Assembly: GCA_019359435.1 (NCBI GenBank)
Contig: JAHHHI010000059.1
Span: 62,001-126,000 of the forward strand
Length of the DNA stretch: 64,000 bases
From: Kaiparowitsia implicata GSE-PSE-MK54-09C
GTDB lineage: Bacteria; Cyanobacteriota; Cyanobacteriia; Elainellales; Elainellaceae
Direction of reading: 5' to 3'
Shown: positions 1 through 64,000 of the stretch, piece after piece
Layout: the number at the start of each line of letters is the position of its first letter
How positions within the stretch are numbered: position 1 is the stretch's first letter
Position numbers and translations under genes: made by a program
Notes under the pieces: generated by a model
Told to the model about the DNA's origin: nothing
The model's input: only the letters and a program-made list of their open reading frames with translations
The model's database searches: none

Positions 1-784
1 CGCGATCGCCCAAGTCTTGTGCAGGCTGATGCCCCTGCTTCTCAGCTTGGAGTGCCAGATAGCGATACTTTTGGAACTCATGCTCAATCGACTTCCGAAA
101 CCGTTCTACAGGAATGGAATCGCTCGCAAATGCCCACATATTGTTGCCATGCTTGCGATAGGCCCCTAATGGTGTTTCTACGACTGCCAGCTCGCCATAG
201 AAGGGCACTACTGTTACCAAATACCCATCAGCCGACATAGGGAAGTCTTGAGCGGGAATCGGCAACACCTGCTTTAGGGCGTGGCGGCTAAAGGCCAACC
301 CGCTGGTCACGGTTGTGCCATAGCGACCGCGCTCCAATAGCTGCGGCAGCACGTTCCCGCTATCGAGCGGGCGCTCCCGCACGGGATGCAGCTCTAGAAA
401 CTGGCCGACCTCATCGACCAACTCTAGGCGGTATTGCACTAGGGCGATCGCCGGATTCCACGCGGCAACCACCTGCTCGGCTGTTTCAGGAAACAGATAG
501 TCATCGGCGTCTAGAAAAATCAACAGATCGCCCTGACTCATCTCGTATCCGGCGTTCATTGCAGAGGCTTGCCCACCGTTTTGCTTTAGGAGAGGAGTGA
601 TCTGTGACCCATAGTGGGTAATCACATCTTTAGATTGGTCGGTAGAGCCGTCATCGACCACAATCACTTCGGTTTTAGGATAAGTCTGCGCCAGAGCGCT
701 GTCGATTGACTGTTTCAGAAACCGCTCATAATTGTAATTGTTGATGATGACGCTCACCATGGGCTGGTTCACTGCTGGCTCCAT
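1..784 (-). CDS. Family 2 glycosyltransferase, 3' end cut off by the window edge
   Basis: Reading from ATG at 784 towards position 1 gives an uninterrupted frame of about 261 codons with no stop before the edge. A strong ribosome binding site (GGAGGA) lies just upstream. The N-terminus has the GT-A layout: a VSVIINNYNYERFLKQSIDSA start, EVIVVDDGSTD for nucleotide binding, a GGQASAMNAGY segment and the acceptor-side LIFLDADDYL DxD motif. This is a typical inverting GT2 that transfers a sugar from a nucleotide-sugar. The C-terminal part lies outside the window, so neither a membrane anchor nor a fusion can be excluded. It may belong to a surface glycan cluster upstream. Confidence 0.85.
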   Translation of the reverse strand, partial: MEPAVNQPMVSVIINNYNYERFLKQSIDSALAQTYPKTEVIVVDDGSTDQSKDVITHYGSQITPLLKQNGGQASAMNAGYEMSQGDLLIFLDADDYLFPETAEQVVAAWNPAIALVQYRLELVDEVGQFLELHPVRERPLDSGNVLPQLLERGRYGTTVTSGLAFSRHALKQVLPIPAQDFPMSADGYLVTVVPFYGELAVVETPLGAYRKHGNNMWAFASDSIPVERFRKSIEHEFQKYRYLALQAEKQGHQPAQDLGDR

Positions 785-2010
785 CCCGACTCCTCCAAGT
801 GACGATTGCCGTAACCCTGAATCTAAATGCCTGACTAAATCCTGGCCAAATCTTGATTGGTAACTCTATCGACTGGTAAATGCGTAAGGGCGATCGCCTC
901 CTTCTGTCGCTGATAGACTTGCTGCCGATGGCGGTAGCAGAGCGCACAGGCTATAGGAGAGGGGTCGCAGAGTGCGGCTGTCCTCAGCCGTGAGGTTCAG
1001 CGTGCCTATCCATTAACCTTGCGGCAAACCCCCAACTCAGAGTCCCAGATCTCGGTTGGATGTAATTTTGGAGTCTCATCGCTGAACCATAATGCGGCTC
1101 CGCATAAGACCTAACCCAGAGCAGATCTGACTCAAAAGAGAGTGATGGACAGTTAGTGCTTTCCCCTCCAGTGTCTTAGTAATTTCCTGGATTGGACGTG
1201 AAGATATGCTGAAGTGTGCCCTGGGTTCCGTGATATTTCGGTATATCCCCTGACGCCCTTTAGGAAGATTGCTGTAGTGATAGAGTCTGGGATCTGAGCT
1301 GTGGGGCTATTCCGCAAGCCTAAGGCTGTTGAACCCAGGCTGTGCTCGGTGCTCGAACTTCCAAATGCTCGACGGTGTAAAACTATCCTGGCTCAGAAAT
1401 TTCGAGTTTGAGATCGAGCATCTTGGACTATAGAGTGTGAACCGATTATGAAGGACGGAGAAGGACTGAATTAACTGATTGTGAAACGTGATCTTGCAAT
1501 GGGGCGATCGCACCAATTGCACTGTTCTAGATCAGCTCTAGATCAGCGGCTCGCTCAAGGAGCTTTATCATTTGATTATTGCTTTGCAGGGAATTCGTTG
1601 CGTGATGTTCACGAGGTGTCGCCTGTAGCTGTGCCACACTCAAAACGGTAGTAAAGGATCTTGGCTGCAAGCTTGCCATGCTGCTGACTGGATTCACGTC
1701 ACGAATTCTCGCTGACGCTCTGGCTGATGGAGTGAATAAGAATGAGAAAGAATGGGGTAATCCGATCCGCTGATGGAAGCGCCCTAGGGCAGTGATAGGG
1801 CATCTAGGCTGATAGATCTTGAGCGGATAGATCTCGAATAGATCTTGAGCGGATAGATATGGGTATTGGGGTTGGGTTTAGGTCGTGGGTTAAGTCTAGA
1901 CCGGGGGCATCCTCACATTGCGTGCAAGCATACGGTCTATTAAGGGTTGAGCAAGATGCTAACGGGTGGCAGCAACGGCGATATGGACTATACCGAAGGT
2001 TGTTGAGCAA
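785..2010. other. Gene-poor region of about 1.2 kb
   Basis: No convincing gene. The short reading frames here lack ribosome binding sites and recognisable domains. A 21-base direct repeat occurs at 1812–1832 and 1838–1858. A small dyad containing GCGG/CCGC lies near 1092. The promoter of the glycosyltransferase gene at 2011 should lie at the right end, but I see no clear -35/-10 pair. Confidence 0.5.
1812..1858. repeat. 21-bp direct repeat, two copies
   Basis: The 21-base unit begins ATAGATCTTGAGC and ends GGATAGAT. It occurs at 1812–1832 and again at 1838–1858, identical in both copies, separated by 5 bases. It lies about 150 bases upstream of the glycosyltransferase at 2011. It could be a regulator site or simple slippage; the sequence does not decide between them. 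Confidence 0.7.
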
Positions 2011-3219
2011 ATGCAGATATTAATTCTGGGACTGTCTTTTGTCTTAAGTGCGATCGCCGCCGTGCTGCTAGTGCTAACGCTGATGCTGTTGCTAGAATGT
2101 GTGGCGGCGCGCTGGCCTCGCCGAGTGTTCAAGCTGAAGCCTGACTCTATCAAACATCCACGGCTAGCGGTGTTGGTGCCAGCTCACAATGAGGCCGTGG
2201 TGATTCGACAAACGCTGGATAGTCTGGTGCCCCAGCTTGGCCCAGAGGATCGTCTAGTGGTGGTGGCAGATAACTGCTCTGACGCGACTGCGGCGATCGC
2301 CCGAGAGTCGGGAGCCACAGTAATTGAACGGTTTGATGAGTATCGCCGCGGCAAGGGCTATGCCCTAGACTATGGGTTGCAATGGCTGGCCTCTGATCCA
2401 CCCGATGTGGTGGTATTTGTGGATGCTGACTGCTTGGTCTATCCCGGCGCGATCGCCCAGTTGACGACTCAGGCGATCGCCACAGGTCGTCCTGTCCAAG
2501 CCAACTATTTGATGGAAAACCCCCCCATTCCAACCCCGCAGGATGATATCTCTGCGTTTTCCGTCGTGCTCAAAAATCGCGTGCGCTCCCGAGGGATGAG
2601 CAACTTGGGGCTGCCCCTGTTGCTGACGGGCAGCGGCATGGCCTTTCCTTGGCGCGTCATTCGTTCGGTTAACCTAGCGAGCGGCAACATTGTTGAAGAT
2701 ATGAAAATGGGACTCGACTTGGCGATCGCCGGGTTCCCCGCTAGCTTTTGCGACGATGCGCGAGTGATGGGTCGCCTGCCTCAGCAGGCTGCCGCCGCCA
2801 CCCGCCAGCGCACCCGCTGGATTCATGGCCACCTTCAGTCCATCCAACGGTATACCCCGCAGTTGGTGCATGCGGCGCTGCACCAGCGCCGCATCGATCT
2901 ATTGGCCACAGCGATTGACCTGAGCATCTTACCCCTCACCCTGATGGTGACGGTGTGGCTGGTGCTGCTGCTGTTGAGTGCGGCCCTTGCGTTGCTTGGG
3001 GCGATGGTGCTGCCGCTGGTGCTGGTGCTGCTGGCCGGGCTGTGTTTAACGACAGCGCTAGCGATCGGCTGGTCAGCCTTTGGGCGTGAGGCTCTGCCGG
3101 TGGCTACCCTGTCTCACTTGCCGGCCTATCTGCTGGGCAAGCTGCCGATTTTTGCCAGCTTCCTCCGCAAGCCTGAAATTCGCTGGTTCCGCACGGATCG
3201 GGATGAACCAGGGGCATAG
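2011..3219 (+). CDS. Membrane glycosyltransferase, family 2 (cellulose-synthase/NdvB-like)
   Basis: The 402-residue protein has an N-terminal membrane helix (about 2–28), a cytosolic GT-A domain and two C-terminal helices (about 305–327 and 330–355). The signature residues of processive or polymer-type GT2 enzymes are present: DNCSD (87–91), VDAD (137–140), the catalytic VED (228–230) and QRTRW (266–270). It probably polymerises or extends a polysaccharide at the cytoplasmic membrane from UDP- or GDP-sugars. The ATG at 2011 was chosen because it begins the hydrophobic helix; an in-frame GTG at 1966 would add 15 residues. There is no PilZ domain. The polymer made cannot be read from the sequence. 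Confidence 0.85.
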   Translation: MQILILGLSFVLSAIAAVLLVLTLMLLLECVAARWPRRVFKLKPDSIKHPRLAVLVPAHNEAVVIRQTLDSLVPQLGPEDRLVVVADNCSDATAAIARESGATVIERFDEYRRGKGYALDYGLQWLASDPPDVVVFVDADCLVYPGAIAQLTTQAIATGRPVQANYLMENPPIPTPQDDISAFSVVLKNRVRSRGMSNLGLPLLLTGSGMAFPWRVIRSVNLASGNIVEDMKMGLDLAIAGFPASFCDDARVMGRLPQQAAAATRQRTRWIHGHLQSIQRYTPQLVHAALHQRRIDLLATAIDLSILPLTLMVTVWLVLLLLSAALALLGAMVLPLVLVLLAGLCLTTALAIGWSAFGREALPVATLSHLPAYLLGKLPIFASFLRKPEIRWFRTDRDEPGA

Positions 3220-3321
3220 AAGAAGAGAGAGCCTGCGGGTTTGCGACCCTAGCTCGCTAAAATAGGAGCGCTCTGCGGGTGCAGGTCACGGCGTTTCTAT
3301 AGTGAGTGATGGCGGTAAATC

Positions 3322-4047
3322 ATGGCGACTCAGGACAAGCTCTACGAAGGCAAAGCCAAAATTCTATATGCAACGGATGAGCCGGACATTCTGCTGACGG
3401 TGTTTAAAGACGATGCTACGGCCTTTAATGCTCAAAAGCGCGGCACAATTGCGGGCAAAGGCGAAATCAACTGCCGCATGTCGGCCCATTTGTTTCGACG
3501 GCTAGAGGCCGCTGGTGTTCCGACTCATTTTATCGACTGCCCTCAGCCCCACACCATGCGAGTGCAGGCGGTGCGCATTGTTCCCATTGAGGTGGTGGTG
3601 CGTAACCGAGCCGCCGGGAGCCTGTGCAAGCAGACGGGGCTACCCTTGGGGCTAGCGCTTGAGCCACCGCTGGTGGAGTTTTACTACAAAAATGATGCGC
3701 TGGGTGATCCGCTGTTGACGCTGGATCGGGTGTGCGTGATGCAGTTGGCGACGGCAGAGCAGGTGGCTGAGCTGCGGCAGATGGCGCTGACAATCAATCA
3801 AATTTTGACGGCATTTTTTGACCAGTGTGGCATCACCCTGGTGGACTTTAAGCTGGAGTTTGGGCGGGTGGGCGATCGCCTGATTTTGGCCGATGAGATT
3901 AGCCCCGACACTTGCCGGTTATGGGATCAAGCCGAATCAGACCCCGATCGTCGCGTGATGGATAAAGACCGCTTTCGACAAGATTTAGGCCAGGTAGAGG
4001 CCGCGTACCAGCGCGTGTTAGATCGGGTTCTGTCACAAAACACATAG
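3322..4047 (+). CDS. purC: Phosphoribosylaminoimidazole-succinocarboxamide synthase
   Basis: SAICAR synthetase joins aspartate to CAIR using ATP, in purine biosynthesis. At 241 residues it matches the short bacterial form. It opens with KLYEGKAKILYAT and carries GKGEINCRMSAHLF, the signature VDFKLEFG and the substrate-binding LADEISPDTCRLWD. It starts at ATG 3322 about 100 bases after the glycosyltransferase. It is followed by Omp85, an adjacency I recall from several cyanobacteria. Nothing looks unusual in the coding sequence. Confidence 0.97.
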   Translation: MATQDKLYEGKAKILYATDEPDILLTVFKDDATAFNAQKRGTIAGKGEINCRMSAHLFRRLEAAGVPTHFIDCPQPHTMRVQAVRIVPIEVVVRNRAAGSLCKQTGLPLGLALEPPLVEFYYKNDALGDPLLTLDRVCVMQLATAEQVAELRQMALTINQILTAFFDQCGITLVDFKLEFGRVGDRLILADEISPDTCRLWDQAESDPDRRVMDKDRFRQDLGQVEAAYQRVLDRVLSQNT

Positions 4048-4290
4048 CATGGTGTACCGGTCTTTGCTGTAGAATTGCTCCGGCTTAAGGAATGCAATTC
4101 GGGGTCAATGCAAGCATCTCAACCGTGCGCCATTTTCTATCAGAGTTGCATCACCAAGTCAGCTTGAGTGGAACTTTTGCTACAAGTGGGCGGTCTGTCG
4201 CTTAAGTAAACCAGCGGTTAAACTGACGGTTTGAGAGAGGCGGTTGTAGCCAAATCTGTGGTGTGACGTGGTGTTTAAGGCGTAACATGT

Positions 4291-6654
4291 ATGCGGTTTT
4301 CGACAGAATGGTTGGCAGTGGTGGCAATGTCGGTTGTGGTGGGAATGGTGCAGCCAGCCCCAGCCGCCGCTCGGGAAGTAGAACCAGATCAGAGGGCGAT
4401 CGCCACTCTTTCGCCTGAACGGTTGCCAGGGTTACAGGAGCAGGCCTCTTCACCTCAAATAGAGCCGCTCCCGTCTTCTGACGCATTGCCACCAGCTGTG
4501 AGTGCGCCAGAGCGATTAGTAGAACCTGCGTCAGTGCTATCCGGCGTTCCGTTATCTATTGAGGCGGATGCCTCTGAGGCTGCGCCAACTGACACTGAGG
4601 CTGCTCAAACTCAATTGGTTGAGGCTATTGAGACTGTTCCAGTGCCATTTGCAACGCCAGTGCCGTCTGCTGCAGGGTCGCTAAATTCAGTTGCCGTTGA
4701 CCTGCTGCCGGATGAGGCTGCGCTGATTGAGTCGATCCCTACTGAGGCTGCATCAGTTGAGCAGTCTGACGCGAATTCTGTCCTCGAATCGCCTCTGACA
4801 CCCGCAGGGCTACTGTTAGCCCAAGAGGCCCCGCCGTCTGTTCCCACTCCTGCCCCAGACACGCCAGCTCCAACTCCCTCCCCCTCTGAACCTGAACCCG
4901 AACCGCGCGTGCTGGTGTCTGAGGTGGTGGTAGAGGGTGCAGGCGATCTGGAAGATGAGGTCTATGACGCCATTTCTACCTTTCCTGGGCAGACGACCAC
5001 CCGCACCCAGCTACAGCAAGACATTAATGCGGTGTTTGCAACGGGCTTTTTTGCCAATGTGAGCGCGGTGCCCGAAGACACGCCTCTAGGGGTGCGCATC
5101 ACCTTTGTGGTAGAACCCAACCCCACGCTGACACAGGTGCAAGTGCTGGAAAGCCAAGTGCTGCCTCAGGAGGTGGTGGACGACATTTTTGGTGATCAGT
5201 ATGGCTTAACCCTCAATCTGAACCAGTTTCAGTCTGGGGTGAATGAGTTGAATAGCTGGTATCGCGACAATGGCTATGTGCTGGCGCAGATTATTGAAGC
5301 GCCTAACGTTGGGCCGGATGGGGTGGTCACGCTGGTGGTTGCAGAAGGGGTGATTGAAGATATTCAGGTTCGCTTTTTGGATGGTGAGGGCGAAGCCACC
5401 GATGAAGATGGAGAGCCGATTCAAGGACGCACGCGAGAATTCATCATCACGCGGGAGTTTGAGACTCAGCCAGGGGATGTATTTAACCAGCCGCAGATTG
5501 AGGAAGATTTGCGCAGCGCGTTTCAGCTGGGTATTTTTGAAGATTTGCAGGTGACGCTCAGCCCGGGTACTGATCCCCGTCAGGTGAATGTGGTGGTCAA
5601 TGTGATTGAGGGGCAATCTGGCTCTATTGGGGCCAGCGTGGGTCTGAGTTCTGCCAGCGGACTGTTTGGTTCGGTCAGCTATCAAGAGCGCAACCTGGGC
5701 GGCAACAACCAGCGCCTCTCGGCTGAGGTGCAGGTCGGACAGCGGGATCTACTGTTTGATCTCAGCTTTTCTGATCCGTGGATTGCAGGGGATCCGTTCC
5801 GTACGTCCTATACGGTGAATGCCTTTGGTCGTCGCTCGATTCCGCTGGTGTTTCAAGGCGGAGAGACGGAGGTGTTTCTACCAGAGGGCGATCGCCCTCG
5901 ACTGCGACGGCTGGGTGGCGGCATTACCTTCAACCGCCCTCTAGACAACGGCTGGCGGGCTGGCTTGGGGGTGCAATATCAAAATATTCGGGTGCAAGAC
6001 TTTGACGGTGGCGTAGCTCCGGTAGATGAGTTAGGCAATCAGCTGAGCTTTAGCGGCAGCGGCGTGGATGATCTGCTGTTGGTGCAGCTATCGGCGTCAC
6101 AAGATCGTCGCAACAATCCACTCGCCCCCACGAGCGGCACGTTTCTGCGGGTCAGCACTGAGCAGTCGGTGCCCATTGGTCAGGGCAGCATTTTTCTAAA
6201 TCGCCTCCGGGGAAGTTACAGCTTCTTTCTGCCTGTAGACTTTACCAACTTTGATGAAGGGCCTCAAACCTTGGCGTTTAACCTTCAGGGGGGGGTGGTG
6301 CTGGGTGATCTGCCTCCCTATGAAGCCTTTACGCTGGGGGGGAGCGATTCGATTCGGGGCTATGATGCCGGGGATGTGGCAAGTGGTCGGGCCTTTGTGT
6401 TGGGCAGTGTGGAATATCGCTTTCCGCTATTTGCGATTGTCGGCGGGGCGCTGTTTGTGGATGTAGGGTCTGACCTGGGCACGAGTGGTAATGTCATTGG
6501 CGACCCGGCTGGCGCGCGTGACAAACCTGGATTTGGCCTGGGCTATGGGGTCGGGGTACGCGTGCGATCGCCCATTGGCCCCATCCGCATTGACTACGGG
6601 TTTAATGACCAGGGAGACAGCCGGATTCACTTCGGCATCGGGGAACGGTTCTAG
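4291..6654 (+). CDS. bamA: Omp85/BamA outer-membrane assembly protein
   Basis: The 787-residue protein is the core of the machine that inserts beta-barrel proteins into the outer membrane. It is the cyanobacterial relative of chloroplast Toc75. Residues 1–27 form a signal peptide ending PAPAAA. A long Pro/Ala/Glu-rich spacer follows to about residue 200. Three POTRA domains occupy roughly 205–445, and a barrel fills the rest. SIRGYDAGD is the conserved loop-6 (V/I)RGY motif and the chain ends in the expected terminal Phe (GERF). The next gene, lpxC, starts 33 bases later. The long acidic spacer is typical of cyanobacterial Omp85 and probably spans periplasm or peptidoglycan. Confidence 0.95.
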   Translation: MRFSTEWLAVVAMSVVVGMVQPAPAAAREVEPDQRAIATLSPERLPGLQEQASSPQIEPLPSSDALPPAVSAPERLVEPASVLSGVPLSIEADASEAAPTDTEAAQTQLVEAIETVPVPFATPVPSAAGSLNSVAVDLLPDEAALIESIPTEAASVEQSDANSVLESPLTPAGLLLAQEAPPSVPTPAPDTPAPTPSPSEPEPEPRVLVSEVVVEGAGDLEDEVYDAISTFPGQTTTRTQLQQDINAVFATGFFANVSAVPEDTPLGVRITFVVEPNPTLTQVQVLESQVLPQEVVDDIFGDQYGLTLNLNQFQSGVNELNSWYRDNGYVLAQIIEAPNVGPDGVVTLVVAEGVIEDIQVRFLDGEGEATDEDGEPIQGRTREFIITREFETQPGDVFNQPQIEEDLRSAFQLGIFEDLQVTLSPGTDPRQVNVVVNVIEGQSGSIGASVGLSSASGLFGSVSYQERNLGGNNQRLSAEVQVGQRDLLFDLSFSDPWIAGDPFRTSYTVNAFGRRSIPLVFQGGETEVFLPEGDRPRLRRLGGGITFNRPLDNGWRAGLGVQYQNIRVQDFDGGVAPVDELGNQLSFSGSGVDDLLLVQLSASQDRRNNPLAPTSGTFLRVSTEQSVPIGQGSIFLNRLRGSYSFFLPVDFTNFDEGPQTLAFNLQGGVVLGDLPPYEAFTLGGSDSIRGYDAGDVASGRAFVLGSVEYRFPLFAIVGGALFVDVGSDLGTSGNVIGDPAGARDKPGFGLGYGVGVRVRSPIGPIRIDYGFNDQGDSRIHFGIGERF

Positions 6655-6687
6655 CATCTATCGCCCATCTACTGCCCATTTATCGCC

Positions 6688-7629
6688 ATGATCTCTCCTC
6701 CGAATTCTCAGCCGCATGCGGCGGCATCAGGGGTGTCCCTGCCTCTATCTGATGAGTCCAATCGCTCTGACAGATTAGATCTGTCGGAGCAGAGTGCTCA
6801 ATGCACCTTGGCTCACAGTGTGGAGCAAACGGGGGTTGGGCTGCATTCTGGGGTGAGCGTCACAGTTCGCATCCATCCAGCTGACCCCCATGCAGGGCGC
6901 TGCTTTCGCCGGGTAGATTTGCCGAATGCGCCGTGCATTTCAGCGACGATTGATGCCGTAGACCAAACCACGCTGTCAACAGAATTGCGGGCGGGTGAGG
7001 CCACCGTGCGCACGGTAGAGCATCTGCTGGCGGCGCTGCTAGGGGTCGGCATTGATAATGCCCTGATCGAGATTGACGGGCCAGAACTGCCCTTGCTCGA
7101 TGGCTCGGCGCTGCCCTGGGTTGACGCCATTCAGCGTGCCGGGGTTGTGCCCCAAGCGGCAGCGCGTTCCACCGTCACCCTGCAGGCTCCGTTCTGGTAT
7201 CAGAAGGGGGATGCGTTTGTGGCCGCGCTACCCGCGCCAGAGCTGCGATTTTCCTATGGAATCGACTTTGCCGAACAGGCCATCGGGAATCAGTGGCACA
7301 GCTGGTCGCCTCAGCAGGATTCCTTTGCTGCGGCGATCGCCCCTGCGCGTACCTTTGTGCTGGCACGCCAGATTGACCACCTTCGCACGTTAGGGTTGAT
7401 CAAAGGCGGTACTCTAGAGAATGCTCTAGTTTGCGATGGCGATCAGTGGGTCAATCCACCAATGCGATTTGCAAATGAGCCAGCGCGGCATAAACTTTTA
7501 GATTTAGTAGGAGATTTAAGCTTGCTTGGCGCCGTGCCCCAGGTTCATTTTCTGGCATACAAGGCTAGTCATCATCTGCATACCCAGTTTGCGGCTCAAC
7601 TCAGGCCGCAACTGACCTATTCGGGTTAG
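6688..7629 (+). CDS. lpxC: UDP-3-O-acyl-N-acetylglucosamine deacetylase
   Basis: LpxC is the zinc-dependent committed step of lipid A synthesis. Zinc and catalytic residues are visible: [10 protein letters not shown] (His), [10 protein letters not shown] (His and Asp) and a later ASHHLH. The family motif [17 protein letters not shown] is intact. The usual start of the fold is at [16 protein letters not shown], so the first 35–40 residues, rich in Ser/Asn, are an extension. A start downstream of ATG 6688 is possible. The gene sits 33 bases after Omp85 and is probably co-transcribed with it. Confidence 0.95.
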
Positions 7630-7978
7630 AGGTCGGTCTGTTGAAGGGCGATCGCCCAACCGGCAGGGTTCTGGCTTTGGGCCGCAACACCGAGTAGAGA
7701 TGCCCAACGTTCAAAAGCTGAACCGTGTTGAAATGGGTTGAGCCTGCCCTAAGCCGTTTTACGGCAACATCCGTTATTTCTTTTGACCCACTTTATGCCC
7801 ACTTTATGCCCATTGTCGCTGGATATCCACTGCCCTGAATTGGCCGAGTCACCCTACAGATGCGGCTAATGGGCGATCGCCCACTCTAACGATTCCAGTT
7901 TTTGCCTGATTGAAGCGTTCACGACCCACCGCTCCTCACCCGACGAACAGACCACCGTTGTAATGTAACCCAATTCCC
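7630..7978. other. Intergenic gap between lpxC and fabZ
   Basis: 349 bases without a gene. It holds two HIP1 octamers and a short direct duplication of CCCACTTTATG near 7788–7810. A secondary promoter for fabZ–lpxA–lpxB could lie here, but no clear elements were seen. Confidence 0.5.
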
Positions 7979-8512
7979 ATGTCCACCTTGACTGATTTGC
8001 ACAACGACGTAACGAACCCCATCCCTGCCGTAGAACGCCACGCTGATGAGGCACGGGTTAATAATGGCGCAACTCCTCCTGCAGTGTTTTCAGTGCAAGA
8101 GATCCACAACCTGCTGCCTCACCGATATCCTTTCTCCTTGGTCGATCGCATCATTGAGTTTGTTCCCGAGAAGCGAGCGGTGGGCATTAAAAACGTCACC
8201 TTCAACGAGCCCCATTTTCAGGGGCATTTCCCTGGTCGACCCATCATGCCAGGTGTGCTAATTATTGAGGCAATGGCTCAGGTGGGCGGCATCGTGCTGA
8301 CGCAGTTACCTGATATTCCGGTCGGGCTGTTTATGTTTGCGGGTATTGATCATGTCCGGTTTCGTCGCCCTGTGGTACCAGGGGATCAACTGGTGATGAC
8401 GGTTGATCTCATCCGCATCAAATCCCGCAAATTTGGCTGGATGCAAGGCCGTGCCGAAGTTGACGGCCAGCTTGCCGCAGAGGGTAAGCTGATGTTTTCC
8501 CTGGTAGAGTAG
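7979..8512 (+). CDS. fabZ: 3-hydroxyacyl-ACP dehydratase
   Basis: This hotdog-fold enzyme dehydrates beta-hydroxyacyl-ACP in fatty acid synthesis and influences how much hydroxyacyl-ACP is left for lipid A. The catalytic region is complete: [14 protein letters not shown], the active-site His in [14 protein letters not shown] and the catalytic Glu in [10 protein letters not shown]. At 177 residues it has about 35 extra N-terminal residues compared with the E. coli enzyme, a mildly variable leader before [15 protein letters not shown]. Its position between lpxC and lpxA is standard in many Gram-negatives and cyanobacteria. Confidence 0.96.
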
Positions 8513-8575
8513 CAGTTATTCTCTGGTCGATTAGTTCTGCTGATTTGCTAGATTCCCCTACCCTGTGATTCTCCC

Positions 8576-9454
8576 TTGGTCATCGCTCAAACCAATTCTC
8601 TTTCGCAACCGGAAGACCCCAAGCGCTTGTCTACTCTGATTCATCCCACGGCTGTTATTCAACCCGGAGCCGAGATTCACCCCTCGGTTCGGGTGGGTGC
8701 CTATGCGGTGATTGGGGATCAGGTGACGATTGGGGCCGGCACAGAAATCGGTGCCCACGCGGTGATTGACGGCTGGACGACAATTGGCGAACACAATCGC
8801 ATTTTTGCCGGAGCCGCCATTGGGCAAGAGCCCCAAGACCTGAAGTATGACGGGACGCTCACGCAGGTACGAATCGGGGATCACAATCTGATTCGAGAGT
8901 ATGTCACGGTGAACCGGGCCGCGCGCTCGGGCAACGCCACGGTGATTGGCAATGGCAACTTGCTCATGGCCTATGTGCATGTGGCCCATGACTGTGTGAT
9001 TGAAAACCAAGTGGTGATTGCCAACAATGTGGCGATGGCGGGGCATGTGCACATTGAGTCCCGTGCGACCATTGGCGGCGTGGTGGGGATTCACCAATTT
9101 GTGCAGATTGGCAAACTGGCGATGGTGGGGGGCATGAGCCGCATCGATCGCGATGTGCCCCCGTATACGCTGGTGGAAGGCAACCCCTGCCGGGTGCGAT
9201 CGCTCAATCAAGTTGGGTTGAAGCGGGCTGGGCTGCTGCAAGACGACGAGGGGCGCACGGGTCAGCTATTGAAAAAAGCCTACCGAATTTTGTATCGCTC
9301 AGGTCTATCGCTAAATGCGGCACTAGAAGAGTTAGATCTGTTGCCCAATAATCCTCATTTAGAACATTTGCGCCAGTTTTTGCACATGACCCAAGCGTCT
9401 GGACGACGTGGCGTGATCCCCGCTAAGCGGCGTAAAGCGCAAGACGAGGTGTAA
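8576..9454 (+). CDS. lpxA: UDP-N-acetylglucosamine O-acyltransferase
   Basis: LpxA transfers a hydroxyacyl chain from ACP to UDP-GlcNAc, the first lipid A step. The protein is a left-handed beta-helix of hexapeptide repeats (IHPTAVIQPGAEIHPSVRVG onward), with the catalytic-His region and NHxIREYVTVNR, and a helical C-terminus. There is no in-frame ATG. The likely start is TTG at 8576, giving 292 residues, or TTG at 8627, which sits just before the conserved IHPTAVI. The stop is followed two bases later by the GTG start of lpxB, implying translational coupling. Confidence 0.94.
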   Translation: MVIAQTNSLSQPEDPKRLSTLIHPTAVIQPGAEIHPSVRVGAYAVIGDQVTIGAGTEIGAHAVIDGWTTIGEHNRIFAGAAIGQEPQDLKYDGTLTQVRIGDHNLIREYVTVNRAARSGNATVIGNGNLLMAYVHVAHDCVIENQVVIANNVAMAGHVHIESRATIGGVVGIHQFVQIGKLAMVGGMSRIDRDVPPYTLVEGNPCRVRSLNQVGLKRAGLLQDDEGRTGQLLKKAYRILYRSGLSLNAALEELDLLPNNPHLEHLRQFLHMTQASGRRGVIPAKRRKAQDEV

Positions 9455-9456
9455 CA

Positions 9457-10641
9457 GTGCGGCTGTTTATCAGCACGGGGGAAGTATCTGGCGACCTGCA
9501 AGGGGCGCTGCTGGTGCAGTCGTTGCGGCGGCAGACGGCAGCGTTGGGGATTGACCTCGAGATTTTGGCTCTGGGGGGCGATCGCATGGCGGCGGCAGGG
9601 GCGACGCTGTTGGGCAATACCACGGCGATTGGCTCTATCGGCTTGTTTGAATCACTTCCCTATGTGCTGCCGACGTACTGGGCTCAGCAGCGGGCTAAGC
9701 GGCACCTGCGGGCTTACCCGCCGGATGGGGTGGTGATGATTGATTACCTGGCCCCCAATGTCACCATTGGCAGGTTTTTGCAGCAGCATTTGCCTGCGGT
9801 GCCGATCACTTACTACATTGCGCCCCAAGAGTGGGTGTGGTCCTTTGGGTCTGCTAACACGCGCCGTCTGGTGGCGATGACGGATCAAATGCTTGCGGTT
9901 TTTCCAGAGGAGGCACGCTATTACGCTCGCCATGGGGCCACCGTGCAGTATGTGGGGCATCCCCTAGTGGATCAGGCGCAGTCGTTCCCGTCTCGAGCCC
10001 AGGCTCGCACTGATTTGGGGATCAGGGAGGACGCTGTGGCGATCGCCCTGCTTCCGGCCTCTCGTCGGCAAGAGCTGACCTATATTTTGCCTGTGATGTG
10101 CCAGGCGGCGGCGCAGATTCAGTATAAGCTGCCCCAGGCTCACTTCTGGATTTCCTTATCGATGGAAGCGTTTCGCCAGCCGATCGAAGCTGCTATTCGC
10201 CAGTATGGACTGCGGGCGACGTTGGTGAGTGGGCGATCGCCCACGGTGATCGCCGCCTCTGACCTAGCAATTACTAAATCGGGCACCGTCAACCTCGAAA
10301 TTGCGCTGATGGATGTGCCGCAGGTGGTGGTCTATCGGGTTAGCCCGCTCACCGCCTGGGTCGCACGGCATCTGCTCAAGTTTTCAATTCCGTTTATGTC
10401 GCCGGTGAATTTGTTGGTGATGCGCGGCATCGTCCCCGAGTTTTTGCAAGAGCGTGCGACCCCCAGCGCCATTACCCAGGTTGCGATGGAACTGTTGCTG
10501 AGCGCTGAGCGTCGTCAGCACCTGCAGCACGACTATCAAGACCTGCGCCAAGCCATGGGAGAACCCGGCGTGTGCGATCGCGCTGCTGCCGCCATCTTAG
10601 ACTCGATGATTCATTCTTCTAACTCAGCGCTATCCTCGTAG
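9457..10641 (+). CDS. lpxB: Lipid-A-disaccharide synthase
   Basis: LpxB is a GT19 glycosyltransferase that condenses UDP-2,3-diacylglucosamine with lipid X. The start is GTG at 9457, since RLFISTGEVSGDLQGALL is the normal N-terminus of the family. Other conserved blocks are DYLAPN, TYYIAPQEWVW, VGHPLVDQ, LLPASRRQEL and the nucleotide-binding AITKSGTVNLEIAL. Its length of 394 residues is normal. It closes the Omp85–lpxC–fabZ–lpxA–lpxB block. LpxH or LpxI and the Kdo genes are not in this window. Confidence 0.95.
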   Translation: MRLFISTGEVSGDLQGALLVQSLRRQTAALGIDLEILALGGDRMAAAGATLLGNTTAIGSIGLFESLPYVLPTYWAQQRAKRHLRAYPPDGVVMIDYLAPNVTIGRFLQQHLPAVPITYYIAPQEWVWSFGSANTRRLVAMTDQMLAVFPEEARYYARHGATVQYVGHPLVDQAQSFPSRAQARTDLGIREDAVAIALLPASRRQELTYILPVMCQAAAQIQYKLPQAHFWISLSMEAFRQPIEAAIRQYGLRATLVSGRSPTVIAASDLAITKSGTVNLEIALMDVPQVVVYRVSPLTAWVARHLLKFSIPFMSPVNLLVMRGIVPEFLQERATPSAITQVAMELLLSAERRQHLQHDYQDLRQAMGEPGVCDRAAAAILDSMIHSSNSALSS

Positions 10642-10850
10642 AGATAGGGCTGATAGAAACAGACCTGAGCACGTTGTACGGCGTCCTGGGCTTATTGAAT
10701 GGTCTTGAGAAGGCTATCCCTCTCCACCATCGCCCAAACTGGATTTGCGTTACGGATTCAGAATCGAGTCCCACCCCTCCCAACGTCGGCTTCATCGCCG
10801 ATCCCCACGCTCTTACCCTCCTTCCACCCCATCGCAAAGATCCACAACCT

Positions 10851-11627
10851 ATGAACCGCAAGCTGCTTCCGGCGATCGCCCTATTCTCTCTCCTTGGCGT
10901 CTCTTTACCAGCTCAGGCTGAGAATCTAGCCCATGTGCAGCAGTTGCTCAACACCCGTCAGTGTCAAGCCTGCGAGCTCGATCGGGCGGGGCTGATCTAC
11001 GCCAATCTCACGGGGGTAGACTTGAGCGGGTCGAGCTTGATGCAGGCGAATCTGAGCCGCGCCAACCTCACCAATGCCAACTTGCAGCAGACCAATTTAG
11101 TGGGTGCGATGATGACCAGCGCCAACCTGTCTGGTGCCAACCTGCGCGGGGCCGATTTGCGCGGGGCAGACCTGCGAGAGGCCTATCTGGTGGGTGCCGA
11201 TCTGCAAGGTGCCCGGTTGGATGGGGCGTTGCTGCATGGAGCCGTCGGCGCGCCCACCTCGGTTGTGAGTGGAGAAGACTACTACCTGTGGGGGCTGACA
11301 GAGCACCGTCGGGGCAATTTTCGGGGGGCGATCGCCTATTTTGACCAAGCGCTTGCCCTTCAGTCAGATTTATCCCATGCCTATCTGGCGCGGGGGATGG
11401 CGCGCTACCAGGTGAATGACCTGGCAGGAGCCGTGCAAGATGCCCAGCAGGCCGAACAGTTCTACCTGCGCGAGGGCAACGATTCGGGGCAGCAGGTGGC
11501 CGTTCAGTTTGTGGAGGGCATTCGCGCAGTAGAAGAAGCGGATGCCAAACAGCGTGCCGGTCGCCGCAGTAGTTTTCTAGATTTCTTAGGCGGCGTCGCT
11601 GGGCTATTGCTTCAGTTTTTGCTATAG
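10851..11627 (+). CDS. Exported pentapeptide-repeat protein with TPR
   Basis: The 258-residue protein has a clear signal peptide (MNRKLLPAIALFSLLG to AQA), then a Cys pair in CQACELDRAGLIYANL. About a dozen A(N/D)LxG pentapeptide repeats follow (LSGSSLMQANLSRANL onward). After these come TPR-like helices (YYLWGLTEHRRGNFRGAIAYF). A hydrophobic C-terminus ends LDFLGGVAGLLLQFLL. It probably acts in the periplasm or at the outer face of the membrane as a scaffold; no enzyme activity is indicated. ATG 10851 was chosen over an upstream TTG at 10674 because it begins the signal peptide. It converges with the cyclase gene, the stops being about 15 bases apart. Confidence 0.85.
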   Translation: MNRKLLPAIALFSLLGVSLPAQAENLAHVQQLLNTRQCQACELDRAGLIYANLTGVDLSGSSLMQANLSRANLTNANLQQTNLVGAMMTSANLSGANLRGADLRGADLREAYLVGADLQGARLDGALLHGAVGAPTSVVSGEDYYLWGLTEHRRGNFRGAIAYFDQALALQSDLSHAYLARGMARYQVNDLAGAVQDAQQAEQFYLREGNDSGQQVAVQFVEGIRAVEEADAKQRAGRRSSFLDFLGGVAGLLLQFLL

Positions 11628-11641
11628 GGTGACGCTGCGCC

Positions 11642-14278
11642 CTATTTGCGGGTCATCACATGCACGCCATCCCACTCGGGCGGTGGCGGGCTGACCCAAT
11701 AGGCATGGGCCCGCTCTAGGTGAACCGTGACAGCGCGATCGCCCGGATGAATTCGCTGCGCCTGCTCAAAGTGCTGAATCGCTTGGGGAAACTCTCGGTT
11801 TTTATAGGCGGTGCGGCCTTGATGATACAAATCTAAGAAGGTTTGGGTGCGATCGTCGAGGGGAATGGTGCGATCGCCCAACAGTTCATAAATTTCCACA
11901 GGCTGGGTCTTGCCCTTCACCTGAATGCGATCCAACTCCCGCACCCACACCTGATCCCGGCATAGGGCATAGGTAAACTCGCTGAGGATAATGTCGCAGC
12001 CATACTCCTTTGTGACCCCTTCTAGACGCGCGCTGATATCGACCCCGTTGCCAATCACCGTATAGTCCATCCGCTTTTGGGAGCCAATATTGCCCGAGAC
12101 CACTTCCCCAGAGCTAATGCCAATGCCAATGCGAATTAACGGCTGCATCGCCACGCGTCGTTGTTCGTTAAATACCGCTAGGCGCCGTCGCATATCCAAG
12201 GCCGATTTCACCGCCATTGCGGCATGGTTTGGCACGGGTAGCGGCGCTCCAAACACCGCCATTAGCGCATCGCCAATGAACTTGTCGAGGGTGCCCTCAT
12301 AATTAAAGACCGCTTCTACCATCGTCTCGAAGTAGTTGTTGAGCAGCATCACCACGTCTGCCGCTTCCATATGCTCGGTTAGCGAGGTGTAGCCGCGAAT
12401 GTCGGAAAACAGAATCGTCACGTCTTTGCGTTCGCCGACCATCAACGCGTCTTCGCCCAGAGCCATCACCCGCTCTGCGACGCCGGGCGTCATATAGCGA
12501 TACATGGTGGCTTTCATCCGCTTTTCTTGGCTGATGTCTTCAAGCACCACCAGGCCGCCTCGCACCTCGCCGCTGGGGTTTGTCAGGGGATTCACAGTGA
12601 GGTTGATGCTGTGTTCGATCGCTTGAATGGGAGATTGGGGATCAAGCGGGAGAAGGTGGAGGGTGGGGTCTAGATTCCACGGAAGGTGACGGTGGGGTGC
12701 CTCGGGGGTGGGCGATCGCACCATCAGCACATGGGTCAAGGGCGCTGCCTGGGCAGGCGGTAAGGCGAGCGACTGGGTGGCTGGGGGATGGGCCTGCGAC
12801 GCTTGCGGGGCTTGCGGGGCGATCGCCCGAGACTGTAGCTCTGAGGAAACGATCACAATGCCAGTTTCTAGGCTTTGCTCCGGCACATAGTGGCGCGCTC
12901 CCGTTCTAAGGCTGTCTTCTAAGCGCATGCGTAGGTTCTCGATCGGCACGACTTCCCACACGGCCCTACCGACTAGATAGGTCATCCACGAAGCTGCTTG
13001 AATGGTGCCCTCATCCCCCTTAACCGGGCAGCCCAGCAGCGCCAACGCCGCCTCATTAATGGTGACAATCCGCCCCTCTAAGTCCGTCGAAATCACCGCA
13101 TCAGACAGGCTTTGCAAAATATCTTTTTGATACTGCTGCTCTAACAGCACCCGCTCAAACAACTGAGCGTTTTCGAGGGCAATGCCTGCCTGCACGTTGA
13201 ACGCCTGCATAAATTCTTCATCAGAACTGGTGAAGGTGCCCTGAAGCTTGTTGATTAACTGCGTCACGCCAATGAGTGTGCCGCTTGAGTTAAACACGGG
13301 CATGCAGAGAATGGTGCGCGTCACATAGCCCGTTTGCCGATCAGTAGTCGGGTCAAAACGAGGGTCTTCGTACGCATTGGAAATGTTAATCAATTGCCCA
13401 GTAGACGCCACAAAGCCCGCCACGCCCCGATCGGCAGGAAACCGGATTTCCATGATGGTGGTGCCGTCGGCTTTGGCAATTTTCGACCAGAGTTCGTGGC
13501 GATCGCGATCGAGCAAAAACAGGGTGCTGCGATCGGCCTGCATCAGCTGCTTGGCTTCGTCCATGACGGCTCGCAGCGTCCGCTCCAAGTCTAGGCTTTG
13601 GGACAGAATCGTCGAGGCATTCAGCAGCGCCGTTGCCCCCCGCTGGTTCCGTGCGGCGACATAGAAGGCGTTGCAGCTTTCTAAAATCACGCCAATGGAC
13701 GCCGCAAATTCTTCAAACTGCGTTTGGTCTGCGGCATTAAAGGGCTCGTCCCCTGCTTTGTTGAGCAATTGCGCCACGGCCACCACCTGCCGCTGCGTAT
13801 CAAAAATGGGCATGCACAGCACCGTGCGGGTATGGTAGCCCGTCTGCTGATCGACCTCGGGGTTAAACAAAGGATGCTGGTAGGCATTGGCAATAGACAA
13901 CCCCTCGCCTCGGGTTGCCACATAGCCAGCAATGCCTGCATTCAAGGGTATGCGGATGTTGGTTAGGCCCTCGCTGCCCTGCGCCACCTTTGACCAGAGC
14001 TGCTGTTTCTCAGCATCCACGAGGAAGATTGTAGTGCGCCCAGCCTGCAACACCTGCCCAATTTTGAGGGTGAACGCTTCTAAAATTTGCTCCAGCACCA
14101 TTTCAAGGGACTGGTTGTTGAGCAACTCAATGGCGCGGCGGCTTTGCTCAAACTCATCGGTAATTTGGGTGAGCAGACTGCCAAACTGGGTCGGCGTGAG
14201 CGCCTTGACCTGCCGAGTTAAGTCACCACGGCGATCGCCCTGTGCCAGTAATGCCAGCATGGAACCGGGGGTGGGCAT
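11642..14278 (-). CDS. cyaB: Class III adenylate cyclase, GAF–GAF–PAS–cyclase–TPR (CyaB1-type)
   Basis: Domain order: two tandem GAF domains (each containing an LWSKIA/LWSKVA block and a GY.TRT.LCMP motif), a PAS-like region (DAVISTDLEGRIVTINEAAL), a cyclase domain and C-terminal TPR helices. The cyclase has the metal-binding VTILFSDIRGYTSLTE, the substrate Lys in DKFIGDALMAVFG, and YTVIGNGVDISARLE. A Thr stands where many adenylate cyclases have Asp. Lys plus Thr is the pair I recall for Anabaena CyaB1, so cAMP is the likely product. In that family the GAF domains bind cyclic nucleotide and give positive feedback. The start is uncertain: ATGs at 14419, 14278 and 14260 are in frame, and the first would add 47 residues that look non-coding. 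Confidence 0.88.
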   Translation of the reverse strand: MPTPGSMLALLAQGDRRGDLTRQVKALTPTQFGSLLTQITDEFEQSRRAIELLNNQSLEMVLEQILEAFTLKIGQVLQAGRTTIFLVDAEKQQLWSKVAQGSEGLTNIRIPLNAGIAGYVATRGEGLSIANAYQHPLFNPEVDQQTGYHTRTVLCMPIFDTQRQVVAVAQLLNKAGDEPFNAADQTQFEEFAASIGVILESCNAFYVAARNQRGATALLNASTILSQSLDLERTLRAVMDEAKQLMQADRSTLFLLDRDRHELWSKIAKADGTTIMEIRFPADRGVAGFVASTGQLINISNAYEDPRFDPTTDRQTGYVTRTILCMPVFNSSGTLIGVTQLINKLQGTFTSSDEEFMQAFNVQAGIALENAQLFERVLLEQQYQKDILQSLSDAVISTDLEGRIVTINEAALALLGCPVKGDEGTIQAASWMTYLVGRAVWEVVPIENLRMRLEDSLRTGARHYVPEQSLETGIVIVSSELQSRAIAPQAPQASQAHPPATQSLALPPAQAAPLTHVLMVRSPTPEAPHRHLPWNLDPTLHLLPLDPQSPIQAIEHSINLTVNPLTNPSGEVRGGLVVLEDISQEKRMKATMYRYMTPGVAERVMALGEDALMVGERKDVTILFSDIRGYTSLTEHMEAADVVMLLNNYFETMVEAVFNYEGTLDKFIGDALMAVFGAPLPVPNHAAMAVKSALDMRRRLAVFNEQRRVAMQPLIRIGIGISSGEVVSGNIGSQKRMDYTVIGNGVDISARLEGVTKEYGCDIILSEFTYALCRDQVWVRELDRIQVKGKTQPVEIYELLGDRTIPLDDRTQTFLDLYHQGRTAYKNREFPQAIQHFEQAQRIHPGDRAVTVHLERAHAYWVSPPPPEWDGVHVMTRK

Positions 14279-14631
14279 GGGGAGAGAGATGGGGGGTAGG
14301 GAGTGGGGTGCAGAGAGGATGTGCTGAGGGGAGAGGAAACCTGATACCAAATCCGAATCGCATACCCTTGGTTCCACACCCGTCAATCTGTAAGGGCGAT
14401 TTGTAGGGGTGAATGGCATTCACCCGGCCCAACCGGGAGGAATCTAGCTGGAGTGGGTATGAGAGATCGAAGCTCTGCGTGAGAGGCTTCTGCGTGAGAG
14501 GTTGGCGTTGCGGGCTCTTTACCTTCTACATCCCAAGATCTAGCAAATCCGTAGCTGATCGGCCTGTATCTGATATGGAGGTGGCGAGAGATCACCCGCT
14601 TCTCATACTCTCTTGAGTTTTTAATCTCGGG

Positions 14632-17094
14632 TTAGCGTCCCAACGCTTTGGCATACGCCGCATACAGGCGCTCTAGGTAGCGTTCCATCGTGTAGCGCTG
14701 AGATTGTTGAGTGCCTCGCTCGGCCAGCTGATCGCGAAGGGGGCGATCGCCCATGAGGGTTTCGATTTTGTGTTTGAGGTCATTTACATCATAGGGATTG
14801 ACGTAGAGCGCTGCATCCCCACAAATCTCTGGCAGGCACGACACGCCGGAGGTGATCACCGGGCAGCCCAGCCGCATGGCCTCGACAGGGGGCAGCCCAA
14901 ACCCTTCATACAGCGAGGGAAACACCAGCGCGTAAGCGCCCTGATAGAGATATTTGAGATTCTCTGTGGGCACATATTCCAGCAGTTTGACCTCGCGGCG
15001 CGAGTCGCGGTCAAAGAGATAGCTCATCTTCCCAAGCTCATCTTCCCAAGCCCAGGCTTTTTTGCCAACGATCACCAGCGGCATATCGGTGTCGAGGGTG
15101 GCATAGGCTTCGAGCAGCCGCCCCACATTTTTCTTAGGCTCGATGGCTCCCACAAACAGCAGATAGCGCTGATAGTCGAGCCGATAGCGCTTGAGAAAGT
15201 TGCCAATGCCCAGCGCATCGACCGGCAAGGGTTGCAGCGAGACCGGCTGGTAGGTGACATGAATGCGGTCGGGATCGGCGTCAAAATAGGTGAGCAGGTC
15301 TTTCTTGGTATTTTCTGACACGGCGATGATCACCGCCGAATCGTCAAGCGCATTGCGGATTTTGCCGTAGAAATCTTTCTTGTTGTCTAACGTGGTGTAG
15401 GGCAGGCGCAAGGGAATTAAATCGTGGATGGTGGTGATTTTCTTTGTTCCCTTAATCCGCATGGGTAGGGGATAGGTGACATGCCAGATATCCATCGGCT
15501 CTGATAAGTGAATGTCGGTGATGCGATCGAGCAGGCTAAAGGAAAAGTTGGCGATTTCGTAGCAGCGCGGCAGGTTAAAAGACTGGGCATAGCGGATGAA
15601 GTCTGCCCCGTATTTGCCTTCCTTAAGCACTACGTCGCCAATGCTGTCGCGCCGCCACGCCCGGTAGAACGGCCCGGTATAGGACTTGAGCATCCCCTTT
15701 AGAAGCCCGACCAGCTCAATCACAATGTTTTCTTTGTGGAACTGTTTGTCAAAAAAGAGAATTTCGTCTAGCACGCGATCGCGCTTATTGCTGTTGCGCC
15801 CGAGCAGCACATCCACCTGCGCCCCGAGGGTTTGCAGCGCTTTTACCAAGGTGGCGCTATAGGTTTTGATGCCGGTGCCGTCTGCCAGTTGCAGGTTATA
15901 CCCATCCACCAAAATCTTCACGTCTTTGAGCTTGTGCTCCCACTCGGCCAGATTGGGGCCGGGGGCTTCGACCAACGGATTGAGGGCGATCGCCCGTGTT
16001 GAGTCTCCCCGGATGGCGCCCGTCAGCTCCCGGTCGTTTTCTGCCACTACCACGTTGCGCCAGGTAGAAGTTTCGCCCGTTTGGTCAAAGGTACGCACGA
16101 GACCGGGGATGCAGATGGTGAATAAATTACGCTTGGTGACAGATTGGGGTGCCCAGGCGGTGATCCACCAATCCTCATCTGCCCCTTGGCCGTGTTTGCG
16201 GCCTACGGGCTTGGGCGCGCCTAGGTATGGGGTCGGAATGGGCAGCACGCTGCGCCAATAGTCACGGTGGGCGTGCAGATGAACGCCGGGCATGGAGCGC
16301 TTAAGCAGCACTTCGTATCCGGCGATCGCCCCGTTGCCATAGGTGCGGTGTTCTGCCGCGTCGCGTCCCGTGAGCAGCGGGCGCTCCACCGGGTCTTGCA
16401 CCTCGGCATAGACCCGAAATAGGTCAGGATGCACATCCACATCATCCTGAAAGTAGGAGATCCAATCCACGTTGGGATCGGCCAGCCAGTAGCCTAGTCC
16501 GGTGTTGATGGCATTGGGCAAGCCTCGGTTTTGGGGCAGGGCAATCAGCGGCACGCCGTGTTCCTCGGCAATGCGCCGATTTTCGGCCTGGTGTTCTGGG
16601 TTAGAGGCGTCGTCGATCACCACCACCGGAGCCTCGAGGGCAAGGATCTGGGGGAGCGATCGCGCCAACCCCTCAGGTCGGTTGTAGGTGGTGATAACGC
16701 TGGCAAACCGGGGTGCCGTTTGCTGGGCGTGATGGAGTGTGGCGATCGCCTCTGCCTGATCGAGCAGCGCCTGCACATGCCCCTGCTGCACCGGCGGCAC
16801 ACCCTCTGGCACCTGCTGGGCATAGATCACAAACACCGGATTGGCAAACACCGGCTGAAACGCCTCCATCACCGCCAGCAAAAACGGCGGCTCTACCTCA
16901 TGCACCATGCCCTTGTGCAGCACCACAAACCCAAACATCTGCGGCGGCAGCGCATAGGTGACGTTGTAGTGATAATTCTGCGGAAAAAACTCCATGAATT
17001 CGTTCGGCGCTAGGATCGCATCCGTCGGCTGCGTCCAGTCCTTGAGAAAGTCGCGCGTTTCTGTCCAGAAGTCGTCATCGAGCGGAAAAGGCAT
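14632..17094 (-). CDS. Bifunctional glycosyltransferase, GT2 fused to GT4
   Basis: The 820-residue protein has three parts. Residues 1–125 are a leader domain of unknown function ([20 protein letters not shown]). Residues about 130–350 are a GT-A domain ([22 protein letters not shown], and FQDDVDV at 215–221). From about 395 there is a GT-B family 4 domain ([46 protein letters not shown]). The sugar-nucleotide EX7E-type motif [12 protein letters not shown] lies at 729–740. One polypeptide could thus make two successive glycosidic bonds. It is the last gene of the minus-strand glycan cluster, 131 bases after its neighbour, and it lacks the FWKLR tail found in other members. Confidence 0.9.
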
Positions 17095-17225
17095 GGTTGA
17101 GTGTTGAGGGTTGAGGGTTGAGCTGGAGAGATGGGGATGGGGTGGTGGAGAGGGGTGTTAGAGATTCTAAGGTTCTAATTACGGATTAGCCAGATCGGTT
17201 CAAGACTTGCCTCTAACCCCCAATC

Positions 17226-19169
17226 CTAATCGTTGACGGGTAATCCCAGTCGGTGTTTAAGCCGAAACCAGGCGGTGCGGAGTTTCCAGAACTTGCTGGA
17301 TTCCATCGCTGCAATGCGACTGAGGGCATCGTGCAACTGAGTCGCAGAGGCCCCCGGTTGAGAATGCGCTGGGTTGAGCGGCTTGCCCGGAACAATCTCT
17401 TGCTGCCAAAACAAGAGTTCTAGGGCGCGGCGTTCTGCCTGAACCTGCTCTGGAGACGGGGACGGGGCAAAGCTGGCCGCGGCGGTAAGGCTGGTGCTAA
17501 AGCGGACGGGGGCAACCTGCACCGCGTGCAGCAGGCAGTAGAGCCAGTAGAGATGGTTGAGTCGGGGGTCGCAATCGCCCCACTGGTTCAACACTCGCGC
17601 CGGAAACAACCAGGCGCACTCGGGCGCAGGCGATTCCAACTGCAGCAGCGCATCCACCCTAAAGGGATGATAGAACAGCGCTGGCATTGCCTCTTCTGCC
17701 GTTCCTCTGGATATGGCACCGGAGTAGAGGATGGGTTCGTCTGCGGCGGTTTCGACGATCTGCATCGCCGTCGCCACATGGTTGGGATACAGCACATCCC
17801 CCACCTGCATCAGCCCAAAATAGTCGGTGTTGATCTGAGGAAAGAGATGCCAGAGTTGACTGCTGTGATACCCACAGTCTGGTAATAACTGAGCATGGAT
17901 TGTGAGTGGTGCAGCCTCATCGACTTGAGCAATCTCGGCAATTTTTTGGTGGATTATCTCGAACTCGTCGGGCTCGCGAGTGCCAATAATTGCATGACAG
18001 TTGGAGTGAGTTTGCGTGGCAAGGCTGTGGAGCGATCGCTCCAATCTGTCAGAAAACGGTTCGGGCGATCGCCCCTGATTCACCATGACAAAACTGACTG
18101 ATTTCGGCTCAGATTTCGGCTCAGATTTCGGCTCAGATTTCGGCTCAGATTTCGGCTCAGATTTCGGCTCAGATTTCGGCTCAGATTTCGGCTCAGACTT
18201 ATGTTCAGAAACAGTGGCGGATAGCGGTGCAATAAAGCCCCGTTTTGAAATCACCGCCTTGTGCAATTCTGCCAAGCCAAGCAACAGGGCTTCCAGCGTA
18301 TAGCGTTCAGAAAAAATGCGATGCGCCTGCTCAGACATCGCCCGTGCGTTGTCTGGATGGGCGGCAATCCAGGCCATGTGTTGAGTGATGTGCTGCACCT
18401 GATCGAGGGGCGTGGCATCGGGATCAATATAGAGCACCGAGTCCCCAAAGGCTTTGCGAATAAAGGGATGCTCGCCACAGAGGGCGATCGCCCCCGACGC
18501 CACAATCTCAAAAATTCGCATGGATGGAACGGCGGCTTGGCGATGTTCTGGGCGATGCAAGCACAAGCCCACACCCCCTTGATGGAGGGCTCGCAGGACA
18601 CTTATCCCATCAAAGGGCAGTGTTCCCCGGTAGGCCTGTTGCAGAAACGTCCAGCCCTCGGGCTTGCCGTAAATATCAATATAGGGCTGACGGTCTAACT
18701 GTTGAAAAAACTTGAGAAAGCGATCGCCATCCCAGTTAGACCCAAAATAAACTAAGCGCGGTTTGTCTAATGTTAAAGCTTGATAGTCTGTAGCAAAGCA
18801 GCTTGTAAAAAACGGCGTTTTTAACAATGGTTTTGGAGTATTCAGCAGGAGTCGATACAGCCAGTCTTCGATCACTGGCGATGACACCAAATAGCCGTCA
18901 TAGGTCAGCACATTGCGCACTGCATCGTTTACACCTTCAAAGAAGCTCGGCGGGTTCCACATGCAGCCATAGGTGGGAAATTTCCACGCTTTATAGCTGT
19001 TGTTGTGAAGTGCTAAGACGCAATCTGGCTGATAGGCATCAATGTCTGATTGACGTCGCCATTCTGCAGCCTGCCAGCCTAGGTTTTTGGCGGCAATGCA
19101 GATGCGACTTGCCAATTCTGACTCGGCAAACCAGGTTTCAGCAAACGGATTGTGCAATGCAATTCTCAT
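17226..19169 (-). CDS. Two-domain glycosyltransferase with KSEP tandem linker
   Basis: The 647-residue protein begins with a GT-B/CgeB-like half: RIALHNPFAETWFAESELAS, RLVYFGSNWDGDRF, and VPSMRIFEIVASGAIALCG for donor binding. An eight-fold KSEP repeat (residues 324–355) links this to a degenerate GT2-like half. That half shows VSFVMVNQGRSPEPF, SLATQTHSNCHAIIG and FGLMQVGDVLYPNH, and no clear DxD. The chain ends with the shared tail AAMESSKFWKLRTAWFRLK (about 620–640). Its start overlaps the stop of the upstream gene by 4 bases (ATGA), so the two are translationally coupled. The second half may be a binding module rather than an active enzyme. Confidence 0.85.
   Translation of the reverse strand: MRIALHNPFAETWFAESELASRICIAAKNLGWQAAEWRRQSDIDAYQPDCVLALHNNSYKAWKFPTYGCMWNPPSFFEGVNDAVRNVLTYDGYLVSSPVIEDWLYRLLLNTPKPLLKTPFFTSCFATDYQALTLDKPRLVYFGSNWDGDRFLKFFQQLDRQPYIDIYGKPEGWTFLQQAYRGTLPFDGISVLRALHQGGVGLCLHRPEHRQAAVPSMRIFEIVASGAIALCGEHPFIRKAFGDSVLYIDPDATPLDQVQHITQHMAWIAAHPDNARAMSEQAHRIFSERYTLEALLLGLAELHKAVISKRGFIAPLSATVSEHKSEPKSEPKSEPKSEPKSEPKSEPKSEPKSEPKSVSFVMVNQGRSPEPFSDRLERSLHSLATQTHSNCHAIIGTREPDEFEIIHQKIAEIAQVDEAAPLTIHAQLLPDCGYHSSQLWHLFPQINTDYFGLMQVGDVLYPNHVATAMQIVETAADEPILYSGAISRGTAEEAMPALFYHPFRVDALLQLESPAPECAWLFPARVLNQWGDCDPRLNHLYWLYCLLHAVQVAPVRFSTSLTAAASFAPSPSPEQVQAERRALELLFWQQEIVPGKPLNPAHSQPGASATQLHDALSRIAAMESSKFWKLRTAWFRLKHRLGLPVND
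18106..18201 (-). repeat. 12-bp tandem repeat encoding KSEP units
   Basis: The plus-strand unit GGCTCAGATTTC is repeated perfectly seven times from 18106 to 18189, followed by a diverged copy to 18201. On the coding minus strand each unit is AAATCTGAGCCG, giving Lys-Ser-Glu-Pro. Because the unit is a multiple of three, copy number can change without a frameshift. The near-perfect DNA identity implies recent expansion by slippage. Confidence 0.95.
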
Positions 19170-19858
19170 GCATTTTGCGGCAGCTGTTGATAGGTTGGTT
19201 CAGCGTGAGGTGCGATCGCAGCCTGAAATGAAAGCGTTGTAATCGGATTGGGAACCTGGTGCTGAAGGTGCTGTAAATGGGCGTGATGTTCTGAACACAG
19301 GGGAATTTTGCAAATCACAATGAGAGCCGTTGAACTTAGCTCATCAGCACTAATCACTTGGCCCCATGTCCAATCCTGTTCCATCATAATGGGCGTGAGT
19401 TTGGGTGCTGTAGCGTCTGGTTGCAGGGGGTGAATTAGATCGCGCACGACCTGGCGCTCTTGGGGGTTTCCCAAGAGTAGAATGGTGTTGGTCTGACTGA
19501 GTCTCTCTAGGGCATCCGCTGTAGATGAGGACGGAGCGACAGAGGGCGATCGCCCCTGTTGCGATGCGGCGTCAGCAAAAATTCGATCGATTAAGAAATG
19601 GCGCTGTTCTTCTAGGGTTTGAGAGACATGAATCGACGACTGAAGTAAGAATGAATCGTTCTCGAGCTGCGCCGTAATATAGTCATTAATGCGGTGGAGG
19701 AGGGCTGTGTTTTGCTTAGCCGAGTGACCGACTAAATCGATCTTGTGAGACAGTTCATCTTGCTTTAGCTGTTGATGGTCGAGCTTGACATAGAGCCCAT
19801 CCAGCTTATTCAAGAATAAGTCTTTAATTGCTTTGAATCGCTGAAAGATTTGAGCCAT
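19166..19858 (-). CDS. Coiled-coil protein of unknown function in the glycan cluster
   Basis: I do not recognise the family. The 230-residue protein starts with a helical, heptad-like stretch (residues 1–100: FKAIKDLFLNKLDGLYVKL, LKQDELSHKIDLV). A Ser/Pro linker carrying a HIP1-encoded GRSPSV follows. The second half is small and alpha/beta-like (TNTILLLGNPQERQVVRDLI, TALIVICKIPLC). There is no signal peptide and no membrane helix. It lies between two glycosyltransferases, 47 bases after one and overlapping the next by ATGA. It could be an adaptor that pairs with the enzyme translated after it; this is inference from position only. Confidence 0.75.
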   Translation of the reverse strand: MAQIFQRFKAIKDLFLNKLDGLYVKLDHQQLKQDELSHKIDLVGHSAKQNTALLHRINDYITAQLENDSFLLQSSIHVSQTLEEQRHFLIDRIFADAASQQGRSPSVAPSSSTADALERLSQTNTILLLGNPQERQVVRDLIHPLQPDATAPKLTPIMMEQDWTWGQVISADELSSTALIVICKIPLCSEHHAHLQHLQHQVPNPITTLSFQAAIAPHAEPTYQQLPQNA

Positions 19859-19905
19859 AATCTGTTACGTATTGCGAGAGCACTGACAAATGAAATAGCA
19901 CGGAT

Positions 19906-21948
19906 CTAAGCTGGGTGCTGGGCGATTAATGCTTCAAATCGATCGTCTGCTGGATGCCCTTGTTCGAGCGATCGCCATAGCCAATCTGCCAGATCATCGC
20001 AGGCAAAAGTTGCTGCCATAGCGGCACAGCGTTGCCGAATCTGGGTTTGCACCGTTGGGTCACAGACATACGCTACAGCCTCTGCAAAACTGTTTGCATC
20101 GTAGCTGCAAACGGTTCCGAGTTGAAATGTCTCTACAAAATGCGCCGCAGCACTATCCCGACTGCCCATCACAATAATCGGGAGATGCGCCGTTGCCAGC
20201 GTGAAAATCAGGCGCGAGGGCAAGCTCAAACGCGTCACCTCGGGGAGATCATCGGTATCGTCTAGCATTCCCGTTGGCATTAGGGTAAACGGGTAACGAT
20301 GCAGCAGTAGCCGCAACTGACTGCCCGGTTTTTCTGACTGCACCCTAATGCCATCTGCGTCTAGGTCTGCGGCGATCGCCGGAGTTCGCCCAGGGTTAGG
20401 ATGCCAGTCCACGGTCAACCCGGCTTGGCGGAGGGTTGTTCTCAACGCTTTCAGCCATGCGGCACCCCACACGTTGCCAATCAAAACGCCCGTTTTTTCA
20501 GCCAGATAGTGGGGGTCTACCGAGTGAGGCGTGGCCCGAATAAATGCGGTGGGTAAGGTGGGGGGTGCAAACCAGATGGGACAGTTGAATTTGGCTTGAT
20601 AGGCGGCTCGCATTTCAGGAGAAATGGCAAGTCGAAGGTCTGATTTTTGTAGGAGTTCCTGCATTAAATCATCTGGAATAATCGACGAATAAATATTGTG
20701 ATCATCCATGAGATAGGTGCAGAGCGGCACATCAAACACATCAGAGAGGGCGATCGCCAACTTCACATCTTCAATCAAATAAGGAATGCAGAGAATGCGT
20801 CGCAGGGTGCTGCCGTTTAACACCCGCAGTAAGAGTGCACAAATCTCTGATTTCGCAAGCTTTGTCAGGCGAATGAGGGCGCTATAATCCCCGAAATCAT
20901 GATCGCCTTGATAGGTATCGCAGGTTCGGAGCGACAATAGATTTCTATGATTCTCAAAGATTCGCCGCAGCAAAATTCCCGTACCGTGCTGCTGATTCAT
21001 CTCGTTATAGGTGATGACCACATCGACCTGATGAAGCGTGGGCAGAATGGGGGCATTCACCTGATTTGATCGAATGAGCGATAAGAGAGAATGGCGTAAT
21101 GCTTGATTGCGCTGAAGTGAAATTTCAGCAGATTTGTTCGGCGGGAGTAGCGGCAGTGTGGATGTACTCGATGTGGGACTATTGACGGCAAAGTACCATT
21201 TCTCATTGAGATCGATCACCATCTCTTGAAGCCGCGAGATGCGCCGATTTAGCCACGATTCTGTTTGATACAGGCCTAGGGTCTCTTGGGCTCGAAACAC
21301 CTCTTTTAAGGAGAGCGATTGAGCAGTGCCGGATAAACCCTGATTCGAGAATGACGAAATAGTGCGTGGGATGTAGTGAATGGCGATCGCCCCATGCTGA
21401 AGCATCCGCAAAAACCATTCATAATCGGCTGAAATCCGATACGTTTCATCAAATAACCCGAGAATAGAAAACAACTCGCGTTTGAAGAAACTGGCAGGGT
21501 GTTGCGGCCCATCGACATAGAACATTAGGGCCTCAGCGATGGCCTCGGGCGGTTTTGGGACTTTGATTTCGAGGGCGTGCTTGCCTCGTCGCACTTCTAA
21601 ATTGCCGTAGAGAAAGTCGCAGTTAGATTGGCTTTGAATAAAGGTAACAACATCCTGAATGACGGCTTGATCTTTTAGATAGTCATCTGAATTTAGAAAG
21701 TATAGATAGTCGCCTGTGGCTACCTGAATTCCCTTATTCATGGCCTGATAAATGCCATCATCGGGTTCACTAATCAGATGATGAATGTGAGTGGAGTAGC
21801 GCTGAGCGATGTCTAGTGTGCGATCGCTCGATGCACCGTCTACTACGATATATTCAATGTCGCCATGGGTTTGAGCCACCACACTTTGAATGGCGGTTTC
21901 AAAGTGGTTTTCAGCATTTCGACAAACCGTAATAATCGAGATTTTCAT
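19906..21948 (-). CDS. Glycosyltransferase: GT2 domain plus GT-B-like domain
   Basis: Residues 1–230 are a well-preserved GT-A domain of the colanic-acid WcaA/E-like kind: MKISIITVCRNAENHFETAI, EYIVVDGASSDRTL, SEPDDGIYQAMNKGI and LYFLNSDDYL. After a helical linker, about 290–680 looks like a GT-B fold (VDVVITYNEMNQQHGTGILL, CTYLMDDHNIYSS, LSLPSRLIFTLATAHLPIIV). Start ATG 21948 was chosen because MKISIITV is the standard opening; an upstream in-frame start at 21999 would add 17 unlikely residues. It follows the GT4 gene by 57 bases. It has no FWKLR tail and ends in ordinary helix. Confidence 0.88.
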   Translation of the reverse strand: MKISIITVCRNAENHFETAIQSVVAQTHGDIEYIVVDGASSDRTLDIAQRYSTHIHHLISEPDDGIYQAMNKGIQVATGDYLYFLNSDDYLKDQAVIQDVVTFIQSQSNCDFLYGNLEVRRGKHALEIKVPKPPEAIAEALMFYVDGPQHPASFFKRELFSILGLFDETYRISADYEWFLRMLQHGAIAIHYIPRTISSFSNQGLSGTAQSLSLKEVFRAQETLGLYQTESWLNRRISRLQEMVIDLNEKWYFAVNSPTSSTSTLPLLPPNKSAEISLQRNQALRHSLLSLIRSNQVNAPILPTLHQVDVVITYNEMNQQHGTGILLRRIFENHRNLLSLRTCDTYQGDHDFGDYSALIRLTKLAKSEICALLLRVLNGSTLRRILCIPYLIEDVKLAIALSDVFDVPLCTYLMDDHNIYSSIIPDDLMQELLQKSDLRLAISPEMRAAYQAKFNCPIWFAPPTLPTAFIRATPHSVDPHYLAEKTGVLIGNVWGAAWLKALRTTLRQAGLTVDWHPNPGRTPAIAADLDADGIRVQSEKPGSQLRLLLHRYPFTLMPTGMLDDTDDLPEVTRLSLPSRLIFTLATAHLPIIVMGSRDSAAAHFVETFQLGTVCSYDANSFAEAVAYVCDPTVQTQIRQRCAAMAATFACDDLADWLWRSLEQGHPADDRFEALIAQHPA

Positions 21949-22005
21949 ACCAATCCAGGCCGCAAATCGTTCACAGCATACCGCGTAAGCGGAACCCAAA
22001 TGACG

Positions 22006-23616
22006 CTATTCATCAACCGGCAACCCCAGCCGTCGCTTGAGCTGAAACCAGCGCGATCGCAATAGCCAAAACTTACTAGTTTCCATTGCGGCAATGCGCT
22101 GCTGCTTGGCTTCCAGTTCTGTGGCTAGCACTTGAGCTTGCTTTGCTAATTGCTTGTAGTGATTGGCCTCTTGCATGAGGGAATGCATCAACATGGACTG
22201 ATACAACTGCCCCACCGATGCCCCCATTGAGAGGTCTAAGGGAGCGATCGCCCCAAGCTCCCTGTCAGATCTGACGCCCACTTCCGTCGCTGCCTGTTCC
22301 ATCGGTTTTTGGGGTCTTGTTCCGGCAGGTATCACGGGCAATGGCGGCGTATGGCGTTTTAAATCGCCATATAACTCAAGATAGCGCTTCGACTCTAGCG
22401 GAGCGGCATAGTTTAGCAACATGTGCTGGCGGCACGTCTCTCGCATTGCCTCATATTGAGTCGGGTTGATGGCGCAGTGAATGATTTGCTGGCCCAACTG
22501 CTCAAAATTGCCAAAGGGAATCAGCCAGCCCGTCTGCTGATGCTGAATGGCGTCGGGCATACCGCCCACACCAAACGCCAGCACCGGGGTGCCACAACTC
22601 ATAGCCTCCAGCATCACATTGGGCAGGTTGTCTTCAAAGGAGGGCAGCACCAGCACATCTGCAGCGGAATAGGTCTCGATCAAGTCCGCTGGGGTTGACT
22701 TCCAGCCCAAATGCACGTGGGGAATCGGGAATTGCTCTAGCTCTGGGCAAGGTCGCCCATAGACGAGCAGCGTGATTGCGTTGCGGGCAATGAGTTGAGC
22801 CATGTCAGGATGCTGCGCGCACTGTCGCAGAGTCGCCAGCAAATCGGCAAAGCCCTTCCGAGGTTCGGGTGTACTTTGGGCAACCAGGGTAAAGGTCTCG
22901 GGCGCAATGCCCAGTTGCCGCTTTGCCTCGGCCTTGGGAACAGGCGCAAACAGCTCCGTATCCAGCGCATAAGGAATCACCTCCACCCGACACTGCTGAA
23001 ACACGCGGCTGTGGCGAGCACAGTCTGCTAGCCAGCGGCTGGGGGTAACGATGGTGAGGTTACGAAAGCGAGAAACCTGTTCGAGTTTGTCCTGCAAGGT
23101 TGCCGCAGGCAACGCAAAGGGATCATCTCGCAACTGAGGGCATTGGGCACAGGCTTGCTCAAACCCATTGCATCCTGCGGTGTAATGGCAGCCCCCGGTA
23201 AACGGAGCCATATCGTGGAGTGTCCACACGACGGGCTTGCCCAGCGTGAGCAGTTTAGCAAGGGTCGTGGGTGACTGAAAGGCGGCGACCCAGTGCAGGT
23301 TGATGATATCGGCCTGCGTGACGGTGTCTAATCGAGATAAGTCAAATCCAGGGTAGGAAAAGGAGAAATATGTTCTGGAACGAGCCGTCCGATTTTGGTT
23401 GAGATATCGCTGCTGAATCGTAGCCCAGGTCGGTTCATTTAATGCCACTTCAGTGTTTTGAGTGGACACAGACTGCACAGTGGGGTTGTCTGACGCCTTC
23501 CATCGCACCAGCAGCGTTGAATCTTGCCCCAGTGCCACCATCCCCTGATGCAGTCGGTAAGAGGCGATCGCCGCACCACCAGAAATATCGTAGGTATTAA
23601 CCTGAGCAATCTTCAT
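22006..23616 (-). CDS. Family 4 glycosyltransferase with coiled-coil and FWLLR tail
   Basis: The GT-B enzyme opens with MKIAQVNTYDISGGAAIASYRL. It contains the metal-like motif WTLHDMAPFTGGCHY with a Cys-rich loop (CNGFEQACAQC), the donor segment FEDNLPNVMLEAMSCGTPVLAF and a normal C-terminal Rossmann fold. This subgroup commonly acts in exopolysaccharide assembly. After about residue 430 there is a low-complexity stretch, then a coiled coil (YKQLAKQAQVLATELEAKQ). The shared tail AAMETSKFWLLRSRWFQLK closes the chain. The tail's DNA differs from the other copies, so it is not a recent duplication. Confidence 0.9.
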   Translation of the reverse strand: MKIAQVNTYDISGGAAIASYRLHQGMVALGQDSTLLVRWKASDNPTVQSVSTQNTEVALNEPTWATIQQRYLNQNRTARSRTYFSFSYPGFDLSRLDTVTQADIINLHWVAAFQSPTTLAKLLTLGKPVVWTLHDMAPFTGGCHYTAGCNGFEQACAQCPQLRDDPFALPAATLQDKLEQVSRFRNLTIVTPSRWLADCARHSRVFQQCRVEVIPYALDTELFAPVPKAEAKRQLGIAPETFTLVAQSTPEPRKGFADLLATLRQCAQHPDMAQLIARNAITLLVYGRPCPELEQFPIPHVHLGWKSTPADLIETYSAADVLVLPSFEDNLPNVMLEAMSCGTPVLAFGVGGMPDAIQHQQTGWLIPFGNFEQLGQQIIHCAINPTQYEAMRETCRQHMLLNYAAPLESKRYLELYGDLKRHTPPLPVIPAGTRPQKPMEQAATEVGVRSDRELGAIAPLDLSMGASVGQLYQSMLMHSLMQEANHYKQLAKQAQVLATELEAKQQRIAAMETSKFWLLRSRWFQLKRRLGLPVDE

Positions 23617-23784
23617 GTAGCTGTTACTAATACAAACGAGGCGAGATACCGCTGAGGAATTTACACCTCATTACTACCACAAGGCGGAGCCTAACCCTAC
23701 CAAAATTCTGGCGTTTTTGCGGTAGCTTAGTTATTTAGGAGCGACTTGAGGGCGATCGCCCATCTTAGTATTCTCAGTCTCAGC

Positions 23785-25536
23785 CTACTGAGTAGTCTTG
23801 AGCCCTAACCTAGTACACAACGTGAACCAGGCATTCCGTAGTTTCCAAAACTTGCTGTTGTTAACATCCTCAAGTTGGTCACTAGCGAGAGAGAGTTTTG
23901 ATTTTAACGTTTTGACCTTAGCACGCATCTGCCGCAGATTTTTTCGGGTCTCTTGCAGTTCTCTGCGAATGTCGGATGAGGTGTTTATATCAAGCTCTCG
24001 CGCTTGAAGCTGTTGCAATGCGGTCATCAGCATATAAATCTGGCGCTTTGTCCATTTTTCGGGCGGAATTTCTGCCAGATATTGCCGTAGGTAATAGCGC
24101 TCCTTTGACCACACGGCATCTTGAATCATGGAATCATGACGCATGCGGTACTCATAAAGGGGATACGGGTAATGCACGATCGGTTCACCCGTGGCGATCG
24201 CCGCTGCCAAAATGCACCAATCGTGAGTCTTCCCATCCTTGCGCGCAGGATGGCGAAACCGTTTCAAAAATTCAACCTTAAATAGAGAACACGCATCGCC
24301 GATCTCATTACTCTGCAAAAGTTGCGCAACTGAGGTGTATTTAAAGTTATAAACTCCATCGGCCTTGCCAAAGTGCAGCATGGACGAAACAATCACAGAA
24401 GCACCCGAAGAACAAGCGGCTTCAACGTACTTTTCAACCGAGAATGGCATCAGACGATTGTCGGCATCTAGGGGTAAGAAATAGTTCCCTGCGGCCATTT
24501 CAATCAGTGCATTACGCGCATTTCCTAAGCCTAAATTTGCGTCTGCGCGGATGAACTTAAAATTAGGAAATAGCGATTTTGCCTGCTCAATGTAGCTAAT
24601 CGTTTCAGGTTCTGTAGAGGCATCGTCTAACACAATCACCTCTAGATTAGAGTAGGTTTGTGCTTCTACGCTCACCAGGCAGTCAACTAAATAGCGGCCA
24701 AGATTATAGCAGGTAATACCGATTGTGACTCTTGGCTTATCTATGACGTGAGTTGGGGTTCGCTGAAACGCATTTTCAATGAATGATATTTTGCGGGCAA
24801 ATAAGTCTTTGTTAACCTGAACTAGCGCTTCTCGCCCGACCACTTCAACGGTCTCAGGATAGGCGGCGATCGCCTTGCTCAGCATTAATGCCAGGGTTTC
24901 TGAATCGGCAGGTTTAAACCAATACACGCCGCTGGTGCGCTGCACCAATTTCAAAGTCTCTCGAAACCCGCCTGTGTCTGACACCACAAGAGGCGTGGGC
25001 AATTGCCCCATCTCCAATGCACTATTTGGGAAGTTTTCCTGATGGCTTGTTAGGCAGACAATCGGCTGGTGGAGTCGGCGAATGAAGCGAATGGCATCGC
25101 GACTAAAAAACTCTGGATAGAGGGTATATTCAATTGGGCAAGCATCAGGATTTAGCTCTTCTTGCACATACTGGTCGCTATTCATTGCGCCCATGCGTGA
25201 CTTGTGGAGCTGCACTACTTTGCCCACAAAGTGAATATGGAGAGTATTTCGCAACTCTGGATCGAGCTGCTTTAAGGCCTCTACAAACGTGCAAATCCCC
25301 TTTCGCATTTCCAATCGCCCAAAAAACACGATGGGGATTTTCTCAGGATCAACCTCCATAGAGTCAGGGTCTTGAGCCTTCGGATCTTGCTTGGATATGC
25401 TTGATGACGGCACCTTTGTCAGATGTGAGGCCATCACCCGAGAATTCAAACCTTCAGGCGCATCAGAATCTGCAACGTTTGGGTCTAATGTGGAAGCATC
25501 ATCATCCAATGCGTCTGCATGTCCAGTCGTTGTCAT
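23785..25536 (-). CDS. C-terminal half of a GT4 glycosyltransferase fused to a GT2 domain, with FWKLR tail
   Basis: ATG at 25536 (an upstream TTG at 25566 is possible) begins about 65 acidic, low-complexity residues. The protein then enters directly in the middle of a GT-B enzyme: IPIVFFGRLEMRKGICTFVE and HQENFPNSALEMGQLPTPLV, which are the donor-binding half. A full GT2 domain follows (VTIGITCYNLGRYLVDCLVS, VIVLDDASTE, NYFLPLDADNRL). A coiled coil and the tail VNNSKFWKLRNAWFTLCTRL end the chain. The missing N-terminal GT-B half is encoded by the next gene upstream (25669–26487), so the two are best read as one enzyme split in two. Confidence 0.85.
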   Translation of the reverse strand: MTTTGHADALDDDASTLDPNVADSDAPEGLNSRVMASHLTKVPSSSISKQDPKAQDPDSMEVDPEKIPIVFFGRLEMRKGICTFVEALKQLDPELRNTLHIHFVGKVVQLHKSRMGAMNSDQYVQEELNPDACPIEYTLYPEFFSRDAIRFIRRLHQPIVCLTSHQENFPNSALEMGQLPTPLVVSDTGGFRETLKLVQRTSGVYWFKPADSETLALMLSKAIAAYPETVEVVGREALVQVNKDLFARKISFIENAFQRTPTHVIDKPRVTIGITCYNLGRYLVDCLVSVEAQTYSNLEVIVLDDASTEPETISYIEQAKSLFPNFKFIRADANLGLGNARNALIEMAAGNYFLPLDADNRLMPFSVEKYVEAACSSGASVIVSSMLHFGKADGVYNFKYTSVAQLLQSNEIGDACSLFKVEFLKRFRHPARKDGKTHDWCILAAAIATGEPIVHYPYPLYEYRMRHDSMIQDAVWSKERYYLRQYLAEIPPEKWTKRQIYMLMTALQQLQARELDINTSSDIRRELQETRKNLRQMRAKVKTLKSKLSLASDQLEDVNNSKFWKLRNAWFTLCTRLGLKTTQ

Positions 25537-25668
25537 AGCTTCGCCCACACCCACAACCAACGTCAATCAACTCGCGTATTATATGGCAAATGGTCGCCGT
25601 TTTTTCTTTACTTAAGCGTATGAGCGATCGCAACCAACGCTAAGACTTTAGGAATTAGCTTGCTGGGA

Positions 25669-26487
25669 TCAACTAAGCACTGAAATTGGCGAAGATGATT
25701 CTAACGCCTCTAAAGCCTCCAAAGCCTTGGAATTGTCTTCTAGAATTGGTATGAAGTAAGGCATGTGAATTGATTCTGAGACATCCCAGCCATATGCATC
25801 TACGCGCGATCGCAAATGATAGGACGGGAAAAAGGCTAGATCGGCATTCTCAAAAGAAAACTGTTCAAAGTTGATTAATTCGAGAAACATATTCTGATAC
25901 TCTTCTGCGAACCATTCATTTGCTTCATAAATCCATTCATGACCGCTATGCATCGTGACTGCAACTGCAACGTTCTGATCTAAAATTCCACACTTTTTTG
26001 CTAGTATTGTTCGAGCGGCAAGGCCATTCATTTCATGAAACTCGACGTAAATCTTAGATGCTGGAAAAAGGTTCTCGATAGCCTGCACAAAAAATAGCGA
26101 AGAATAACCATCGCGGTCAACAAATGAATAGTAAGATGCGGCCTTAAGAATGGATTCATGAATTGGTTGAAGGTTTAGCACTCTTGGCAACTCGCCAACA
26201 CCAAAAATGTGCTTTAAACAGGGGATATCAGACTCGCCCTCAAAATCTTGTTGAGAATTACATACCAGCAGGATGACATACCATCCTTGCTCTGCCAGAT
26301 GCTCACTCAGCGTTCGATAATACGTGCCGATTCCGCCATTTCGATAAATGCCTTCGAATTCGGTCGTAATCATAAGGGCAATATTTTGAGGATTCTCAGC
26401 TTGTAAGCGTGTCGCATACTCAAGCTGAAACCCGAGGTCTAAGTTTTTTTGCGACAAAAGCTTGATGAATGTGTCCTGCTTTACCAT
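25669..26487 (-). CDS. N-terminal half of a split GT4 glycosyltransferase
   Basis: The 272-residue protein contains the acceptor-side Rossmann half of a GT-B enzyme. It has the opening glycine motif (YRNGGIGTYYRTLSEHLAEQ) and VYVEFHEMNG-like and AVTMHSGHEWIYEANEWF segments, and it stops after the hinge region (HMPYFIPILEDN). The donor-binding half is absent here and starts in the gene downstream at 25536. Both genes end or begin in low-complexity acidic residues (ALEALEALESSS here), as if a linker had been opened. The gap is 132 bases with stops in it, so a single frameshift does not explain the split. Function would require the two proteins to associate. Confidence 0.8.
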   Translation of the reverse strand: MVKQDTFIKLLSQKNLDLGFQLEYATRLQAENPQNIALMITTEFEGIYRNGGIGTYYRTLSEHLAEQGWYVILLVCNSQQDFEGESDIPCLKHIFGVGELPRVLNLQPIHESILKAASYYSFVDRDGYSSLFFVQAIENLFPASKIYVEFHEMNGLAARTILAKKCGILDQNVAVAVTMHSGHEWIYEANEWFAEEYQNMFLELINFEQFSFENADLAFFPSYHLRSRVDAYGWDVSESIHMPYFIPILEDNSKALEALEALESSSPISVLS

Positions 26488-26595
26488 ATCACTTCATTAA
26501 ATTAGATCTATTGCTCTAACTATGCAATTGTTGCACTTGAAGGAGCAATGTGAATACCCTGTATTCTATAGTCAAAGCACTCATCCACCAAATAA

Positions 26596-27828
26596 TTAAA
26601 GACGAATTAGGTTTTTGACGAACTCTTTGAGTCTCCAAGCGCGGCTTGACTCCATCTTGGAAATCAAATGATTGAGGCGTTGAATTCGTTGATTTTTTTG
26701 CTGAAGTCTTGTTCTGAGAGTTTCATTAAATTGCTGGCATCCTTTTAGCCGATGTCCAAGAGCGTCGATCTTCTCAGCTGAAACAACCACGGTTTCAGAA
26801 AGCCCTTCCATTTGCTGCAGCTGATGTATATAACTTTGAGTCTGGTTCTTTTCCAACTCTAACGCTTGGCTCGCTAACTGCAATTGCTCTTTTAAGCCCT
26901 GAATTTGTGATTTTAAGTCCTGAACCTGTGATTCTGAGTCCTGAACTTTTGAGAGGAGATTTTTTTTTTGTTTTTCTTGGCTGCGAAGGAGCATCCAGTC
27001 TTGAATTAGCCATGACTGAGTTTGAGAGGCTAGAGACTTAACTAAACTCAGACTTTTATCTTCGTAGCCTGAAACTTCGTTCAGATCTTCATAGAGTCGG
27101 ATGGCTTCAGGAAAATAGGTATTCATGAGGGCGGGGCGCTGCGACGTAGAGACGCTCTGGTTTAATAAACCGGGCTCCCAAATTTCTTTGTTGGGAGCGT
27201 GCAAATTGATGCTCAAGTGATTGCTGATCAGTGAGACTATGCGTTCTGGATCGTCAATGACTTGATTAAGGTGAACCAGTAATGATTTCTCTGGAAACTG
27301 GCGGCAAAATTTTATTAACCGGCGATTGTAGCTAGTCCAGACATCGATCGCAAACTCTGGATTTTCTAAAAAGACCCCATCTCCACGCCGATAGAGGGAA
27401 TCTATAACCTCCCAGGGCTTCCGATATATAAAGAGAAAGCGTGCAGTGGGCAGTTGAGACTCCCAAAAATTTAGAAAGAGTGTTGTTCGAGGCTCCTTCC
27501 AACCCCAAGGCTGCGTCTTGGATGAATTAGTTTGAATAAGCTGATGAGCTTTGTCGAGAAATTGTATCGGAACCTCGATCTGCTCTTGAATCGTCCAGCC
27601 AAATTTGGAAATCCCTTGGGCCTCCAGAAGACGTTCATGAAAGGCAAGAAACTCAACATTCTCAAAGTATCCTCTCGGGTTCTCAGGCCTCGCCTCTAGT
27701 AGGTGGCGACCAATGTCAAGCCCGGCGCTTTGCAATAAAGCGGAAAAAAAGGACGTTCCAGAGCGATGCATCCCGGTGATAATGACAGCTGGCTGTGCCG
27801 TGTCTAATGTTGGCGCCGTACCTTCCAT
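26596..27828 (-). CDS. Sulfotransferase family protein with coiled coil and WRLK tail
   Basis: The N-terminal 260 residues match PAPS-dependent sulfotransferases. The 5'-phosphosulfate loop is ITGMHRSGTSFFSALLQSAG; ENPRGYFEN and GWKEPRTTLFLNFW follow; FLFIYRKPWEVIDSLYRR carries the 3'-phosphate-binding Arg. It probably sulfates a glycan made by the cluster. A long coiled coil (QDSESQVQDLKSQIQGLKEQ) leads to the tail SKMESSRAWRLKEFVK, a variant of the tail on neighbouring glycosyltransferases. It is the first gene of the minus-strand cluster. The DNA is visibly more AT-rich than the flanking housekeeping genes. Confidence 0.88.
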   Translation of the reverse strand: MEGTAPTLDTAQPAVIITGMHRSGTSFFSALLQSAGLDIGRHLLEARPENPRGYFENVEFLAFHERLLEAQGISKFGWTIQEQIEVPIQFLDKAHQLIQTNSSKTQPWGWKEPRTTLFLNFWESQLPTARFLFIYRKPWEVIDSLYRRGDGVFLENPEFAIDVWTSYNRRLIKFCRQFPEKSLLVHLNQVIDDPERIVSLISNHLSINLHAPNKEIWEPGLLNQSVSTSQRPALMNTYFPEAIRLYEDLNEVSGYEDKSLSLVKSLASQTQSWLIQDWMLLRSQEKQKKNLLSKVQDSESQVQDLKSQIQGLKEQLQLASQALELEKNQTQSYIHQLQQMEGLSETVVVSAEKIDALGHRLKGCQQFNETLRTRLQQKNQRIQRLNHLISKMESSRAWRLKEFVKNLIRL

Positions 27829-28105
27829 AAGTCTTGGGAATTGCCGTTTTCTTAGAACGCCATAAAACAGAAGATTATCATATATCGCACGGGTATCTAG
27901 TGTCGCGCACCCAGAAATGCGCTTGAGTTAGCAACGTGAGGGCTAGCCGTACAAAGGGACTATAAAAAGGTATTGCTGATCTAGTTACGCCAATCAATCT
28001 GCATTACTCCTATTCGCCGCTAGGGATGCACCCAACTGTTGTAAACCAATCACAAAGAAGTCGGTCGCGTCTACATCTACACCCTTGGAGCTCACATAAT
28101 CAGGA

Positions 28106-28144
28106 CGGGAGAGGGCTTGTCCTTCGGCTCTCCCCTCCCGTTTT
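28106..28144 (+). terminator. Orphan terminator-like hairpin
   Basis: CGGGAG (28106–28111) pairs with CTCCCG (28135–28140), with further G/C pairing inside, and TTTT follows immediately on the plus strand. No plus-strand gene ends nearby. It may mark the end of a gene that has been lost, or it may be part of a dispersed repeat. Confidence 0.4.
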
Positions 28145-28214
28145 GGGAGAAGTTCTGGGGAATGTATATTTCCCGCAGGGTGAGCAAATTGGCAAAACTG
28201 GGATGCACTCGATG

Positions 28215-28345
28215 CTAGGGGCTGTCATCAATTAGCCTCTGATATCCCAGAAATTAACAGTCACAGCCCCTAGCCAGGTTTTTGGGTCGGACGTGGCAAC
28301 GCTCATTGCAAAAGGCGTTTGGTTGGAATTGATGACACGCCCTAG
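28215..28345. mobile_element. MITE-like element with CTAG target duplication
   Basis: A 123-base element (28219–28341) has imperfect terminal inverted repeats. The left end is GGGCTGTCATCAATT; the reverse complement of the right end is GGCGTGTCATCAATT, 13 of 15 identical. Both ends are flanked by CTAG (28215–28218 and 28342–28345), which fits the YTAR target duplication I recall for the IS5 group. An internal ACAGCCCCTAGC (28263–28274) mirrors the left end. There is no transposase, so it would have moved in trans. Confidence 0.55.
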
Positions 28346-28775
28346 AAGTCTCTGCATGGCCGATGAGCGCTCATCGGCTGTAGGGGGGGGTAACCAGTTC
28401 GGATGTACTTGCCTTGCGATGCTCACCTTATTATTGGCTTGCACGCGTCAAGATGCGGATGGGACACATGTGTGCCGTCTTCTGATACTGTAATCGTTGT
28501 GCTGTGTGCTCCTCAACGGGTGTAATGTCTTGCAATAGATAAGTACTGCTGGAACCGTGGAAAAGGTGCCAAGCATGGCTGACCTTTGGTGTTGAGGTGT
28601 GAGCCTGATTCCGGCTAGCAAATTGTCTGGATGCGTAAGCTTAGTTGAATGGCCCGGGATCTCCCATAATTTTGAAGTTTTTTTATATCAGGGTTTGGTC
28701 TGCTTTTTGACGATGTTTGATATATATGCGTCCGACAGTAACACATTGAACTCTGAAAATTAAGGTCTAACGGTA

Positions 28776-29597
28776 ATGCTTTGTTTCGCTATTGTGAGTC
28801 AGCAGCGATCGGGGACTCATTTCTTGACGCATTTGTTGAATACTCATCCAAGCGTCCATTGTTTTGGGGAGGTTTTAACGCCACATGATTATGATTTTAC
28901 CTGGCATTCATTTATAGAGCAACAAACGCTTCGTCATTATCCACCCAATCTAGCTGCGGATGCAGATGTGCTCGTTAATGACTTTTTTGAATATCTTATT
29001 CAATTGGTGCCTGAGCAGAAGAGAGAGCAGCTTACTGCCGTTGGAATTAATCTTAAGTACAATCAGCTTCGGTTCTTGCATCCTATTTGCGCGCGTTTGT
29101 CTTCGGACTCTGTTTATCTGGCTGACTGTTTTGTCAGAAATGATATTCGTGTGATTCACTTAGTTAGAAAAAACGTGATTCATGTAGGTATTTCTGATCA
29201 GATTGCGTCGGCCAGGAATGTTTGGCATCGTCATGGTGATGCCACTATTGACGGTCAATATACGATCAACATTGCGTGGCTGTTGCAGATGGGCAGAGAA
29301 ATTATTCAAGATAGGGAGTATTTCAAACGACTTCTCAAGCAGGGGGAAATGTTTGAGGTTTTCTATGAGGAGCTTAATCATTTAGTGAACGAGGATCAAG
29401 AGAAGCTGCTGAATGCCCAAGAATTGAATTTACTTCAGCAATTGGCAGAGTTTATTCTGGTTGATCCGAGCTTTCAGCGCCCTACTACTATCAAGAAGGT
29501 GATTGATCGTCCCTATGCTGATTTGATTGAGAACTATGGTGATGTTGTAGATGCGGTTCGTGATTCTGAATTTTCAGAGTTTGCACTCCAGCTTTGA
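28776..29597 (+). CDS. Stf0-like sulfotransferase
   Basis: The 273-residue protein begins MLCFAIVSQQRSGTHFLTHL, the PAPS 5'-phosphosulfate loop, followed by NTHPSVHCFGEVLTP as in Stf0/LPS sulfotransferases. VIHLVRKNVIHVGISDQIAS is the 3'-phosphate segment, with the usual catalytic-domain helices after it. Start ATG 28776 has an AAGG about 10 bases upstream. It is transcribed away from the glycan cluster and is AT-rich with rare-looking codon choices compared with neighbours, which suggests horizontal acquisition. The likely substrate is a surface carbohydrate; glycolipid is also possible. Confidence 0.82.
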   Translation: MLCFAIVSQQRSGTHFLTHLLNTHPSVHCFGEVLTPHDYDFTWHSFIEQQTLRHYPPNLAADADVLVNDFFEYLIQLVPEQKREQLTAVGINLKYNQLRFLHPICARLSSDSVYLADCFVRNDIRVIHLVRKNVIHVGISDQIASARNVWHRHGDATIDGQYTINIAWLLQMGREIIQDREYFKRLLKQGEMFEVFYEELNHLVNEDQEKLLNAQELNLLQQLAEFILVDPSFQRPTTIKKVIDRPYADLIENYGDVVDAVRDSEFSEFALQL

Positions 29598-29687
29598 AGC
29601 CGTTATGAAACACGATTGAGAAAAGAAAAAGAGATTCTCGCAATTCTGTTGCGGTGAAGGGGGCGTGATGCTGTGGCATGGACGCAT

Positions 29688-30791
29688 CTATTCACGCTGG
29701 GAGATGAGGTTGGCGCGGGCGTTGCGGCGGATCATGGCAGGCTTGATGCGGCGGAGGGCGGATGTGGGAGTGCGATCGCCCCAATCTTCATCACTCAGGG
29801 TTGCCAATTCGTGCAGAGGCGGGTTGACATGCCAGGGATAGGGCTGGAACTCGGCGATGTCGGTTTCTTGAGCGAAGCGAACATTCCAGGGGCACACATC
29901 CTGACAAATGTCGCAGCCTGCAACCCATCCCTGTAGCTGTGGGGCGATCGCCTCTGGTAGCTCAGGGTCGCGATTTTCGATGGTGTGGTAGGCGATGCAG
30001 CGATTGGCATCCACTACAAACGGTTCCACAATAGCCTGGGTAGGGCAGGCATCCAGACAGCGGGTGCAGGTGCCGCAGTGGGGCAGATGGGGGCGATCGG
30101 GCGCTAGTTCAAGATTGGTGAGCACTTCACCCAAAAACACCCAAGAGCCATAGTCTCGTGTGATTAGGTTGCTGTTTTTGGCGATCCACCCAATGCCTGC
30201 TCGCTCAGCCCACAGTTTGTCTTGCACGGGGCCTGTGTCGGCATAGTAGCGGGCGTGAATGCTGGGATGCTGAGCCGTGAGCCACTGGGTTAGCGCTTTG
30301 AGCCGTTTGTGCAGCACGCGGTGATAGTCGCGCCCCCAGCCGTACCGTGAAATTTTGGCGCGATCGCCCGACTCACTGTGTTGATGCGGTGTGTAATAGT
30401 TAAGCGCCACGCAAATGAGCGATCGCACCTCGGGCATCACCTGGCGAATGTCTTGGCGTTGCGGGCGCTCCATCCACTGCATCTCGGCGTGGTATCCCTG
30501 GGCTAGCCAGCGGCTCAGCGCCGCTTTGGATTGAGAGGCCTCTGTCGGTGGCGTATTGTCAGGGCGATCGCCAGCATCCCTCTCGACGAGAGACTCAACA
30601 GAATCCGCTGACGTGGGGACAGAGGTTTCCGGGATCTGGGGTTCTGAGTCTAAGCTGGCAGCGGGTTCTACTGGGGCAATGCCGACCTTGTGAAACCCGA
30701 GTTGGCGGGCATAGTGTTTGATGTCGTCGCGGGTGGGCAGCGTGGACTCGTGGGGCGCACGGCTTGACCTATCATTATGGGAATGAGACAT
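29688..30791 (-). CDS. queG: Epoxyqueuosine reductase
   Basis: QueG reduces epoxyqueuosine to queuosine in tRNA anticodons using cobalamin and two [4Fe-4S] clusters. Both ferredoxin-type cluster motifs are present: [16 protein letters not shown] and [11 protein letters not shown]. Other conserved blocks include [27 protein letters not shown] and [23 protein letters not shown] 30791 gives 367 residues; a TTG two codons upstream is possible. Between GIAPVEP and [10 protein letters not shown] there are about 50 extra acidic, Ser/Pro-rich residues, including a HIP1-encoded GDRP. They look like a linker insertion rather than a domain. Confidence 0.95.
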
Positions 30792-31392
30792 ACACAAACG
30801 AAGTAGGGTAGGGCGATCGCCACGCCAATCTTAGGTTCTTCAATGGTACGCCACAAAGACCGTGAACAATGAGCACAGAACCGAGTCGCGACCGTGACCG
30901 AATCAGACCGTACGGTTCGTCACTGCATTGCTCAACTGATGCAAAAACTGATGCAAACTCTAAGGAATAAAATCGCGCTGGGACAATTGGTTCCAGACGA
31001 GGATGAATAGAAATGTTGCAAAATGTAGAGCAATTTAATAAAGTTGCGAGAGGCTACACGGTGTAGGGGCTGGATTGGCTCGGCAGTATTTTTAAGTATT
31101 TTAGGGGCATGCTATAAACGCATGGGCCTGCTGATTGGGTTTTGACGTTGCTCAACCCTCACTAGTCCTCTAGCGCATCATGACCCTACAGATCCCGTGC
31201 TGTTCTACTGTGCCGCTATTGGGTGAATCCGCAGATCGATTCGAGCCAGCTATGACGGGGGATTCCGGTCGTGATGGGCGAGTGCTGGGGTATGGACGCA
31301 CCATCACGCCAGCACTCGCATCGGGCTGCCACGCTGATTGTCAGGAGCCGTGTCTACGTACCAATAATTGTGGTGGAGTAAAGCCAGACTTG
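30792..31392. other. Intergenic region upstream of the ABC exporter
   Basis: About 600 bases with divergent promoters expected for queG and the exporter. A short near-repeat, ACTGATGCAAA, occurs twice around 30935–30960. A long frame open from 31180 runs into the permease, but its first 70 residues are compositionally unlike protein. No riboswitch-like fold was recognised. Confidence 0.45.
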
Positions 31393-32181
31393 ATGAAATA
31401 TGGGCGAGAAACGCTGGCGATCGCCCAGCGGATTTTGATTGAGCTAGTGCGGCGGCGGCGATCGCTCATTTTTTGGACGATTTTCCCCATTTTAATTTTG
31501 CTGCTGAATGGGTATTTGTTAACCGAGTCAGACTTTGTAGATTTGACCCAGGCAGAGGCCTATCGGATTGCCGTGCCCACGTCTCTTGTGGGCGCAGCGC
31601 TGTTTTTTAGCTGCTTGGGGGGCAGCGTGTCTACGATTGTGGCTGAGCGCGAGCAGCGCACCCTGCGGCGGCTGTTCATCTCGCCAGTGAGCGGTTTATC
31701 GTATTTTTTTGGCGTGTTTCTGGTGCATACCTATATTGGGCTGGGGCAAGCGCTGCTGATTTACACTACCGCTGCGGTGATGGGTGCGCCTCCTGAGGGG
31801 GCGCTGTGGCTAGCCTTGCTGATTATTTTGCTGAGTATTGCCAGCTATGTAGGCGTTGGGTTGATTTTGGGCACCCAGTTTGCCCAGCGCACCGAGGATG
31901 TGAATGCGCTCGTCGCCACCTTTGGGGTGCCGCTGTTGATCTTGGGTGGGGCATTTGTGCCGTCTAACTTGCTGCCTGAGCGGCTGCTGCTGCTGGCTGC
32001 CCTCAACCCGATTTACCACATGGTAGAAGCGCTGACGCTGGCGGCTGGGAACTTTGATGAGACTGGGCTGTCTACTGAACTGGTGTCGCATGTGCAGTTT
32101 TTGCTGGGGTTTGCGGTCGTGGCCGTGGCAGGTGGCTGGCTTGCCTACCGACGCATGGTGCGGGTAGAGCGGAGACTATAG
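31393..32181 (+). CDS. ABC-2 type transporter permease
   Basis: The 262-residue membrane protein has about six hydrophobic segments. After the basic MKYGRETLAIAQRILIELVRRRR start comes the first helix (FWTIFPILILLLNGYLL). The AEREQRTLRRLFISPVS coupling region and the late GVPLLILGGAFVPSNLLPE block are typical of ABC-2 exporters of drugs, lipids or polysaccharide. ATG 31393 was chosen because the longer frame from 31180 adds 71 residues with no family likeness. The ATPase gene follows after 3 bases. The substrate cannot be told from the sequence. Confidence 0.9.
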   Translation: MKYGRETLAIAQRILIELVRRRRSLIFWTIFPILILLLNGYLLTESDFVDLTQAEAYRIAVPTSLVGAALFFSCLGGSVSTIVAEREQRTLRRLFISPVSGLSYFFGVFLVHTYIGLGQALLIYTTAAVMGAPPEGALWLALLIILLSIASYVGVGLILGTQFAQRTEDVNALVATFGVPLLILGGAFVPSNLLPERLLLLAALNPIYHMVEALTLAAGNFDETGLSTELVSHVQFLLGFAVVAVAGGWLAYRRMVRVERRL

Positions 32182-32184
32182 CGC

Positions 32185-33150
32185 ATGTTATCGATTCAAC
32201 ACGTGAGTAAGCGCTTGGGCAATCGCCCGGTGCTGCAGGATCTCAGCATCCATATCCACACGGGCGAAGTTTATGGACTGCTGGGGCCGAATGGGGCAGG
32301 CAAAACCACCACCATCAATCTAATTTGCAACCTGCTGCAGCCCGACAGCGGCACCATCGCGGTCAATGGTCAGCCTGTGACCGATGCCACCTGCCACTGG
32401 GTGGGCATTGTGCCGCAAGAAAATTTGCTCTACCGCTCCCTGACCTGTGCGGAGAATCTGTCCTTTTTTGCTCGCATCTATGGCGTGCCTCGCCGCCAGC
32501 GAGCCGCCCGTGTGGCCCAGTGCCTGCAGGCGGTAAATCTGCTCGATCGCGCCAATGCGCGGGTTGAAACCTTGAGCGGTGGGATGCAGCGTCGCCTCAG
32601 CATGGCGATCGCCCTCGTTCACCAGCCAAAGCTGATCATTCTGGATGAACCCACCACGGGGCTGGATGTAGAAGCGCGCTACGAGATTTGGGAGCTGATC
32701 CGTCAGCTTAAGCATCAGGGCATTACCACGCTGTTTACAACGCATCTGCTGGAAGAAGCGGAGCGGCTGTGCCATCGCATTGGGCTGCTGAAACAGGGGC
32801 GGCTGCTCACCGAAGGCAGCCTTGCTGATTTGCAGCAGCATATTGCGGCTGAGGAGATTTTGGTTCTAGAAACGGACGATGAGGAGCGGGCGATCGCCCG
32901 AGCGATCAAACTGGGCTATACCTGCCGTTACTATGGCGGCGACTTGGCGCTGTGGTTGCCCGAGCGGCAAGAGCTGCAAACGATTCTGCAAAACTTCGAC
33001 GGCATTCCCATCCGCTCTATCTCGCGCCAACCCGTTCGGCTAGAGCATATTTATATGGAGCTGACCCAGCAGCGAGTGCCACCCACGCCTGCCTTTGAGG
33101 GCACGGCGCTCCAGTCTGCCAATCTGCCCCCGTTCAATCCCCACCATTAG
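32185..33150 (+). CDS. ABC transporter ATP-binding protein
   Basis: The 321-residue ATPase partners the permease just upstream. Walker A is GPNGAGKTTT, the signature is LSGGMQRRLSMAIAL, Walker B is LIILDEPTTGLD, and a switch His lies in LFTTHLLEEAE. After residue 210 there is a C-terminal domain typical of ABC-2 exporter ATPases of the DrrA/CcmA type (ILVLETDDEERAIARAIKLG). No second ATPase is present, so the working transporter is probably a homodimeric ATPase with two permease subunits. Confidence 0.95.
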   Translation: MLSIQHVSKRLGNRPVLQDLSIHIHTGEVYGLLGPNGAGKTTTINLICNLLQPDSGTIAVNGQPVTDATCHWVGIVPQENLLYRSLTCAENLSFFARIYGVPRRQRAARVAQCLQAVNLLDRANARVETLSGGMQRRLSMAIALVHQPKLIILDEPTTGLDVEARYEIWELIRQLKHQGITTLFTTHLLEEAERLCHRIGLLKQGRLLTEGSLADLQQHIAAEEILVLETDDEERAIARAIKLGYTCRYYGGDLALWLPERQELQTILQNFDGIPIRSISRQPVRLEHIYMELTQQRVPPTPAFEGTALQSANLPPFNPHH

Positions 33151-33330
33151 GCGGTTGTGTCTAGGAGGTGAGGTGGGGAGGCGTCCTTAGGGTTAAAGAG
33201 TGTGCGTCGGTCTCTCTAACGAGTGCGGTTTCCTTCTGGTGGTGATGCAGAAATACCCACCAGAGTGAGGACGTCGCAGAACGTCGCGCATTAGGATGCA
33301 GAAGTGACGTTATACGGTAGTCTGCATTAC

Positions 33331-34458
33331 ATGGTCGCGGTCGCGTCTGAAAAACCAGTTCTATGGATAGTGGGTGAGCCGGATGCAAGCCTAGCCGCAT
33401 GGCTTAAGGCCGATGCAATTGACTGCGAGGTGGTGTCGTTTGGGGCAGGGTTTGGGGCGATCGCCCCCCCGTCCATTCCTTCTCCTTCGGTCATTTTGAT
33501 TCATGTGCCCAGTGTTGTGGATTTGCCCGCACGCTGTGCCCAACTGCGGCAGCAGGTGGGCGATCGCCCGGCGATTATCATTAGCCTGACTGCGCCCGAC
33601 CCCGCTCAGATCGACATGCTGTATCGGGCTGGCATGACCGACTATGTGATGACGCTGCACCCTCAAACGCTGGCGACACGCGTGCAGGCTCATCTGGCTC
33701 AGCAGCAGCAGGTCTGCTATGCCCAGCGGTTACAGCGAGCGCAGCATTCGGTGCAGCTCATGCTTCATGCGGTCTCTCACGATCTGCGGATTCCCGTGTT
33801 GGGGATGCAGATGGTGCTAAAAAATTTGCTGGCTGGGATTGGCTGCTGCGCTCAACCCACCAGTGAACCAGACGACCGAATTTGGATTTCGCGCTCGCTG
33901 CTGGAGCGAATGGTGGCGGGGAGCGATCGCCACCTGACCCTGATTGATGCGCTGGTGGATGCCCATGCCAGTGAGGGGCGATCGCGTCCGCTGGCCTGCC
34001 AGCCGCTGGCGCTAGACAGCTTGGTGGCGACCGTTGCCGAACACTGCATGCCCCAAGTCCAAAAAAGTCAGGCTGCACTGATTCAACAGGTGCCCCCGAC
34101 GCTACCCCTTGTGTTTGCCGATTCAGACCAGATACAGCGCCTCTTAGAGCATTTGGTTGGCAATGCGCTGAAACACAATCCCCCTGGGGTGCAGGTGATG
34201 ATTCGAGCTGAGCACCACGATGGCGCAATTCAGTGCAGCGTTATAGACAACGGCGTGGGCATTTCTCCTGAGCAGCATAGCCAGATGTTTCAGCTCTCGT
34301 GCAAAGGCCCGGCCCTCAGCCATACTCAAGGATTGGGCCTTGGGCTATACCTGTGTCAGCAGATTGTGCAGGCGCACGGCGGCACAATCGGGCTCGATAG
34401 CACACCCGATGCCGGAACCATCGTCACCTTTACCCTGCCCGTGCACCCTGCTGCTTAG
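33331..34458 (+). CDS. Histidine kinase with degenerate N-terminal receiver
   Basis: The 375-residue protein has a receiver-like fold (1–130). The usual phospho-acceptor Asp position reads VILIHVPSVVD, with His where Asp is expected, so it is probably a pseudo-receiver. The kinase core follows: H-box HAVSHDLRIPVLG, N-box NALKHN, G1 DNGVGI and G2 GLGLGLYLCQQIV. There is no membrane helix. The kinase core is strikingly like that of the multi-PAS kinase at 41141 (GLGLYLCQQI and NPPGV are shared), so the two may be paralogues. ATG 33331 was chosen; a GTG at 33304 is also in frame. No cognate regulator is adjacent. Confidence 0.88.
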   Translation: MVAVASEKPVLWIVGEPDASLAAWLKADAIDCEVVSFGAGFGAIAPPSIPSPSVILIHVPSVVDLPARCAQLRQQVGDRPAIIISLTAPDPAQIDMLYRAGMTDYVMTLHPQTLATRVQAHLAQQQQVCYAQRLQRAQHSVQLMLHAVSHDLRIPVLGMQMVLKNLLAGIGCCAQPTSEPDDRIWISRSLLERMVAGSDRHLTLIDALVDAHASEGRSRPLACQPLALDSLVATVAEHCMPQVQKSQAALIQQVPPTLPLVFADSDQIQRLLEHLVGNALKHNPPGVQVMIRAEHHDGAIQCSVIDNGVGISPEQHSQMFQLSCKGPALSHTQGLGLGLYLCQQIVQAHGGTIGLDSTPDAGTIVTFTLPVHPAA

Positions 34459-34641
34459 AAGATTTTTCAAAAAGAACGTCCCCGTCTGGGTCAAACAATC
34501 GTCAAGCCGTCAGCTTGGCTGCAACCGAGTTCGGCGTACGCTCAGGGCTTGAAGGGCACCCTGCGTCGCGAGACGTCCCCAAGCCCTCTTAACCCAAACT
34601 TAACCCAGGCTGACGAGCCTCAGCGCCGCAGTGGCGGCCAG

Positions 34642-36126
34642 TCAAGTTCGAGAACGCTGGCAGCGATCGCACCGTCCACACCGCATCTGCCGGGCTTCTG
34701 CCGCAAAACCAAAGGCCTGCAGCAATGCCTGCCAGCGACAGCCTCGAGCCGCGATATAGTGCTCAATATCCATCGCGGTGTGGGGGTGTGATGTCGGGGC
34801 ATGGGCCGGGCGGCAGCGGACATAGTGAAAGGGATCGACCCACGCCACTGCGCCCTGACTGTGCAGCCAGGCCAGCGCCAATTCGCCGTCTTTGTGGCTG
34901 TGGGCGATCGCCTCAATGCTGCCCTGTTCTGGCAACTGCCGCAGCAGGCGTTGAGCCGACTGCTGGAGCGATCGCCCCCGCTGGCGAAACGACTGAAGCA
35001 ACTGCTGATCGGTCGGATCAAGCCAGCCGGTCGGTTCGCTGACCCACATCATCGCCGCTGCCGGTTTGCCGTCCCGTCCGGCGCGCCCGACCTCTTGCAC
35101 ATATTCCGACAGCAGCGCCGGGGGATTGAAATGGGCGATCCACAAACAGTCGGGCTTGTTGATGCCCATGCCAAAGGCACTGGTGCAGACAACGATGGGC
35201 ACCTCGCCCGAGAGCCACTGCGCCTCGACCTGTCGCCGCCGCTGGGCACTCAACCCCGCATGATAGGCGATGGCCGTTAACCCCTGCTGCGTTAGCCATT
35301 GGGCTAGCTCTTCTGTGCCTCGGCGCGATCGCACATAGACTAGGCCCGTCTCGCCCCGATGTGCCTTGGCCCACTGCCAGAGCCGCTGCCGCCGCCCGCG
35401 CGGCGTCCACACGCGCTGCACCGCCAGCGCCAGGTTCTCGCGATAGGGGTTAAGCAAAAACTGCTGCGGATTGTGTAGCTGCAAGACGGTTTGCAGTGTT
35501 GCCTGCGCCTGTGGGTCGGCTGTGGCGGTAAATGCTGCTAGGGCGATCGCCGTGCCCGCTGGCTTGTGAGCGAGCAGCGCCGCCCGCACAGCGCCCAACC
35601 GTCGATAGGCAGGCCGAAAGGTATCACCCCACTGGGTTAAGCAATGGGCTTCGTCGAGAATGATGCCGTTGATAAGTAGCTCAGGGGCACACAGCACCGA
35701 CCACAGCGGTGGGCTTAACAAGGTCTCGGGTGACAGATAGAGCAGTCTCACCTGCTGCCGCCGCAGCTGATCCATCACCCGATGGCGATCGCCCTTATTC
35801 ATCTGACTATGCAACAGCGCTGCCGGAAGCCGCTTCTGCCGCAGCTCCCGCACTTGGTCTTCCATGAGTGCCACCAGCGGTGACACCACCAGCGTCAGCC
35901 CAGTCTGCATCAGCGCTGGCAGCTGAAAACAGATCGATTTGCCACCGCCCGTCGGCATGACCACCAAGGCATCTTGCCCAGCCAGCAAACAGCGCACAAT
36001 CTCGCCCTGGGGTGACCGAAAGTCGTCATAGCCCCAAATATCCCGAAACCGCTGCCGCACCTGCTGCCACGCGATTAATTCAGGCTGACGACCCGATTGA
36101 CCTGATTGAGCAGTCGATTGATGCAT
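34642..36126 (-). CDS. recQ: ATP-dependent DNA helicase RecQ
   Basis: The superfamily 2 helicase acts in recombination and replication-fork repair. Motif 0/I is FRSPQGEIVRCLLAGQDAL and MPTGGGKS; motif II is DEAH in IILDEAHCLTQWG; motif VI is EVGRAGRDGK. The zinc-binding region at the end is compressed (CGRCDRCQRS), and there is no HRDC domain. At 494 residues it is of the short cyanobacterial type, without a full winged-helix extension. ATG 36126 has a GGAGG ribosome site about 9 bases upstream. Confidence 0.94.
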   Translation of the reverse strand: MHQSTAQSGQSGRQPELIAWQQVRQRFRDIWGYDDFRSPQGEIVRCLLAGQDALVVMPTGGGKSICFQLPALMQTGLTLVVSPLVALMEDQVRELRQKRLPAALLHSQMNKGDRHRVMDQLRRQQVRLLYLSPETLLSPPLWSVLCAPELLINGIILDEAHCLTQWGDTFRPAYRRLGAVRAALLAHKPAGTAIALAAFTATADPQAQATLQTVLQLHNPQQFLLNPYRENLALAVQRVWTPRGRRQRLWQWAKAHRGETGLVYVRSRRGTEELAQWLTQQGLTAIAYHAGLSAQRRRQVEAQWLSGEVPIVVCTSAFGMGINKPDCLWIAHFNPPALLSEYVQEVGRAGRDGKPAAAMMWVSEPTGWLDPTDQQLLQSFRQRGRSLQQSAQRLLRQLPEQGSIEAIAHSHKDGELALAWLHSQGAVAWVDPFHYVRCRPAHAPTSHPHTAMDIEHYIAARGCRWQALLQAFGFAAEARQMRCGRCDRCQRSRT

Positions 36127-36264
36127 CCTTGTGCCTCCCCTGTTTCCCTATCGCTGTCCTAATTGTTTCAACATGCCCAAGTGCGATTCGAGACTAAACA
36201 GCGAACAGAGGATTCCAGGCGTTCAGGTCTGAGATAGAATTTACGCTCTGCCCACTGCAAGCCG

Positions 36265-36894
36265 TTGCGGCGAGCAGTGTCAGAGTTTTTAGTTCAGCAC
36301 CTCATCGGGTCAGTTGTGAACGCACTGGATAGTCAACCCAATAAGTCCGACCTGCGGCGATCGCTCCTCAAGGCACGCGAGGCGCTCCATCCCACCCTGT
36401 GGAAAGAAAAGAGCGATCGCATCTGCGACCATCTGCGCCACTGGCCCACCTTTCAGCAGGCCAAAACGGTGCTCGTTTACTTCAGCTTTCGCAACGAGCC
36501 TGACCTAGGGCGGTTGCTGCGCACCGGCAAACGCTGGGGGTTTCCCCGCTGTGTGGCGAAAGATATGCACTGGCATCTGTGGATGCCCTCAGGCTCAATT
36601 CCGCTGCAAACCGGCACCTATGGCATTCCCGAGCCGCATCCCACTGCGCCTGTGATTCGCCCGCAAGATGTGGACTTGATTCTGGTGCCCTCTGTGGCCT
36701 GCGATGTGCGGGGCTATCGCTTGGGCTATGGCGGCGGCTACTACGACCGCATGCTGATCGAGCCCGAATGGCGCTCAAAACCTACCCTCGGCATTGTGTT
36801 TGAGTTTGCCCGCCTCCCCAAGCTCCCGACTGATCCCTGGGATCGACCGCTACAGGGTATTTGCACCGAGGCAGGTTTGTTTTTGAGACACTAG
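36265..36894 (+). CDS. 5-formyltetrahydrofolate cyclo-ligase
   Basis: The enzyme converts 5-formyl-THF to 5,10-methenyl-THF with ATP, in folate one-carbon metabolism. Diagnostic motifs are LRRSLLKAREAL near the start, VLVYFSFRNEPDL and the ATP-binding YRLGYGGGYYDRML. No in-frame ATG precedes the conserved core. The frame opens with TTG at 36265, and GTG at 36316 (giving VNALDSQPNKSDLRRS) is the more likely start. It is transcribed divergently from recQ. Confidence 0.92.
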   Translation: MRRAVSEFLVQHLIGSVVNALDSQPNKSDLRRSLLKAREALHPTLWKEKSDRICDHLRHWPTFQQAKTVLVYFSFRNEPDLGRLLRTGKRWGFPRCVAKDMHWHLWMPSGSIPLQTGTYGIPEPHPTAPVIRPQDVDLILVPSVACDVRGYRLGYGGGYYDRMLIEPEWRSKPTLGIVFEFARLPKLPTDPWDRPLQGICTEAGLFLRH

Positions 36895-37510
36895 ATGCGG
36901 GTTGATACGGTTTCTGTCCGCCAGTCGCCTGCACTACAGCGACCCGCCACAATTCTTGCCCGGCGAAGGGTTCATCACTTCATCGGGTTCGCTGCAGCGA
37001 GAATTGCGATCGGTGTCGCGTTGTGGTCACATCTCGATCACCCTCAGCGCAGCGCATCTCAAGGGTTTGTAGGCACTGCGCGACGCGCGGTATTCATAAC
37101 CCTGTCTTAACCTAAAGTGAGATTGATTCCGAAAATTTCGGCTGCAAATGGGGGCAAGGGGGCAAAGCCCCCTTGTGGGGAACGCAGTTCCCCACCCCCC
37201 TCCTCAAACAATCCGTCGTTCTGATTTAGAGAATTGATATGAGATTGATTAATTTCAATTGATTAAGCTGTGCTGTTCAAACTGCAAGACAATGTTTAGC
37301 TGCTATTGAGAGATCGGTCAAATATGATAAATTTTTGGGCGAAGCATTTTTATGATCTGAGCCTGGGCAGCTTTGGCCCACCTCCCTGCCGTTCAGGATT
37401 GTGCCAATGGGTTGGGGTGAAGCCCTCACCCGACTGCTGTCAGCCTTAGGGCAATGGATTGGTTCTCAACCGTACTCTCTACAAAAAAAATCTCTAGGAT
37501 TAGACTTCTG
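36895..37510. other. Intergenic region with paired hairpins
   Basis: About 600 bases with no gene I can support. It contains the tight double hairpin at 37155–37194 and AT-rich DNA at 37230–37340. The latter may carry the promoter of the SH3-like gene, but no clear elements were seen. Confidence 0.5.
37155..37194. repeat. Double hairpin repeat, three-base loops
   Basis: Two perfect hairpins lie side by side. CAAGGGGGC/GCCCCCTTG (37155–37163 with 37167–37175) has loop AAA. TGGGGAAC/GTTCCCCA (37176–37183 with 37187–37194) has loop GCA. There is no T-run. The arrangement resembles the array at 53449–53516, which also contains a GGGGAAC/GTTCCCC stem. Confidence 0.8.
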
Positions 37511-38131
37511 ATGAAAACGCAGCTTTGTACCCTGATGACCGCCGTGTTGAGCCTGATGGCGATCGCCCCAGCATGGGCAGCCCCCGACCGCCAGCAAGAT
37601 CAGCAGGCTCTGCCAGAGTCTCCTACTCGCATTGCGCAGCAGCAGGATATTCCCGTTGTGGAACGACCGGGCTTTGTGAACACCTGCCGTAACAGCGGCA
37701 CCACAGCCATCAATGCCTATTTAGACAGTGGCCAAACTCGACCCTTGCGCCAGATTCAACCCTACACGAGGATTACCCTCAGCGGCGTATTGGGAACAGG
37801 TGTCGCTCAAATTCGAGAACCCGTCACAGGTTGGGTGCCGTCGGCAACCTTGCTGACCAACTGTGATGCGCAACCCCCTACCGCTGGGGGGCGAGGGCAG
37901 TGCTACCAGCCGCTTACAGATCTGACGGTGCGCAGTGCTCCCTATGGCACACCCCTCACGGCAGTTTCTACAAGCAGCCAAGTCTTTGCCACCAACCCAC
38001 CCCAGCGGCAAACCACAGCGGATGGACGCCGTTGGCTAAATGTGTTCTACACGCCTGCCACATCTGCCCTAGGCTGGATTGCAGAAACAGGGACTGGTGG
38101 CGTGGGTGCCAACATTCGAGCCTGCTCCTAA
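37511..38131 (+). CDS. Exported SH3-like domain protein
   Basis: The 206-residue protein starts with a signal peptide (MKTQLCTLMTAVLSLM to AWA). The mature part has two SH3b-like beta segments. The first is around LRQIQPYTRITLSGV and VTGWVPSATLL. The second is around CYQPLTDLTVRSAPYGTPL and WLNVFYTPA–LGWIAE. Four Cys residues could form disulfides. Such proteins bind cell-wall peptides or act in the periplasm; no catalytic domain is attached. ATG 37511 was preferred over the upstream in-frame ATG at 37454 because the signal peptide begins there. Confidence 0.78.
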   Translation: MKTQLCTLMTAVLSLMAIAPAWAAPDRQQDQQALPESPTRIAQQQDIPVVERPGFVNTCRNSGTTAINAYLDSGQTRPLRQIQPYTRITLSGVLGTGVAQIREPVTGWVPSATLLTNCDAQPPTAGGRGQCYQPLTDLTVRSAPYGTPLTAVSTSSQVFATNPPQRQTTADGRRWLNVFYTPATSALGWIAETGTGGVGANIRACS

Positions 38132-38604
38132 GTAGACAGGCGCAGTGAACCCAAAAACTCTCATCTCCCAACCCTTTTGTTCCAGAATGACAGAAGGGAA
38201 CTAAGACTGGTTCCCCTCGCCAAAATGGGCGAGGGGGTTGGGTGCTTCGGCATAAGCGCTGAGCCGAATGGTGAGGGTCAACAGGCAACATTTGATCCGT
38301 AATCTCACCCGGCGATTGCAAGGCCTTTAGTCCTAACCCCCACCTATGGGGCTGGGGCTCTTGGGTTATGCAGGGCACGTTGTTACATGGCATCCTCGCG
38401 TCGTGAGGGTGCCATGTAACGGGGGATGAACATCAATGAGTGCCCTCGCTGTAGGATGCGCGAAATACGGCGTTTTTGATTGTCCTCAGCCTTGAGTGCA
38501 TGGCCTGAAACGCCCAGCGAACTCTCACACTTACCTCAACATGGGACAAGAGTCGGAGATGACTGCCATGATGGGGAGGTGCCTATTGTTGAGTTGACAG
38601 AGCC
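38132..38604. other. Intergenic region with two strong hairpins
   Basis: About 470 bases without a gene. It contains CCCCTCGCC/GGCGAGGGG (38213–38221 with 38228–38236) embedded in a GGTTCCCCTCGCC-type sequence that I recall as a dispersed element in cyanobacteria. A long hairpin lies at 38382–38420. The promoter of obg is expected at the right end. Confidence 0.55.
38382..38420. repeat. 16-bp stem hairpin upstream of obg
   Basis: GTTACATGGCA (38382–38392) is perfectly complementary to TGCCATGTAAC (38410–38420). The pairing continues inward through TCCTC/GAGGG with one G–T pair, leaving loop GCGTCGT. No T-run follows, so it is not a classical terminator. It may be a dispersed palindrome or a processed RNA structure. 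Confidence 0.75.
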
Positions 38605-39768
38605 ATGCAGTTTATTGATCAAGCCGAAATTGATGTCAAAGCCGGAGACGGCGGCGATGGCATGGTCGCGTTCCGTCGAGAGAAGTATGTTCCGGCGGGC
38701 GGGCCAGCAGGCGGCAATGGGGGGCGTGGCGGCTCTGTGTATTTGCAAGCAGAAGAGAATTTGCAAACGCTGCTGGACTTCCGCTATGCGCGGTTGTTCA
38801 AAGCAGACAATGGCAAGCGGGGCGGCTCCAAAAACATGACGGGAGCCTCGGGTGAGGATCGCTACATTCAGGTGCCCTGCGGCACGATGGTCTACGACGC
38901 TGAGACGGATGAGGTGGTGGGTGACTTGGTGCAGCCTGGGCAAACGCTGCGGGTCGCAGCGGGGGGCAAGGGCGGCTTAGGCAATCGCCACTTTTTAAGC
39001 AATCGCAACCGCGCGCCAGAGCTAGCCCTGCCGGGGCTACCTGGAGAAGAACGACGGCTGCGGCTAGAGCTAAAGCTGCTGGCGGAGGTGGGAATTATTG
39101 GGCTACCCAATGCCGGAAAGTCTACGTTGATTGCGTCGCTCTCGGCAGCGCGCCCTAAGATTGCGGACTATCCCTTCACTACGCTGGTGCCAAATCTAGG
39201 TGTGGTGCGCAAGCCCACAGGCGACGGGACGGTCTTTGCCGATATTCCAGGCTTGATTGAGGGCGCTCATTCGGGGCTGGGGCTGGGGCACGACTTTTTG
39301 CGCCATATTGAGCGGACGCGGGTGCTGCTGCACCTAATCGACGCTACTCAAGAGAACCCCATTGGAGCCTATGAGACGATTCGAGCAGAGCTGGTGGCCT
39401 ATGGACGGAACCTCGAAACCCGCCCCCAAATTTTGGCGCTGAATAAATTGGATGCGATCGCCCCTGAGTCTGACCAGGCTAATCAAATTGCGGCGATCGC
39501 CGCCCAGCTTCAGCAACAAACCCAGGCTCCGGTGTTTCAAATCTCGGCGGTGTCTGGGGTAGGGCTAGAGGCCATGCTAAATCATCTCTGGCAGGTGCTG
39601 GAGCAGGCCCAAGCTGCCGCGCAAGCCGCCGCACGTGAGGTCACTCTTGTCGCCCCCCGTGAAGCCGCAGACGGGGCAGATAGAACAGATGGCCCCGATG
39701 AGGCAGACGAGTTGCCAAGCAGCGAGTCAGAATTTTTGATTGATCAGTCTGCTCCCCAGACGAAATAA
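38605..39768 (+). CDS. obgE: Obg GTPase
   Basis: This ribosome-associated GTPase acts in 50S assembly and stress control. The glycine-rich Obg fold is at the start ([32 protein letters not shown]). The G domain follows with P-loop GLPNAGKST, switch [13 protein letters not shown]3 [15 protein letters not shown] and SAVSG. A short acidic C-terminus ([17 protein letters not shown]) replaces the longer OCT domain of some bacteria. ATG 38605 matches the invariant opening MQFIDQAEI. Length is 387 residues. Confidence 0.96.
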
Positions 39769-40059
39769 CGTCAGTCCCTAATGCTGGGAGGAATGCTGGG
39801 AGGCAGGAAGGCGCCAAGAAACAAAAGGTTGGCCTACCAAGGGTCGCCGCCTTGGTCATGGACTTTGTTTCTGAAGCGCTCAGCCAATCTTGAAACCGCG
39901 CTGCCTGTAACGCGGGCAAGTAGGGGTTGCATCGGTTCAGTGCAGGCTTCAAGTGTGAGAGAAGTGGCTCTCAGCAATCTTTCAGGCGACTATCAGCCAG
40001 GGTTTGGGTGGGCGCGCCATGCTAAAGGCAATTCGGTTCGTTCTATTGGAGGACGCGTC

Positions 40060-40641
40060 ATGAAATTACTATCTGTGGTGAGCACACTATCTCTACTGGC
40101 GATCGCCTGTACTAGCTCACTGCCATCCCAGTCTGCCGACCCCGCTGCTAGCCCGTCGGGCGCTCCTACCGCCACTGCGGCAGCAGAGCCAGCACCCGTC
40201 CCTACCCTGGCTCAGCCTATCGAGCTCGCCGCTACCCCCGCTGACGCGCCTGCGTCAGACTCTGCCAGCACCCGCTCGGCTGAAGAAAGCCTAGTCGCCA
40301 TGGGGCAGTTTGTCGATGGTGAACACCCCACTCGAGGCAGTGCGAAGGTCGTGACGGAAAACGGCCTGTTGTATGTGGAACTGGGCGAGGATTTTCAGAC
40401 CGATCGCGGGCCTGATTTGTTTGTCATCCTGCATCGTAGCGATGATGTCATTGGCACCACTCAACCTCCGGCTTATGCCATCCAAGAGGCCGACTATGTG
40501 TCTCTAGCTCCGTTGCAGGCCACAACGGGCGAGCAGCGCTATGCCATTCCTGCTACCGTAAACCTGGCAGATTTTCAGTCGGTGGCGATTTGGTGCCGTC
40601 GCTTTAACGCCACGTTTGGCGCGGCCAGCCTGCAACGTTAA
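40060..40641 (+). CDS. DM13-domain lipoprotein
   Basis: The 193-residue protein begins MKLLSVVSTLSLLAIACTSS, a lipoprotein signal peptide with lipobox LAIAC, so Cys17 is the likely lipidated residue. A Pro/Ala/Ser-rich spacer follows to about residue 80. A DM13 domain comes next: GQFVDGEHPTRGSAKV, RGPDLFVILHR and the closing VAIWCRRFNATFGAA with its conserved Cys. DM13 domains are thought to do redox or heme-type chemistry at the cell surface. A strong GGAGG site supports ATG 40060 over the longer frame from 39781. Confidence 0.88.
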   Translation: MKLLSVVSTLSLLAIACTSSLPSQSADPAASPSGAPTATAAAEPAPVPTLAQPIELAATPADAPASDSASTRSAEESLVAMGQFVDGEHPTRGSAKVVTENGLLYVELGEDFQTDRGPDLFVILHRSDDVIGTTQPPAYAIQEADYVSLAPLQATTGEQRYAIPATVNLADFQSVAIWCRRFNATFGAASLQR

Positions 40642-41140
40642 CACTACAAAGCCCCACTGACTCAAAGCGACTGACGCATTTGCCTCAACGCGATTCTGTT
40701 GAATCTTGAATCTGTCGAATTGTTGAGGGAGTGCAGCGGGCGATCGCCCATTCCCACAACTTACCCTAAGATGATATCTAAACTATGGGGACTATGGGGA
40801 CTATGGGGCACTTGAGTCCATAGGGCGATCGCACGATGCTAGGACTGGCATAGCGGCACTCGCGATGATGAGTTCTGCTCCATTCCTTACCTTCGATCCT
40901 TCATCAAGGTTCCTGCTTTAACGCCGGTTGTCTGGGGGGGCTCAGGGAGTGAATGGTGCGATCGCACAACGCACAACTGCAGTGCCCTAGCCTCTTGACT
41001 ACACGCTCACTCACTCTTCTGAGGATGCACGGTTTTCTAGGACGGATTGAGGAACCCGCGTCGATATAATGCGGGGCCGCTGGTCGGATGGCCAACAGTC
41101 AACGGCCAGGGTGAGGGTCTTTCCAAGCCAATCTTAATTT
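40642..41140. other. Intergenic region with a 9-bp tandem repeat
   Basis: About 500 bases without a gene. It contains three head-to-tail copies of ACTATGGGG at 40782–40808 and several HIP1-like sites. No promoter for the kinase at 41141 stands out. Confidence 0.5.
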
Positions 41141-44110
41141 ATGGCGTTTGGGCTCGACCAATTTGAAGAATTCCGACAGTGCTGCCGCGACGATGCAGCG
41201 TTCACTCGGTTGTGTCAGCTTTTGCAAGCAATGCCGCATACCGCCACGGTTGCCGCTGACCAGCACCAGGCGCTGCTGATGGCCGTTCCCCATTTGACGC
41301 TGCATCTGGATGCCGACGGCACCTGTTTGGCGGTTAGCCGTGACCCAGCTGATTATGGGGTGGAACATTGGGTGGGTCAGCGGCTAGAGGCGGTACTGCC
41401 GCCCGCCGTGGCGGTGCAATGGCAGGTGCTGATTCAGCAGGCGCAGGCTACGGGCGTGCTGCAAACGCTCGACTATCACCTGCCAGATCCCAGTCTGCCA
41501 GATTCCAGTCTGCTAGATTCCAGCCCGCGCCATTATCAGGTACGAGTGGCCGCTAACGGGCACCAACAGGTGGTGGCAGTGGTGCAAGATATCACCCAAC
41601 GCAAGCAGGCAGAAGCAGATCTGCGCCATAGTGAAGACCGTTTACAGGGTTTTTTTGATGCCACCTTTGAGGCGGTGATCATCCATAACTTTCATCAGGT
41701 GGTGGATGTGAATCCTGCGGCGGAGCGCATGTTTGGCTATAGCTATGACGAGATCGTTGGGATGCCCGTGCTGGAGTTGGCGCAGCCCGCCTCTCAGCAG
41801 GTGATTCAGGCTGCATGGCGATCGCGCCAGCATCCAGATGACCCCTATACCTATGAGGCCGTCGGCATCCGCAAAGACGGCTCGACGTTTGCCGGAGCGG
41901 TTTATGCCAAACCGATTCAGTTTCATGGGCAGCCAATGCGGGTGGCGGGCATTCGCGATATCACCGAGCGCAAGCGGGCTGAAGCCACGATCCGCCAGAG
42001 CGAAGCCCGCTATCGGGCGCTGATCGAAGGCATCCCCGATATGATGTTTCGCATCCATCGCAACGGCACCTACCTGGATGTGAAGGCCAATCACGATCAA
42101 CTGCTGATTCCGGCGGATGAGTTGATTGGCAAATCTGTGTATCACGTGTTGCCGCCTGACTTGGCTCAGCAGCGGATGCAAGCAGTGGCGCAGGCGCTAG
42201 ACACCGGACAGCCCCAGACCTTTGAATATCGCGTGCAGCTTTCGAGTCTGCGTCACCAGCGGCATGCTTCAGCCAATCCTTCGGCCTCGCCGCGTCACGC
42301 TGAGGGCTCGCTGCTGCCGTCTAGCGGCTGGCGCGACTATGAAGCGCGAGTGGTGGTGAGCGGTGAGGCCGAGGTTGTGATTATCGTGCGTGATATTACA
42401 GCCCGCATTCTGGCAGATGCGGCGCTGCGCCTATCAGAGTCAAAGTTTGCGACGGCGTTTCGCTCTAGCCCTAACCCCATGACCATTGCCACCTTGGCGG
42501 AAGGGCACATGATTGAAGCCAACGACGCCTTTTATGAAACCTTTGGCTATAGTCCCGAAGAAACGCTGCGCCATACGGTGCACGAGTTGAGCTTTTGGGT
42601 AGATCCGGGCGATCGCACCGCAATGGTGCAGCTATTGTCTCAGCAGGGGGCCGTCAAAAACCTGGAATATCAGTTTCGCACTCGCTCGGGTGAGGTGCGG
42701 CTGGTGTTATTTTCGGCTGAAATTATCGACATTGCTGGGCAGCCCTGCCTGCTCGATGTGATTGTTGATATTACTGAGCGCAAGCAAGCGGAGGTGCGCG
42801 ATCGCCTGGTGGAGCAAATTGCGCTGCGCATCCGCGAATCGCTAGAGCTAGATCAAGTTTTGCAAACCACCGTAGAAGAAGTGCGACAGGTGCTCAACAC
42901 CGACCGCGTTACCATTGGTCACGAGGTGGCTGGTAGCCTGGGGCTGATTGTGGCAGAGTCGGTCGAGTCGCCTTGGACACCCATGCTGGGGCTACGGTTT
43001 GAGCTGCCTACCCACGCCGACTACATTCAGCAGGTCAAGCAGCTTTTTGTCGATCAGGGTGTTAAAACGATCGATGACATCGACCAGGTGCAAGGCTATG
43101 AGGCGATCGCCCAGCACTATCACGAGTTTCAAATCCGCGCGTCGTTGACAGTGCCCATCACCCGCGATCATCAGTTCTTTGGGCTGCTGGTGGCACACCA
43201 CTGCGCTGGGCCACGTCAGTGGCAGGCCTATGAAGTAGAGCTGTTAGAAAAGTTAGCTACGCAAATCAGCATTGCCTTACAGCAGGCGCATCTCTACCAG
43301 CAGGTGCGCGACCTCAACGCTAGCTTAGAGCGTAAAGTAGAGCAGCGCACTGCCCAGCTTCAGCAAAAAAACCAAGAACTGCAAGAGCTAAACGACCTCA
43401 AAGACGAGTTTCTCAACGCCTTTTCGCACGATCTGCGCACTCCCGTGATGGGCATCTCGCTGGTGATTAACAACCTGCTCAATCAGCCGGGTGACACCAT
43501 TCCCGTCTCCCGCTCTATCCTCAGCCGCATGGTGCAGAGCAACGGCCACCAGCTCGCCTTGATTAAGTCGTTTCTCGAAGCGCACTCTGCGGAGACTCGG
43601 GGTGTGCATCTGCAGCCCGAACTGGTGCAGCTTAGCCTGCTAGTGCAAGTGATTGTCGAAGATCTCGAGCCGCTGGTCGCCAAAAGCCGGGCCACCCTGA
43701 CGAATCAGGTGCCGCCTGATTTGCCCCTTGTCACCGCTGACCCGGTGCAACTGCGGCGCGTGTTTGAAAACCTTGTGACCAATGCTCTCCACCACAATCC
43801 CCCCGGAGTGGCCATCACCATTGAGGGTGAGGTAGAGGAAGACATGATCCAGATTGGGTTGGCAGATAATGGGGCGGGGATGGATGCGGAGACGTGCGAT
43901 CGCCTCTTTAACCGCTATAGCCGGGGGCCCAACGTGGGTCGTCATTCCACCGGCATTGGCCTAGGGCTTTACCTGTGCCAGCAAATCATCATCGCCCACG
44001 GCGGGCAAATCGGCGTCGATAGCGCCCTCGGCCAAGGGGCGCGGTTCTGGTTCACCTTACCCCTCGCCATTCCAGCTGGTGCCAATTCTCCACCTCCACA
44101 AGATGAATAA
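41141..44110 (+). CDS. Sensor histidine kinase with four PAS-like domains and a GAF domain
   Basis: The 989-residue protein has no membrane helix. Four PAS/PAC units follow one another, each ending in a DIT-x-RKxAE motif or close variant (DITQRKQAEADLR, DITERKRAEATIR, DITARILADAALR, DITERKQAEVRDR). A phytochrome-like GAF domain comes next (RVTIGHEV to LVAHHCAGPRQW). It lacks the chromophore Cys near IRASLTVPI, so bilin binding is unlikely. A coiled coil leads to the kinase core: FSHDLRTPV, TNALHHN, DNGAGM and GIGLGLYLCQQII. A 15-base repeat (LPDPS/LPDSS/LLDSS) lies in the first PAS. No regulator gene is adjacent. Confidence 0.92.
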   Translation: MAFGLDQFEEFRQCCRDDAAFTRLCQLLQAMPHTATVAADQHQALLMAVPHLTLHLDADGTCLAVSRDPADYGVEHWVGQRLEAVLPPAVAVQWQVLIQQAQATGVLQTLDYHLPDPSLPDSSLLDSSPRHYQVRVAANGHQQVVAVVQDITQRKQAEADLRHSEDRLQGFFDATFEAVIIHNFHQVVDVNPAAERMFGYSYDEIVGMPVLELAQPASQQVIQAAWRSRQHPDDPYTYEAVGIRKDGSTFAGAVYAKPIQFHGQPMRVAGIRDITERKRAEATIRQSEARYRALIEGIPDMMFRIHRNGTYLDVKANHDQLLIPADELIGKSVYHVLPPDLAQQRMQAVAQALDTGQPQTFEYRVQLSSLRHQRHASANPSASPRHAEGSLLPSSGWRDYEARVVVSGEAEVVIIVRDITARILADAALRLSESKFATAFRSSPNPMTIATLAEGHMIEANDAFYETFGYSPEETLRHTVHELSFWVDPGDRTAMVQLLSQQGAVKNLEYQFRTRSGEVRLVLFSAEIIDIAGQPCLLDVIVDITERKQAEVRDRLVEQIALRIRESLELDQVLQTTVEEVRQVLNTDRVTIGHEVAGSLGLIVAESVESPWTPMLGLRFELPTHADYIQQVKQLFVDQGVKTIDDIDQVQGYEAIAQHYHEFQIRASLTVPITRDHQFFGLLVAHHCAGPRQWQAYEVELLEKLATQISIALQQAHLYQQVRDLNASLERKVEQRTAQLQQKNQELQELNDLKDEFLNAFSHDLRTPVMGISLVINNLLNQPGDTIPVSRSILSRMVQSNGHQLALIKSFLEAHSAETRGVHLQPELVQLSLLVQVIVEDLEPLVAKSRATLTNQVPPDLPLVTADPVQLRRVFENLVTNALHHNPPGVAITIEGEVEEDMIQIGLADNGAGMDAETCDRLFNRYSRGPNVGRHSTGIGLGLYLCQQIIIAHGGQIGVDSALGQGARFWFTLPLAIPAGANSPPPQDE

Positions 44111-44568
44111 CGCGCTACTGTTGAGGCGTCAGGCTGAGGGCGGCGCGACAGGTTCACTGCCTCGCTTGATCGCTCTTTAAAAAAGATCCTGAGAAAAGCC
44201 CCTGAAAGAACCGGTTTGACGCCATCCAGGCCTGAAGTTTAGGGAAGTTTAGGCCGGAGTGACCGCACCATATCCCAACCTGATCAGTCAAGCGAAAACT
44301 CGCAAGGCGAGAAAATTTATAAGAACTCGATGGATTCCTTGGGCCGGATATATGCACAATTGCTGCTTTACTTATATCATTCACTGAGAAATGCGGCGGA
44401 TTCTGTCAGACCACCATCCTGATAGACGCTTAAACTTGACGAGAATCGTGAAGCGCCGTTCTGCCACTACAGGGTTGCCTGCGCCTACGGCAGCTCGTTT
44501 ACTCCGTGTTTAGATCATGTGCTACTGTTCTTTCTCCTTCACCCATCCTGGCTGAACCCACCTCCCAG
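44111..44568. other. Intergenic region upstream of the phosphoglycosyltransferase
   Basis: About 460 bases. An in-frame GTG at 44506 could lengthen the next protein by 21 residues. Otherwise I see no gene, repeat or clear promoter. Confidence 0.45.
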
Positions 44569-45618
44569 ATGCACGTTCAACACCTGTATCATCTGACTGC
44601 ATTTTTTGTCGCTGCCGCTGTTGTGCTGGTTAGCACGCCCATTGTCAACCGCGTTGGCTTGCTCAGCGGCTATGTGGATAAGCCGGGCGATCGCAAAGTG
44701 CATGACCGCCCCATGGTTCGCTTGGGCGGTGTGTCTATCTTTTTTGGAACGCTGCTGGCGCTGCTGCTGATTTGGGCGATCGGCGGGTTTACGCTGCTGC
44801 AGCCGGGAAAAGACTACGAAATTTGGGGCGTTGCGATCGGCGGCGTGGTGTTCTTTTTGATTGGGCTGACCGATGACCTAATTGGGCTATCGCCCTTGTC
44901 GCGGTTGGTGATGCAGTTTACCGTCGCATCCTGCGCCTGGTTCTCCGGTGTGCAGATCGATTTTCTGTCGGTTCCCTTTAACGGGTTGATGCAAATTCCT
45001 GCCTGGATTAGCTTGCCCCTTACGGTTATCTGGCTGGTGGGAATGGCCAACGCCATCAACTGGATTGATGGACTCGACGGGCTGGCAGCGGGTGTCGCAG
45101 GGATTGCGGCTCTGGTGATGCTGGTGGTGTGCTTGTTTATGAACCAGCCCGCGGCAGGGCTGATTTCAGCGGCACTGGCTGGGAGTTGCCTGGGCTTTTT
45201 GCGCTATAACTTCAACCCAGCGCAGATCTTCATGGGGGATGGGGGCGCGTATTTTATTGGCTTTACGCTGGCGGGTGTGGGCGTCACTGGGCTTGTCAAG
45301 GGGGTGACCACCGTTGCGGTGCTGCTGCCCTACTTGATTTTGGCAGTGCCCATTCTAGATATGTCAGCGGTGATTTTAGATCGGCTGCGCAATGGCAAGT
45401 CGCCCTTTAAGGCCGATAATCGCCATTTGCACCATCGGCTGTTGGATGCAGGGTTGCCTCACCGCATGACGGTGCTGTTTATCTATGCGCTGACGTTTTG
45501 GGCTGGCAGTTTGGCGCTGGCATTTTCGGGCATCCCCAGCGGGTTGGCTTATGCTCTAGCAGCCACGGCGCTGCTTAGCTATACGGGTTGGAAGGCTCGC
45601 AAGCAGGCCCGTTCATAA
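44569..45618 (+). CDS. WecA/TagO-like undecaprenyl-phosphate sugar-phosphate transferase
   Basis: The 349-residue polytopic membrane enzyme starts the lipid-linked phase of a surface polymer by moving a HexNAc-1-phosphate onto undecaprenyl phosphate. Diagnostic residues are GLTDDLIGLSPL (the magnesium-binding DD), ANAINWIDGLDGLAAG, FMGDGGAYFIGF and the cytosolic DNRHLHHRLLDAG. That last motif, with HHR, marks the WecA/TagO branch rather than MraY. About ten or eleven helices are visible. ATG 44569 was chosen. It could supply the lipid primer for the glycan cluster at 14.6–27.8 kb. The cinA gene follows 43 bases later. Confidence 0.9.
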   Translation: MHVQHLYHLTAFFVAAAVVLVSTPIVNRVGLLSGYVDKPGDRKVHDRPMVRLGGVSIFFGTLLALLLIWAIGGFTLLQPGKDYEIWGVAIGGVVFFLIGLTDDLIGLSPLSRLVMQFTVASCAWFSGVQIDFLSVPFNGLMQIPAWISLPLTVIWLVGMANAINWIDGLDGLAAGVAGIAALVMLVVCLFMNQPAAGLISAALAGSCLGFLRYNFNPAQIFMGDGGAYFIGFTLAGVGVTGLVKGVTTVAVLLPYLILAVPILDMSAVILDRLRNGKSPFKADNRHLHHRLLDAGLPHRMTVLFIYALTFWAGSLALAFSGIPSGLAYALAATALLSYTGWKARKQARS

Positions 45619-45661
45619 CCAGCCAACTCATACCAGCCCGAATTATAACCAGGAGGTAAGC

Positions 45662-46924
45662 ATGCCAGAGTTGATGGGTGCCGAGGTGATTTGCGTCGGT
45701 ACGGAGCTGCTGCTGGGCGATATTCTCAATACCAATGCTCAGTTCTTAGCGCAGGAACTCGCCACGCTGGGCATTTCTCACTTCTACCAAACGGTGGTGG
45801 GCGACAATTCCCAACGGCTAAAGGATGTGGTGGCGATCGCCCTGCAACGATCCAGCATCCTCATTTTTACGGGGGGGCTGGGGCCAACCCCGGATGACCT
45901 GACGACCGAAACCCTGGCAGACTGCTTTAGAGTGCCCTTGGTCGAGCATCCTCAGGTGCTGGACGATATCACCCAGAAATATACCGCTCGCGGACGCCCC
46001 ATGAGCCCCAGCAACCGCAAGCAGGCGCTCCAACCCAAGGGTGCAGCGGTCTTGCCCAATCGGCTGGGCACCGCTCCGGGCATGATTTGGGCACCGCGTC
46101 CGGGGGTGCTGATCTACACGTTTCCGGGGGTGCCGCGCGAAATGAAGGCCATGTGGCGAGAAACAGCGGTGCCTGATCTGCGACGGCGGGGCTTTGGGAC
46201 GACGACGATTCACAGCCACATGCTGCGATTTTGGGGAATTTCAGAATCGGCGCTTGCAGAACAAGTTGCGTCGTTTCTGGCTCTGCAAAATCCCACGGTG
46301 GCCCCCTATGCGGGGCAGGGCGAAGTGCGGCTGCGGGTGGCAGCGCGAGCCCTGTCTACAGCGGAGGCTGAGGCGCTGATTGCCCCAGTGGCCGATCAGC
46401 TCCGGGCGATCGCCGGTCTGCATTACTACGGTCAAGACGACGAGACGCTAGCCTCGGTGGTGGGCCAACTGCTGCAGGCGGCTGGGCAGACGGTGGCGGT
46501 GGCAGAATCCTGCACGGGGGGCGGACTGGGGCATCTGTTGACAGCGGTGCCTGGGAGTTCTGCCTATTTTTGGGGCGGCATCATTTCCTATGCCAATGCG
46601 GTGAAGGTGGACTTGTTGGGGGTGGATGCGGGCGACTTGGCGACCCATGGCGCGGTGAGTGAGGACGTGGCGAAGCAGATGGCGGTGGGAGTGCGATCGC
46701 GCCTGCATACCACCTGGGGGCTTAGCATCACCGGGGTGGCGGGGCCAGGGGGCGGCACCCCAGCCAAGCCGGTGGGGATGGTGTGCCTGGGCGTGGCTGG
46801 GCCAGATTCGGTCGAATGCCACACTCTGCAGTATGGGGTGCACCGCGATCGCGACTTGATTCGGCATCTCAGCGCCCATACCGCCCTGGATTTGCTGCGG
46901 CGTAAGCTGTTGGCGCGTGAGTAA
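45662..46924 (+). CDS. cinA: CinA-like protein, NMN amidase domain
   Basis: Residues 1–170 are the MoCF/COG1058 domain (EVICVGTELLLGDILNTNAQ, IFTGGLGPTPDDLTTE). From about 270 lies the PncC nicotinamide-mononucleotide deamidase domain (AVAESCTGGGLGHLLTAVPG, ISYANAVKVDLLGV, SITGVAGPGGGTPAKPVG). The full-length form probably recycles NMN and ADP-ribose. Start ATG 45662 has an excellent AGGAGGT site. At 420 residues the length is normal. Confidence 0.95.
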   Translation: MPELMGAEVICVGTELLLGDILNTNAQFLAQELATLGISHFYQTVVGDNSQRLKDVVAIALQRSSILIFTGGLGPTPDDLTTETLADCFRVPLVEHPQVLDDITQKYTARGRPMSPSNRKQALQPKGAAVLPNRLGTAPGMIWAPRPGVLIYTFPGVPREMKAMWRETAVPDLRRRGFGTTTIHSHMLRFWGISESALAEQVASFLALQNPTVAPYAGQGEVRLRVAARALSTAEAEALIAPVADQLRAIAGLHYYGQDDETLASVVGQLLQAAGQTVAVAESCTGGGLGHLLTAVPGSSAYFWGGIISYANAVKVDLLGVDAGDLATHGAVSEDVAKQMAVGVRSRLHTTWGLSITGVAGPGGGTPAKPVGMVCLGVAGPDSVECHTLQYGVHRDRDLIRHLSAHTALDLLRRKLLARE

Positions 46925-46930
46925 ACCCAG

Positions 46931-46999
46931 AGGACTGACGCAGTGAGATGGGTTTCCCATCCCAAATTTCTAGAACGCCGCGCGATGTGCGTCAGTCCT
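46931..46999. repeat. 69-bp element bounded by 12-bp perfect inverted repeats
   Basis: AGGACTGACGCA (46931–46942) is repeated in inverted form as TGCGTCAGTCCT (46988–46999). An inner hairpin GATGGGTTTCCCATC lies within. The core GACTGACGCA recalls the ends of small non-autonomous elements common in cyanobacteria. It could equally be a terminator region of cinA, but there is no T-run. Further GACTGACGCA-like or GTCAGTCC fragments lie near 39770 and 40668. Confidence 0.6.
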
Positions 47000-47158
47000 G
47001 ACCGAGTGCCTAGCCCAGTAAAAGTGTGCCAACTGGCCGGGTTTATCTGACAATGGAGAATGTCTGCTCTAACGAGCGGAGTCATTGTTCTATTGATGGC
47101 TGTTGCGGCTGCCGAAGATGGGCACACCGCGCCCCCAACTCCAGGTTTGATAAGGCGA

Positions 47159-49207
47159 ATGATCAGCATTTCCTCTTCAGTGCTCGACGAACTGCTGCAA
47201 CGGTTGCCTCAGTTGCGACCCCAGCTTTATTTCAAATCGTCGCTGACGGCGCTTTCTCACGCCATGGAAGACCAGGTGTTGGCCTCAAGTGGCGACCCCT
47301 TGGTGATTGCGAGCTTTCAGCGAGAGCGATTTTATCGACAAGAGGCCCATCGTTACGACCGCATCGCCAAGCTGACTTCGCAGATCTATGTGCTGGCCGC
47401 GCCTGAAACCAGCTTTATGAGCGGGTCTGATCAGTATGAAACCATTGCCTTTGATCCGTCCGATCAGCTGAGTCAAGAGTGGCATTTGGTGGTGGTTGGC
47501 AGTAGCTATGCAGCTTGCTTAATCTGTCGAGAGCGGCAAAGTGGGGGCGATCGCCCGGCAGTTCCCGAAGGCTCAATGGATCAAAGCCGTCGCTTTGAGG
47601 GCATTTGGACCTTTGACCGCCAGGTGAGCCTGCAGGCCGCCGAGATTTTGCTCGATCGCATTCAGCGCTATCGCCCCAACCTAGCGGCAAAAATCGACCA
47701 AGCCAAAGCACTGCTCGCTCTGCACCCCGATCCCGTGCAAGATCTGGCTGCAGACCCCTTTGCCCAACGGCTGGTGACCCACCTGCAGGCTGGGCATTAT
47801 AAGCTGCTCAAAGCCTATCGATCCATTGCGGCCCAAGAGCAGCGTGAGCGACTGGTCAACTCCATCACCGCTGCGATTCGCCAATCCCTCGACCCCGATT
47901 CTATCTTTCGCGTAGCCGTGCAGGAACTGGGGCAGGCGCTGGAGGTCTGCCGCTGCTTGGTCTATCGCTGCAAGTCAACCGATGACACTGCGGTGCTGGG
48001 GTTTGAAGCCCGACGCAGCGATGCCATTCCGTCCCTGCTGCAGGAATCGTGGCCGTTGGCGGCGAATCCCGTCTTTCAGACCCTGGCAGAGTCGCGGCAG
48101 TCGGTGGCGATCGCCAGCCTCAGCACCGAATCCACCCTTGACCTCCGCCCGATTCAGCCTCAGCTCAATCGCTGGCAGATCAACGCCCTGCTGATGGTGC
48201 CGGTGACTCACCAGGGGCGGCTACTGGGCGTGGTAGAACTGCACCAGTGCGGGAGTGATCCCTACCCCTGGCCCGAGTCGGATGTGCTGCTGGTAGAGGC
48301 GATCGCCAGTCAGCTTGGGGTTGCCATCATCCAGTCTGAAGCCTACGCCAACCTAGACGAACTGAATCAGCAGCTCGAAGCCCTCGAGCGCACCCGCAGC
48401 AACCTGATTGCGATCACCGGGCACGAACTGCGCACGCCCCTGTCCACCATTCAGGTTTGCCTAGAAAGTCTGGCGACGGAGCCGGATATGCCCCTAGAGC
48501 TGCGCCAAGTGATGCTCAGCACTGCCCTTTCCGACGCCGAGCGCATGCGCAAGCTAGTGCAAGACTTTCTCACCCTGTCACGCCTAGAGAGCGGTCGGGT
48601 GGAATGGCATCTAGAGCCGATTGAGATGCAGGAATGCATCGATCTAGCGCTGAGCAGCCTCAAAACCCCAAAAGCCGATGAACCCGCTTCCCTTCCGGCC
48701 ATTGCGACCCAGGTGCCCAGCGAGCTGCCGCCAGTGCGCGCCGATGGGGAATGGCTGGTAGAAGTGCTGACCAAGCTGCTTGATAACGCCTGCAAGTTTA
48801 CCGAGCCCGAGGGGCAAGTGGTGATCGAGGCGAACTTTAGCGGGGGCAAGATGCTGGAAGTCACCATCAGCGACACGGGGCGCGGCATTGAGCCTAACCG
48901 CTTAGAGACCGTGTTTGATCGGTTTTATCAGGAAGAAGGTGCTCTGCGGCGTACGGCGGGCGGCACGGGCCTAGGGCTAGCCATTTGCCGTCAAATTATC
49001 GCCGCACTGGGCGGCACCATCTGGGCCGAGTCGGCTGGGCGCGACCAGGGCAGCCGGTTCCACTTCACGGTGCCGCTCGCCCAACCCTCTACTGAGCAAT
49101 CTGCGGCAGCTCGCGCCAACGGCAACGGCAAAAAAGGCTCCAAACGGGACGAGGCTGAGCTTTCGCCGAAGCCCGCTGCCCGCAAACGCCGCACCAAAAA
49201 AAGTTAG
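47159..49207 (+). CDS. Histidine kinase with DICT and GAF domains
   Basis: Starting at ATG 47159 the protein has 682 residues. The first 150 or so fit the DICT sensory domain (YFKSSLTALSHAMEDQVLAS, FQRERFYRQEAHRY). A GAF domain follows (ITAAIRQSLDPDSIFRVAVQ to LLGVVELHQC). The kinase core comes next: H-box ITGHELRTPLS, N-box LLDNACKFTE, G1 DTGRGI and G2 GTGLGLAICRQII. The C-terminal 35 residues are Lys/Arg-rich (PAARKRRTKKS). No regulator is adjacent. A start at 47060 would add 33 residues of unlikely composition. A HIP1-encoded GGDRP sits in a loop of the DICT region. Confidence 0.88.
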   Translation: MISISSSVLDELLQRLPQLRPQLYFKSSLTALSHAMEDQVLASSGDPLVIASFQRERFYRQEAHRYDRIAKLTSQIYVLAAPETSFMSGSDQYETIAFDPSDQLSQEWHLVVVGSSYAACLICRERQSGGDRPAVPEGSMDQSRRFEGIWTFDRQVSLQAAEILLDRIQRYRPNLAAKIDQAKALLALHPDPVQDLAADPFAQRLVTHLQAGHYKLLKAYRSIAAQEQRERLVNSITAAIRQSLDPDSIFRVAVQELGQALEVCRCLVYRCKSTDDTAVLGFEARRSDAIPSLLQESWPLAANPVFQTLAESRQSVAIASLSTESTLDLRPIQPQLNRWQINALLMVPVTHQGRLLGVVELHQCGSDPYPWPESDVLLVEAIASQLGVAIIQSEAYANLDELNQQLEALERTRSNLIAITGHELRTPLSTIQVCLESLATEPDMPLELRQVMLSTALSDAERMRKLVQDFLTLSRLESGRVEWHLEPIEMQECIDLALSSLKTPKADEPASLPAIATQVPSELPPVRADGEWLVEVLTKLLDNACKFTEPEGQVVIEANFSGGKMLEVTISDTGRGIEPNRLETVFDRFYQEEGALRRTAGGTGLGLAICRQIIAALGGTIWAESAGRDQGSRFHFTVPLAQPSTEQSAAARANGNGKKGSKRDEAELSPKPAARKRRTKKS

Positions 49208-49490
49208 GGGGTTGCAGGAAAGTAAGGTACCCGCTGATCGGACGTTCTTCCTTTGGGAGACGCTGCGCGTTGGCAACGTCTGCCCGAAGGACAAACGGCT
49301 TCGCTTAGCCCTTGATTCCTGACGGTTGAGCGACGTCAAAACCTGACCACCGGATATGCCATTAACCCGTAAATTCCTTAGCGCTAATCCCCGCTTGTTC
49401 TGTTACCACTTGTTTTGCAACAATCGGGTGCGTGATCCATCCCAATTGTGCGGCTCAGGCTGAATTCTTGATTCCCAACTCCGAACTCCT

Positions 49491-49862
49491 ATGCAAATCA
49501 ATCTCCCTGACGTTCTTGCAGATGTAACCGCCGCGTTCGAGCGCTATGAGCAGGCGCTGGTGACTAACGATGTGGCGACGTTAGATGAACTGTTTTGGGA
49601 TAGCCCCCATACCGTGCGCTATGGGGCGACTGAGAATTTGTATGGCTATGGGGCGATCGCCGACTTTCGCAAACAGCGCAGTCCGGTCAATCTGTCGCGC
49701 CGCCTTTCTAACACCGTCATTACGACCTATGGGTCTAATATGGCCACGGCCAATACTGAATTTCACCGCGATGGCACCCACGGACGCCAAAGCCAAACCT
49801 GGATGCGCACCCCCGAAGGCTGGCGCGTGGTAAGCGCCCATGTGTCGTTGATCAAACGCTAG
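49491..49862 (+). CDS. HpxZ/AtzH-like SnoaL-fold protein
   Basis: The 123-residue protein matches the DUF3225 group named HpxZ after oxalurate catabolism. Key stretches are [34 protein letters not shown] and [19 protein letters not shown]. It has the small cone-shaped SnoaL fold. In other bacteria it sits beside amidases of the AtzF/HpxX type; no such gene is in this window, so its partner must be elsewhere. It is monocistronic here and converges with the YciI gene. Confidence 0.85.
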
Positions 49863-49884
49863 CGTTAACATCTGCGCTGCTGTG

Positions 49885-50154
49885 CTATAGCGCCTGAATC
49901 CATTCCTTGACGGTGTATTCTGTCCAGATGCCATGGTGCCAGTAGGGGTCGCCCTCGACAAGCTGCCGCACGGCTGCTTCGTCTGGCGCATCATAGATTG
50001 CGAAAACCTGAGACAAATCTTGGGTGGGGCCAATCGTGACCAGCACCCCAGACGCTTTCTGGACGGCCAAGCCGTCAAGATGGGCTTGGCGATGGGGGGC
50101 GCGTTTTTCTAGCACATCGTCACAATAGCTGCCCCACATGACATATTTCGGCAT
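49885..50154 (-). CDS. YciI family protein
   Basis: The 89-residue ferredoxin-like dimer opens MPKYVMWGSYCDDVLEKRAP, with RQAHLDGLAVQKASG and the His-Asp pair region DPYWHHGIWTEYTVKEW expected of the YCII family. Members are small possible hydrolases or dehydratases of unsettled function. The start ATG has a GAGGAG site 6–8 bases upstream. It is alone on the minus strand. Confidence 0.85.
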   Translation of the reverse strand: MPKYVMWGSYCDDVLEKRAPHRQAHLDGLAVQKASGVLVTIGPTQDLSQVFAIYDAPDEAAVRQLVEGDPYWHHGIWTEYTVKEWIQAL

Positions 50155-50905
50155 AACAACTCCTCAAAACGCCTTCCCAATTATGGCGCTGGTGGGTCAA
50201 GAATACCGAGAGTTCAGCCTTAGATAGCCATCCTCTCAGCTCAGGTTCGCGTGGTTTCGATAGCAGTGTTTCAAACCCGATCTGCTCGTGGCATAGGCAG
50301 AGTGAAGCTGGGACTCTACGGCACTGACGGGCGGTTCGACTGAGTGCAGGTATCGTGGATTCGGGATCTATGGTACATCTACTGCCAGAGAGAAGCCTAC
50401 CTAAGCGCGCGCCTCGATGATGCCAACGAACATTGCGGCGGCGATCGCCCCCCTTCCGATCTTGACAGTGCTGGTGCTGCTGGTGGGGCTGCGGCTGCCT
50501 GCCAGTCGCACCACGCCCCTTGCCTTTGCAGTAACGGCGGCGGCGGCGCGGCGGGGCTGGTTCATTCCCCAACAGTCCTGGGATTTTCCATCCTTGGAGC
50601 AGTGAACCGAGTCGTGGCTGGGAAGCCACACACCGACTCTGGCGGTGAACCATGCCCCCATGAGGACGGGCGCTGAAGCGCTGACTGGGCTGGGTTTGTA
50701 GGTGGAGGACTATACTCAGCGCGAACTTCCTAACGAAATCTGTGCGGATCAGTTCAACGTGTGCCGCGTGAGTTCGGGCTATGCTCAAACCTTCGCAGCG
50801 CCTGCCTGCGCGCAAGGGGAGGGTGGCTAAATGGGCGATCGCCCGCTTCCTCCTCAACTCTCTGCTGCATAACGCCCGGGCCAGACTAAGCCGCGACTGG
50901 CCGCC
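50155..50905. other. Degenerate region with gene remnants
   Basis: About 750 bases. It includes a lactate-permease fragment (50417–50605) and a nested hairpin formed by GAGTCG/CGACTC and GTGGCT/AGCCAC near 50609–50640. A long Arg/His-rich frame on the minus strand is not believed to be a gene. The region looks like decayed DNA. Confidence 0.5.
50417..50605 (+). pseudogene. Remnant of an L-lactate permease N-terminus
   Basis: Residues 11–44 of this 62-codon frame (APLPILTVLVLLVGLRLPAS, then RTTPLAFAVTAAAA) read like the first helix and loop of LctP/LldP lactate permeases, which are normally above 500 residues. The likeness ends abruptly at RRGWFIPQQSW, and a stop follows. No further permease sequence was seen downstream. 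I read it as the stub left by a large deletion. The match is from memory of the family. Confidence 0.45.
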
Positions 50906-51535
50906 CTACACCGCGTGCCGCAGCGCGGCCAGATTGCTGCTGCAAATGGCGGTCAGATTGCGAGTAATTTTTTCAATGTCCCAGTTCCACCATTGGATCT
51001 GTAGCAGCTCCTCAATCACGGCCTCATCGAACCGGAGCCGGATGGGCTGTGCTGGGTTGCCACCGACTACCGTGTAAGGTGCGACGTTGCGCGTTACCAA
51101 TGCGCCGCTGGCCACGATCGCACCATCCCCAATCTGCACACCGGGCATCAGCGTGGCGTGGTAGCCCAGCCACACATCGTTGCCGACCACGGTGTCGCCC
51201 TTGTTGGGCCAGTCGGTCGGCATGGCATGCTCCCAGCCTTCTCCAAAGACCGGAAATGGATAGTTGGTGAACCAGTCGGTGCGGTGGTTGCCGCCGTTCA
51301 TGATGAAGGTGACCCCTGCGGCGATGCTGCAAAACTTGCCGATGATCAGCTTGTCACCGATGAAGTCAAAGTGATACAGCACATTGCGCTCAAAGCCCTC
51401 GGGATCGGTGGGATCATCGTAATAGGTATAGTCTCCTACGAGGATGTTGGGGTTCTGAATGATGGGCTTGAGGAACACCAGCCGATCAACCCCAGGCATG
51501 GGATAGCGAGACTGGGGCGAGGGGCCGTGGCTCAT
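50906..51535 (-). CDS. Vat-like xenobiotic O-acetyltransferase
   Basis: The 209-residue left-handed beta-helix acetyltransferase is of the streptogramin/chloramphenicol (Vat/CatB) group. Conserved blocks are NILVGDYTYYDDPTDPEGFE, VLYHFDFIGDKLIIGKFCSI, the catalytic His in FIMNGGNHRTDWFTNYPF, and GNDVWLGYHATLMPGVQIG. Acetyl-CoA is the donor. The natural substrate may be an antibiotic or an ordinary metabolite. Its ATG overlaps the stop of txlA (ATGA), so the two are translationally coupled. Length and active site look intact. Confidence 0.9.
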   Translation of the reverse strand: MSHGPSPQSRYPMPGVDRLVFLKPIIQNPNILVGDYTYYDDPTDPEGFERNVLYHFDFIGDKLIIGKFCSIAAGVTFIMNGGNHRTDWFTNYPFPVFGEGWEHAMPTDWPNKGDTVVGNDVWLGYHATLMPGVQIGDGAIVASGALVTRNVAPYTVVGGNPAQPIRLRFDEAVIEELLQIQWWNWDIEKITRNLTAICSSNLAALRHAV

Positions 51536-52143
51536 AGGCTAGGTTGCACCTGCGCGCCGTGGCTACGGGGATCTTCCCCAGCACTGGCTTGGGGAGCCAG
51601 GGGATCGCTGACTTTGGAGGTTTGGCCGCTGGCTTTGGCAAAGGGCAGTTCAGCCTCGTTGGCGGCTAGTGCATCTAAGTTGGACGCCATGACGGTTGCG
51701 GGCACTTCGCCAATGATGGTGCCCAGGGCGTCGCCATCGCCGTCGATAAATACAAAGTGGGGGATGCCATCGACGCGGTAGTTAAGCAACTCGGGCAGCC
51801 ACTTGTTGTTGTCGACGTTGAGCATGACGAAGTTGATGCGATCGCCATACTCTTGCTTCAGCGTCAGCATATCCCCGGCCATCGCCCGACAACTGGTGCA
51901 CCAATTGGCGTAGAACTCCATCAGCATCGGCTTGCTGTCTAGTTGCGCGACTTCTAAGGGAGTAGCCTCGGCGGCAAGGGTTTCTAGCGATCCGGCGCTG
52001 CTTTCGCTGCGTAGGCCAAAGACGAGGGCAATGCTTAGGGCGATCGCCACCATCACCACCAAAAAGTTGCGAATGCGGCGCTCTAACCCAGCGCTGAGGT
52101 CAGGATTGGAGGGCGGTGGGGAACCGGGAGAATTAGCTGTCAT
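51532..52143 (-). CDS. txlA: Membrane-anchored thioredoxin-like protein (TxlA/HCF164 type)
   Basis: The 203-residue protein has a cytosolic start, one membrane helix (about 27–46, FLVVMVAIALSIALVFGL) and a thioredoxin domain with active site WCTSCR in MEFYANWCTSCRAMAGDML. The relatives TxlA and plant HCF164 carry reducing power across the thylakoid membrane for cytochrome b6f assembly. A Ser/Pro-rich tail follows the domain. It is the upstream partner of the Vat-like gene, with a 4-base overlap. The ATG at 52143 is supported by family alignment from memory. Confidence 0.92.
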   Translation of the reverse strand: MTANSPGSPPPSNPDLSAGLERRIRNFLVVMVAIALSIALVFGLRSESSAGSLETLAAEATPLEVAQLDSKPMLMEFYANWCTSCRAMAGDMLTLKQEYGDRINFVMLNVDNNKWLPELLNYRVDGIPHFVFIDGDGDALGTIIGEVPATVMASNLDALAANEAELPFAKASGQTSKVSDPLAPQASAGEDPRSHGAQVQPSL

Positions 52144-52224
52144 TACATTTCAATAGAATGCTTACGTCGAATCACGAGACCAGCGGGGGAGTGTCGGCAG
52201 AACATCCAGGTACACTGTTGTACA

Positions 52225-52272
52225 GGAAGCCTATGCCAGAAGCCTATGCCAGAAGCCTATGCCAGAAGCCCC
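52225..52272. repeat. 13-bp tandem repeat
   Basis: AGAAGCCTATGCC is repeated at 52225–52237 (first base changed), 52238–52250 and 52251–52263, with a partial fourth copy. It lies between the divergent txlA and NIL-ferredoxin genes, a place where copy-number change could affect promoter spacing. Confidence 0.85.
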
Positions 52273-52437
52273 AAACCCACGCGCTACAGTAGGAGTGTGA
52301 GCGGAGTGCAAGAAGTTTATGGGTGGAGTGTGAGGGCGATCGCCCTTTATGCCGTCTGCCGTTTCATCGCTCTGCCGTTTCATCTCTCAGTGTAACCCTA
52401 GCCTTGGGTGTAGCCCTACCCTTGTAGAACCAAGCCT

Positions 52438-52842
52438 GTGAAAAAGCGCGTCACTCTCACGTTCCCCAAGCGCTCAGTCCATATGCCCGTCACCTATCGG
52501 CTGGCAAAAGACTTTAATGTAGCGGCTAACATCATTCGGGCGCAGGTTGCCCCGAACCAGATTGGCACGCTGCTGGTAGAACTGTCGGGTGACATTGACC
52601 AGCTCGATGCAGCGATGGAATGGCTGCGCCTGCAAGACATTGGCATTTCGACCCTGAGTCGCGAAATCCAGATTGACATGGAAAGCTGTGTTCACTGTGG
52701 GCTGTGTACGGGCATTTGTCCCACGGAAGCCCTGACGCTGGATTCAGAAACTTGGCAGCTCAATTTTGCGCGATCGCGCTGCATTGTTTGCGAGCAGTGC
52801 ATTCCCACCTGTCCAGTTCAAGCGATTTCTACTAATCTCTGA
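52438..52842 (+). CDS. NIL-domain ferredoxin, two [4Fe-4S] clusters
   Basis: The 134-residue protein starts at GTG 52438. Residues 1–78 are a NIL domain, a small ligand-binding fold also found on methionine ABC ATPases (VTYRLAKDFNVAANIIRAQV). The C-terminal half holds two cluster motifs, CVHCGLCTGICPTEAL and CIVCEQCIPTCPVQAI. Archaeal relatives work in sulfur insertion into homocysteine. The cyanobacterial role is not settled. A membrane protein gene follows after 11 bases. Confidence 0.9.
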   Translation: MKKRVTLTFPKRSVHMPVTYRLAKDFNVAANIIRAQVAPNQIGTLLVELSGDIDQLDAAMEWLRLQDIGISTLSREIQIDMESCVHCGLCTGICPTEALTLDSETWQLNFARSRCIVCEQCIPTCPVQAISTNL

Positions 52843-52853
52843 GGGGGCTTTCT

Positions 52854-53285
52854 ATGCGCAATCCCCTAGTGTCTCTGGCGTTGCTGTTTGGAGCCTATAC
52901 CGTCTTTAGCTGGTATCTCTATAGCCTGACAGTGCCGACGGTGGTGTGGCTGCTGGTGTTGGTGCTGGTGCTGGTGCAGACACTCTTGCTTACCACCTGG
53001 TCGCAATCGCTGCGGCGGTTTTCGGTGCGGTGGCTAAAGTCTGATCTAGGCTATTTTTCGGCTATTTTGTTAATCGCGCTGTCGGTGGTGTTTGCGCTGG
53101 TGTGGCACCGCATTTTTCAGTATGTGTTGATAGTGGTGGCGTCAGAAATTTTGGCCCGGTTGGATCTGCAAAATTGCGGCTTCAATCGATGGCAGACGCT
53201 GTTGCTGCTGACGCTGGTGTCTGCGGTGGGGCTGGCTGTTGGCTGGACGGCTACGTTTACGCTGGCGACCCCGGGTGAGGTGTAG
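52854..53285 (+). CDS. Small four-helix membrane protein of unknown function
   Basis: I do not recognise the family. The 143 residues contain four hydrophobic segments: VSLALLFGAYTVFSWYLYSL, VVWLLVLVLVLVQTLLL, YFSAILLIALSVVFALVW and LLLLTLVSAVGLAVGW. Basic loops lie between them (SQSLRRFSVRWLK). It begins 11 bases after the NIL-ferredoxin with a GAGGGGG site and is probably co-translated with it. A membrane partner for a cluster-bearing protein hints at electron transfer or sulfur chemistry at a membrane; this is inference from position. Confidence 0.8.
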   Translation: MRNPLVSLALLFGAYTVFSWYLYSLTVPTVVWLLVLVLVLVQTLLLTTWSQSLRRFSVRWLKSDLGYFSAILLIALSVVFALVWHRIFQYVLIVVASEILARLDLQNCGFNRWQTLLLLTLVSAVGLAVGWTATFTLATPGEV

Positions 53286-53448
53286 CGATTCAAAACTGTG
53301 AGATCGGTGGCGAGTCCGGTGGCGGGGGCGGGGGAACCTGCTGTGGTGCAGCTGGATGGGGAGTTGCTAAGGGGATTGAGCTTCTGGTGGATTGGCTGGT
53401 ATCGGGGTTATTCTTTTCGCGAGCGAAAGGGTCAGCAGAACCAAGCCT

Positions 53449-53516
53449 TGGGGGAACGTTCCCCCAAACCCCCGCTAGGGGACGAAGCACGTCCCCTAGA
53501 ACCCCTCCGCAAGGGG
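53449..53516. repeat. Triple hairpin array
   Basis: TGGGGGAACGTTCCCCCA is a perfect 18-base palindrome (53449–53466). CTAGGGGACG/CGTCCCCTAG (53475–53484 with 53490–53499) follows with loop AAGCA. CCCCT/AGGGG (53502–53506 with 53512–53516) completes the array. It shares the GGGGAAC/GTTCCCC module with the 37155–37194 element, so both may belong to one dispersed repeat family. Confidence 0.8.
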
Positions 53517-53683
53517 TGGGGATGGGTGGCGGTGGGCGGGGCGTTGGCGGGGCCGCTTCGATGGGTGGCGGTGAGATGAATGGGTGGTGGTGAGATGATG
53601 GGCGCGATCGCCCAAGGGTAGGGCCGTGCTAAAGGCTCTGGGTTTGGGTGGAGGGTGTGTGGGGGCGTGTGATGCGCTGGTCT

Positions 53684-53719
53684 AAAAACCCCTTGGTGCG
53701 CTGTGGGCACCAAGGGGTT
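53684..53719 (-). terminator. Rho-independent terminator of mraY
   Basis: AACCCCTTGGTG (53687–53698) is perfectly complementary to CACCAAGGGGTT (53708–53719), with a 9-base loop. On the minus strand the 12-bp stem runs straight into TTTTT. It lies about 35 bases past the mraY stop and is the clearest terminator in the window. Confidence 0.9.
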
Positions 53720-53754
53720 AATTGCGATAGGTTTGCGATGGGTTCAGGCTGAGA

Positions 53755-54879
53755 TTATTGAAATAGCACGAGGCAGAGGCATACCAAGAGGACAGAGATG
53801 CCGTAGAACCAGGCAACGACGCGGGTTTCTTGCCAGCCGCTTAGCTCAAGATGGTGATGCAGGGGGGCCATCTTGAACAGGCGTTTGCCGATGCCATGCT
53901 CGTTTTTTGTTGCTTTATAAAAGCCGACTTGGGCAATCACCGACAGGGTCTCGAGCAGGAACAGGCCGCTCAGCAGGAGCAGCACGAGCAGGGTGTTGCT
54001 GAGGATGGCGGTCGCTGCTAGCGCCCCGCCTAGAGCTAGCGACCCTGTGTCGCCCATGAACACGCGCGCGGGATTGTGGTTGTGAGCGACAAACCCGAGG
54101 AATCCGCCGCTGAGGCAAGCGCAGAAGACCATCAGTTCGGGATGGGCGGGTGCGACGAGAGCACCCAGGCCCAGCAGGGCGATCGCCCCGGTTCCACCGG
54201 CGAGTCCATCAAGGCCATCGGTGAGGTTGGTGGCGTTGCTTTCGGCAACGAGGGCAAACCAGGCGATCGCCCAGAATAACAGACCCAGGTGCAATATTAC
54301 GCCAAAGGGCAAGACCAGATTGGCAAGCTCAACGGGTTGATAGAGCAAGGCCCAGAGGCAAAAGGCTCCAGCGCAAATGACTTGCAGCGCCAGCTTTTGC
54401 CGAGGGGAGATGCCTTTGTTAGACCGTCGGCGCAGAATTTGCCAGTCGTCTAACCAGCCAATGAAGCCGAAGGAGAGCGTGAGCAGGGACGCCGCCAGCA
54501 CATCGCCGTGGAACCCCGTGAAGAGGAGGGCGATCGCCACCGCAACTGGAATAATAAAAATGCCGCCCATGGTGGGCGTGCCTGCTTTTTTGAGGTGCCC
54601 TTGGGGGCCATCTTCTCGAATGATCTGCCCGGCCTTGAGCGCTTGCAGAATGGGAATCACCTTGAGCCCTGCGGCCCAAGCGGCGATCGCCGTCACAACC
54701 AAGGGCACCGTCAGCGTTGCCTCTGTCGTAAAGGAACGCCCTGATACCCAATCCAGCACCCATGCAGCAGCGGTTAATACACCCGTGAGCGATAAAAACA
54801 GGACGCGCCCTGTTAATTTTATTGAGTCTGCCGAAAAATATTTTGCATCCACGATAGCGTAATCGTCACTCCACACCAC
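53755..54879 (-). CDS. mraY: Phospho-N-acetylmuramoyl-pentapeptide transferase
   Basis: MraY makes lipid I, the first membrane step of peptidoglycan synthesis. The polytopic enzyme shows GTPTMGGIFIIP, FIGWLDDWQILRRRSNKG (catalytic Asp pair), ATNLTDGLDGLAGG, FMGDTGSLALGG and APLHHHLELSGW. The frame opens with GTG at 54879. A GTG at 54852 (giving VDAKYFSADS) resembles the start I recall for cyanobacterial MraY and is at least as likely. The gene is monocistronic, outside any dcw cluster, and ends at a strong terminator. Confidence 0.95.
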   Translation of the reverse strand: MVWSDDYAIVDAKYFSADSIKLTGRVLFLSLTGVLTAAAWVLDWVSGRSFTTEATLTVPLVVTAIAAWAAGLKVIPILQALKAGQIIREDGPQGHLKKAGTPTMGGIFIIPVAVAIALLFTGFHGDVLAASLLTLSFGFIGWLDDWQILRRRSNKGISPRQKLALQVICAGAFCLWALLYQPVELANLVLPFGVILHLGLLFWAIAWFALVAESNATNLTDGLDGLAGGTGAIALLGLGALVAPAHPELMVFCACLSGGFLGFVAHNHNPARVFMGDTGSLALGGALAATAILSNTLLVLLLLSGLFLLETLSVIAQVGFYKATKNEHGIGKRLFKMAPLHHHLELSGWQETRVVAWFYGISVLLVCLCLVLFQ

Positions 54880-55279
54880 ATATCCACATCACACACTCCA
54901 AGGCTGAAAACAACCTTTCAGAATTAAATACCAAAGATTACACGCAAACAAGGAATTAGGAACACAAATTTTGCAAATCTCGACTAGATAGAGTCCCATT
55001 CGCCTCATCCATGCGCCAGATCCCAGAGTTTTCTCGCAAATTCCACGGGCTCAGCAAAACCTGTGCCCTAACTCTACCCCCTTCTTGCGGTTCTCGCGCT
55101 TCGAGTTTGACCAATTCGCACGAATTCTGCGATGTGTCACCCGTGCGATCGCCAAGAGCACATCCTAAAATGGGCTCAGCCGTTTGAGCAATGGCTAGGT
55201 CTGAGTTTTGGTGTGCGGTTTATCTCTAATGATCCCTATCTCTAATGATCCCTATCTCTAATAGGTCTATCTCTAATCT
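54880..55279. other. Divergent intergenic region, mraY/ybjQ
   Basis: About 400 bases between divergent genes. A 16-base unit TATCTCTAATGATCCC is repeated at 55221–55236 and 55237–55252, with a partial third copy just before the YbjQ start. AT-rich DNA at 54905–54980 probably carries the mraY promoter. No gene is supported. Confidence 0.55.
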
Positions 55280-55615
55280 ATGATCACAACAACATCCCAA
55301 GCAATTGACGGCAAGCCGATCGAGGCCTATCTGGGCATTGTGTGCGGCGAGGCTATTTTGGGCACCAACATTTTTCGCGACTTCTTTGCCAGCATTCGCG
55401 ATGTGGTGGGTGGGCGCACGGCCTCCTACGAGCGATCGCTCCGCGAAGCCCGCAATACCGCCATTCAAGAAATGACCCAGGCGGCTCAAGCGCTCGGGGC
55501 CAATGCCGTCATCGCCATTGATATTGACTACGAATCCATCAGCATCAACAACGGCGGCACCATGCTGATGGTGGCCGCCAGCGGCACCGCCGTGCGCTAT
55601 AGCACTCGCCCGTAG
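55280..55615 (+). CDS. YbjQ/UPF0145 family protein
   Basis: The 111-residue protein carries the whole family pattern: [56 protein letters not shown] and [17 protein letters not shown]. Members form pentameric rings and are sometimes called heavy-metal-binding, but their function is open. It has its own promoter region containing the 16-base repeat. A hairpin follows the stop. Confidence 0.92.
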
Positions 55616-55629
55616 AATAGGGCACATGA

Positions 55630-55670
55630 GGGTGTTGGGACATCGCGCGTCGCGCAGTGCCCCAACACCC
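55630..55670. terminator. Hairpin between convergent genes
   Basis: GGGTGTTGGG (55630–55639) is perfectly complementary to CCCAACACCC (55661–55670). The loop is rich in GCGCG and can fold further. It sits 15 bases after the ybjQ-like stop and 24 before the end of the converging KaiB-domain gene. It may stop transcription from both sides, though T-runs are lacking. Confidence 0.5.
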
Positions 55671-55693
55671 CCTTAACCCAAACTGACGTTAGA

Positions 55694-56533
55694 TTACAGA
55701 TCGAGCGAGATCAGCATGCGCACCACGCTGTTGAGGCTGTTGAAGTCGCCCACCAATCGCCGCACCGGGGGCGGATACACCTTGACCAGGGTGGGCGTTG
55801 CTGTAATTTGATCGGCCTCGGCCTGCTCTGGGGCCTTGCGAATATCGACCACCTTTAACGTATAGGGCTGCTGCAACGCCTGGTCGAGTAGCTCGTGCAG
55901 CCGTTGCAAAATCTTGCTGGTGACGCTGCTGCTGCCTGACACATAGAGCCGCAGCACATAGCCTTGCGTGTTTGACTTGCCAGGGGCCAAGTTCCAGTCG
56001 AGGGGATAGTCGCGCTGGGGCGCATGGGGCTGGGCGGCGGCTGAGGAAGATTGCGTTGTCCCCAGCCGTGCCACGAGGTCGTGATTTTCCCACAGTTGCG
56101 GAAATTGCTGGCGGTAGGTGTTGAGGGTGAGGTCGTTGCACACGGCTTCGTCTGTGGGTGCGAGCTGCCAAGGGCAGTCTTCTAGGCCAAACATGGCGTT
56201 GAGCAAGGCTTGATGGCGCAACACTCGCGGGTGGGCCTCTGCGGAGAGGTGAACCTGCTGGGTGCGGGGGTCTACCCAGCGATCGAGCGTGGCGGCATAG
56301 CAGGAGACTAAAAAATGCGGCGGTTCAGCTAGCCCTAGGGTGTCTTGCAGCATGGCGCAGAGCTGAAGGTGCCAGTGCTGCTGCTTTTGGGAGTCGAGGC
56401 TATACACCACATCCCCACCGGGGGTGAACACTGCAATGCCCTTGAAGGAGGTTGAGGATGCAGGGGTTGATGGCTTCTGAGGGGATTGGGGCACAAATGG
56501 GAGTCCCGAAAGGGGGATGCAGGATGGGTTCAA
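55694..56533 (-). CDS. KaiB-domain protein with a novel N-terminal domain
   Basis: Residues 191–279 closely follow the clock protein KaiB: YVLRLYVSGSSSVTSKILQ, YTLKVVDIRKAPEQAEADQI and ATPTLVKVYPPPVRRLVGDF. KaiB is about 100 residues, so this is a fusion. Residues 30–155 form a separate conserved-looking domain (FKGIAVFTPGGDVVYSLDS, LVSCYAATLDRWVDPRT) that I cannot name. A Ser/Ala/Pro linker lies between. No ATG is available near the start; TTG 56533 or GTG 56494 are candidates. No kaiA or kaiC is in the window. It may bind KaiC or act as an independent thioredoxin-like module. Confidence 0.85.
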   Translation of the reverse strand: MNPSCIPLSGLPFVPQSPQKPSTPASSTSFKGIAVFTPGGDVVYSLDSQKQQHWHLQLCAMLQDTLGLAEPPHFLVSCYAATLDRWVDPRTQQVHLSAEAHPRVLRHQALLNAMFGLEDCPWQLAPTDEAVCNDLTLNTYRQQFPQLWENHDLVARLGTTQSSSAAAQPHAPQRDYPLDWNLAPGKSNTQGYVLRLYVSGSSSVTSKILQRLHELLDQALQQPYTLKVVDIRKAPEQAEADQITATPTLVKVYPPPVRRLVGDFNSLNSVVRMLISLDL

Positions 56534-56935
56534 GTTCTGGCAACTTTCTGGCAGATCCCTGGCAGATCTCTGGCAGCGTTAGCAGATACCCGCGTATTCT
56601 AGCGTTGCAGAAAATTTCGTAGGGGCGATCGCCCCCCAATACCCAACTGGCGCAACGGGCGGCAAGGCTCTGTAGCAAGTTTGACTGGATTCGCCCGTCT
56701 GAATAGGTTAAATTTCTATATTAGAGCTGTGTGTGTGCAGCTTGTCTTCCCAAAAATTTGGTCAAACGCCACTGGCGAGTGCCGTAAACACTCACCAGCG
56801 GCTAACCCCGTCGACAGAGCACGCTGTCTCGGAGGCTGAGGCTATTATTGCTCAGGCCGCCCCGAACTGCACATGTCTGGGGCGGCCAAGTTTTTGGGAT
56901 TCCTACCCATCGTTTCATCGGAGGAATCCCGAATT

Positions 56936-57223
56936 ATGATCTGTGTGCCCCTTTGGGCGTCGTCTGCTCCCCCGAGCGAGGCGGCCCATTCTCTGCTGCT
57001 TACCCAGTCCCCCGCCTACCCCAACCGCGAAACCCTGCGCCATTTGGTGATTGGCTCGCCCGACGGGGTGCAAGGCACCATCAACCGCTTGCACCTGTTG
57101 CAATATGCCGAACGGTTGGAGTGGAGCAGGCTCTGCCCCATTCCCCCCTCGGGGATTTTGATTACCCCCGCCCAGGGCGAGGTGTTTAGTTTGCTCAGGC
57201 GCGATCGCCCGACCCCTTTTTAA
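56936..57223 (+). CDS. Small conserved-looking protein of unknown function
   Basis: The 95-residue protein starts MICVPLWASSAPPSEAAHSL and contains NRETLRHLVIGSPDGVQGTI, then LLQYAERLEWSRL and GILITPAQGEVFSLLRRD. I recall similar cyanobacterial hypothetical proteins but no function. ATG 36 bases into a longer frame was chosen because a GGAGG site sits about 12 bases before it. That site lies in the right arm of a GGGATTCC/GGAATCCC hairpin, which could limit translation. Confidence 0.65.
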   Translation: MICVPLWASSAPPSEAAHSLLLTQSPAYPNRETLRHLVIGSPDGVQGTINRLHLLQYAERLEWSRLCPIPPSGILITPAQGEVFSLLRRDRPTPF

Positions 57224-57305
57224 ACCAGTACGGAAAACCAGTACGGAAAACCAGTACGGACACAGTAAGCCCCAATTGACCCCAATTGGCTGTGTCCGTG
57301 CCTGC

Positions 57306-57896
57306 TTACGGCTCAAACATCTGCGCTACGGTGAGCGTTAGCCCTGCAAATTCAGCAGAATTGACCGAATCTTGCCCGTGGAACGTACCCCGATCCTCAT
57401 AGCGGTTATCTACCAGGGTCAATACGGTCACGGTTTGGGCAACGGGGTCAATCCACCAGTATTCTGGGACTCCGATGGCGGCATATTGCGCTCGCTTATG
57501 AACTAGGTCGCGATCGCGATTTGTCTTGCCAGGGCTGAGAACTTCGACGATTAGGCGCGGGGGGGGCATGTCTAGCGTTAGGGTTAGCCGTCGCTGGGTG
57601 AGGTCTAGGTGCTCTGGACGCAGCACAACCAGGTCAGGGTAGCGATTCGCTGCATCTCCTGAACGCAGCACGGGCACCTGCACTTCACACTTTCCCGGAT
57701 GAACCAGATCAACAGAAACGCGTGCGGCCAAGAGTGCCAGCAAAATCTGTACTGCAATGGTGCTATTCAGTCTAGACTCTGGTGGCAATTCAACAAGCGC
57801 TCCATCAATCAACTCATAGCGACCTTCTAGTGAGGTGGTGTCACTGTAGGCAAGATAGTCTTCAAATGTGGCGAACCTTACTCTCGCTTGAGTCAT
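57306..57896 (-). CDS. Uma2 family endonuclease-like protein
   Basis: The 196-residue protein has the PD-(D/E)XK fold of the Uma2/DUF820 family, which is much expanded in cyanobacteria. Visible blocks are YELIDGALVELPPESRLNS, NRYPDLVVLRPEHLD (the Asp), PRLIVEVLSPGKTNRDRD (the E-x-L position) and KRAQYAAIGVPEYWWIDP. The family is often called a nuclease, but its role is not established. It is divergent from a second family member at 58101. Confidence 0.92.
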   Translation of the reverse strand: MTQARVRFATFEDYLAYSDTTSLEGRYELIDGALVELPPESRLNSTIAVQILLALLAARVSVDLVHPGKCEVQVPVLRSGDAANRYPDLVVLRPEHLDLTQRRLTLTLDMPPPRLIVEVLSPGKTNRDRDLVHKRAQYAAIGVPEYWWIDPVAQTVTVLTLVDNRYEDRGTFHGQDSVNSAEFAGLTLTVAQMFEP

Positions 57897-58100
57897 GGTG
57901 CGTTGAGCCTAGGGAGTGGTTTGATCTTAGCCTGAGTGTTGGGGTTAGAGGGCGATCGCCCCTCTTCATCCCAAATCTTGGCGGAACACCTGCCCGTCTC
58001 CGCCTCTAGCGCCACTTTATAATTTAGGGAATGCTTGCCCCAAGAGAAATTACCGCTGTGGGTGAGTGCATTCGGTTGGCATGTGAACAGGCATTTTGCT

Positions 58101-58745
58101 ATGGCTCCCTTAACCACTCAAATTCAGACCGATACCTGGGTCAAAGCCACCTGGGACGCCTTTGCCGTTGCGATGGCTGAACCGCACTACGAAGAGGGCA
58201 GAGGCTACTTCGATCAAGACCACATGAGGATTGAGATGGCTCCACTGGGTGCAGGGCATGCCCGACAAAATTCCGTGATTTCTAAGGTGGTGAGCCTATT
58301 TGCCATGGTGAAGGCCCTCCGCATTGCCGAATTCACCAATGGCAGCTTTTACAAAACTGGGGAGCGGGGCTGCCAGCCCGATCTCGCGTTTTACATCGGC
58401 GCAGAGTTTCAGCTTCCCCCGCAAGATAATTCCCCCATTGATGTGAATCGGTTTGGACCACCCACCCTGGCGATCGAGGTGGGGGCCAGCTCCTTTAAGG
58501 ATGATTTGGGGGCGAAGCGGCTGCTCTATGAGCGGTTGGGGGTGACGGAATATTGGGTGGTGAATGTGGCAGAGCAGGATGTGATTGCCTTTGCCGTAGC
58601 CGATCAGCGCAGCGGCGAGGTGCAAACCTCTGGGGTGTTGCCGGGGCTAGAGATTGCCCTGGTGGAGGAGGCTCTGGTGCGATCGCAGCAAGAGGATGAC
58701 AGCGTGTTGATGCGGTGGCTCATGGAATCGCTCAGCCAGCCCTAA
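58101..58745 (+). CDS. Second Uma2 family protein
   Basis: From ATG 58101 the protein has 214 residues. It shows CQPDLAFYIGAEFQLPP (Asp), GPPTLAIEVGASSFKDDLG (Glu) and KRLLYERLGVTEYWVVNVAE, the same core as the gene at 57306 but only distantly alike. The N-terminal FDQDHMRIEMAPLGAGHARQ differs from the usual ELIDG start. The longer frame from 58035 adds 22 unlikely residues. It is followed about 110 bases later by the TPR–CHAT gene on the same strand. Confidence 0.88.
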   Translation: MAPLTTQIQTDTWVKATWDAFAVAMAEPHYEEGRGYFDQDHMRIEMAPLGAGHARQNSVISKVVSLFAMVKALRIAEFTNGSFYKTGERGCQPDLAFYIGAEFQLPPQDNSPIDVNRFGPPTLAIEVGASSFKDDLGAKRLLYERLGVTEYWVVNVAEQDVIAFAVADQRSGEVQTSGVLPGLEIALVEEALVRSQQEDDSVLMRWLMESLSQP

Positions 58746-58855
58746 TAGGCATCGCCTTTGAAGACAACAATCGGCTTAGGCCCTCGCAAATCTAGGCGGA
58801 ATGCGCTGTCTACCTTCTGTAGTTGTCAACAACAGCCCTCTATAAAGATACCTGC

Positions 58856-61800
58856 ATGGATGAGCAGCAATTTCAGGCACGGGTCGCGTTAATTGAGCAA
58901 CTGCTGGCCTGCCCCCAAGGGCAAGAGATGAAATTGTTGCAGCAGAATGCAGACCTTGTGGATGCGGAGCTGCTGGCGGTGATGGCGCAGGTAGCAGACT
59001 ACCTGGAAAGCCAAGGCAACGGCAATGCAGCCCGGTTGCGGCAGTTTGCGGCGCAGTTGGCGCAGGCAATGGGGCTAGAGACAACTACCCCGTTAGGAAC
59101 AGAAGCCGCCCGCCAGTTCTTGCTAGAGACGTTGCAGTTGATTGTGGATAAGCGAGGAGATCCACAGCAAATTTATCCTTTATGGGCACAGCACCAAGCT
59201 CGGTTTAATGTAGACCTGCTGGCAGTGTTGCCCACCGTCGCCGCTCAACTCTTCCAGGGAGAAACAGAACAACGCACCTTCTTTGCAACGGTGTTTGTGT
59301 ATTTTGGAAATCTGCTTCAACAGTTTCCATTGGGAACACACTGGCTCAATCTGGAGTTGTCCATCGCCGCCTACGAGCAATCGTTGCAGGTGATGACCCG
59401 CGACGCTATGCCCCGCCAGTGGGCAACTTCGATGATGAATCTGGCAATGGCTTACCAGAACCGCATCCACGGTGACCGAGCGCAAAACATCGAGGATGCG
59501 ATCGCGGTCTATAAGCAGTCGTTGCAGGTGAGGGCCCGAGATGCCATGCCCGTCGACTGGGCTCAATCAATGATGAATCTGGCAATTGCTTACCGAAACC
59601 GCATCCGAGGCGACCGGGCGCAAAACATTGAGGATGCCATCGCTGCGTATGAGCAGTCGTTGCAGGTAATGACGCGCGACGACATGCCCGTCGAGTGGGC
59701 AACCTCAATGAATAATCTGGCGGCTGCTTACCTGGATCGCATCCGGGGCGACCGAGCGCAAAACATTGAGGAGGCGATCGCCGCATGCCAGCAGTCGTTG
59801 CAGGTGAGAACCCGCGAGGCAAGGCCTGTGGACTGGGCAAAGTCGATGAATAATCTGGCGACTGCTTACCAGGACCGCATCCGGGGCGACCGAGCGCAAA
59901 ACATTGAGGAGGCGATCGCCGCCTATGAGCAATTGTTGCAGGTGATGACCCGCGAGGCTATGCCCGTCGAGTGGGCAACATTGATGATGAATCTGGCAAC
60001 TGCTTACACTTCTCGCATCCGGGGCGACCGAGGGCAAAACATCGAGGAGGCGATCGTGGCCTATGAGCAATCTTTGCAGGTGACGACCCGCGAGGCTACG
60101 CCCGTCGAGTGGGCAACATTGATGATGAATCTGGCAAATGCTTACGCTTCCCGCATCCGGGGCGATCGAGGGCAAAACATTGAGGAGGCGATCGCGGCCT
60201 ATGAGCAGTCATTGCAGGTGACGACCCGCGAGGTCACGCCCATCGATTGGGCAACATCAATGATGAATCTGGCAACTGCTTACGCTTCCCGCATCCGGGG
60301 CGACCGAGGGCAAAACATTGAGGAGGCGATCGCGGCCTATGAGCAATCTTTGCAGGTGATAACGCGCGAAGCCATGCCCGTTGATTGGGCAGAATTGATG
60401 AATAATCTGGCAAACGCTTACCGTAAACGCATCCGCGGCGATCAGGCGCAAAACATTGAGGATGCGATCGCCGCCTGCCAGCAAGCGCTAGAAATTTTCA
60501 AACCCGCAGTATTGCCGGACTATTGCCGTAGAACCAGTCGGCTTCTAGCCAATCTTTACAGTGAGCAGCAGCTCTGGGATGACGCTGCCCCTGTCTATGA
60601 AAAGGCGTTAGAAGCGGCTGAAATCCTCTACCAAAGTGCAACTCTGCTAGATAGCAAATCAGGAGAATTGCGAGCAACCGCAGACTTGCCCCGCCGGGCG
60701 GCCTATGCGCTGGCGCGTACGGGCAAGCTGCAAGACGCGGTTCTTACCCTAGAGCAGGGTCGCGCTCGGGGTCTGAGCGAGAGTTTAGAACGCGATCGAG
60801 CCGATCTCGATCAACTCAAAGAAGCGGCCCCCAATTTGCATCAGCAGTACATAAACCTCGCTTCCCAACTCCGCAACCTAGACGCCCAGCAGCGAGATCG
60901 ATCCATCTCTGACCAGCGCCATAGCCTCACGCCCACAGAGCTGAGCGCTACCGCCGCCCGCTTAAGCCAGCAGCGAGAAAGCCTGCTTCAGCATATCCGC
61001 CAGGTTTCAGGCTATGAGCAGTTTCTTGCCCTGCCCACGTTTGCAGATATCCAAAAGGCAACCCAGCCAGATTGCCCCTTGGTCTACCTGGTTTCTACCC
61101 CTTCAGGTAGCCTTGCCCTCATCATTACCCCCCACACCATTCACGAACTCTGGTTGAATGACCTCAACGAAACCCAATTGATCGATCTGTTAGATCAATC
61201 CTGGTTCAGCGCCTACAGCCAATCCCAAACAAACCGCCAAGCTTGGTATGACGCGATCGATACCGTTACCCATCAACTTTGGGAACCGCTGGTGGCTCCC
61301 TTAATCGCCCACCTAAAAACCCACAATATTCCGCAAGCCACCCTCATCCCCACGGGCTACCTCAGCTACCTACCCCTCCATGCCGCCTGGACAGAAGACC
61401 CCAGCACCCCCACCGGACGCCGCTACGCCCTGGATGATATCCACTTCACCTACGCCCCCAACGCCAAATCCCTCACCGCTGCCCAAGCCATTGCCCAGCG
61501 CACTGGGGCAGATTCCATCTTGGCGATCGACAATCCCCGTGAGGATTTGCACAATGCTGGGCAAGAAGTGGCCGCTGCTGTTGCCACCTTCCCCCAATCC
61601 AAGATCCTGAAGCATGGGGATGCCAGCGTTGAGGCAGTGAAAGTGGCCCTGCCGGACATGGAAATTGCCCACTTCTCTTGCCACGGCACCGCCAACCTCG
61701 ACTCCCCCCTCACCAGCGGACTGGGCATGAGCGATGGGCTGCTCACCCTCAAAGACATCTTTGCCCTCAACCTGGCAGGCAAAGACCAAGGCAACGATGG

Positions 61801-62155
61801 CCTCCGCCTCGCCATCCTCTCCGCCTGCGAAACGGGGCTGTCGGGCATTGAAAACGCCGACGAAGCCGTGAGCCTGCCAACCGGATTGCTCCAGGCGGGC
61901 GTTGCAGGGGTCGTCGCCTCTCTCTGGGCCGTGGCTGACCTCAGCACCATGCTGCTGCTTACCCGCTTCTATCACCTCTGGCGCAAGGAGGGGGTAGAGC
62001 CATCTCTGGCGCTGCGCCAAGCCCAGCAGTGGCTCCGCGACACCACCGACGCCGAAAAAGAAGCCTTTATCCCAGATCTCATGGCGGTGAATTCAGGTAG
62101 CCGCACCTATGCCCATCCCTTCCATTGGGCTGCATTTAGCTACACCGGAATCTAG
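58856..62155 (+). CDS. TPR–CHAT protein (caspase-like peptidase)
   Basis: The 1,099-residue protein has an N-terminal helical region (1–180). Eight near-identical 46-residue TPR-type units follow (181–548), each of the form TREAMPVDWA…GDRAQNIEEAIAAYEQSL. After a helical connector comes a C-terminal CHAT domain. The caspase-type dyad is intact: His943 in AHFSCHGTANLDSPL and Cys991 in LAILSACETGLSG. CASLW-like GVVASLWAVADLSTMLLL and HPFHWAAFSYTG complete the fold. CHAT peptidases are often effectors in stress or defence systems, with TPRs as the sensing arm. The start ATG lies 11 codons into the open frame. Confidence 0.93.
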   Translation: MDEQQFQARVALIEQLLACPQGQEMKLLQQNADLVDAELLAVMAQVADYLESQGNGNAARLRQFAAQLAQAMGLETTTPLGTEAARQFLLETLQLIVDKRGDPQQIYPLWAQHQARFNVDLLAVLPTVAAQLFQGETEQRTFFATVFVYFGNLLQQFPLGTHWLNLELSIAAYEQSLQVMTRDAMPRQWATSMMNLAMAYQNRIHGDRAQNIEDAIAVYKQSLQVRARDAMPVDWAQSMMNLAIAYRNRIRGDRAQNIEDAIAAYEQSLQVMTRDDMPVEWATSMNNLAAAYLDRIRGDRAQNIEEAIAACQQSLQVRTREARPVDWAKSMNNLATAYQDRIRGDRAQNIEEAIAAYEQLLQVMTREAMPVEWATLMMNLATAYTSRIRGDRGQNIEEAIVAYEQSLQVTTREATPVEWATLMMNLANAYASRIRGDRGQNIEEAIAAYEQSLQVTTREVTPIDWATSMMNLATAYASRIRGDRGQNIEEAIAAYEQSLQVITREAMPVDWAELMNNLANAYRKRIRGDQAQNIEDAIAACQQALEIFKPAVLPDYCRRTSRLLANLYSEQQLWDDAAPVYEKALEAAEILYQSATLLDSKSGELRATADLPRRAAYALARTGKLQDAVLTLEQGRARGLSESLERDRADLDQLKEAAPNLHQQYINLASQLRNLDAQQRDRSISDQRHSLTPTELSATAARLSQQRESLLQHIRQVSGYEQFLALPTFADIQKATQPDCPLVYLVSTPSGSLALIITPHTIHELWLNDLNETQLIDLLDQSWFSAYSQSQTNRQAWYDAIDTVTHQLWEPLVAPLIAHLKTHNIPQATLIPTGYLSYLPLHAAWTEDPSTPTGRRYALDDIHFTYAPNAKSLTAAQAIAQRTGADSILAIDNPREDLHNAGQEVAAAVATFPQSKILKHGDASVEAVKVALPDMEIAHFSCHGTANLDSPLTSGLGMSDGLLTLKDIFALNLAGKDQGNDGLRLAILSACETGLSGIENADEAVSLPTGLLQAGVAGVVASLWAVADLSTMLLLTRFYHLWRKEGVEPSLALRQAQQWLRDTTDAEKEAFIPDLMAVNSGSRTYAHPFHWAAFSYTGI
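59396..60499 (+). repeat. Eight tandem 138-bp coding repeats
   Basis: Units begin at 59396, 59534, 59672, 59810, 59948, 60086, 60224 and 60362. Each is exactly 138 bases and encodes 46 residues. Units 5 to 7 are the most alike (GDRGQNIEEAI), implying recent duplication or gene conversion. Many units carry a HIP1 or HIP1-like GCGATCGC at the EAIAA codons. The repeat keeps frame, so length can vary between strains. Confidence 0.95.
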
Positions 62156-62504
62156 TAGGATGTGCCAAAGGGCTTTGCCAAATACCCTCATTTCTGACGC
62201 TATTTGGCCTGTGTTGATGAACCTGCGTCGTGCTGTTGCTATGAGAGGGCCATTGCGGTGCCCTCCTCTGCTCTACTGCTTGTGCCATGCACACAGATAA
62301 GCGTGTTCCAATAAGCGTGCTCCAAGGAAATCGTGATCCGGTTGAAAGTCCTCCCTTCGGTCGGAATGACACGCCATGTCATATTCAGCCATGCTGAGCG
62401 ACGCGAAACATCTCTTACGCTGGACGTTTACGCTGGATGCTGATTATAGTGGAGCACTCTAAGCAGGCGTTGCATTGCCCACCCTATCGTTAGAGTTGTT
62501 GCCT
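62156..62504. other. Intergenic region between the CHAT and zinc-ribbon genes
   Basis: About 350 bases with no gene I can support. The gap means the two downstream genes may have their own promoter. An in-frame TTG at 62475 could extend the next protein by 10 residues. Confidence 0.45.
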
Positions 62505-62906
62505 ATGCTGTCGATTGATGAACTGTTGACTGCGGCCTATTCCATTCGTCCCGTCTTATCAGACCTGTTGGATGCAGACACCGCGCGCCAAGTCGATGAG
62601 CAGCTTGCAACACTGTTGGGTCAGCTTGACAGCCCCGAACCTAATCTGAGGTCTGTGGCCCAAGGCGTTCGCACATTGTTGCAAGCGCATCCCCCCACCA
62701 AAGCTTGGTTAGAAGAGTTTGCGACTACCCACACCACAACTCGCTCCGCAAAAGGCGTAAACTCCTTTGAAGGATTGCCCGGTTCACCAGCGCTGCAGCG
62801 CGCCACAGCCTATCGGTGCCCCGTGTGTGGGCATACTGAATATCAAGAAGTCAATGAGGCGGTGCCGCTCTGCCCCATCCATCTCGTTTCGCTGGTGCGC
62901 GCTTAA
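62505..62906 (+). CDS. Small zinc-ribbon protein of unknown function
   Basis: The 133-residue protein starts at ATG 62505. The first 75 residues are helical (LSIDELLTAAYSIRPVLSDL). A linker leads to a metal-binding knuckle, YRCPVCGHTEYQEVNEAVPL followed by CPIHLVSLV, giving ligands Cys-x2-Cys and Cys-x2-His. I do not recognise a named family. It lies 10 bases before the membrane protein gene and is very likely co-transcribed with it. The CHAT gene precedes it on the same strand. Confidence 0.75.
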   Translation: MLSIDELLTAAYSIRPVLSDLLDADTARQVDEQLATLLGQLDSPEPNLRSVAQGVRTLLQAHPPTKAWLEEFATTHTTTRSAKGVNSFEGLPGSPALQRATAYRCPVCGHTEYQEVNEAVPLCPIHLVSLVRA

Positions 62907-62915
62907 CCCTCCCCT

Positions 62916-63941
62916 ATGACTGCAAAACTGCTCGAAAACTTTGGGGGCAAGGTCACGGAGCAGTGGGCGGTTCGCCTGCTCACGCCCGCCTTTGTATTTT
63001 GGCTGGGGGGCGTGGGGGCCGCAGCGCAGCGATGGGGCTGGGCGGAGGTGGTGGCGCAGGTCACACGCTTGGCCGAGCAGCCGCAGCTGGTGTTGCTGGT
63101 GGCGGGGCTGTGTGTTGTCGCGGCCTCTGCCGCAGTGGTGCAGCGGTTTGATCTGGCAACGCTGCGGTTTTTAGAAGGGTATGGCCGCCTGTGGTGGCAC
63201 CCAATTTGGCAGTGCCGCGTGCAGCATTATCGCAACTACAAAGCCAGCCTCAGGCAGCAAAGCAACGACCTAAGAAAACTCGAAACCCAGCAGCGCACCC
63301 GGCTGACCACCCTCCAAACTCGGATCGACACCGAAGGTGCTCCGCACTTTTCAGGTCAGGAGCGAGCAGAGTTTTTGCAGCTTAGACAGTCCCTGCTCTC
63401 ATCGCCAGGCCAGCAGCGCCTCGTGCAACTGGGGCAACAGATCCGAGAGCTGCCTGTGGCAGACGGCGACCTCATGCCCACGCGGTTAGGCAATCTGCTC
63501 CGCGCTGCCGAGCGCCAATCCCTGCAAAAGTATGGGCTAGATGCGGTCATCTGCTGGTCGCGGCTGTGGATGCTGCTGCCGGATGCCGTGAAACAGGATC
63601 TGCAAACCAGTCGAGCAGACCTCAACGCAGCGGCGCGGCTGTGGCTGTGGAGTCTGCTGTTTTGCGGCTGGGTGGGGGTATCGGTGAATCTGGCAGCACC
63701 GCTGCTAGTGAACCTGGTGGCGCTGTGGCCATTGCTGGGTCTGGTGTCTGCGGGGTTTGCCTATCAGTGGGCGATCGCCGCTGCCCGCACCTATGGCGAC
63801 TTGATCGAAGCTGCCTTTGACCTCTACCGCCATCTGCTCTACGACGCGCTACGGTGGACGCTGCCGCCCGAGCCCCACATCGAGAAGCAGGTTGGGCGCG
63901 AGCTGACTCGCTATCTGTGGCGCGGCCCTGAAGACCCCTGA
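62916..63941 (+). CDS. Four-helix membrane protein with conserved cytosolic MPTRLGN motif
   Basis: The 341-residue protein has two N-terminal helices (AFVFWLGGVGAAAQRWGW; LVLLVAGLCVVAASAAVV). A cytosolic helical region of about 160 residues follows, then two C-terminal helices (LWLWSLLFCGWVGVSV; LLVNLVALWPLLGLVSAG). The cytosolic block LMPTRLGNLLRAAERQSLQK and YGLDAVICWSRLWMLLPD is a pattern I also recall from actinobacterial membrane proteins of unknown function. It follows the zinc-ribbon gene after 9 bases. It may be the membrane arm of a system with the CHAT protein, by inference. Confidence 0.78.
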   Translation: MTAKLLENFGGKVTEQWAVRLLTPAFVFWLGGVGAAAQRWGWAEVVAQVTRLAEQPQLVLLVAGLCVVAASAAVVQRFDLATLRFLEGYGRLWWHPIWQCRVQHYRNYKASLRQQSNDLRKLETQQRTRLTTLQTRIDTEGAPHFSGQERAEFLQLRQSLLSSPGQQRLVQLGQQIRELPVADGDLMPTRLGNLLRAAERQSLQKYGLDAVICWSRLWMLLPDAVKQDLQTSRADLNAAARLWLWSLLFCGWVGVSVNLAAPLLVNLVALWPLLGLVSAGFAYQWAIAAARTYGDLIEAAFDLYRHLLYDALRWTLPPEPHIEKQVGRELTRYLWRGPEDP

Positions 63942-64000
63942 GGTCAGCGCGCGTGAGAATCTATCCCTACCGCTTTAGGGAGTCCTAAATTAGTAAGGAT

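Follow-up and report, generated by a model that had tools for sequence, protein, structure and literature searches.

A mobile tail module shared by unrelated enzymes of a cyanobacterial glycan cluster, with a probable docking role

Introduction

The route by which soluble glycan enzymes reach the membrane and each other is an open question for most pathways. In LgtC, a C-terminal basic and aromatic stretch is thought to contact the membrane, and this stretch belongs to a single enzyme family. WbdD is the chain-terminating enzyme of Escherichia coli O9, O9a and O8; its coil is a molecular ruler and the polymerase that it recruits is WbdA. In two papers, a membrane amphipathic helix and the recruitment of the polymerase are both located in the C-terminal part of this enzyme (PMC3447403; PMC11231755). 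Excerpts of related reports show that WbdD trimerises via its C-terminal helix (PMC3482155), and that the 1-600 fragment was obtained in large amounts and the full-length protein is hard to solubilize (PMC3447403). For the Klebsiella pneumoniae terminators ORF7(O4) and ORF6(O7), part of PMC11231755 describes a coiled coil which acts as ruler and as membrane-associated scaffold, and mentions that cyanobacterial orthologues of ORF6(O7)-N exist. In PglH of Campylobacter jejuni, a basic amphipathic ruler helix attaches the glycosyltransferase to the membrane, according to a section of PMC5792488. Here we describe a tail shared by enzymes of a cyanobacterial glycan cluster, whose motif strings were found in no paper of the open-licence PMC text.

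Results

Tailed genes of the window

The window, which is the whole 64-kb stretch of DNA analysed, contains four tailed genes, listed here with two untailed ones between them or beside them:

14632..17094, minus strand: untailed 820-aa GT2+GT4 protein
17226..19169, minus strand: tailed 647-aa glycosyltransferase-like protein (Glyco_trans_1_2, KSEP repeat linker)
17229..17309, minus strand: tail AMESSKFWKLRTAWFRLKHRLGLPVND of the 17226 protein
19166..19858, minus strand: untailed 230-aa protein
22006..23616, minus strand: tailed 536-aa GT4 glycosyltransferase, with AlphaFold2 model
22009..22089, minus strand: tail AMETSKFWLLRSRWFQLKRRLGLPVDE of the 22006 GT4; a predicted helix (residues 515-529) starts right after Ser514
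22081..22221, minus strand: long helix predicted by AlphaFold2 before the 22006 tail, residues 466-512
23785..25566, minus strand: tailed 593-aa protein, C-terminal half of a GT-B fold plus GT2
23788..23868, minus strand: tail DVNNSKFWKLRNAWFTLCTRLGLKTTQ of the 23785 protein
26596..27828, minus strand: tailed 410-aa sulfotransferase (Sulfotransfer_3), with long predicted helices 273-340 and 344-409
26599..26661, minus strand: divergent tail SKMESSRAWRLKEFVKNLIRL of the sulfotransferase

The common ending of four proteins, claimed in the original prediction, is present in all of them: S-K-F-W-x-L-R-x-x-W-F-x-L-x-x-R-L-G-L closes the 17226, 22006 and 23785 glycan enzymes, and the sulfotransferase ends in a weaker, divergent form. 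A six-frame scan of the window for S[KR]xWxL[KR] shows only these four tails. The 17226 and 22006 tails are identical in 19 of 27 residues but share only seven of those 19 codons, so they are not recent copies. No Pfam or NCBIfam model above cut-off covers the tail of any of the four proteins; sub-threshold coil-type models overlap those of the 23785 protein (ATG14) and the sulfotransferase (CENP-F, RecN and others, E 0.0007 or worse), and a PDB search with a 68-tail profile gives only coil matches (E 5.3 and 9.3). Outside the window, the same genome has two further divergent tails (C77:97258-98615). A loose DNA pattern of the tail was rejected as noise in this genome, with 68 matches vs 65 for the reversed pattern. 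Of 19 fetched family loci, 11 have a homologue (50-72% identity) of the 820-aa GT2+GT4 protein, a candidate core polymerase, and short homologues of the 230-aa protein adjoin 17226 homologues in two relatives.

Distribution of the tail

With a profile of the three strong window tails, 30 of 36 same-family genomes give a match at E<=0.1, counting the own genome and one (G022) that reaches only E 0.08. Across the phylum, 65 of the 291 cyanobacterial genomes, the own one again among them, match a 68-row profile at a per-genome E<=0.001. The tail is therefore present beyond chance. Matches of the window tails to profiles derived from those same tails are circular, and their E-values were not used. 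The tail of the 26596 sulfotransferase, which did not enter the 68-row profile, passes a lenient threshold when its protein is scanned alone but gives no genome-wide match at E<=0.001. The fetched loci contain 229 tail copies, 198 of them unique, from which three sets were drawn: 191 tails, after leaving out seven without a clear anchor (e.g. SKWW, SKCW), so that motif conservation in this set is overstated; 186, without a further five with a short catalytic part, for the identity comparison; and 187, which are the 191 minus four with gaps or unknown letters, for the helical moment. Alignment A5 omits L214, nearly the same as L205.

The tail is carried by GT2, GT4, methyltransferase, FkbM and sulfotransferase proteins. 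Among 20 genome places low in the match list (E 3e-11 to 8e-4), 19 yield a tailed ORF. From the 25 tailed ORFs of low-scoring places, 17 were scanned: 12 are glycosyltransferases, methyltransferases or sulfotransferases, five match no family, and none shows another function, save one generic coil model, so at these places the profile does not hit random cytosolic proteins.

Tails on unrelated enzymes resemble each other as closely as those on related ones, the identity between different loci being 0.563 for unrelated and 0.562 for related catalytic parts. Of 30 GT4 loci examined, 28 lack the tail, which is thus an add-on. The proposal of a separate module borne by several families holds: the tail is genuine, mobile and independent of the catalytic fold. 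This evidence contradicts the view of the tail as an ordinary part of each enzyme family, alike by chance or by common descent of the enzymes, which we consider highly improbable, as the same tail is present on glycosyltransferase, methyltransferase and sulfotransferase families. The observations in its favour are that the sulfotransferase subfamily has the tail in 22 of 30 loci within the fetched stretch, and apparently in three more further on, and that in loci chosen for tails it is present in 10 of 11 homologues of 17226 (the remaining one is cut) and in seven of seven of 23785. Homogenisation of tails inside a cluster was also considered and is not significant: unrelated pairs of the same locus show an identity of 0.582 vs 0.563, inside the permutation range, with overlapping loci of one contig counted as different loci.

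Sequence and predicted structure of the tail

The tail was predicted to be aromatic, basic and amphipathic. Its basic character is strong (+5.65 per 18 residues) and aromatic residues number 4.1 per 18; its amphipathicity is weak, with a mean helical moment of 0.310, compared with 0.282 after shuffling, where the highest mean is 0.316. Every one of the 68 family-wide tails has the Ser, Phe and Trp, 67 have the Arg and 66 the second Trp, a conservation partly built in, as tails were found with SKFW-based profiles and some with an SKFW pattern. The 25 tails of low-scoring places are looser: 22 retain the Ser, 19 the Phe and 24 the Trp. Of the unique copies, 154 of 198 lie within 12 residues of the C-end; 37 are more than 60 residues away from it, some between two enzyme domains, and the tail is therefore not only C-terminal as was first thought. 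L121, L122, L124 and L169 show tandem tails about 51 residues apart.

The stretch before the tail is a helix-like spacer, with 1.24% proline in the 45 residues upstream vs 4.59% in the catalytic parts, and of variable length (22-474 residues from the end of the matched sulfotransferase domain to the tail). Composition and helix prediction served as the criteria for coil. In the AlphaFold2 model of the 22006 GT4, a disordered linker (428-455) is followed by the predicted helix 466-512, a break at the conserved Ser, and the helix 515-529 (pLDDT 76-83 there). The sulfotransferase model shows long helices and no helix break at the tail, with low pLDDT (70 and 59) in the last blocks. The coiled or helical stretch proposed before each tail is thus seen in these two models, and the 17226 protein has only a short one.

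Neighbourhood of the tail

Tail places lie within 20 kb of a Wzt_C match in 53 of 125 cases. Conversely, 30 of the best 59 of 118 Wzt_C places are within 20 kb of a tail, where about 0.8 (0.76) are expected by chance over all 118. Tail and Wzt_C co-occur in genomes with an odds ratio of 28 (p 1e-24), uncorrected for phylogeny and genome size. In loci chosen for tails, where a Wzt is 400 aa or longer the next gene is tailed in 23 of 31 cases. A sulfotransferase of the tailed subfamily adjoins wzt in many cyanobacteria, the position of wbdD in E. coli. Fourteen of the 65 tail genomes have no Wzt_C match; there is none near the window's own cluster, the single match of this genome being on another contig. 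In the window's own family, ABC_tran is found beside tails in two of 68 proteins scanned (from 154 untailed ORFs), and the untailed neighbours include some multi-pass membrane proteins, among the matches listed (25 of 87 families), so that exporters of other kinds may be present.

Proteobacterial counterpart

The original prediction points to a proteobacterial tail of SRSWRLTxPLR type, and such a counterpart, [ST]-x-S-W-R-L-T-x-P-L-R, is present on the same enzyme kinds, with a similar layout of enzyme, helix and [ST]-x-S-W-[KR]-[LIMV]. Among 22 proteobacterial proteins hand-chosen in fetched loci, 16 show the motif and six do not, e.g. the Rhizobium GT of L217; in 15 of the 16, two WbdD prototypes included, it follows a proline-free 30-residue stretch. 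The first prototype is a 708-aa protein of E. coli HS beside O9-family wzt and wbdA, taken as WbdD (O9) from its place and length, with SRSWRMT at residue 592. The second is an Enterobacter plasmid methyltransferase (O8-type WbdD) beside O8-family wzt, with SRSWRIT at 308. In both, the motif is 116-117 residues from the C-end.

Proteobacterial matches beyond near-identical ones have E mostly of 0.02-10, with two at 7e-4, and were therefore judged by annotation and by reading the 22 proteins. A typed consensus of the proteobacterial tail gives three weak E. coli matches on plasmids (E 9), leading to L200, whose tail as query gives 18 records: nine near-identical and nine at E 4-7. Of the latter, five are on annotated glycan enzymes and four are without feature, one of which (H17) is the remnant of an open reading frame, interrupted by stops and lying between glycan genes. 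One search with 44 records, the query's own included, shows 26 sulfotransferases, methyltransferases or glycosyltransferases, 18 hypothetical or featureless records and no other function; another, with 27 records, shows 14 on those enzyme kinds, 10 hypothetical or unannotated, and three others (dihydrolipoyl dehydrogenase and, twice, TraC).

By hhalign, cyanobacterial and proteobacterial tails align in register with probability 77.7 and E 1.9e-5. In the permutation control, two of 200 score as high for coil plus tail (borderline) and 69 of 200 for the tail alone (not significant). On these profiles, homology between the cyanobacterial tail and the WbdD motif is no more than possible.

Discussion

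The tail is probably a docking peptide at the end of a spacer, which would place glycan enzymes at their membrane assembly site; this reading is drawn by analogy with the C-terminal region of WbdD. A transferable peptide would form the tip of a coiled-coil or helical spacer, bring its enzyme to the membrane assembly site as that region does for WbdD, and the tailed enzymes would be held together there as a complex. In favour of this reading are the add-on character of the tail, the helix-like spacer of variable length, the company of Wzt_C genes and the motif at the coil end of WbdD. Against it are the weak amphipathicity, the WbdD 1-600 fragment, the profile comparison with Proteobacteria, the unbroken helix of the sulfotransferase model, and Wzt_C, which is absent near the window's own cluster and from 14 tail genomes. 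Membrane docking or scaffold binding may also be how the window's own cluster works. The link to the ABC-transporter pathway and to WbdD is absent from the original prediction and is drawn here.

The strongest competitor, to which we give perhaps a chance in five, makes the tail a specific address for docking to a protein: a single receptor kept throughout the phylum, such as Wzm/Wzt or a core polymerase, would read S-K-F-W-x-L-R-x-x-W, membrane contact being secondary. The residue-specific conservation of the 68 tails would exceed what a lipid-binding helix needs, there is no significant cluster-specific code (the same-locus comparison above), and the untailed dual-GT protein recurs beside tailed genes. 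Against this receptor, part of that conservation comes from the search itself, the low-scoring tails are looser, and no companion is common to all clusters, since the dual-GT protein is missing from some loci and Wzt_C from some tail genomes.

It is less likely, and in our opinion rather doubtful, that the tail is a coil-end clamp by which tails of different enzymes pack together into a mixed coil bundle with no further receptor. The helix-break-helix predicted at the spacer end of the GT4 model, the interchangeability of tails between enzymes, the tandem tails and the trimerisation described in the WbdD excerpt (PMC3482155) are compatible with such a bundle; however, so basic a peptide would be an odd self-packing surface, and the 17226 protein has little coil. 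Glycosyltransferase, methyltransferase and sulfotransferase carriers use cytoplasmic nucleotide-sugar, SAM or PAPS donors, which together with the internal copies and the basic and aromatic consensus, with no hydrophobic transmembrane stretch of PEP-CTERM or tail-anchor type at the C-end, makes a secretion or sorting signal extremely improbable, even if the peptide is short, conserved and mostly close to the C-end.

Returning to the docking peptide, a tail of about 20 residues readable from sequence would mark the enzymes of one assembly complex, would take what is known of WbdD beyond terminators, to entire groups of glycosyltransferases and modifying enzymes, and would be a small handle for bench work. 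More speculatively, one address tag across cyanobacteria and Proteobacteria might mark the builders of ABC-transporter-exported glycans, enzymes that gain coil and tail joining the membrane assembly line; the tailed sulfotransferase beside wzt might then be a chain terminator, whose sulfate would cap the end, halt elongation and be recognised by the carbohydrate-binding domain of Wzt. We hold this wider scheme only tentatively, as less likely than not; tailed sulfotransferases beside wzt predict sulfate-capped glycans in cyanobacteria.

Among known systems, the ruler helix of PglH, as described in that section of PMC5792488, is part of the GT-B fold (helix alpha-2), whereas the cyanobacterial tail is an add-on. 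The coiled-coil ruler and scaffold of ORF7(O4) and ORF6(O7) is a likeness by description, set beside the cyanobacterial tail without a shared tail motif in the part of PMC11231755 concerned. The C-terminal region of WbdD shows the same arrangement of enzyme, coil and a motif at the coil end, here S-R-S-W-R-[MI]-T; its gene adjoins wzt, as tailed genes do in many relatives but not in the window's cluster. The 1-600 fragment of WbdD includes the motif, which by itself is therefore not what holds the protein at the membrane. WbdD continues for about 116 residues past the motif, whereas the cyanobacterial tail has about 20 residues. WbdD is a kinase/methyltransferase chain terminator and has the motif on this terminator, whereas the cyanobacterial tail can be on several enzymes per cluster, which in the window are glycosyltransferases and a sulfotransferase and in relatives include tailed methyltransferases.

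Tailed proteins in the window

The window (contig C59, 62001-126000, in a 6.7-Mb genome) shows three minus-strand proteins with near-identical last 23-27 residues, of the type S-K-F-W-x-L-R-x-x-W-F-x-L-x-x-R-L-G-L (the tail), and a sulfotransferase whose C-end is a weaker version of it. The tailed genes and those around them are:

14632-17094: 820-aa GT2+GT4 protein without tail
17226-19169 (-): glycosyltransferase-like protein (Glyco_trans_1_2), tailed; its halves are joined by a run of KSEP (Lys-Ser-Glu-Pro) repeats
19166-19858: small protein; short homologues adjoin 17226 homologues in the fetched loci L119/L073 and L127/L076
22006-23616 (-): GT4, tailed
23785-25566 (-): GT-B half plus GT2, tailed
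25669-26487: apparent other part of the GT-B fold
26596-27828 (-): sulfotransferase (Sulfotransfer_3), weaker tail
28776-29597 (+): second sulfotransferase, without tail, adjoining the cluster

The original prediction gave all four proteins the same ending, which stands for the three strong tails and only in weaker form for the sulfotransferase; the four different family assignments are in line with its statement that the catalytic domains are unrelated. The tails of 17226 and 22006 use the same codon at only 7 of 19 shared residues, which rules out recent copying as the source of their likeness. Since codons differ where residues are shared, the likeness is kept by selection at the protein level.

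The GT-B fold is apparently divided over 25669-26487 and 23785-25566, and a homologue of these ORFs (L135, 7389-9761, 791 aa) aligns as a single longer protein; a frameshift, a true split and a sequencing error are the candidates. Of the 19 family loci fetched, 11 have a homologue of the 820-aa protein, 50-72% identical, beside tailed genes. Contig C77 of the same genome contains, at 97258-98615 (fetched in L035, L037 and L088), two adjacent genes with divergent tails, KASRFWQWRSVWLQFKQRL and QRSKLWPVWLRWQRIKQRLG, one of them encoding a methyltransferase.

Distribution among cyanobacteria

Searched with a profile built from the strong tails of the window, 30 of 36 family genomes, own included, give a match (E<=0.1), and twenty family regions of 16-20 kb each contain, together with the window, 69 tail copies in 67 ORFs. 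The profile search that had been proposed finds the tail widespread: the 68-row family-wide profile matches at least 65 of 291 phylum genomes, at least 42 of 113 genera and at least 125 places (E<=0.001), lower bounds with at most 26 candidates scored per genome. The SKFW-ending pattern has 309 confirmed places in genomes of 84,980 species, and the best 80 of these correspond to 76 loci, all titled cyanobacterial.

In the window and two fetched sets, the profile finds the tail in 96 of 97 loci (222 ORFs, 229 copies, 198 unique once overlaps are removed). The predicted C-terminal location holds for the 154 unique copies within 12 residues of the C-end; seven are at 13-60 residues and 37 further inside. 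Copies lie internally so often that the tail does not require a free C-terminus. Double tails are either widely separated in fusion proteins (L081, L086 and L180) or in tandem at the C-end, with a spacing of about 51 residues (L121, L122, L124 and L169).

Carrier families and independence from the catalytic domain

Among 67 carriers scanned (63 taken from fetched loci, the other four being those of the window), GT2 was found in 28, class-I methyltransferase models in 18, Glyco_trans_1_2 in 18, GT group 1 in 13 and FkbM in two; these figures come from the 25 families listed of the 47 matched. As a harder test, 20 more places were taken from the lower part of the match list (E 3e-11 to 8e-4); 19 gave tailed ORFs, 25 in total. 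Of the 17 ORFs scanned, 12 are glycosyltransferases, methyltransferases or sulfotransferases and five show no family, and no other function was found among them apart from one coil model, in agreement with a tail carried by many families of glycan enzymes.

The tail might instead be part of each family's own domain. Comparison of the 186 tails whose catalytic part is usable argues for a separate module, as predicted: between loci, tail identity is 0.563 for unrelated catalytic parts (14,428 pairs) versus 0.562 for related ones (2,607 pairs). Within a locus, unrelated pairs reach a marginally higher identity (0.582, 137 pairs), which is inside the permutation range. GT4-domain homologues, sought irrespective of tails in the 291 genomes, gave 63 places and 30 loci; 28 of these lack the tail, 27 of them ending within 25 residues past the domain, and the two tailed loci include the gene of the window itself. 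Tails prevail in the sulfotransferase subfamily (37 places, 30 loci returned), and here the alternative keeps some ground: 22 loci, window included, show the tail inside the fetched stretch, 22-474 residues past the matched domain. Three sulfotransferases (L270, L272 and L273) run beyond the fetched DNA, and the phylum scan has a same-contig tail in an open frame of equal length; five loci apparently lack the tail. The tail is a real, widespread module.

Anatomy of the tail

All 68 aligned tails have Ser, Phe and the first Trp, 67 have Arg and 66 the second Trp, an invariance partly due to how the tails were found; it is lower in the 25 low-scoring tails (Ser in 22, Phe in 19, Trp in 24). The stretch upstream is charged and poor in proline and glycine. 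For the GT4, AlphaFold2 (8 sequences, mean pLDDT 83) predicts a fold up to residue 422, then a disordered linker, a helix at 466-512 and, beyond a break at the conserved Ser, another helix at 515-529; this Ser, at a predicted helix start, resembles a helix cap. In the sulfotransferase model (mean pLDDT 79, 13 sequences) long helices (273-340 and 344-409) follow the catalytic domain, and the tail is, at low confidence, a plain continuation of the second. The tail had been described as aromatic, basic and amphipathic; its composition is basic and aromatic, but its helical moment barely exceeds that of shuffled tails. It is covered by no PDB entry and by no Pfam or NCBIfam model scoring above cut-off; the matches that overlap it are all sub-threshold and of coil type.

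Association with Wzt_C transporters

Wzt_C (PF14524) is the part with which glycan ABC transporters bind carbohydrate. Of the 291 genomes searched for the tail, 77 have it: 51 of 65 with the tail versus 26 of 226 others (OR 28, p 1e-24, uncorrected for phylogeny). Of the tail places, 53 of 125 lie within 20 kb of Wzt_C, and a tail is near 30 of the 59 best Wzt_C places and none of the 59 weaker ones, versus a chance expectation of 0.76 for all 118 (5.5 Mb per genome). After a Wzt protein of at least 400 residues (31 cases, all from tail-selected loci), the next same-strand gene is tailed in 23 and a sulfotransferase in seven, two of these also tailed. Within 4 kb of Wzt_C are 22 of 37 sulfotransferase places versus 3 of 63 GT4 places. 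The window cluster departs from this pattern: the Wzt_C of its genome is on contig C78, and among untailed neighbours in the family loci (68 of 154 scanned) the matches listed include at least two ABC_tran proteins.

Comparison with proteobacterial enzymes and WbdD

No published description of the tail was found by motif strings in open-licence PMC or by topic listings, subscription journals being outside the scope, and the module is apparently undescribed so far. It plausibly has a known counterpart. Plasmid-record searches and reading of loci gave 22 chosen proteobacterial proteins; in line with the predicted coil-plus-tail form, 16 contain [ST]-x-S-W-[RK]-[LIMV]-[TS], preceded in 15 by a proline-free 30-residue stretch. 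They are sulfotransferases, methyltransferases, FkbM and DUF1698 proteins, glycosyltransferases and one hypothetical protein, and 8 of the 16 loci show ABC transporter genes inside the fetched stretch. A K. pneumoniae glycosyltransferase of an O-antigen export cluster ends in a helix-like stretch and SLSWKVTRPLR. Two cyanobacterial operons combine SKFW-form genes with an adjoining methyltransferase whose tail is of the proteobacterial form (SRSWKITAPLRW, SKSWKITAPLRW). A polysaccharide export cluster on E. coli plasmid pEC81-2 (L200), ABC transporter genes included, encodes at 6616-9354 a methyltransferase whose coil-like stretch is very long and whose tail is internal.

In hhalign the cyanobacterial and the proteobacterial profile are in register (77.7%, E 1.9e-5), and the permutation control does not establish homology; the claim is therefore limited to the same place, the same company and probably the same role, common descent not being claimed. 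By analogy, the tail would be a foot keeping each enzyme at the assembly site, its footing being either lipid or a receptor protein.

The closest known system is WbdD, the E. coli O9/O9a/O8 chain terminator. Two prototypes are among the 16 motif-bearing proteins. In E. coli HS a 708-aa protein whose neighbours are wbdA and an O9-family wzt, and which is taken as WbdD, has SRSWRMT at 592, and on an Enterobacter plasmid a 425-aa methyltransferase adjoining O8-family wzm/wzt, taken as an O8-type WbdD, has SRSWRIT at 308. According to PMC3447403, WbdD 1-600, motif included, was obtained in quantity; residues downstream of the motif therefore matter in WbdD.
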